This document shows positions 1 to 32,500 of a stretch of 32,500 nt of DNA, one piece after another. The DNA comes from Halichondria panicea (Eukaryota > Porifera > Demospongiae > Suberitida > Halichondriidae). Made by a program: the position numbers and the translations under genes. Below the pieces are notes generated by a model that saw only the letters and a list, made by a program, of their open reading frames with translations, was not told the DNA's origin and ran no database searches. Numbering within the stretch: position 1 is the stretch's first letter; each line of letters starts with the position of its first letter. Where the stretch lies: NCBI RefSeq assembly GCF_963675165.1, contig NC_087387.1, positions 6,230,558 through 6,263,057 of the forward strand. The letters run 5' to 3'.

Positions 1-702
1 CAACACCACTGCAGCAGATGGTCGATCTTCTTGGTCATACTCCAGGCAAGCGAGGGTCAACTGGACTAGGGGGTGGGTCTCACCAAGAGCTGTTTTCATT
101 GGAATGATGTAATGTTCACGGCGTTCGATTTCAGAGCGAGCAACCAGCCTTCGAGTAGCAGGGTCCCGATAATTAGCAGGCTTGAGACTTTTAGGGAAGG
201 TTTGCGTCAGTGTGAAGAGAGATACCACACCAAAGGAGAAGATGTCTATGGCAGTGTTGTATCGTGTGACCCCTTCCTCTTGAGCTGCCTCTGGTGGCAT
301 GTACACACCAGTGCCTGGCATTTGAGTCATCGAGGCAGCTAGCCGGCCAGGCTGAATGTTCACAATCCTAGAAACACCCAAGTCTGCTATCTTGGCATTG
401 AGACCGTTATCGACTAGAATGTTCTTGGCAGACAGATCACGATGGGCAATGGGTGGAGTGCGGCTGTGCAGATAGACCACCCCTCGGCCAGTCCCCGTCA
501 GAAGGTGCACTTTGAGGTCAATAGGAATGTTGGGGCTGGTTTCCAGAAGGTTGTCGAGGCTGGTTTGTAGCTTCTCCATCAGTAGGACGGGGAGTTGGGC
601 TCCAGGGAGATAGCACACCCCCAGGAACTGTACTATGTGAGGGTGACGGAGCTGGCTCATCAGCTTACACTCCTCCACGAAATCATTCACCCATTTCTCA
701 AC
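1..702 (-). CDS. Protein kinase, exon 2 (catalytic core), cut by the window edge
   Basis: This exon continues the kinase after an intron of 86 bp (703-788; the acceptor CAG lies just above 702). It is open from 702 down to base 1, so the 3' end of the gene is outside the window. Visible landmarks in order are VEECKLMSQLRHPHIVQFLG (C-helix glutamate and the following strand), LLMEKL (hinge), HRDLSAKNIL (catalytic loop with catalytic Asp), KIADLGVSRIV (the metal-binding DFG is DLG here), MPPEA (APE-like motif), DIFSFGVVSLF (subdomain IX) and CLEYDQEDRPSAAVV (subdomain XI). Every catalytic residue that I can check is present, so an active kinase is expected. DLG instead of DFG and the HRDLSAKN wording point to a TKL/TK-like enzyme. 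No frameshift or stop is seen. There is no visible transmembrane or adaptor part in this window. Confidence 0.88.
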
Positions 703-788
703 CTGTGGGAGAATTCAGCCAGTTAATTCTACTAATTAGTCTATGTGCTGACTAGAAAAATAAGCAGTGGAGCTAGAAATAGATCTAC

Positions 789-968
789 CTGCTGTGGAGA
801 GCCCAGGTTGACAAGCTGTTGGTGCAGTTTCTTGGCAGCTACAGTTGCCCCAGGTATCTCCACCTCCTCCACACTGCCATAAGCACCTGCTCCTATTACG
901 CGTCCAGTCAACTCAACAGTAGCGACTATGAATTGCTCCAACTCGGGAGCTGTGATTCTGTTAGCCAT
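789..968 (-). CDS. Protein kinase, exon 1 (glycine-rich loop and lysine)
   Basis: N-terminal exon of a eukaryotic protein kinase. Read on the minus strand from the ATG at 968, the protein opens MANRITAPELEQF and reaches a glycine-rich loop (VIGAGAYGSVEEV, about residues 20-32), followed by AAKKLH, which supplies the ATP-binding lysine. The exon ends after a CAG codon at 789 with a GTAG donor at 788-785 in phase 0, and the next exon opens in phase 0 at 702. An in-frame extension upstream to 1049 (GTG/ATG codons) is possible. I prefer 968 because the residues before it do not look like protein and the kinase fold starts directly after it. The gene would bind ATP and phosphorylate Ser/Thr or Tyr; the substrate is unknown. 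Loop residues fit the TKL or tyrosine-kinase-like groups that are expanded in sponges. Confidence 0.8.
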
Positions 969-1839
969 CTTGTAGGTGAGGGGGAGTACCTTGTTGCAAT
1001 TGGGAGTGTCTTGTAACTTACTACGCATGTGCAAGGATTGACACCACACCCATTATCCATTTGCAATTGTACCTAATATGTCTACAGGATAGTCTATCAT
1101 GCTCATTAGAACTTGATGCTAAGGATTGCTTGAATGCACTGGACGTAATTATTAAAGCATGGTGTTCTCAAATCTTCCTTTAATTTGATTTTCTGGTTGA
1201 GTCAAGAACTATTGATATAATTATTTTTGCACCTCTAATGCTCGAATTTCTTTTTAATCTCCCTTTGATGGCATCCTTTTTCTTCTGTACGCAACACATG
1301 CGCTTTTCTTTCTGGTTGGTTAATGGGTTTCAATTTCACCCACTGACAGATTGTCACGGTATATGTGTATGGTATAGTAAGCCTTTATCATTGGGGCGCT
1401 CCGATCGTTGGTAGGGATATGCTTGCATGCCTTCCAATATGGGGACAATTATTTTAAGAAACTGGCCTGGTACGTTACCACAAAACTAAAACTATAAACG
1501 TAGCATAACCATTACGTAATTAACACACTGTACACATCGACAGTTTAATATGTTGTAACTATAATTATGCCTGTATACCTCTGATTCAGCACATTCTAAG
1601 CATTCCTCACTCACTCTCATATCTTTTTCATCTCTAGTATTGCAGCATCATCATGCACTGCCTACCTCATGATAATTATCGTCCTGCTTAATATCCATAC
1701 CTACATCTATAATTATTGTATAGCTGTAGACTATAATAATTATATACATAACTGGACTTGACTATAATTATAATGAAGATCGTTTGTGTATCATTACTGT
1801 GTTGGATCCTGGTATAGAATATACCTTATATTAAGCGGT
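969..1839. other. Non-coding stretch upstream of the kinase
   Basis: No ORF or exon that I can support. It probably contains the promoter and 5' untranslated region of the kinase that reads left from 968. The DNA is AT-rich with many aattat strings. I see no convincing TATA box, tandem repeat or transposon end. Confidence 0.4.
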
Positions 1840-3190
1840 GTTTCAACAAATGTTCAGGGTTTCCGTTTACGAATCACTGCTCTCGGAAAGTCAACAAGTT
1901 CTAGTCAATTAAAGTAACCTCAGAATTGTAAACTTGGGTATATAATTATATAGGTATTAATTGATACATGCTTGTCTAAGAACAGCACTGAACATTTTCA
2001 GGGTCAAGTTCCGCACTGCATGCTCTCGGAAAGTCTGAAAAGTTGCTCAGCATGTTCCCAGTCAATTAAATTAACCCGAGAAGAGTGTATCAATGTATTG
2101 GTTGATGCCTGCTGGTCTAAAACCAGCACTAAATATATTTTCTGGGTTTCCGTTTACGAAGCACTGCTCTCGGAAAGTCTGAAAAGTTGCTCAGCAATTT
2201 CTTGTCGATTAAAGTAACCTCAATCTTAATTGGGCATATCAACGTATTGGCTGATACCTGCTTGTCTAAGACCATGCAGCACTGACCATATTTTCAGGGT
2301 TTCCGTTTACGAATCACTGCTCTCGGAAAGTCTGAAAAGTTTCTCAGCTATAGTTCTTGCTCAGCAAGTTCCAATCGATTAAAGTAACCTCAGAATTTTA
2401 AACTTGAGTATAATTATATTAAATACTGGCTGATATCTGCATGCTGAATATATTATTTTTCAGGGTTCCCATTAACGAACCACAGCTCTCGAAAAGTGAA
2501 AAAAGTTGCTCAGCAAGTTCCAGTCGATTAAAGTAACCTCAGAATTGTAACTTGAGTATAATTGTATAAAATACTGGCTGATATCAGCATGCATGCATGT
2601 CTATAGACCAGCACTGAATATGTTATTTTTCAGGGTTCCCGTTAACGAACCACAGCTCTCGGAAAGTCAGAAAGTTGCTCAGCAATTAAGTTCCCAGTCG
2701 ATTAAAGTAACCTCAGAAGAGTCATATTGGCTGATATCAGCATGCATGCATGTCTAGACCAGCACTGAATATATTGTTTTTCAGGGTTCCTGTTAACGAA
2801 CCACAGCTCTCGGAAAGTCAGAAAAGTTGCTCAGCAAGTTCCAGTCGATTAAAGTAACCTCAGAATTGTAAACTTGAGTATATATATCAACATACTGGCT
2901 GATATCTGCATGCATGTCTATAGACCAGCACTGAATATGTTATTTTTCAGGGCTCCCATTAACGAACCACAGCTCTCGGAAAGTCAGAAAAGTTGCTCAG
3001 CAAGTTCCAGTCGATTAAAGTAACCTCAAAATTGTAAATTTGAGTATCACTGAATATATTCAGGGTTCCCGTTAACGAATCACTGCTCTCGGAAAGTCAG
3101 AAAAGTTTCTCAGCAAGTTCCAGTATACATAACTTATTGGCTGATACTTTTCTATAGACCAGGACTGAACATAATTATTCCAGTTCCCGT
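1840..3190. repeat. Diverged tandem array, about 9 copies, period 113-170 bp
   Basis: A recurring block contains cagggttcccgttaacga, then cactgctctcggaaagtc, ttgctcagcaagttccagtc and gattaaagtaacctcag, followed by an AT-rich spacer and a ctggctgatatctgcatgc segment. The core ctcgga/ctcgaa falls at about 1882, 2025, 2169, 2332, 2488, 2658, 2809, 2975 and 3088, so spacings are 143, 144, 163, 156, 170, 151, 166 and 113. The cores are better conserved than the spacers. A short ORF across the first copies is only a by-product of the repeat. Function unknown. Confidence 0.85.
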
Positions 3191-3193
3191 TCT

Positions 3194-3260
3194 CGAACCA
3201 CTTTTCTGACTTTCTGAGAGCCATGATTCATGGCTCTCAGAAAGTCAGAAAAGTGGCTCG
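3194..3260. repeat. Near-perfect palindrome, 29-bp arms, 1-nt loop
   Basis: Arms 3198-3226 and 3228-3256 are exact reverse complements around a single T at 3227; the pairing continues imperfectly for four more bases. The arm contains tttctgactttctgagag, which is the ggaaagtcagaaaagt core of the preceding tandem array. The palindrome therefore appears to be an inverted duplication of an array core at the array end. Confidence 0.9.
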
Positions 3261-3262
3261 GC

Positions 3263-3350
3263 GTGTTAATTCAGTAGAGCCAAATAACCTCAGGACACTA
3301 AATTGGGGAGTCAGTATAAGTAGGAGTTAGGTGACTGGCTGAATTAACAC
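3263..3350. repeat. Short inverted-repeat element (88 bp)
   Basis: gtgttaattcag at 3263-3274 is the exact reverse complement of ctgaattaacac at 3339-3350. The interior holds a taacctcag string also found in the neighbouring tandem array. It could be a small foldback or MITE remnant; no clear target duplication is seen. Confidence 0.5.
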
Positions 3351-3715
3351 ACCTTAAAATAATTATGATAATCATACTAAATCTAGCTCAGTGTACAGAC
3401 ATAATTACTGCAGACATGTGCAAGTAGCTAGCTCTATACTGCAGACAATGAAGAGTCTACTTACCTGACTCTTAAAACTAGGCTGGCCAGCTCTCTACTT
3501 ACTAACATACTAGTAGAGTGAGGCAAGAGCATCTCATTACATCTACGCAAAGTCAAGGGTTAACCTTGGAATGCATTACCCTGCTACGCCCACTCATTTA
3601 ACCTTCACTTCCGCTTTTTCCGATTTCTGGCTTTCTGGTCCTACATGCGCAAGGACTGAACACCCACACCCACACACCTCACAGAGCTCACAGGGAGTGC
3701 TCTCAGATCTAGAGC

Positions 3716-3762
3716 AGTGTAAGGTAGTGCCTGGTAGTGTGTGCACTGAACTCTGACTGAGG
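3716..3762. repeat. Dispersed repeat shared with 10047-10091
   Basis: The string from gtaaggtagtgcctggtagt through ctctgactgagga is essentially identical to 10047-10091, just after the (GT)n tract of another repeat module. It is the only part of 3351-3823 that I recognise elsewhere in the window; the rest has no supported gene. Confidence 0.75.
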
Positions 3763-3823
3763 AGGTGGAGCCTATGATCTGGCCAGAGATGGTGAGACTC
3801 TAGACACAGTCTAGCATGCATGG

Positions 3824-4478
3824 CAGGGCCGTAAGAAGATTTTTTAGGTGGGGGGCAGAAAAAAGAAATTGACTCTCTCCTTACGACGCAGGGGGTGGGT
3901 CCGGGAGGAGGAAATTCCCCCTCCCGTCCTGCCGGAGGCGAAATTTTTACATTTTGTATGTTCTCAGAGATAAACAGGAGAAAGATACATACATAAATGA
4001 AATAATCTGCATGTTAGAGCTATAGCAAATAGTTTATTCGATGTGTGTTAGTGGAAGCAAAGTCACGAGCAACTGCTTGAAAGTCAAGCGCATCAGTGTG
4101 TATATAAAGTAAGAATTAATAGACGCTGCAGGGGATTCATCGAGCTTCGTAAGAAGAAGGTCTTAGTTCGCCTATACCTTCTTCATCATGGGCAAGGCTG
4201 AGGTGAGGTATATACTGAATATTGTGCCATAGTGAGCTCTAGCTATATAAATATCAGCTGCATGTGGATCAACTTACTTTAGTTACTGTACAGTGCTGTT
4301 GCAACAAACCACATGCATTAAACTAATGTGGTTAGATTAAAAGCATCAGGACTGTGATCTGCTGGATTCTGCAGAGGAGCCCCACCCCATTTCACTGTCT
4401 GAAAACCATGGGGGCAGAGCCCCCCTGGTTTTCAGAGTGGGAAATGCCTCCCCAGCCCCCCTGGTTCTTACGGCCCTG
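3824..4478. mobile_element. Non-autonomous DNA transposon (MITE-like), 655 bp
   Basis: Terminal inverted repeats cagggccgtaagaa (3824-3837) and ttcttacggccctg (4465-4478) are exact complements. Both ends are flanked by gcatg strings, but a clean target duplication cannot be defined. The ends are G/C-rich, unlike the AT-rich middle, and a hairpin (ctgaaaacca ... tggttttcag, about 4399-4436) lies near the right end. There is no transposase. The TIRs resemble hAT-type or similar cut-and-paste elements, but the superfamily is not established. Confidence 0.75.
4095..4205 (+). promoter_or_regulatory. Putative captured promoter and first exon inside the MITE
   Basis: A TATA-like tatataaagtaag lies near 4100. 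About 90 bases further on is a pyrimidine-rich run (ctataccttcttcatc) ending in ATG, which opens ATGGGCAAGGCTGAG (MGKAE). A consensus-like donor GTGAGGTA follows at once. This is the layout of a 5' untranslated leader plus a five-codon first exon, as in many housekeeping or ribosomal-type genes. No second exon is found inside the element, so either a host 5' end was captured or the match is accidental. Confidence 0.35.
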
Positions 4479-4576
4479 GCATGTGAGTTAGCTTGAGGCT
4501 TTTATTATTAGTTCCAAAGTGAAAAACACTAATTTTATGGTCCATTTCATATCGGTGGCACCCGGCCTTCTTGAGT

Positions 4577-4604
4577 TGCCAGGTCAATAGTGCCAGTGTC
4601 TAAG
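4577..4604. repeat. Target-site duplication, left copy (28 bp)
   Basis: This 28-base string, starting tgccaggtcaatag and ending cagtgtctaag, is repeated exactly at 7965-7992. The two copies bracket the Penelope-like element and the outer flanking bases differ, as expected for a target duplication made on insertion. Confidence 0.85.
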
Positions 4605-4836
4605 TACTTTCGGTAAAATAGCTGTGAGCTGGCTAAGGCTATATAGAGTCACTTTTAATTTGTTTTATTGTCTAAGCTTTTCATCGCTAAATGCGAATTT
4701 TCAGGACAAAAATAATAAAAACAATTGTGACTTTATAGACAAATGAACACCTGACATGTGATACCCAGACATCAAACCAGACATCAAACCAGACAACCAA
4801 ACAGGTTATATTTTACTATAGGGCTACCTAGTCAAC
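4605..4836. repeat. Terminal direct repeat of the Penelope-like element, left
   Basis: This repeat matches 7669-7914 in the same orientation with only a few substitutions and small indels; for example, the right copy has extra bases after cactttcaaa and a tacaag insertion near its end. It contains two adjacent copies of ccagacatcaaa. Relative to the coding strand this is the 3' side of the element. Confidence 0.9.
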
Positions 4837-4852
4837 ATTGACTAGGTAGCCC
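4821..4852. repeat. Perfect hairpin at the inner edge of the left terminal repeat
   Basis: gggctacctagtcaa (4821-4835) and ttgactaggtagccc (4838-4852) are exact complements around a CA loop. The right terminal repeat has only the first arm. On the coding strand the hairpin starts at the predicted reverse-transcriptase stop codon, so it could act in 3' processing of the element's RNA; this is inference. Confidence 0.85.
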
Positions 4853-6660
4853 TAAAATTTCGACAGACAAGTTTGGAAATAGAGGACACACATATAGACA
4901 TTAAAGTTATCCCCTAAGTTCGACTCAAATATATTCTTCAAGTTTACACCATCAAAAAGTGGATTTCTGTATGTCTTAAAAAAGACCGTGGGGTTTGCTG
5001 CCTTTTCCTTTTTATTTTATATTTAATGAGTTGACTTCTTGAGTCGTAGCTGACTTCCTCAAAAATCGTCTTCAAAAACCAGATAGGATATTCTCTATTT
5101 CTAAGTCGGTTATAGAACAGATTTCTAATCCTTAGAAAATCACATCTTCTTGTGGATAAACGAACGTATCTTAACAGTTCGCCTCTAATGAAGCTCCTTT
5201 TAGCATGAGAAGGATGATAGGAGTTAAACGGGATGTAGAGATAACGGTTGAGCGGTTTTTGATAGGGTAACATTATTAGGTAGCCACCGTATGGGTCTAT
5301 GCAAATCTCCAAGTCCAAAAAAACAACCCGATCTTGCGAAATGATTGTTTTAAGTTTAATTGATTCCGCTAGATGGTTCAAGGTTCAAATCATTAATGAA
5401 GACCATTAAGTCGATGTAGCTGCCTCCCCAGATAAAAAAATGTCATCAATGAATCTCCTGTAAAACAGTAGTCCATTTGTATGTAACACAGTCTCTTCTA
5501 ATCTAGCCATATAGATAACAGCAGCAGACACAGCCGTCGGTGTTCCCATAGCCAGACCCCATATTTGATGAAATAAAACTCCATTAGCTTCAAAATAATT
5601 GTTAGTGAGAACCAGTCTTGAGAGTTCGATAATGAGAGCAGTCAGTGGTATCTCATGGGCTCTGCAGAATAAATCTATAGCAACAAGGCAATCTTTCAAA
5701 GGAATGTTAGTATACAACGATGTGACATCAGCAGTGATCAGAAAAATTTCCTTATTAAACTTACAGCCTCGGAGCTCGTTAATTAGCTGTTTTGAGTCTT
5801 TTAAATAGGACGGTATTGATGGTAACATTGGACTTAAACAATGATCTACAAACCTCGAAGCTGGGGTAGTGATGTACGTAGTGGATGCCACAATAGGTCG
5901 ACCCACCATCGGATCTTTATGCACTTTATAGGTAGTATCTTAAACTTAGCTGGTGAGACATTACTGGCCTGACTTAATAAAAACTTGGCCATTCTATCTC
6001 CTAGAGGTCTACCATACCTCTGAATAATAACACTCAACTTGTTACAAATAGTAGCATAAGGGACATTCTACCGCATCGTAGAATTTCTTATCGCTGAGCA
6101 GGCGACTCAGCTCCTCTTCATACCAACGACTGGTAACAATCGTTGGGCCTAGATTTTTATCAGATGGTAAGATAAATATGTTTTTATTAGCAAATAGTTT
6201 TCTCAGAGTAGCAAACTCGTGGGTAGATAAATTAGGCTTGTGTTTAATCTCTTGTGGTGAAATAGCACATAGTTCATGTCGTATGGCAAGTAGAGGTATT
6301 TCGATATATGGTAGACAAATCGGTGGAGTCCAATCTGATCTTACAAGGTGATAGGCATATGCATAGTGTTCAAACTGACCACTGACCCATATCACGAAAA
6401 AATGTTTGATCCTAATTGATCTAGAAAACTCTTCTAATTGCTTTTTACGTGAATGCACAGAAATAGGTAACGGTGAAGGCCTGAAATTTAAACCTAATGA
6501 TAGTAAGTAACTTTCTGAAAGGCTTAAATTGTAATTAGTAAAGTTATGTACTCTAGGACAGAAAAATTTTAAACAAAATTGTGATACAGTAAGACAGAGA
6601 TTTTTATTAAATAAACGAATGTAACCCACCACCCTTTTATTAGAAGGAGTTACTGCTTTC
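4852..6660 (-). pseudogene. Penelope-type reverse transcriptase (ORF2), frameshifted
   Basis: The frame encoded an RNA-dependent DNA polymerase that copies the element. The N-terminal part (6632-6042) has LNFRPSPLP, ILPSDKNLGPTIV and LLSDKKFY, typical of this family. The palm (5924-5406) has KDPMVGRPIV, ADVTSLYTNIPLKD (first catalytic Asp), GLAMGTPTAV and YRRFIDDIF (catalytic Asp pair). The thumb region (5381-4944) has FLDLEI and FNSYHPSHAKRSFIRGELLR. Lesions: one extra base near 6065, one missing base near 5938, a T-run slip near 5427, a 7-bp tandem duplication (ggttcaa, 5375-5388) and a shift near 4985, after which another frame stays open to a TAG at 4854-4852. No ATG precedes the domain; the frame overlaps the ORF1 stop, so ORF2 may have been read by frameshift from ORF1. 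Uninterrupted family members encode roughly 600 residues in this part. Confidence 0.82.
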
Positions 6661-7630
6661 CTCTTCCTCTTCCTCTCCCTCTTCTTGCTTTGAAGGGGGT
6701 GGATTTGAAGGGGGTGGGTCTTGCGTTTTTTGTCTCATCAAACTTTACTTTATTCACTTTCTTTAGTATACCTTTACTAGGTGAGCGACTGTTTCTTCTC
6801 GAATTAGCACTCAAATTGCTAGATCTCGAACTTCTAGATGAACTTCTAGACAATCTAGAAGATCTCGAGGATCTATCCGGAAAGATGGTAGGCTTCATTG
6901 ATCTCTTCAGCTTTGCTTTAGACCTAGATCTATCTTTATTGATGAGGCCTAACTGTTTGAGTCTCTGATCAATTACATCCTCCACTCTCATTTCGGGGGC
7001 AGTATCCATAGCTGATTGTTTAAGTAGTTGTCGTTTCTTCTTATCAGCTTCGTTTGTAGCTTTCAAAAACGCGTTTTCTCTTGTCAGAGTAAGTTGGCTA
7101 TGATAAAAGCTTAAGTTCATCCTATATCGTGCTTCAATCATGGAGCGGGAGAACTCATCTCCTTCTGACAATGCATTAATCTGAGCAGTTTTAGTCACTT
7201 CAAAGACTGAGAGAATGTTCTTCTCTATGTCGAGTTTCTTTGATTGTGTTTCCACTATTTTCCTGGTAGTCTCTCTTGTTCGATGTTGGAGTAAAGAAGC
7301 TTGAGCATTCTGTAGAATTGCGTCCAAAGTTCCTTGGCCATCTTCAAACAGAGCTTTTTTCTTAGGTAGCAAAATATCCTTAGGGACAGTTCCTTTCGAT
7401 CTATGCTCCTCCAACAGTTTTGATTTCTGGTGCAGTTTGTCAAGATGCGATTCTTGATACACAATATTTCTGCAGGCAGATATCACTTGTTTCCTCATCT
7501 CCAGACCAACATGAGCAAAATTAGGGTGAGATTCCGTTTCAGTACGTTGTCTCTTGACCCTAGTTGCTTCACCAGATGGTTGTAGTTTCAGGAACATTAA
7601 AGAGTCCAGGAATGAATGGGCTATTGCCAT
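6650..7630 (-). CDS. ORF1 of the Penelope-like element (coiled coil, RS-rich)
   Basis: Intact 326-codon frame from the ATG at 7630, upstream of the reverse transcriptase on the same strand. I do not recognise a catalytic domain. Residues about 30-210 are rich in K, E, Q and L with heptad-like spacing and probably form coiled-coil helices. From about residue 230 the protein becomes basic and Ser/Arg-rich (SRSSRLSRSSSRSSRSSNLS), followed by KGILKKVNKVKF, and it ends in a GRGRGRGRGKQ tail. This layout suits an RNA-binding, self-associating protein like the ORF1 or gag-like products of other retroelements, but that role is inference. Its frame is unbroken while the adjacent reverse transcriptase is not. 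The start is the first ATG in frame, just inside the right terminal repeat. Confidence 0.75.
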   Translation of the reverse strand: MAIAHSFLDSLMFLKLQPSGEATRVKRQRTETESHPNFAHVGLEMRKQVISACRNIVYQESHLDKLHQKSKLLEEHRSKGTVPKDILLPKKKALFEDGQGTLDAILQNAQASLLQHRTRETTRKIVETQSKKLDIEKNILSVFEVTKTAQINALSEGDEFSRSMIEARYRMNLSFYHSQLTLTRENAFLKATNEADKKKRQLLKQSAMDTAPEMRVEDVIDQRLKQLGLINKDRSRSKAKLKRSMKPTIFPDRSSRSSRLSRSSSRSSRSSNLSANSRRNSRSPSKGILKKVNKVKFDETKNARPTPFKSTPFKARRGRGRGRGKQ

Positions 7631-7668
7631 AAGCCATTGTAGCGCGTCTTCAGCAAAATATAACTCAG

Positions 7669-7914
7669 TACTTTCGGTAAAATAGCTGTGAGCTGGCTAA
7701 GGCTATATAGAGTCACTTTCAAATAATTATTGTTTTATTGTCTAAGCTTTTCATCGCTATAAATGCGAATCTTCAGGACAAAAATAATAAAAACAATTGT
7801 GACTTTATAGACAAATGAACACCTGACATGTGATACCCAGACATCAAACCAGACATCAAACCAGACAACCAAACAGGTTATACAAGTATTTTACTATAGG
7901 GCTACCTAGTCAAC
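7669..7914. repeat. Terminal direct repeat of the Penelope-like element, right
   Basis: Second copy of the 4605-4836 repeat, lying upstream of ORF1 on the coding strand, where it would serve as leader and promoter region. Confidence 0.9.
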
Positions 7915-7964
7915 GTGACTCTATAATTATAGCCTTAGCCAGCTCACAGCTATTTTACCGAAAG
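7915..7964. repeat. Inverted copy of the element tip
   Basis: gtgactctataattatagcc followed by ttagccagctcacagctatt and ttaccgaaag is the reverse complement of the first bases of each terminal repeat, apart from a few extra A/T bases. It makes the two outer ends of the element mutually inverted. Confidence 0.85.
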
Positions 7965-7992
7965 TGCCAGGTCAATAGTGCCAGTGTCTAAG
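7965..7992. repeat. Target-site duplication, right copy (28 bp)
   Basis: Exact match to 4577-4604; see the left copy. The interrupted locus would rejoin as ccttcttgagt + 28 bp + gccttccatgg. Confidence 0.85.
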
Positions 7993-8279
7993 GCCTTCCA
8001 TGGTGTGGGTGGTACACAGCAAAAACACTTATGTTATATATGAGATGCATCATCGTATTTTAGTGTTAAAATAACAGACATTTCTACATGAAATTTCAAA
8101 AGATGCATTTCATTTGACATGTTTTATGTGTATATAATTATAGTAAATGAGCCTCTGATGCACATTGGCTATGGAGTGAATGGTGGTCTGGATTCCTCAG
8201 CACACACATTATACCAGGCTATGTGTGTAATTCTAATTACAACTTCGTATACATTTGCAACTTGTTAGATCTTCACTAT

Positions 8280-8660
8280 TTTCGTTGGTGGAAGTACTGC
8301 ATGCGGTTCTTAATAATTATTAACTGACATCTTATTTGGAATCCTCATTAAGATAAATGTACCACATAAAATATATAGCTCGGTCTTCCTCAGACTACAA
8401 TGGAAAAACCCTTATTATAGTGTTGTCAATAGAACTACAGATATGCTACAGTAAGAATACTCAATCAAAAGTAAAGTGAGCTAATTTGATAAACAATCGA
8501 GTATTACTCTTTCTTAATTATTATTGATCAGAGTCACAAAAAGGATAATCGTCTATCATGCAGAAACTGATCTAACTACTTTAATCGATGACATCATCAG
8601 TTTTGCACGGACTGAAAAAATGATTATCAAAAACAGTTTAGCAGTTTGTGGATTTCCCAA
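8280..8660 (+). repeat. Module copy A-left (plus orientation, truncated)
   Basis: The copy begins near tttcgttggtgga and shares ordered blocks with 26288-26640: ggtcttcctcagact, acccttattatagtgtt, agatatgc, then agtttagcagtt. It stops before the transmembrane-exon part that the other copies contain. Together with 9010-9490 it forms a large imperfect palindrome. Confidence 0.6.
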
Positions 8661-8814
8661 AGATGCATGCATGAGCAAACTATAGCCTCCTTTGCAGGCC
8701 CTCCTTTTCTGATCTTTGTCACATTAAGAAGAGGAAAATTGAAGGAACGAAGAAAGAAAGAAGGAAGCGACAAAGAAAAAGGAGATTAACAGTATGTTTC
8801 CAATGCATGATCAG

Positions 8815-8955
8815 TGCTGGGAAGTGGTTCGGCTGTGATCCAGTTGTTACTGGTGGTGTCCAGCATAATCTATTCTGCTGCCGATGATGGATTTGGCAAT
8901 TATGCTCTCAATAGCATTACTGGTGCATTTGATGGATTGGCTCCAAACTGTGAAG
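8815..8955 (+). CDS. Signal-peptide-like exon of a small secreted/membrane protein
   Basis: An open frame reads LGSGSAVIQLLLVVSSIIYS, a hydrophobic stretch like a signal peptide core, then AADDGFGNYALNSITGAFDG and LAPNCE. It ends at a strong donor (GAAG/GTGAGTG at 8955/8956) in phase 1. No ATG is in frame and a TGA lies just upstream, so the start is probably an acceptor AG at 8813-8814 and a preceding start exon is missing or unrecognised. A downstream acceptor (cacacag at 9054) is phase-compatible and yields VVESSSSS, the start of a transmembrane exon that also occurs at 9888-9994 and near 26700. This would give a short protein with signal peptide, acidic/Ser linker and membrane anchor. I do not recognise the family; this copy may be a remnant. 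Confidence 0.4.
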
Positions 8956-9009
8956 GTGAGTGTGTACATACAGATTACAGGGACAAGGCAAACCTTGCAT
9001 TCCTTTAAC

Positions 9010-9018
9010 GAGCTCCAT

Positions 9019-9056
<38 letters not shown>

Positions 9057-9490
9057 GTAGAGTCCTCATCTTCATCATGCACTGATCTTCAATGCTGTCA
9101 TACCTATATTGTGAGTGTGTTGGCTGTTGTACCATGTTATAGCCACCACATGAGTTTTATGACAATTGAACACATGCACTTTTGCAAAACTGATATCACT
9201 GTTACTCTTATTAAGTCATTAAGTAGCTATAGAGGTACGATACGATTTTGATTGTGATCATAAACTATATCGATGAGCTCACCATTATCTTATTATTAGT
9301 TTTTCGATAGTGAATATTTTACTGCTATAATTATAGTCTAGTCTACATCCACTGATAACACTGATAAGGGGTCAGAGTTCTGAGGAAGAGTGAGCTATAT
9401 GTTATATGGATTCCAAATGAGATCTGTAATGTTACTGAGTATAATCAGGTATAATATAAAGCAGAGAAACGAATATAAAGAGTGGCTCCA
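9010..9490 (-). repeat. Module copy A-right (inverted), with a degenerate transmembrane exon
   Basis: Inverted relative to copies B and C. It holds, reading plus, the (CA)n tract, gttgtagagtcctcatcttc, gtgagtgtgttggctgt, and then the reverse complement of the cttcctcag...ttatcagtgga blocks up to ccaccaacga near 9490. Within it an exon from 9055 reads VVESSSSS then CTDLQCCHTYIVSVLAVV. Compared with copy B, a 4-base and a 2-base insertion scramble the middle and then restore frame, so the membrane helix is damaged. Confidence 0.6.
9019..9054 (+). repeat. (CA)n microsatellite at a putative splice acceptor
   Basis: About 17 CA units, ending in cag just before the transmembrane-type exon. The matching copy on the other strand (9996-10048) has (GT)n in the same relative place, so the dinucleotide run is part of the repeated module. 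Confidence 0.95.
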
Positions 9491-9689
9491 CCAACGAATC
9501 AACTCTCAGACCTATTAGGTCAATAGCGTAGTAATGTTGAGCAGGAGCCCAAACCAAGTGCATTACGTAACCGAGAGACCATCCATATATGCATGGGTAT
9601 GGATTTCTCAAAGCTATAGTATATATATTATATTGACGTAAAGGTATGTGAGCCATTTGTGGGTGTGGTCTGGTAATTAGCTAGTCACG

Positions 9690-10048
9690 TACTATAATGA
9701 GCTCGTTGATAGACAATTTAGTCACAAAAATGATATAATTTGTCCATGCAGAAATAACTGCGCTACTTAATCGATGCACAGACTCATAGTTATAATTATA
9801 TAATCTATAATTATTATTATTATAGTTAAATCAATTTAGCAATTCCGGATCCAGTTTATTGGTTTTTTATCTTCAACAGATGAGTAATCACTTTACTGTA
9901 TCCATAAACAGTACAACTAGAGCTAGTACAGCCAACACACTCACAACAGGTAGGACAACATTGAGGATCAGTGATGAAGATGAGGACTCTACAACTGTGT
10001 GTGTGTGTGTGTGTGTGTGCATGTGTGTGCGTGTGTGTGTGTGTGTGT
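9690..10048 (+). repeat. Module copy B
   Basis: Third copy of the module, in the same orientation as copy C, containing ttggttttttatcttcaaca, gatgagtaatcactt, gccaacacactcacaacagg and gatgaagatgaggactctac, then an interrupted (GT)n run to 10048. It carries the best-preserved transmembrane exon (minus strand, 9888-9994). Confidence 0.7.
9888..9994 (-). CDS. Transmembrane exon, intact copy
   Basis: On the minus strand, a cag acceptor just after a CA-repeat tract (plus-strand 9995-9997) opens an exon reading VVESSSSSLILNVV (first V completed from the upstream exon), then LPVVSVLAVLALVVLFMDTV, K, stop at 9888. This is an acidic/Ser juxtamembrane segment followed by about 22 hydrophobic residues, a typical single-pass membrane anchor with a very short tail. 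The phase matches the signal-peptide-like exon at 8815-8955, although that exon lies on the other strand. I cannot find the 5' exons belonging to this copy, so it is either the last exon of an unseen gene or a duplicated gene end. The family is not recognised. Confidence 0.45.
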
Positions 10049-10183
10049 AAGGTAGTGCCTGGTAGTGTGTGCACTGAACTCTGACTGAGGAAGGGAAAAC
10101 GTACCTTTCTAACGGTCATTCCACAAAAGTTTATACCACTGGATCCACGAATATTTTACCCACAAATGAAGCGACCTTGATTA

Positions 10184-10315
10184 TACACTGTAAAAAATGA
10201 AGTGCAGTGGGCACACTAAAATAATTGCATATTATAGTATGAATAATCGTACGCGTGCTCTATTAATATGCGTACATGTACGTGTGCTCACCGCCACTTC
10301 ATTGTTTACAGTGTA
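10184..10315. mobile_element. TA-flanked MITE, 132 bp
   Basis: Terminal repeats tacactgtaaaaaatgaagtg (10184-10204; one mismatch) and cacttcattgtttacagtgt plus a (10295-10315). The pairing continues imperfectly inward for about 12 bases (gggcacac against gtgtgctc). If the terminal TA is the target duplication, the ends are CACTGTA...TACAGTG-like, as in Tc1/mariner-derived MITEs. Non-coding. Confidence 0.75.
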
Positions 10316-10505
10316 CCATTTATACCTGCAGTGCAAGCAAAGTGAGGTAACAGAGATTGCGAGAATCATTATAATTATCTCCTGGCATAATTTATGCTAT
10401 AATTATTATTATTATGATTATAGCTATTTAATATAGTACATGTCGCCGTTATAAAGTTTGTGATGCCAGGTTATTTGCATGTGTGACTCGTCTTAATTAA
10501 TTACA

Positions 10506-10997
10506 GAGTGGTGCTGGAATGCAGTGGCACCACAGCGATACAGAGTGGTGCATGCTGGCATGCAGTGGCACCACAGCGATACAGAGTGGTGGTGGAATGC
10601 AGTGGCACCACAGCGATACAGAGTGGTGGTGGCATGCAGTGGCACCACAGCGATACAGAGTGGTGCATGCTGGCATGCAGTGGCACCACACCGATACAGA
10701 GTGGTGCTGGCATGCAGTGGCACCACAGCGATACAGAGTGGTGCATGCTGGCATGCAGTGGCACCACAGCGATACAGAGTGGTGCATGCTGGAATGCAGT
10801 GGCACCACAGCGATACAGAGTGGTGCTGGAATGCAGTGGCACCACAGCGATACAGAGTAGTGCATACTGGCATGCAGTGGCACCACAGCGATACAGAGTG
10901 GTGCATGCTGGAATGCAGTGGCACCACAGCGATACAGAGTGGTGCATGCTGGCATGCAGTGGCACCACAGCGATACAGAGTGGTGCTGGAATGCAGG
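10506..10997. repeat. VNTR, about 12 copies of a 37/41-bp unit
   Basis: The unit contains gtggtgctggaatgcagtgg and caccacagcgatacaga; a longer variant carries gtggtgcatgctgg at its start. Copies are nearly identical (one ccgatac variant near 10691, one gtagtgcatac variant near 10856). Each unit has inverted segments (gtggtgc ... gcaccac) that can form a hairpin. Because 37 and 41 are not multiples of three and the unit lacks stops, long ORFs appear in five or more frames; none is a gene. The high identity implies recent expansion. Confidence 0.95.
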
Positions 10998-11024
10998 CTG
11001 AAAACTATCCTAAACAACACAGGC

Positions 11025-11320
11025 ACAACAAACAGCACCATGCATGCATGCACCACATATTGAAATCACTGTAAGTTGAAACAGTAACTGATATTCTTAA
11101 GAAACTATAGATATCCAATTAGCAGTAAATTAGGTTTGTTTTCATCCCTCATTCCAAACAGCACCATGGATGTACCCTGCTCTGTGAACGTGCATGCACA
11201 CTGGTAATTGATACTCAGAGAATCAATGTAACTGAGACTATTAACAGGAAATTGTAAATTGAGTTTGTTTCATCCTAATTACAAACAGCACCATAGCAAC
11301 ATGTAAGCCACTGCATGTTG
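11025..11320. repeat. Three-copy tandem repeat, period about 127 bp
   Basis: The blocks start with aaacagcaccat at about 11030, 11156 and 11283, each followed by gcatgc-type sequence, an attgatact/actgatatt segment and gtaaattaggtttgtttcat-like sequence. Identity between copies is moderate. Non-coding. Confidence 0.7.
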
Positions 11321-12267
11321 ATTGATACTTCTGAGGTCTACGTTGTTCATAGTTTAAACTGCATGAGGAGAATAATACAGTTATTTTGGAGCATCGTTTT
11401 AATACTCGCCAGCTGGGAGGGAGACCTGTGAGAAAATATCATTGAATATAATAATTATATAATATAGCGGGTATAATTTTCGTTGCAAATTTTCAGTTCT
11501 TACAGCTCAGGCGTTGAACCTATTGTGGTATTAAATTTCATATGATGCTCTACAATACAAAATGATTATACGAAAATTTCCACGATACGAAAATAACTCG
11601 CTATATACGGTGGTACGGTGTAGCACACACAAATCTACTTAATACAGGCTCAATTATTGAGCTACTTGCAATTGTGCAGCAGTATAGTCTATAAGTGCAT
11701 TGATAAGTGGTTAATGGTTGGAGTGTGAGGAGCAGAGTGAAATAAATAAGGGGTGGAGCTGCAAACATCAGCTCTGCCCTCAGTAAAACTTATTTAGGTT
11801 GCAACCCCACCCCTAGATCCGCCCCTGTCAAATGTAGACATTTGTTGTATTTATTTGTACAATCTGTCAAGACAGTGTCATTAATTAATATCAAGCTCTG
11901 GTCTGCTATATAGTTTCTTGGAGACTGGCCTCTTCATTGGAGGTATGACTGCATGCATGCATGCTATAGTGCAAATGCATGGATAGAATATTATTATCGT
12001 TATATATATAGTGCCTGTATGCATGCAGCAGTCATGGATGATAATCTAGCTTATTAATGTTATGTATATTAACTATTATAGTACCGGAACATACATGTTT
12101 GGGGTGAGCGTGCACAATTTTAGAACTTCATATAATGTCATGCATGCAGATATAGGTGGGTTGGTAGATTATCAATATGCCTGTCGCTCTCGCAGTCTCA
12201 CTCCTTCAGACTAGAGCCTTATTTTCTTGTGTGCTATTTATTGTTATCACTATAATAATTATAAAGA
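11321..12267. other. Non-coding stretch with repeat fragments
   Basis: No supported gene. A fragment at 11560-11612 (cgaaaatttccacgatacga) recurs in diverged form at 27005-27052. A sequence ending ccctagatccgcccctgtc near 11828 has the look of a transposon terminus, but no partner end was found. The rest is AT-rich with gcatgcatgc strings. Confidence 0.45.
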
Positions 12268-12407
12268 CACTGTTTTGAAGGTGTCTGGTATTTAGAAGCC
12301 CAAAGGTACTGATTTAGTAATCCCGAGCATAATTATAGCGAGGGTATTAAACACTATTTACTACAAGTGTCCGAGGCTTCTAAATCACATAGACCGCCAA
12401 AACAGTG
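12268..12407. mobile_element. MITE-like element, 140 bp
   Basis: The left end cactgttttgaaggtgtc... ttagaagcc and the right end ggcttctaaatcacatagac ... aaaacagtg are imperfect inverted repeats of about 33 bp. The left end also occurs alone at 20664-20706 inside an intron of the NLR locus (cactgtttttgaggtgtcta ... agaagcccaaaggca), so it belongs to a dispersed family. No clear target duplication. Confidence 0.65.
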
Positions 12408-13760
12408 AGCCTTGCCTCGTCTCGAGGCTTGACATGCAATACAACAAGTTACTTTGCTTGACAACAGGATAGCTGCTGTATAATTATATGCTAATGTGTG
12501 AAAGTATTGTATATATTATATAATCATCTAAGTACCGTGACTAAGAACTCAGTCTGCACTATATCTTTGTAATAATGGGTATGAGAAAAAGCCAACGGTT
12601 TCTGGCTAGTTAAGGTTTGGAACTTTGTTACAACATCTATATAAATAGATTGGCTATCTTATGAAACGTTTGATATTGCTTAAATATCTACACATCCTCC
12701 GCAGTGCTCAAAATTGCTAGTTTTTAGTGCCGTTTCGGTTAGGGAGAGATTTGAAGAAGATCTTACGGCTAAAGTCCAAAAATTACACTGAGTCATAACT
12801 TTTGATGAGAAAATGTGTCCAGAAATATTTCAGAGATAATTGATGTCACAAAATTTTTTACGATAACCCCCATTTCACCCCACTATACAACAACTTTTGG
12901 GGAATACTTCGAATAATGTTGTAGCTTATTCGTTCACCTATATATATACACAATGGTATAAGCACAATTTCTTAGAAATGTTCCAATCTTGGCTCTGATA
13001 CAACTATACTCACCTATATTGTGGTATTCTATATACTCTCTAGATTGGATGCACTGTAATCCTCTACACTATAGTAGCTGCATTGCAGTGGAATTCCTGA
13101 CAACATTCAATTTGCTTTACACAATTATTGGTACTATATCCATGACTGCATGCCGGCAAAGGCATTATCAGTTATATAATTATGCATGCAGATTGCACTA
13201 TAATATTGGTGTGTGCAGGGCACAAACATTTAATTACGATTGCATACTGCAGCTATAATATTGACTAACTGGGTGGAGGTGCTATATTGACCGTGACTGG
13301 AGTGACTGAACTTGTATCAGTTATCAACCAATTAAGGATTAAATGATCAATTAGATCATACTATGGGTCAAACACAGTCTCTTCGTAACACTGGGTAAGC
13401 ATGACTGAGTATAGCTGTATACAAATATGCAAGTTCAGCATTAAAATGCCCTACCATCATGTCCATGAAGCATGACAAGATTGCAGAGGATTTTACCGAT
13501 GTGTCAACATACGTTGCATGGTAGATTGTTGCACTGTCCAGAATGTAATCACTATAATTATACCACAGGATTGGAGAATGTCTAATTTTATTATGAGATG
13601 AGATTTTTATATCAATTGTTATCAAGGAACAAGCGTGCATTTATTACACTATCACGTGCCGTGAGACATCATAAAGGTCCTCGTAGTATAATAATTAACC
13701 TGAGCCTACGCCGCGGTTTACTGCTCACTCACAACTTCGCTACCATCTTTGGTGGTCGTG
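12408..13760. other. Non-coding stretch upstream of the NLR
   Basis: Short ORFs here (for example 12989-13258 plus and 13640-13368 minus) have no recognisable protein features and low-complexity AT-rich composition, so I leave them out. The missing 5' exons of the NLR could lie here, but I could not find a CARD- or DEATH-like exon by eye. Confidence 0.4.
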
Positions 13761-13763
13761 GTT

Positions 13764-13911
13764 TGGCGCTTATAATTATTATAGAGTGCTGCTTATAGAA
13801 CGTGGAGTAGCTGTTTCCACGAGGCTATAGCTATCATATAAATTGTACATTTATATATTATATAGCCTATAAATTAAAGACCGCATTATAATAATTATTA
13901 CCTAAGCGCCA
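13764..13911. repeat. Imperfect inverted repeat, possible MITE
   Basis: ggcgcttataattattata near 13764 pairs with tataataattattacc...aagcgcc ending near 13911, apart from a three-base insertion. AT-rich and non-coding. It sits about 170 bp before the first NLR exon that I can define. Confidence 0.5.
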
Positions 13912-14083
13912 GCTATAATAGTAGAGTATAATTGTTGTGGACTATTGGCGCTTCTATTAGAGTGGCACTGTAATTAAGAAAGACGGGGCTCACCTCACAC
14001 AATGCTTTCAACTTACACTAGCTTGTAATTATTACCTCTAAAGGCTGCTTTTTATCATGTGCATGCATGCATGTCATGAACAG

Positions 14084-15461
14084 GTTTGTAACTAGTCTCA
14101 AAGAAAAGTACATTCAGAGAGAGTTTGGAGAAGATGAAGAATGGCCACCATCAGATAGAAGAGACAAACAAAGAAGACTTATCAAATTGCAATTAGTCGA
14201 GACTGATCAGATAGAGGGGTTTGGCCACAAGGGTCGTTCAAGTGGCATCGAGACTGATCAGATAGAGGGGTTTGGCCACAAGGGTCGTTCGAGTGGCAAT
14301 GGCAAGCAACCTAAAGATGACAAAGAAACACGCAAATCAATACTCCACACTGACCTGTTCAAGACTAGCAGTGACAACAAACCAGTCAGGAAGATTGTTG
14401 TGAAAGGCAATGCTGGGATTGGTAAAACCACACTGTGTACCATGCTGACTGAGGCGTGGGCAAAAGGTAAGATCCTGAAACAATTTGACTGTGTTCTGTT
14501 GCTACCACTGAGAAATAGCAACGTGTCATCGGCCACAAGCCTCCCTGAGCTGATTAAACTTTTCCATCTGAGTGAGAAGGTCCGCAAACCTCCAACAAAA
14601 AGGATGGAGGATAGAGAAGGAGAAGGCGTCCTCATTATAGCTGATGGCTGGGACGAACTCAGTGAGGGTGCTCGAGCTAAGGACTCGTTTCTCTACAAAC
14701 TTCTTCTTGGTTATGGTTGTTCCAAAGCCTCTGTTCTCCTCACATCCAGACATTCTGCAGCAGCACCTTTTCACAAACTGTCTTCAGTGGACACTTTCAT
14801 CGAGGTGGTGGGTTTTGATGAAGAAGATATCAAACAGTACATAGTTGAGGAATTCAAGCAAGATCCAGAGAAAGCTTCTTCTCTTATGGAGCAGCTTAAA
14901 AGCAATCCACTCATTCAGAGTTTGTGCTCTGTGCCACTTAATTGTGCGATTGTTTGTGACCTGTGGTACGATTTACAGCAAACACTTCCAAGCACAATCA
15001 CGAAACTATATGCTAGGATAACACTGTCTGTCGTGCTTCGTGACATCAAGAAGAAATGTCCACAACTCTGTGTAAACTCGCTTGACAATTTCAATTGTAT
15101 TCCCAAGGAACTTCAAAACGATTTCTGGCTGGTTTGCAAATTTGCTTTTGAATTTTTGGCTAAAGATCAAATAGTCTTCTCAGACAGTGAAGTTTCATCG
15201 TTTTCTCAAGATGGGAACTTTAACAAGAAAGCATTTTTCTTCGGTTTATTGCAATCAGCACATTCACATTTCCCTAGCCAACAAAACTCATTGACAACAG
15301 GTTATGGCTTGTCGTTTCACTTCGCTCATTTGACCATTCAGGAGTTTTTAGCTGCCCTTCATATCGTCACTTTATCTCAGAAAGAGAAAACAAAGATTTG
15401 CAACACTTATGCTGGAAACGATCGGTTTAATATGGTTTGGAGATTTGTGTTCGGTCTTTAG
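14084..15461 (+). CDS. NLR-type NACHT NTPase exon, ending at an in-frame stop
   Basis: Central part of a NOD-like receptor, a cytosolic STAND NTPase that oligomerises on ligand sensing. The exon probably begins at an acceptor (atgaacag/GTTTG) at 14084; an ATG at 14067 reads in the same frame. The start has LKEKYIQREFG and EEWPP, a segment usual just before NACHT, then a 17-residue tandem duplication (ETDQIEGFGHKGRSSG twice). NACHT motifs: GNAGIGKTTL (Walker A, about residue 113 counted from 14067), LIIADGWDEL (Walker B), VLLTSRHS (sensor 1), VVGFDEEDIKQYI, NPLIQSLCSVPL and a C-terminal LSFHFAHLTIQEFLAALHI block. A TAG at 15459-15461 interrupts, but the frame stays open beyond it to 15749, so the stop looks like a nonsense mutation and not the true end. 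N-terminal effector exons are not found. Confidence 0.88.
14198..14299 (+). repeat. 51-bp tandem duplication in frame
   Basis: Two adjacent 51-base copies differ at only a few bases and encode ETDQIEGFGHKGRSSG twice. The length is a multiple of three, so the NACHT frame is kept. It lies in the linker before the nucleotide-binding fold, where length changes are likely tolerated. Confidence 0.9.
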
Positions 15462-18400
15462 TCTAAAGAAGAGAAATATAGTAATAAAGCTGTCTCTTTA
15501 GGTGATGTGTTAGTTGATCAGGTTTTATTTGCACTACGGGACAAAGATATTTTACTATACCACTGCTCGTTTGAATCTCAGGATAAAGTTGTACACTATA
15601 AAGTGGCCAACAGAATTTGTGCCAAGTTTAGTTCTTGGTATGGATCAATCAGAAGTCCCCAAACTGCTCACGACAGTGTAGCTCTTTTGCACACTTTTAA
15701 CCATTATATCACATTGTTCGGTCAAGCTAAACTTTTCAGGGAGTCTTAATGAGGAACAGCTTCAGAAACTAGCTACTATCCTCATTGACAGAAAGTTGCA
15801 AGTAAAAGAATTAAGTCTCAATAACTGCAAGCTCACAAATGAATGTCTCACGACCTTCTTCAACAAGGCATCAGCTTCATTTCAGCATCTCGAGGAACTA
15901 TCTCTAGATGGGAACCTTATCACAGGTATACCATTTTCACCCAGCAATAACACATTAACTAGGCTTTCATTATCCAAGAATCCACTCTGGCAAAGTGGCG
16001 CCCAGTTACTAGAGAGTGTTGTACGCGCAGGTTCACTAGTAAAACTTGAACGTCTGTGTCTATCTAGCTAGTGCACTGACAAATGACAGAGACATTATCG
16101 ATGCCAAAGTGTTAGCCACACTTCTTCAAGCATTAGCTACACACTGTCCTCATCTGGATGACCTTGATCTCTCTAAGAACAATATTGGTGTACCTGGAGC
16201 TAGTGCAATAGGAGAGGCCTTTGTACAATAGGAAGGAGTTAAAGCTGAACTTAAGTGAGACTAATCTCGACAGTGAAGCAGCGACAGTATTTTCTGACAA
16301 AGTTTTGGCTTCTTTAGGGAATGTGTCAAATCCACTCTCTTGTGAAATCAATTTGCGTGTTGATAACAATCCACTTGGACACAGCGGCTTGTCAGCCATC
16401 TTTAGAATACTCTCTAATAAAAACTGTCCAGTAACAAGACTTGATCTGGACCACACACATGCAGTCAACCAGGGCCTAATAAAGGCAATCTCTTTTGGTG
16501 AAATTGAATTTCCTGGTAAATGTAGCAAATTGAAAAGGCTAACATTTCAAAACAACGAATCAAGCGGGGACACTCACATAGCTTGCTTGACAATGGCTAT
16601 TAAGGCCAACATTTTTGGTAATCTTAAGAGGATGCAACTATCAAATACCCTCCCTGACAATGTTGAGGAGAATGGAAGACTACTGACTGAACTCTTATCA
16701 TCCATTGCCTCTCACTGTCCTAATCTGAATGACATTGATCTCTCTGAGAACAATCTTGGTGTACCTGGAGCTAGTGCAATAGGAGAGGCCTTTGTAAGAC
16801 TTGCTGCCAATAGGAAGAAGTTGGAGCTGAACTTAAGTGAGACCAATCTCGACAGCGAAGCAGCAAAAACATTATCTGACAAAGTGTTAGCTTCTTTAGA
16901 GGATGTTTCAAACCTTCTCTCTTGTGAAATTGAGTTGAGTATTGATAACAATCCACTTGGACACAGCGGCTTGTCAGCCATCTTTAGAATGCTCTCTAAT
17001 GAAAACTGTCCAGTAACAGAAATTGATCTGAACCATACACATGCAGTCAACCAGGGCCTAATAACGGCAACCGATTTTGGTGAAATTGAAACTCCAACAT
17101 TTCGTGGTCGATGTAGCAAATTGAAAAGGTTGTATTTTCGAAACAACAAACCAAGCGGGGACACTCATGTAGCTTGCTTGACAATGGCTATTAAAGCCAA
17201 CATTTTCGGTAATCTTGAATGGTTGCAACTATCAAATGCCCTCCCTGACAATGTTGAGGAGAATGGAAGACTACTGACTGAACTCTTACCATCCATTGCC
17301 TCTCACTGTCCTAATCTGAATGACCTTGATCTCTCTGAGAACAATCTTGGTGTACCTGGAGCTAGTGCAATAGGAGAGGCCTTTGTAAGACTTGCTACCA
17401 ATAGGAAGAAGTTGGAGGTGAACTTAAGTAAGACTAATCTCGAGAGTGAAGCAGCGACAGTATTTTCTGACAAAGTTTTGTCTTCTTTAGGGATTGTGTC
17501 AAATCCACTCTCTTGTGAAATCAATTTGCGTATTGATAACAATCCACTTGGACACGGCGGCTTGTTAGCCATCTTTAGAATGCTCTCTAATGAAAACTGT
17601 CCAGTAACAAGACTTCATCTGGACCACACACATGCAGTCAACCAGGGCTTAATAACGGCAACCGATTTTAAAACTCTAATATTTCCTGGTCAATGTAGCA
17701 AATTGAAAAGGTTATCATTTCAAAACAACAAACCAAGCGGAAACACTCATGTAGCTTGCTTGACAATGGTTATTAAAGCCAACATTTTTGGTAATCTTGA
17801 ATGGTTGCAACTATCAAATACTCTCCCTGACAATGTTGAGGAGAATGGAAAACTACTGACTGAACTCTTACCATCCATTGCCTCTCACTGTCCTCATCTG
17901 AATGACATTGATCTCTCTGAGAACAATCTTGGTGTACCTGGAGCTAGTGCAATAGGAGAGGCCTTTGTAAGACTTGCTACTAATAGGACGGAGTTAAAAC
18001 TGAACTTAAGGAAGACTAGTCTCGACAGCGAAGCAGTGAAAGCATTTTCTGATAATGTTTTGGCTTCTTTAGGGAATATGTCAAATCCACTCTCTTGTGA
18101 AATCAATTTGCGTATTGATAACAACCCACTTGGACACAGCGGCTTGTCAGCCATCTTTTGAATGCTCTCTAATGAAAACTATCCAGTAACAAGACTTGAT
18201 CTGGACCACACACATGCAGTCAACCAAGGCCTAATAACGACAACCGATTTTGATGAAATTGAAAATCAAACATTTCCTGGTCAATGTAACAAATTGAAAA
18301 GGCTATCATTTCGAAACAACAAACAAAGCGGGGACACTCATGTAGCTTGCTTGACAATGGCTATTAAATCCAACATTTTCGGTAATCTTGAGAGGATGCA

Positions 18401-19202
18401 ATTATCAAATACCCTCCCTGACAATGTTGAGGAGAATGGAAGACTACTGACTGAACTCTTACCATCCATTGCCTCTCACTGTCCTAATCTGAATGACCTT
18501 GATCTCTCTGAGAACAATCTCAGTGTACCTGGAGCTAGTGCAATAGGAGAGGCCTTTGTAAGACTTGCTACTAATAGGAAGGAGTTGGAGCTGAACTTAA
18601 GTAAGACTAATCTTGACGGTGAAGCAGCAAAAACATTATCTGACAAAGTGTTGGTTTCTTTAGAAGATGTTTCAAACCTTCTCTCCTGTGAAATCAATTT
18701 GAGTATTGATAACAATCCACTTGGACACAGCGGTTTGTCAGCCATCTTTAGAATGCTCTCTAATGAAAACTGTCCAGTAACAAGACTTCATCTGGAATCA
18801 ACTATTCACACTTCCATTACTGACCTCAGTTTGAATAATTCTTTAGAATCTCTTAACAGCACTACAGTAAGTCTCGGTCTTCGTCGAAATTTGCTTCATG
18901 GCAAGAACATATTCATACTAGCTGATTGTATTCAGTGCTGCCTGTCACTGGAGAAGCTGGATTGTGATAAGTGTCGAATTACTTCAAACGATATATTTAC
19001 ATTATTGTCACACCTAAAATTCCACGATATTCAACTAAAGTGTTTAAAACGGTGGGACCTTCAAGACAACAGCATCGATGATGACGCAGTGAATACTCTT
19101 ATTACGTATTTGCCTTCAGTGTTTCCATGCATTGAGGATATTGATCTAGATGATAATCTCGTGAGTACAGAGACAGTGAAGAAACTTGATGAGTTTTTGA
19201 AG
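15462..19202 (+). pseudogene. NLR leucine-rich repeat region, broken by several lesions
   Basis: Continues the NACHT exon. After 15462 the frame is open to 15749 (NACHT-associated region), then shifts near 15715 into SGSLNEEQLQKLATILIDR and the first LRRs (VKELSLNNCKLTNECL, LEELSLDGNLITG). A 4-bp duplication (ctagctag, 16064-16071) and an 11-bp deletion between 16225 and 16226 shift the frame again. From 16221 the frame is open to 18158, where AGA has become TGA (18159-18161), and beyond that to 19202. The LRRs are the 28-residue ribonuclease-inhibitor type (LNDLDLSENNLGVPGASAIG) arranged in super-repeats of about 195 residues. The final LRR ends LDEFLK at a strong donor AAG/GTAAGG (19202/19203, phase 0), joining the tail exons; read-through instead ends at 19271. 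The LRR part would be the ligand-sensing arm. Confidence 0.85.
16205..18790 (+). repeat. LRR super-repeat, units alternating 582 and 591 bp
   Basis: The landmark gcaataggagaggcc occurs at 16205, 16776, 17367, 17949 and 18540. Spacings are 571 (582 minus the 11-bp deletion), 591, 582 and 591. Units of 591 bp carry three extra residues (EIETPTF or EIENQTF where the short units have EIEFPG or TLIFPG). Each unit holds about seven 28-residue LRRs. The alternation suggests that a two-unit block was duplicated. Confidence 0.92.
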
Positions 19203-19369
19203 GTAAGGCCACAGCAAGTGTATTGTATGAAAAGGATGCATCAAGTTTTGAGCAAGACATCATTATTATAGCACCGAGTCCTTTTAATGTTTGGTATAAC
19301 GTACACTACACATATAATTGGCACTCTAGATGATAGTTTATGCAATGTAAGGTGGGTTGCGTACTTAAT

Positions 19370-19484
19370 TTGTGAAGCTTCGCCACTACTTCAGAAAATG
19401 TTGACGAAATAAGTTGTTATTTTTGTTGTTATAAAAACTTATAACGAAGCTTTGCGAAATTGTGATTGTGCCGAAGCTTCACAA
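19370..19484. mobile_element. Small inverted-repeat element in an NLR intron
   Basis: ttgtgaagcttcg (19370-19382) and cgaagcttcacaa (19472-19484) are exact complements. The interior also contains acttataacgaagctttgcg. It lies in the intron after the LRR donor at 19203. No clear target duplication. Confidence 0.65.
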
Positions 19485-19658
19485 CTTTTTTTTACCAAGG
19501 CAAGATACTACTTAGTGTGAGGCTCATCCCTATACCCTTCAGTCAGAGCTCCTGAACATTCTAGCTATACATTGATCCTGCATGCATGCACACACTTTCA
19601 TCACACTGAGATGGCTGGGTTACTATAACTATATAATTATATAATTATGTAATAATAG

Positions 19659-20106
19659 GAGAGAAACACGACTGAAGATGAGGAGTTTGATTCCACTAGT
19701 TCTGAATCAACAACACCTGATGATGCGAGTGACTCTCTGCCAGAGGTAAGTACTTACATTGTCTGAGTGTATGACCTGCTGTATCATGCATGATGTTAAT
19801 TCTTGTTATGAACAACGATGATTGCCATTTGCATGTGTCAATTTTCATTCAATTGTACTGTCATACCCTTTTTGATCTGAAAGTTGTAAAATGCATGCGT
19901 TCACTGATGCATGGATGTAATAATTATACATGTCTCCTTGCAATCACAGCACACTAGTACTGATTCTATTAGTGAGGATACGGACTTTAAAGCTACTGAT
20001 GAAGATCTGAATGCACTAAAGGAGGATAGGTCCCCTACAGCTAGTCAGGATTCCACAGCTGCTACTGATATTTCCAATTTAACCAGCCAAAAACAACAGC
20101 TACAAA
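19659..20106 (+). CDS. NLR tail: two small exons of an acidic Ser/Thr-rich linker
   Basis: Exon 19659-19745 (acceptor aatag, donor GAG/GTAAGT, 29 codons, phase 0 to 0) reads ERNTTEDEEFDSTSSESTTP and on to DDASDSLPE. Exon 19950-20106 (acceptor atcacag, donor CAAA/GTAAGC, ending in phase 1) reads HTSTDSISEDTDFKATDEDL and on to QDSTAATDISNLTSQKQQLQ. The phases fit the LRR donor before and the next exon after. The composition (D, E, S, T) indicates a disordered acidic linker between the LRRs and the DEATH region, with many possible phosphorylation sites. The coordinates include the intron 19746-19949. I see no known domain. Confidence 0.65.
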
Positions 20107-20213
20107 GTAAGCAGTTTGCATGTTGTTATATATAATGTAGTTGAATCATTGTTTTAAAAATAATTACGTCCTATTTATGCATGCAGCAGACTCGTTATCT
20201 TTTCCTTCGCAAG

Positions 20214-20474
20214 GTTTGCCTATTGAAACAGTAAAGAGAGACGCTGAAGTCACTAACGAGCAGCTTGACACAACAGTAGAAGAAACACACCTCTCTGAAA
20301 TGTCGTCACAATCTGACAGCATCCATAACGACTATCTTATGGAGCAAGGCCTCTCATCTGGACAACAATGTGACGTGAGGAGTCATGCATTCGTACCCGG
20401 CACTCAGGCTGCTGATCATGATGTCATGAACGCTCCTGAGGTGTCTCACACACTAAAAGAAGTACCTAATAACA
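20214..20474 (+). CDS. NLR tail: decayed or partial DEATH-like exon
   Basis: The acceptor is ttttccttcgcaag at 20213 (an earlier one at 20186 keeps the same frame); the donor is ACA/GTAGGT at 20474/20475, phase 1 in and out. It reads GLPIETVKRDAEVTNEQLDT then TVEETHLSEMS and LMEQGLSSGQQCDV. This parallels the next exon (LTIEALKRETNITDEQLDT, RVEELDLPKLS, VEILGLSPGQQTDV). After that point the match stops and the sequence becomes unrelated (RSHAFVPGTQAADHD), so only the first half of a DEATH-like fold is represented. It looks like a duplicated exon that lost its second half, leaving a spacer. Splicing phases keep it compatible with the rest of the gene. Confidence 0.6.
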
Positions 20475-20663
20475 GTAGGTTGATACTCAAAGCATATTAG
20501 TTAATGCTATTTTGCATCATCATCAAAAAAATAATTGTGTGCTCCACAAACATTACAAGGCAGCTGCTTATTAATTATCCTGGAAACTTTTCTGGGCAAT
20601 TTTCATTATTCTATATAATACAGCAGACACTCTGCATGGTGCTTTAATTTTACTAGTTAGACA

Positions 20664-20706
20664 CTGTTTTTGAGGTGTCTATATGAGATTTATAGAAGCC
20701 CAAAGG
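20664..20706. mobile_element. Solo end of the 12268-12407 MITE family, in an intron
   Basis: cactgtttttgaggtgtcta and then agaagcccaaaggca match the left end of the 12268-12407 element. No second end was found nearby, so this is a fragment in the intron between the two DEATH-like exons. Confidence 0.55.
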
Positions 20707-20749
20707 CACACGTGTGATGTTAATTATTGGCTCGCTGTCCTATTATCAG

Positions 20750-21096
20750 GCCTGACCATTGAAGCACTAAAGAGAGAAACTAATATCACTGACGAGCAGC
20801 TTGACACAAGAGTAGAAGAATTAGACCTTCCCAAATTATCTTCATATTTCGACAACACTAATGACTATGTTGAAATACTGGGGCTCTCACCTGGACAGCA
20901 AACTGATGTCATTGAAGAGAAGGCTAGAACAGCATTGAATCGAACACATGCTGGAATAAAGCTGGCTCTGAAATATTGGCTGAATAGAGTTCTTTCAGAG
21001 GGTACCTTCAGAGCTCTGCTACTCATCCTAATCTCCCTGGACAAAGGAGACGTTGCTATCAAGGTGGCACAGTATTTGTCAGCCAAAGGTGCGTGA
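20750..21096 (+). CDS. NLR tail: C-terminal DEATH-like domain exon
   Basis: Acceptor tattatcag at 20749, phase 1, open for about 115 codons to TGA at 21094-21096. Motifs along the six-helix DEATH fold: LDLPKLSSYFDNTNDYVEIL (helices 1-2), GLSPGQQTDVIEEKA (helices 2-3), LALKYWLNRVL (helix 4, with the conserved Trp) and TFRALLLILISLDKGDVAIK followed by VAQYL (helices 5-6). This domain recruits other DEATH proteins by like-with-like contact and would pass the NLR signal to caspases or kinases. In most animal NLRs a DEATH, CARD or PYD lies before NACHT; here it is last. Phases agree through four junctions back to the LRR exon. It could instead be a separate short adaptor gene whose start I miss, but no ATG or promoter supports that. 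A donor-like AAAG/GTGCGT at the end leaves room for another exon. Confidence 0.75.
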
Positions 21097-21470
21097 GTGG
21101 GTACATTATGCATGTTAATTACCTTATTGTCTATTATAAACAGTGAACCTCACTATTCCAGACCCCTTTTAACCTCGCAAATCCGGACAAAAATAGCAAA
21201 CTGAAAAAGAGGAGGGGCTGTCAGTAGAATAGAGTACTGCGCATGGCGCAATGTAAATTGCTTAGCTGAATCAGCAATAATTTTATTGCTAAGAAACGAA
21301 GAGAGAGCTCACAAGACTCACTGTATTGGAGAGAAAGTTGAGATAAAGACTATTCTAGCTAGCAGCTTCACTTCTGGCCACAGTGATATCAATACATGTA
21401 CAAAAGTGTCTTCGTTAATGATATTCATAATCAATTATAATGACATCTGTTAATCCGGAAATTTCATGTA
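21097..21470. other. Non-coding stretch after the NLR
   Basis: No gene seen. The string gaacctcactattccagacc near 21145 resembles pogo-type transposon termini (compare 21471 and 22342-22369), so an older element may be nested around the 21471-22318 one. Confidence 0.4.
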
Positions 21471-22318
21471 CAGTAGACTCTCGTTAATCCGGTCACCCTT
21501 GGGACCATGCAGCTTGGCCGGGCTGCAGCTCAGGAAATAGCCGCGGCTTAAAAATGACCTTACCTCGAATCTAATGACTACTTTTGTGGTTCTTGTCTCG
21601 AGGATAATGTAGGATAATGAATCATTCTGTTCTCTATTTAAGTGTAATCCAATTTTATCTGTTAAACCGCACCCAAAACGTCATATCCGGCCGTAATATG
21701 TGACAGGCTCTGGGAAAACCAGACTATTGGAGCAGAATTTAGTATTGAGCTACAGCTAAATTTATGCCTACAGTATAAAATCTCAAATAAAATAAATGTT
21801 ATTGGTGTATAAGTATCTATAGTCCTTCTACTACCTCTCTGTAAAATCTGATGCTCTAAATCCAAATCTTTCCATCAAAACGCTTTGTCCAAACTTTCGC
21901 TATCACCTTATTTTTCCTAATTGAGCAATCTTTGAGAGGCGTTTTTCTCGATACTACATTTACGGCTTCGAGTTTCTAATGCGCATAACTCGGGTATATG
22001 TATATGTATATGTATATGTGAACACTAAGCATATCATTGTGTAGGCGATGCTCTGCTCTATCATTTGGTATATTAATCACCAAAATTTTAGCCTGCTCCA
22101 ATAGTCTGGTTTTCCCAGAGCCTGTCACAATATACGTATAAATGAAAACCTTGTTTGGGACAGCCAGCACTGGCCGGTAAACGGAATAGCGAGTGGCCGT
22201 ACTTCAGGGTGAGTTTTGTGCAGTAAACATAATTATAGCTAGCATTCCGTGCCAAGCCAAATGGCCGGTATATCGAGGTGGCCGTACTTCAGAGAGCCGG
22301 AATAGCGAGAGTCTACTG
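21471..22318. mobile_element. Pogo/Tc1-mariner-like non-autonomous element, 848 bp
   Basis: The left end cagtagactctcgttaatcc (21471 on) and the right end aatagcgagagtctactg (to 22318) are inverted with two mismatches over 22 bases. Each end is directly flanked by TA (21469-21470 and 22319-22320), the target duplication of this superfamily. A further outward-facing end at about 22342-22369 (ggattagcgaggttctactg) suggests nested insertion. No transposase is present. Internal tandem pieces gtggccgtacttcag occur near 22193 and 22278, and an internal inverted repeat is listed separately. Confidence 0.75.
21698..22135. repeat. Internal inverted repeat encoding a P-loop-like string
   Basis: gtgacaggctctgggaaaac plus cagactattggagcag (about 21700-21737) is repeated as the reverse complement at about 22098-22134. 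On the minus strand the right arm reads VTGSGKTRLLEQAKILVINI, containing GSGKT as in Walker A motifs of helicases and other NTPases. The surrounding frame (22170-21976, minus) runs into a (tatatg)n repeat and has no other NTPase motif. Confidence 0.7.
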
Positions 22319-22320
22319 TA

Positions 22321-23047
22321 TTCGGATGGGGTCTGGTCCCGCTCTATTCGGATTAGCGAGGTTCTACTGTACTAATTTTAGCGAATTTTAGCGAATTTGT
22401 AATTCAACGCTAAATTAAGTACGCGCTGATAATAACGCAATTATGAATCTCATAAAAAAAAATGTTTTCTTCTTTTTTTTCTAATTGTAATGTACTTTTG
22501 AGAGTATGTTAGCCCTTTTTTTACATCTGTATCTGACTTCAACTTTCCTAAAACTCATACTTGTACATCTTTTGAGATATTATTGTGGTAATGAATTTGC
22601 CAAATCCGCCAAAATTAGTATCCTAAAAACAGAGAAAAATCTGAAAACGCTAAAATTACTACCCGTCTATATAATAGTAACATTAAGGTATACTATTTAG
22701 AACACACCGCCAAGATTAAGTATTTTAATGTATGTGAGCATACAACTTATAAAGCATGCACACCTTCAGTGTGGATTAAGAAGCATGTATTGGTCAGGTG
22801 ACTATATACTTTTAGATATTAAGCTGATTGGCTGAAGATCATGTGATTAGCACTAGTTTTAGTGCTATATATAATAATTATAGTTATACATCACTTGCAT
22901 GCCATGCAGGTACAAAAACATTAGACTAAGTAACTCTAGAGCACTAAAGTGCAGAACCTTCGGCGTTAGTTTGGGTTGTATAACGCTTCATAATCAAATA
23001 GCAGCTCAGAGCTCACGGTTTTCTGCCGAGATAAATATAAACACTGT
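22321..23047. other. Non-coding AT-rich stretch
   Basis: No gene supported. A short direct repeat gcgaattttagcgaatttgt lies near 22381. The remainder is AT-rich. Confidence 0.4.
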
Positions 23048-23484
23048 ATGACATTATACATGCAGATTGCTGTACTATACACTCCCTTGTAACACAGAGA
23101 GTCCCCCTGTATGACATTATACATGCAGATTGCTGTACTACACTCCCTTGTAACACAGAGAGTCCCCCTGTATGACATTATACATGCAGATTGCTGTACT
23201 ACACTCCCTTGTAACACAGAGAGTCCCCCTGTATATGACATTATACATGCAGATTGCTGTACTATACACTCCCTTGTAACACAGAGAGTCCCCCTGTATG
23301 ACATTATACATGCAGATTGCTGTACTACACTCCCTTGTAACACAGAGAGTCCCCCTGTATGACATTATACATGCAGATTGCTGTACTACACTCCCTTGTA
23401 ACACAGAGAGTCCCCCTGTATATGACATTATACATGCAGACTGCTGTACTATACACTCCCTTGTAACACAGAGAGTCCCCCTGT
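23048..23484. repeat. Tandem array, 7 copies of 61/63 bp in a 187-bp higher-order unit
   Basis: The monomer starts atgacattatacatgcagat and includes gctgtactacactcccttgt and aacacagagagtccccctgt. Copies start at 23048, 23111, 23172, 23235, 23298, 23359 and 23422 (spacings 63, 61, 63, 63, 61, 63). The long/short variants (actatacact against actacact, and an extra ta before atgac) repeat every three monomers, giving a 187-bp unit. Open frames on both strands are by-products. Confidence 0.95.
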
Positions 23485-24252
23485 ATGTACATTATGTGTT
23501 ATTTTCACCCTTGATACAGGTACTATATAGATGTTATAAAGTCAATAGCTATATATAGTGCATGCATGTGAACATTATTCAATTATAGCTAGTTGTAGAG
23601 TAGTTATTATTTCGTTTTTTGAGAGACAAATACTTGATGTGTGGTAACTGATAATTTAGTTTTTCATAGATCATTAACCTTTTATTGTACATATACACAT
23701 ATCAGGCTGTTTGTTTCCTACATCAAGAATTCTGTATTATAATCATGTTACTCACATCCTGTATAATTATCAGTCTCATTTGTTATAATCAGATGTACGT
23801 ACTAGTTGATCAAAAAATCCACACAGATTCTGACACACATACACACACACAATGATGTTTTTGCACTAATTTTATGTCTTTGAAATGAACTCTCTCCTTC
23901 ATTCTCCTGCAGAGTAGTAGTAAAAGTAATACGTATATAGTGTGCGAATTTGACCTTATTAATTAATGTCACCAATTGGTTTGGGTGGTCTAGACCACTT
24001 AGCTGTGGCCCATGGCCAGACCAACAGTTGTACAGCTATAAATTATGCAACAAACTAACAATAATCGTATATATAGGTACTGCGTTGATCGATTGTTAAT
24101 GGTATAATTATAATAGTGATTTCTCTAAAACAACCTTTGAAAAGCAGAAATATGCATTGAATGCTTCGTGTCCTTTATGGTTAGAAAATACAATAACGCA
24201 GCAACCACTCTGCAATTCCATGGAATTCACTATAAACTGATACTATATATAC
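23485..24252. other. Non-coding stretch
   Basis: No ORF, exon or repeat that I can support. AT-rich with scattered gcatgc and a short (ca)n near 23840. Confidence 0.4.
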
Positions 24253-24432
24253 AGTGTTGCAGTTCACAGCTATACTTGCTGCTCGGGCACTAAGAACACA
24301 AATACATTCACCAGAAGATCTACCCTCGAGAGATGCCACGAGGAATTTTGAGCCCCATGTCACAGTTGGAGGCACTTGTTTAACAATATGATTATAAATG
24401 GCTATACTTTGCTTGAAGAATATTAAGATCCG
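24253..24432 (-). pseudogene. IgGFc-binding-type N-terminal domain exon, isolated fragment
   Basis: Read on the minus strand from a possible acceptor (gtttag at 24433-24438), the frame gives IYNHIVKQVPPTVTWGSKFL, then VASLEGRSSGECICVLSARA and ASIAVNCNT, ending near a GTATAT donor at 24252. The pattern V-x-Q-V-P-P-T-x-T-W-G-S-K-F-L, then G-R-x-S-G-E and V-L-x-A-x-x-x-x-V-x-x-N-C, is characteristic of the IgGFc-binding N-terminal domain found in large extracellular, mucin-like or receptor proteins. Other exons of such a gene are not found within several kilobases on either side, so this is probably a stranded exon or pseudogene piece. The start CNH/NHI replaces the usual C-D-H, another hint of decay. 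Confidence 0.5.
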
Positions 24433-24986
24433 CTAAACACAGACGTTTCCATTATAAGTATATCCTCAATCGCTGTCTGATTAGCAGTTAAAGCAGTATA
24501 GTGTCTAGTTCGCTTAAACAGCAAATGTGTTGTGTCCACGCACACGCACACACATCAATCACTCTACCCCTATTGCACACTGCACACGCACGAGGTATAT
24601 AATAAGGTGTCTTGAAGTGTGAAAACCTCCAAGGAATCACTCACATTTTCAATTGGCGAGGAATGTGTAAAAATAGTGCACTTTTGATGTCACGGTAGAA
24701 TTTGTTGAATGGTAGCACGTATTATAGACAGTCTTTAATCAAGAGATTCATTGTAAGCTCTGTGTCTGCCAGTGACTTCATGATCAGTGGGCGTAGATAA
24801 AGTGAGTATCCTCAACAGCTGCACACATAGTACCTCCAATGAGGGTCCTCCGTAGGTACATAACTACCCATGCAAAGGAAGGCGTCCCAAGAGCCACATA
24901 TATGTGATGCTGCAAAGTATAGGTTACATGTGAGGCATGCATGTGTGAGTTTGTCTCCAGAGGAGGTCCGACTGCCAGGCTGGTGC
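24433..24986. other. Non-coding stretch upstream of the IgGFc-type exon
   Basis: Overlapping minus-strand ORFs at 24784-24997 exist but show no domain and share no features with the IgGFc family; I leave them unassigned. A short cacacgcacacaca tract lies near 24540. Confidence 0.35.
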
Positions 24987-25108
24987 AGCTCAAGCAATTA
25001 CCGGTAGGTAGCCTCTGATTTCACCAGATTAATGATCACACTCAGCAATAACACACATGCAACGTGGGCGAATAATTAGTATTCACTCAAAGGCTAATTG
25101 CTTGAGCT
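24987..25108. repeat. Short inverted-repeat element
   Basis: agctcaagcaatta (24987-25000) and taattgcttgagct (25095-25108) are exact complements, 122 bp end to end. This fits a tiny MITE or foldback remnant. Confidence 0.5.
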
Positions 25109-25946
25109 ACATTGTCCTGTGGTACTCCCTCTGGTGTGTCTCTATAAGTGTAGAAGTGTGTGTGAGTGGATGTGGTGTGTGAATGCAGTACACATTCAGT
25201 GTAATTACCTGGTTGAGTTATTTTACCCTCTGGGGACTTTAAATGATCAACATCCCGGAATACCCTTGGAATGTTTTTCTACTCATTGTAACCATACTCA
25301 AACTCGGACATTTTTTGGTTAAAATTAATGTCAAGTAATGCTCATTGTATACAGGCAGTGAAATAATGCACCTATCAATGCAAACCATACCCCCTCCCGG
25401 GATAGGGTGGGGATTTGTATTAACTTTGCCTCCCCTGTGTGCATGGGTGGGGATTTTGTAAGTCTGCACACTCAGCAGCCACAATTAAGTCAGTATAATT
25501 ATTATAATTTTAACTCTTTTATAACCTCCCATGGCATGTGTAGCTTTTTGGAAGGAACAAATAGCAAGACTTAATATAGAAAACTTGATTGCCTGGATGT
25601 GACTGTGATTTCATTGGACGGAGTGGAAGCAAAACCACAGACTTTTAATGCCTTGTATACCTCAAGTGTGCTTGCTGTTACAATAGTGAGTATTTGTGCT
25701 CCTGTGTACAGTCTATTGGAGTTGCGTACTCTTCCTAATGAACTCTTGCTATAACTGACATGCATACATCATGTCATGTAAGTTCAAAATAATGTGAACA
25801 TGTACAATTATACAATCGAACATGCATGATGGAGTTTTATAAGTGTGTAAAGGAATGGATGAGATCGATATGTATACTGATCTGAATTGATCACCAACTA
25901 AGTACATCATTATCCTTATAATTATTATAGTTAAATGTGCAATGAC
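25109..25946. other. Non-coding stretch
   Basis: No supported gene. Direct repetition of ggtggggattttgta/ggtggggatttgtatt at about 25405 and 25445 is the only structure noticed. Confidence 0.35.
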
Positions 25947-26201
25947 CAGTGGCGTAGGCAGAGGGGGGCTGACGGGGCTAGAGCCCTCCCTTTTGTGCTT
26001 TATTTATTCCAACTCAGCCGCGATCTGTCGATGTATTCTGCACTGTATACTGCATGCATAGTTACTAGAATGATGTCGGAAATGTGGGCAGGGCCATCTA
26101 ATGCGCATGCTGACTGCTTAGGACCTTTTTTTAGTGTTATGCTCTGGCCCTGCTCAACTGATTTGAGCCCTGCCCTTCCCCAAATCCTTGCTACGCCACT
26201 G
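25947..26201. mobile_element. Non-autonomous DNA element with CAGTGGCGTA ends, 255 bp
   Basis: The left end cagtggcgtaggcag (25947 on) and the right end cttgctacgccactg (to 26201) are inverted. CAGTGGCGTAGC-type termini are common among animal non-autonomous DNA transposons. The interior is G/C-richer than the surroundings and non-coding. Target duplication not clear. Confidence 0.7.
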
Positions 26202-26287
26202 ATTACTACATATTAAAACACTCGGCTACGTGTGTTCTAACTAAAACTCTGTACAGTTTGAGATCTTGATCTATAGGAGTACGTCAC

Positions 26288-26882
26288 TGTTTCGTTGGTG
26301 GAGCCACTGTGGTTTCTTATAGCCCTCCAATAATTATGATATCTCTGGATAAAGTAATGTACCACATAAATCGCTTGGTCTTCCCTAGACTATATACAGT
26401 GAAAGATGAACCCTTATTATAGTGTTATCAGTGGACGTGGACAAGACATATTAGAACTAGATATGCAACAAGTGTTTTATCTCAATAATTATATAAAGTG
26501 AGCTCTCATTGATACAATTGAACAATGAGCACAAAAATAAATAACTCAACTGCTTAATTAATAATAAGAATGAAATGACATTTTCAGTTTTGCACCAATA
26601 ATTATTATCATGACTATGTTAATATCAGTTCAGCAGTTCCAGTTTGTTGGTTTTTTAACTTCAACAGATGAGTAACCACTTGAATGTATCCGTAGAGAGC
26701 CCCACCCAGGACAACTACAGCTATATAGTACAGCCAACACACTCACAACAGGACTTGGTAGGACAACATTGAGGACTAGTGATGAAGATGAGGACTCTAC
26801 AACTGTGTGTACATGGAGAAAAAACAAATGGACTATTAGTTTTGTATCAATGTTTTTGCTCGTTAAAGGAATGCAAGGTTTA
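26288..26882 (+). repeat. Module copy C, with a damaged transmembrane exon on the minus strand
   Basis: Fullest copy of the module seen at 8280-10048. It runs from ttcgttggtggagc through ggtcttccctagact, acccttattatagtgtt, gttggttttttaacttcaac, gccaacacactcacaacagg and gatgaagatgaggactctac to gttaaaggaatgcaaggtt (whose complement is at 8990-9009). The minus-strand exon from 26802 reads VESSSSSLVLNVVLPSPVVS then VLAVLYSCSCPGWG. Relative to copy B it has six extra bases (adding SP) and a 4-base tata insertion that shifts the frame and destroys the membrane helix. Confidence 0.7.
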
Positions 26883-27083
26883 TACCTTACTAGAATGTGT
26901 TGCGGATAAAAAACCTTTGCGATGAGCCAAATCAGCAGAAAAATTGACGTTCTTGAAAATTGAAGATAGTGACTATTGCAATTTCAATTTTCGTATAATG
27001 CTATATACGAAAATTCCCACCATACGGAAATAACCCACTATATTCGGTACTTAACCAAGATCGTATCACTGTTCATATTGTAA

Positions 27084-27215
27084 AGATATCAGCTAACAGA
27101 TGAGGAAGGGTTTCACCAAGAGCTAAGCTGCAAACTCAGAACATTCATAACAAAGTTGGCCACCATTCCCAAACTCCCTCCCTCTGTGAAGGATCTGGAA
27201 GAAGAGATATTATGA
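27084..27215 (+). other. Short exon-like ORF of unknown family
   Basis: A frame with protein-like composition reads LTDEEGFHQELSCKLRTFIT then KLATIPKLPPSVKDLEEEIL and stops at TGA (27213-27215). A possible acceptor AG lies just before it at 27091-27092. It has an amphipathic, charged helical look. I do not recognise it and find no neighbouring exons; it may be a stranded gene fragment. Confidence 0.3.
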
Positions 27216-28365
27216 CCAGCTGCTCCACAATACTCTGTAGGCTTACGCCACGCCAGATAAGAAGTACGAGTTGGGATAACGCCCCCTCAAAATGACTAAT
27301 GCACCTAATTCACCTTTAACTAGCGAATCCATAATTGCTCATAAAAGTCATTGACTCTTTCTTTGTTGCTAACATTGTTAATTTTTTATCAATATTATTA
27401 TTACAAAACCTTCATCTGTGTGATTAATGATCTTTACCAAACAAACACATTTGGCAGGGCTGCTGACTTTGCTTGCATCTAGTGAAGTCTGCCATGCATA
27501 TAGCTTTGCATGTCATTCATACACACTAGTTACAGTCACCTATTTTAACTTTCAAAAAATCACCAAAAAGACAAACCTTAAGTCTTACTGTCGTGTAAGA
27601 ATTCTGCTGCTAGTAGCTTGCATTCCTTAACAATACTTGAACCATCTACCTAGTTAGACCATTCTAGCAATAGGACTTCACAACAATAAAAAAATACATT
27701 TACGAGTGATGCTTACCAGCAAGGCATTGTATCAAAAGGGCCGGGAAGGGTCCAGATTTGCTTTAGGTATACAGCTATATATACTTGTTTTCCCACGGGC
27801 TGGCAATATACACACAGTTTCTAGATGTCCAACTAAAAGGAGTTCAGCTGGCGTCCTGACCTTTAACTGGTGTCCCAGCTATATGAGCTCATAGCCAGTA
27901 CGCGGTATCAAATTGCGGTAACTGCATGGAGTCCCAGCCAGTACGCGGTAACTGCATGCATGGAGTCCCATGAGCTAAGTGCAGGCTGGAGTCCCAGATA
28001 GTGAACAAGTCTACTACAGTATATTACTGAGAACTTCGGAAACGAAAGATATAGGCATTGCCAGAAAGCAAATTAAATATTAACTTTCCGCAAACCTCAA
28101 CTGACAAGAAAGAGGTATACACTATATTTTATATCTCTTTGCATATGCTCCCTCTTCTTTATCTGTGATGATTAAACTAAGTAAAAAAAGAGGGAAAAAA
28201 ATAGCCGGCGTCCCGACCTTCTGCGCAAGCTAGAATCCTAGCCAGTAACTGGAGTCCCAGTTAAGTAGTAGTCCCGACCAGTGCACCAATACAGCCGACA
28301 ACTTAGAAACGAGATGTGCAACGCATGCCGGAGTCCCGACCACCTATACTTCCGCTCCAAAGTAA
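27216..28365. repeat. Non-coding region with a recurring ggagtccc-type motif
   Basis: From about 27848 to 28345 the strings ggcgtcctgacc, ggtgtcccagc, ggagtcccag, ggagtcccat, ggcgtcccgacc and ggagtcccgacc recur about nine times at irregular spacing. A short direct repeat, agccagtacgcggta, occurs at about 27893 and 27937. No ORF of substance. Confidence 0.5.
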
Positions 28366-28369
28366 CAGT

Positions 28370-28570
28370 AAGGGATTGGCTTTGTTCACTCGATGTCAGG
28401 AACGGAAGTTAAATTTAACCACAACCACACCCCTAGAATTCTTCAGCAGTTGCACTGGGACTGGGCACAACAATATTATGGAGGAGTAGTGGATGATGTT
28501 GAATGCCTCCTAGGGCTGCACAGCTCTACTGTACTATGAGTACCAGGACTTCAGTGAGCAAGGTGCAGGT
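28370..28570. repeat. Inverted duplication partner of 32100-32320
   Basis: Shared blocks in order: gggattggctttgttcactc, gaacggaagtta, ttaaccacaaccacacccct, gaattcttca, gcacaaca, gcctcctag and atgagtaccaggact. The other copy is on the opposite strand 3.5-3.9 kb away. Confidence 0.8.
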
Positions 28571-28643
28571 GCAGGTGCATGGACGATGAACAGACTCACA
28601 TTGTTACCAAAGTAAGTAATGACAGTAAGTTAAGAACATGTAT

Positions 28644-29160
28644 CGTTACCGTATTCACCCGAATTACCGGGACACAAAAAAATTATTACGGCTTGCAGTG
28701 TCCCTTGGAATAGAGCAAGAAAAATTACGTTAAAGTCGAAGTGTCCCTTGTATTAGGGTGTCCCGTAGTAATTAGAACGAATATTTCCCCATTTAAGGTA
28801 CGTACACGGCCTCGATTCCAGGCCGAGGCTAGCTCTGCAGCTAAAATGTCTTTCGCAGTTTAGAAGCTGTGCATGTACGCGGGTTCCATGTCTACAAAGT
28901 GGTGTCTTCAACCGTCAGTGACATATTACGGTGCCAGAGAGTAGAATCCAGAGAGTTTCTAAGAGTTTTGAGTGTCTATCAGTTTTGAGTGTCTATCGAG
29001 CTGACGTTAGGGGCATGTTCTTTTTCGTTCTAATTAGATCGGGACATCTAAAAATATTTACATTTCCTGTTGTTCTTTAATATAGAGTGAAAAAAATTAC
29101 GTAAGTCCGAAGTGTCCCTTAGAATAGAGTGTCCCGGTAATTCAGGTGAATACGGTAACG
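28644..29160. mobile_element. MITE-like element with 32-bp terminal repeats, 517 bp
   Basis: The left end cgttaccgtattcacccgaa and on to gggacac (28644-28675) and the right end (29129-29160) are inverted with one mismatch in 32. Inside are sub-repeats (aagtgtcccttg..tagggtgtcccg near 28740 and aagtgtcccttagaatagag near 29110) and an adjacent duplication of agttttgagtgtctatc near 28965. Non-coding; superfamily not established. Confidence 0.8.
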
Positions 29161-29769
29161 GTGTTTTGGAATTTTTCATTTGATGGCATCCCACTGATTT
29201 ATTGTTTTGAGCATTCAAAAGCAGTAGTTATGCCTCGAGGTGTAGCCGTACGAGGGTTACGGTAAAGCTGACTGTGTGTGTCTGTCTTGTGTGTCTGTTC
29301 CAGCTGTAACTGCTCAGTAGCTATTATTTTTTTTTTAACTTACAGACACACCCCTTATTCCTGGATGTAATGCGCATGCGCGCTCAATATACTACGTGTA
29401 AGAGAATCCATTTTGAACCCCAGATCCTGGCAGAAATCAATTTTCTTTGTTGAGGTCCTGGTAAGACAAACCAACCTTTTCGATAACTCTTTTTAGACTG
29501 CTTGTTATAGATATACTACTTTCTGTGATTGAATTCTGTCTTCAATACTTATCACTGTCTATGCCTTTGACAAAGGTTTGCTCCCACTGTTTGCATGGCT
29601 ACAGGCCATTTAAGACGATCAATTAACTGTGGACACCCCTTTCTTGTGAAACAATCAAAGCACATTGCAAAGTATTTACCTCTTCTATAACACTCTAATA
29701 TACTGTTGAGCGAAAGCAAAAACATGGCGAGAGGCATTAGCAAGCGCACGCTTGCAACACTCGTTTGAT
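29161..29769. other. Non-coding stretch
   Basis: A minus-strand ORF at 29749-29552 has one hydrophobic segment but no recognisable family, and I do not call it. A t-run near 29327 and a gcgcatgcgcgc palindrome near 29371 are the only other features. Confidence 0.35.
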
Positions 29770-30080
29770 TAGCAGTACTTTAAGGGACCAACTTCTATAG
29801 TCAAACACGTCTCCAAGGTACACGCGTACGCAAAGTGGGCTGTCCAGCACACATTCATGTACATGTTATTACCTTCCATCAGTTATTAATATAAGTTATT
29901 ACCTTCCATTATTTGATGTTTCCATTGAACCCAGCAACCATTCACTCGGATCTAAGAAACAAAGGCAACAAAGTTTGCAGCTCTAAAGCAAGTACTCTTG
30001 GGAAAGAAAGTGGAGACAATAAAATGTAGTAACATAATGTTCAAGAGATTATCACGGATAAAGGCACTAAGACAGGTATG
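29770..30080. repeat. Left arm of a roughly 270-bp inverted duplication
   Basis: Pairs with 30715-31000 on the opposite strand through gcagtactttaa, aaacacgtctccaagg, gtgggctgtccagcacacat, ccagcaaccattcactcgga, gtggagacaa and aaggcactaagaca. The arms are clearly homologous but carry scattered substitutions and small indels. The 640-bp centre could be the body of a foldback element. Confidence 0.85.
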
Positions 30081-30180
30081 TCGTCACTTTTCAAACATAA
30101 TTACTATAATTAATTTCCTTATACATTTGTAGGCTAAGGAGAAATTACTGGAAGAAAACGCTCCTGCTGAGTCCATCTAG
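29956..30180 (+). CDS. Candidate two-exon small ORF of unknown function
   Basis: A frame open from 29956 contains an ATG at 30037 reading MFKRLSRIKALRQ to a good donor CAG/GTATGT (30075/30076). A consensus acceptor (ttatacatttgtag, 30132) resumes in phase at AKEKLLEENAPAESI and stops at TAG (30178-30180). That gives at least 28 residues, or about 55 if the frame upstream of the ATG is used. The peptide is basic and then acidic, probably helical. A third exon-like piece (cag/GGAGAAAGAGG...GTGCCG/GTGAGT, about 30286-30351) follows. No family recognised. The first exon lies inside the left arm of the inverted duplication, so this may belong to a transposable element. Confidence 0.3.
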
Positions 30181-30714
30181 AATCTCAGCCACAAAGCAGT
30201 AAATTCTTTGTTTCACTACACGCTTTAATGAATGTACCTGCATGTAAATGCATGAGATATATAAATGATTGATTATGGCAAACAGGGAGAAAGAGGTACA
30301 ACGAATACTCTGAGAAGATTGTCTTGGTTACAAGATGCCTGCATTGTGCCGGTGAGTATCAACGATTAAGTTGCGTATTAACTGTTTAAACACAGTTTCT
30401 ATATAATTATAATTATGTTGACAGCATTGTTTTTTGCGTATACTGCCCCCAACAGCATGACTGTCTTTGCATGTTTGACACAAACCACAATCTTCTTTTA
30501 CATTCAGAGCATTCGTTGCACCTCTTTTTCTCCTCTTTTCTCCCTGTTTGAATCAGAAATCAGAAAGTACGTATGTACATTCATAACGTGTAGTGAAAGA
30601 AATCTGCTTTGTGGATGAGACTAGATGAAGCGTTTTATTCCAGTAATTTTTCCTAGCCTACAAAATGTATCAAAGAATGCATGTATCAAGTATTATGTTT
30701 GAAATGTGACGACA

Positions 30715-31000
30715 TAATACCTGCATGTCTTAGTGCCTTATCATGTCTCCGAGAGTATCGTATATGTTACTACATTTTGTTGTCTCCACTTCTCTGTTAA
30801 GAATACTTTAGAGCTGCAATTTTTGTTGCCTTTGTTTTCTAGATCCGAGTGAATGGTTGCTGGGTTCAATGAAACAGCAAATGATGGGAAGTAACAACTC
30901 ATATACATGAATGTGTGCTGGACAGCCCACTTTGTGTGTACGCGTGTATCTTGGAGACGTGTTCGACTAGATGTTGAAGTAAAGTACTGTGCTGACCAAA
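30715..31000. repeat. Right arm of the inverted duplication
   Basis: Reverse-complement partner of 29770-30080. Reading minus it carries a frame across ccagcaaccattcactcgga, but the two arms do not share an intact long ORF. Confidence 0.85.
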
Positions 31001-31174
31001 CTATACTGACATGGCACCGCAATGCTGCTTTCGAATGCTCGAAACAATAATGGGATGCTATCGAACATTATTTAATTGCCCTGAATGGTTACCTACAAAT
31101 TAATATTTGTAATAACGTTATTTTGGTAACAATCTGTTTTCGTCGTCCACCTTGCACCTGTTTCTATAGCTAAG

Positions 31175-32090
31175 TCAGGGGCGTACACAAGGTGGTGCTT
31201 AGGGTGCTCCAGCACCCCCATCCAGGCTCTGGTGCTCCAGCACCCTATCCAGACTCAGAGAAGCTCAAGTAGATAGTTCAACCATCACTGGCTGGCTAGA
31301 AGGAAGCTACACTTACTGCAGCTATCTACAGCTTAATAGTGATAGTTACAATAACTTTATACCAGTTAGATCTAGCTAGCTAGCCTAAAAAACTTATCGT
31401 TACTGGGATATCCATGGGAACTAATAAAGAGTGGGGAGGGGCTCAATAATAAGGCTAGGCAGCAGGAAGTGGTTTGCTGTATCAAACACTTGAGCTGGCC
31501 TCACAACATGCAGCACAACAAGGTTCTTGGACCAGGTACATGAGGTACATGAATGTATAGTATAATTATATAATTAAGCCTACATGTATGTACAATAAAA
31601 TTAATTAATAATAATCAATGTTTGCAATGTAAACTACAAAGTCTCTTTTCCTCAACATCAAGGTACTGGTGGTCATACTTTGTACGCTGCCTGTCATCTC
31701 CTGGTAAGCTGATCAATCTTTTAGTGGCCTGAAAAGAAAAGAATCAAGACTGTCGTCAGATCAAGCAAAGGAACAAACGTTTATCATCACTTACACTTCT
31801 ACATTTACACAGAGTAGACTAGACATGATTGCATTGACATTTGACATACCTTAAGAAGAGTTGGCTAGAGTTTGCCATCCCAGGCGAATTGAGCTTCTGG
31901 TCGTAAACATTCTTGACTTGCTGATGGCACTGTAAAATACTGTCAGTACTGTGGCTGTGCACCATCTAGAAAACAGTGGGCGTTGCCGACAAAAGGGGCG
32001 TCATCCCGGAAGTGGGGGTGGTCTAAATTTTGCGGCGCGCTTCACGCGCAATGAGCACCACCATTAACTGAATCCTAGGATCGCCCCTGA
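31175..32090. mobile_element. Possible DNA element with tcaggggcg ends, 916 bp
   Basis: tcaggggcg (31175-31183) and cgcccctga (32082-32090) are inverted. A ggtgctccagcaccc pair near 31205 and 31232, and G/C-rich sequence near 32030, resemble the ends of non-autonomous elements. The terminal match is short and no target duplication is evident, so the boundary is tentative. No coding sequence seen inside. Confidence 0.35.
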
Positions 32091-32099
32091 GCTTGCTCA

Positions 32100-32320
32100 C
32101 TGGAGTCCTGGTACCAATGTACTCATAGTAGTCTACTTAGTAAAGTACAGCTGAAAGCCTCCTAGAGCTGTACAGTACAGCTCTAGGAGGCTTTCAGCAT
32201 CATCCTTTATGAATGTTGTGCCCCTGAAGCTATTATGTGAAGAATTCGAGGGGTGTGGTTGTGGTTAAATAACTTCCGTTCCTGATATCGAGTGAACAAA
32301 GCCAATCCCGTAACAGTAAC
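32100..32320. repeat. Inverted duplication partner of 28370-28570
   Basis: Contains, on the opposite strand, the same ordered blocks as 28370-28570. It differs by carrying the perfect palindrome at 32150-32198 where the other copy has a simple gcctcctagggctgcacagc segment. Confidence 0.8.
32150..32198. repeat. Perfect palindrome, 24-bp arms, 1-nt loop
   Basis: Arms 32150-32173 and 32175-32198 are exact reverse complements around an A at 32174. The arm begins gctgaaagcctcctagagct. Confidence 0.95.
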
Positions 32321-32500
32321 AACACAAACGTAAATGTGGCGACTGCAACAGAAGTTACATAACTTGTGGAATGGATCTAACAAGTGGGTGGGGCCATGTA
32401 CGTACGTGCATGTCTTTTTGTTTGGGGAAGGATACAGACATGCCAGCCAGTCTATAACAGATGTCCGAGCAAACGGTATACGGGGGAGGATTGGAAGAAT

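Follow-up and report, generated by a model that had tools for sequence, protein, structure and literature searches.

Does this locus encode an immune sensor whose death-fold module lies behind the sensing arm? In the window (the whole stretch of 32,500 nt analysed here), the original prediction described a NACHT exon, a long LRR region and four small exons ending in a DEATH-like domain, and set this order against the view that animal NLRs carry their death-fold module before NACHT. That view is no rule, as the signalling module of NLRP1 is described as its C-terminal CARD (PMC7483925, PMC11508797); a death-fold-like module behind the sensor seems an unusual layout, though a precedented one. 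We conclude that the window contains an animal gene for an NLR-type immune sensor, probably of sponge origin, in a broken copy. Our preferred reading, to which we assign a probability of about 0.5, places NACHT, LRRs, a linker, half a DEATH-like module and a full DEATH-like module in one transcription unit of a decayed NLR copy, with further exons possible.

The NACHT exon and the helical region that follows it occupy 14084-15461 of the plus strand, where all features described below also lie unless indicated, and end at an in-frame stop (15459-15461). Either an acceptor (14083) or an ATG (14076) could mark the start of the exon. Pfam NACHT matches 14022-15458 with E=2e-21, and among solved structures NLRP3 is the best relative of the region (E=2.9e-16), bearing out the predicted NACHT exon; the NLRC4_HD2 match is weak, as are those of NACHT in NCBIfam and PADLOC. 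Beyond the stop, the same frame continues through 15462-15746 with no domain above cutoff. The first LRRs (15724-16068) form a coding segment in a different frame, and a further coding LRR piece (16067-16222) lies in the third frame, with 16100-16228 sharing 62-65% identity with its sister LRR blocks by tblastn. The main LRR stretch then runs in a single frame from 16233 to 19202, interrupted by an in-frame stop at 18159-18161, with coding segments at 16233-18152 and 18165-19202 by codon scoring, and includes a tandem array (16245-18812) of LRR blocks of 582-591 bp, four of them complete and one partial. LRR_6 exceeds its Pfam cutoff in 16212-18158 (E=3.5e-10), whereas the flanking LRR matches in 15682-16068 (LRR_6, E=0.00028) and 18162-19268 fall below cutoff. 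The long LRR region is thus present in its core, but NACHT and LRRs do not form one open exon: the LRRs follow NACHT on the same strand across frame breaks. By its predicted domains, an animal-type NACHT with LRRs C-terminal to it, the locus is an animal NLR.

No intact reading frame runs through the NACHT-LRR part of the copy. In addition to the two in-frame stops, we located three frame changes, near 15.7, 16.07 and 16.23 kb, giving five lesions in about 5.1 kb. The original prediction left these lesions unreported; because of them, the NACHT-LRR copy is probably a non-functional pseudogene. We considered whether the lesions lie in spliced-out intron sequence and rejected this explanation, since four stretches around them contain no donor of at least 7/9 and two of 6/9. 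The stops and frame changes may be assembly errors.

Downstream of the LRRs, a chain of four small exons is open throughout: with corrected coordinates, the LRR exon ends at 19202 and is followed by 19659-19745, 19950-20106, 20187-20474 and 20750-21096, with junction phases 0, 0, 1 and 1. The first two (29 aa, phase 0-0, and 52 aa, phase 0-1) encode an acidic, Ser/Thr-rich linker of 81 aa. The third (phase 1-1), which we call D1, begins with the first half of a DEATH-like module and continues in unrelated sequence, and the fourth (D2) contains a full module that ends at a stop codon (21094-21096) or at a donor at 21089. These tail exons are open over 879 nt, use coding-like codons and match the LRR exon in phase. 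Both linker exons score as coding, at 0.43 bits/codon for 19659-19745 (reached by 2 of 1682 open noncoding windows) and 0.30 bits/codon for 19950-20106 (reached by 0 of 358). In 500 dinucleotide shuffles of 19203-20186, with thresholds taken from the observed chain, any chain appeared in 66, a two-exon chain in 8, and a two-exon chain equalling the observed donor sum and coding length in only 1. The predicted exons and their agreeing phases therefore stand. The splice sites, described as good, are in fact uneven: donors along the tail chain score 8, 8, 7 and 6 of 9, the weakest at 20475, and the acceptor at 19659 has just 7/15 pyrimidines.

Because an in-frame stop precedes exon 2 (19659-19745) and neither it nor exon 3 (19950-20106) contains an in-frame ATG, both must be fed by an upstream exon. 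The LRR-frame codon signal stops at 19202, exactly at the 8/9 donor of the proposed intron (19203-19658), which favours a join from the LRRs to the tail over a gene end at the stop codon at 19271. Read-through from 19203 to 19268 scores -0.15 bits/codon, a noncoding-like value that is as low in 16 of 715 held-out coding windows and in 797 of 2513 noncoding windows; part of the LRR end (18813-19202) lay inside the training set of this codon model. Moreover, neither AATAAA nor ATTAAA occurs between 19201 and 20954, so a gene ending at 19271 would have no canonical signal. Taken together, codon scores and splice phases best support a single NACHT-LRR-linker-DEATH-like gene, a plausible reading of the sequence.

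The same tail exons would, however, also fit a separate gene that begins with a short exon of its own. The locus would then comprise two same-strand neighbours: a decayed NACHT-LRR gene of NLRX type that ends at 19271 and has no known N-terminal domain, and a second gene with 1.5 DEATH-like modules that starts within 19272-19658 or at an ATG (20177) lying ahead of D1 and in its frame, and that probably has more exons downstream. Two short candidate first exons could feed exon 2 in phase 0, namely 19340-19351 (four codons, donor 8/9) and 19287-19346 (donor 7/9); an exon of the four-codon type arises in 21 of 1000 shuffles. Sponge intergenic spacing is reported with a median of 587 bp (PMC4432959), so the 388-nt gap would be normal between two sponge genes, and Amphimedon proteins are described as often beginning with 1-3 Death-like domains (PMC8195603). 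A good phase-1 donor after D2 also suits this arrangement, yet the three forward frames of 21000-30001 contain no recognisable domain (no Pfam match at E<=1) for such a gene to continue into. With the noncoding-like read-through and the missing poly(A) signal also against them, we regard two neighbouring genes as possible but somewhat unlikely.

The same donor bears on where the tail ends. It scores 8/9 and lies 5 bases before the stop codon at 21094-21096; spliced there, D2 would measure 339 nt and be symmetric (phase 1-1). Since a good donor in phase 1 closes the last module, 21096 may not be the protein end, and it is doubtful that DEATH forms the very C-terminus, as originally predicted. 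A coding-like stretch at 21265-21411 (14.1 bits, no Pfam match) is a possible downstream exon. Just 3' of the tail lies an element with terminal inverted repeats (21469-22372, strand not assigned), with arms at 21469-21492/22297-22320 and 21468-21491/22349-22372. An Rfam scan at gathering thresholds returned no matches, and no tRNAs were found.

We also considered that the locus is rearranged or decaying, with duplication or transposition having brought the DEATH-like exons next to a dead NLR, such that no functional product of this order ever existed. Pointing this way are the five lesions, the recent tandem LRR blocks, the downstream element together with a 121-bp inverted-repeat element (19367-19487) inside the proposed intron, and the report that DEATH lies N-terminal to NACHT in Dysidea avara, in 25 of 126 NLRs (PMC12909245). 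Set against these is the open, coding-like tail with phases that fit the LRR exon; yet 0.88 kb without a lesion is unremarkable at the lesion rate of the NACHT-LRR part, so this point is not decisive, and we judge a rearrangement improbable.

Within the tail, D1 shares 54.5% identity with D2 over 55 aa before diverging, and the tail is thus, by sequence, about 1.5 DEATH-like modules; the last exon carries a DEATH-like module, as predicted, but the half copy in 20187-20474 had been missed. D1 has no Pfam match. Death, the family named before the search, matched two of four versions of D2, 20782-21084 (E=0.14) and 20752-21093 (E=0.16), over profile positions 33-85 of 86 but at 12.5-12.7 bits, below the 22.6-bit cutoff; it gave no match at E<=5 for 20674-21093 and none for 20791-21075. 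None of nine reversed or shuffled controls matched Death, although one shuffled control matched another family at E=0.18. The family tRNA_bind_2 scores better than Death on D2 (E=0.0052-0.052) but covers about 43 of its 233 profile positions, and we judged it a chance match; E-values near 0.1 should accordingly not be over-read for D2. No family in NCBIfam or PADLOC matched D2. AlphaFold2 gave all-helical models with mean pLDDT of 49.8 (D2 with the D1 row) and 49.3 (trimmed D2 alone), too poor to inform. Foldseek with these two models (pLDDT about 50) listed 16 and 34 PDB matches at E<=10, none at E<=0.001; we treated the leading match, Bcl-xL (E 3.9), and a CARD filament ranked 20th (E 7.3) as chance. 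The DEATH identity of D2 is therefore suggestive only. That the tail module adopts some helical fold outside the death-fold group, a possibility that overlaps with the other readings and whose odds stand outside their sum, is favoured by the subthreshold Death score, the better-scoring tRNA_bind_2 and the lack of a sequence or fold match in the PDB, but we consider it unlikely given that Death was named beforehand, matched half of the D2 versions and matched no control. We found no relatives of D1 or D2 elsewhere in the window and no N-terminal Death in the three forward frames of 7700-14100, a search of low sensitivity given that D2 itself is subthreshold.

If the single-gene order is retained in intact relatives, a mechanism can be proposed by analogy. 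The LRR arm would sense ligand, and NACHT would bind ATP and then oligomerise; the flexible acidic linker of about 80 residues would free the clustered DEATH-like tails to seed adaptor or caspase assembly, much as the C-terminal CARD does in NLRP1, but with no FIIND detected. More tentatively still, and with the odds against it, a sponge NLR lineage with tandem DEATH modules behind its LRRs, a flexible acidic linker and no FIIND could represent an independent origin of tail signalling, convergent with NLRP1 and built by shuffling symmetric phase-1 DEATH exons. Sponges would then have evolved, separately from vertebrate NLRP1, NLR signalling from behind the sensor arm, making it testable whether death-fold position dictates activation by oligomerisation or by tail release. 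If the pseudogene instead belongs to no intact class, or if two genes lie side by side here, the sole value of the locus would be as a caution on domain order read from genomic DNA.

Judged by titles and abstract openings, with subscription journals mostly outside the scope, we found no description of a NACHT-LRR-DEATH order in sponges. Searches for relatives in viral contigs (queries NACHT, D2, the D1/D2 alignment and one LRR block) and in prokaryotic genome contigs (the D1/D2 alignment and NACHT) matched patterns but confirmed none; misses in such collections say little about sponges.

Among known systems, the sponge NLRX and NLRD proteins of Dysidea avara and Amphimedon queenslandica likewise place NACHT before LRRs and use death-domain modules with NLRs, but their DEATH is described as preceding NACHT (PMC12909245), whereas in this broken copy we found DEATH-like exons only downstream of the LRRs. 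The Amphimedon N-terminal Death-like proteins share the tandem Death-like copies (PMC8195603) but carry them N-terminally, followed by TRADD-N, of which the Pfam scan downstream of D2 gave no sign. PIDD1 (LRR-ZU5-ZU5-UPA-DD) differs in having no NACHT and in possessing ZU5 and UPA; FIIND, ZU5 and UPA had no Pfam match in the pieces scanned, and the two linker exons, which lay outside the scan, appear by eye too short and acidic. NLRP1 (PYD-NACHT-LRR-FIIND-CARD) differs in its CARD and in FIIND autoproteolysis, but, like the locus described here, it has a death-fold module behind its LRRs, which in NLRP1 is the signalling one (PMC7483925).

The locus at 14084-21096 (forward strand) was originally predicted to be an NLR gene, and its NACHT exon followed by an LRR region was borne out: 14022-15458 matches Pfam NACHT (E = 2e-21), and for 16212-18158 LRR_6 scores above cutoff (E = 3.5e-10), flanked on both sides by weaker matches that stay below it. 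The closest solved sequences to the NACHT exon are NLRP3 (E = 2.9e-16) and then other NLRPs, indicating, by sequence comparison, a real exon of the animal type. The coding stretch directly before NACHT carries a 51-bp near-perfect tandem duplication (98%) at 14197-14298, which adds 17 residues in frame. Mid-region (16245-18812), the LRRs are arranged as tandem blocks of 582-591 bp (194-197 residues, ~4.4 repeats), four of them full and one partial, that differ by in-frame gaps. Ten pairwise comparisons gave dN of 0.08-0.14, dS of 0.09-0.40 and ratios of 0.35-1.01; the repetition points to unequal crossing-over having recently taken place within the sensor arm.

The NACHT-LRR stretch also contains in-frame stops (15459-15461 and 18159-18161) and frame changes (near 15.7, 16.07 and 16.23 kb), all of which went unreported in the original prediction. 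Coding signal flanks the lesions on either side, with 16100-16228, in a different frame, still 62-65% like its sister LRR blocks, and the four stretches around them contain no donor scoring at least 7/9, so this copy is probably a pseudogene, unless all five lesions are assembly errors.

Downstream, four small forward-strand exons form a putative splice chain: two acidic, Ser/Thr-rich linker exons (exon 2, 19659-19745, phases 0-0; exon 3, 19950-20106, phases 0-1), a half DEATH-like module, D1 (20187-20474; 288 nt, phase 1-1), and a full one, D2 (20750-21096, or ending at 21088; entry phase 1). The predicted phases (0, 0, 1, 1) and a frame open from end to end held, while the donors proved uneven (8, 8, 7 and 6 of 9) and coordinates required correction. 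Donor scores of at least 8 occur at 17 of 1953 forward-strand GT sites. Among 500 shuffles of 19203-20186, with thresholds taken from the observed chain, a chain of some kind arose in 66 and one of two exons in 8; such a two-exon chain also matched the donor sum in 2, and both donor sum and coding length in 1. Codon scores, trained on the window's own NACHT and LRR pieces, were 0.43 bits/codon for exon 2 (reached by 2/1682 open noncoding segments) and 0.30 for exon 3 (0/358), these segments being overlapping and not independent. D1 and D2 scored 0.25 and 0.21, lengths for which there are no equally long open noncoding segments as reference; the scores of the D2 halves were reached by 17/272 and 5/272.

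We put the probability that the LRR exon is fused to this tail, over an intron at 19203-19658, at about 0.5. In favor of fusion, the LRR-frame coding segment stops at 19202, exactly at the donor, and AATAAA/ATTAAA was not found in 19201-20954. Read-through into 19203-19268 scores -0.15 bits/codon, a value as low in 16/715 held-out coding versus 797/2513 open noncoding segments, although the sharpness of this coding end is slightly favored because 18813-19202 was part of the training set. With an in-frame stop ahead of exon 2 and no in-frame ATG in either exon 2 or exon 3, an upstream feeder is needed. That feeder could equally be the ATG-bearing first exon of a separate DEATH gene: two phase-0 candidates, 19340-19351 with an 8/9 donor and 19287-19346 with a 7/9 one, would feed exon 2 just as well. 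An ATG exon with an 8/9 donor arose in 21/1000 shuffles, an 8/9 donor within the final 100 nt of the LRR reading frame in 62/1000, and phase agreement by itself is expected one time in three. Figures for Amphimedon, a median intergenic distance of 587 bp and an average intron of 327 bp (PMC4432959), mean that the gap fits fusion and two genes alike. An inverted-repeat search also placed a small element within the proposed joining intron, at 19367-19487.

D1 keeps only the first half of the module and is 54.5% identical to D2 over 55 aa (71.6% over 155 bp; dN 0.31 and dS 0.62, from few sites). Four versions of D2 were run against Pfam, with Death named in advance. The predicted DEATH domain drew subthreshold matches in two (20782-21084, E = 0.14; 20752-21093, E = 0.16; profile positions 33-85 of 86) and no Death match in the others (20674-21093 and 20791-21075); Death matched 0/9 reversed or shuffled controls. 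Because these matches are subthreshold, one control sequence matched a different, unrelated family (E = 0.18), and tRNA_bind_2 outscores Death on the same D2 stretch (E = 0.0067), we call D2 DEATH-like on profile evidence rather than a member of the Death family. PDB sequence searches with the tail were empty, and tail models (pLDDT about 50) were too poor to decide the fold. Neither a Death match in 7700-14100 (three forward frames) nor relatives of D1/D2 elsewhere in the window were found, in searches of low power since D2 itself is barely detectable. A 25-aa opposite-strand match to D1/D2 (E = 0.57) was rejected as chance.

Read to its stop codon, D2 ends at 21096 and would form the C-terminus, but an 8/9 donor at 21089 (such a donor occurs in 33/1000 shuffles of those 44 nt) would trim D2 to 339 nt with phase 1-1, like D1, so the module may instead be internal. 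A coding-like open stretch on the forward strand at 21265-21411 (14.1 bits, no Pfam match) is a candidate downstream exon; 21000-30001, in three forward frames, gave no Pfam match at E ≤ 1. The first AATAAA past D2 lies at 21786, and a larger element with nested terminal inverted repeats, located by inverted-repeat search, directly follows the tail (21469-22372).

Elsewhere in the window, a minus-strand protein kinase gene is cut by the edge (1-965; Pkinase E = 2.1e-30 for 1-714); the adjoining piece at 744-1049 has no Pfam match at E ≤ 0.01 and resembles, by eye, a kinase glycine loop. Minus-strand reverse-transcriptase ORFs lie within 4765-7867 (RVT_1 E = 0.00016, subcutoff, at 5406-5936), long ORFs reaching 7696, and the 12-base unit CCAGACATCAAA is repeated in identical arrays at both ends (4765-4795 and 7837-7867) of this element, which looks Penelope-like. 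Minisatellites occupy 10502-10996 (unit 41 bp) and 23044-23495 (unit 61 bp), and further tandem repeats (~150 bp) lie in 2021-3047.

As it stands, the locus is decayed, its fusion is unproven and its DEATH call falls below threshold; the observation behind the original prediction is partly confirmed and its reading as a reversed-order NLR partly supported. The mechanism proposed for an intact relative is that the LRRs, on sensing a ligand, would release NACHT for oligomerization, and that the DEATH-like tails, kept free by the 81-residue acidic linker, would be able to seed adaptor or caspase assembly. Among known NLRs, NLRP1 shows that signaling can come from a death fold in the tail, via FIIND autoproteolysis (PMC7483925), whereas Pfam found nothing of FIIND in the pieces of this locus that were scanned; fish NLRPs with FIIND-CARD are also mentioned (PMC11508797). 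N-terminal DEATH was described in 25 of 126 NLRs of Dysidea avara (PMC12909245). If real, the arrangement would amount to a variant within an already known kind.
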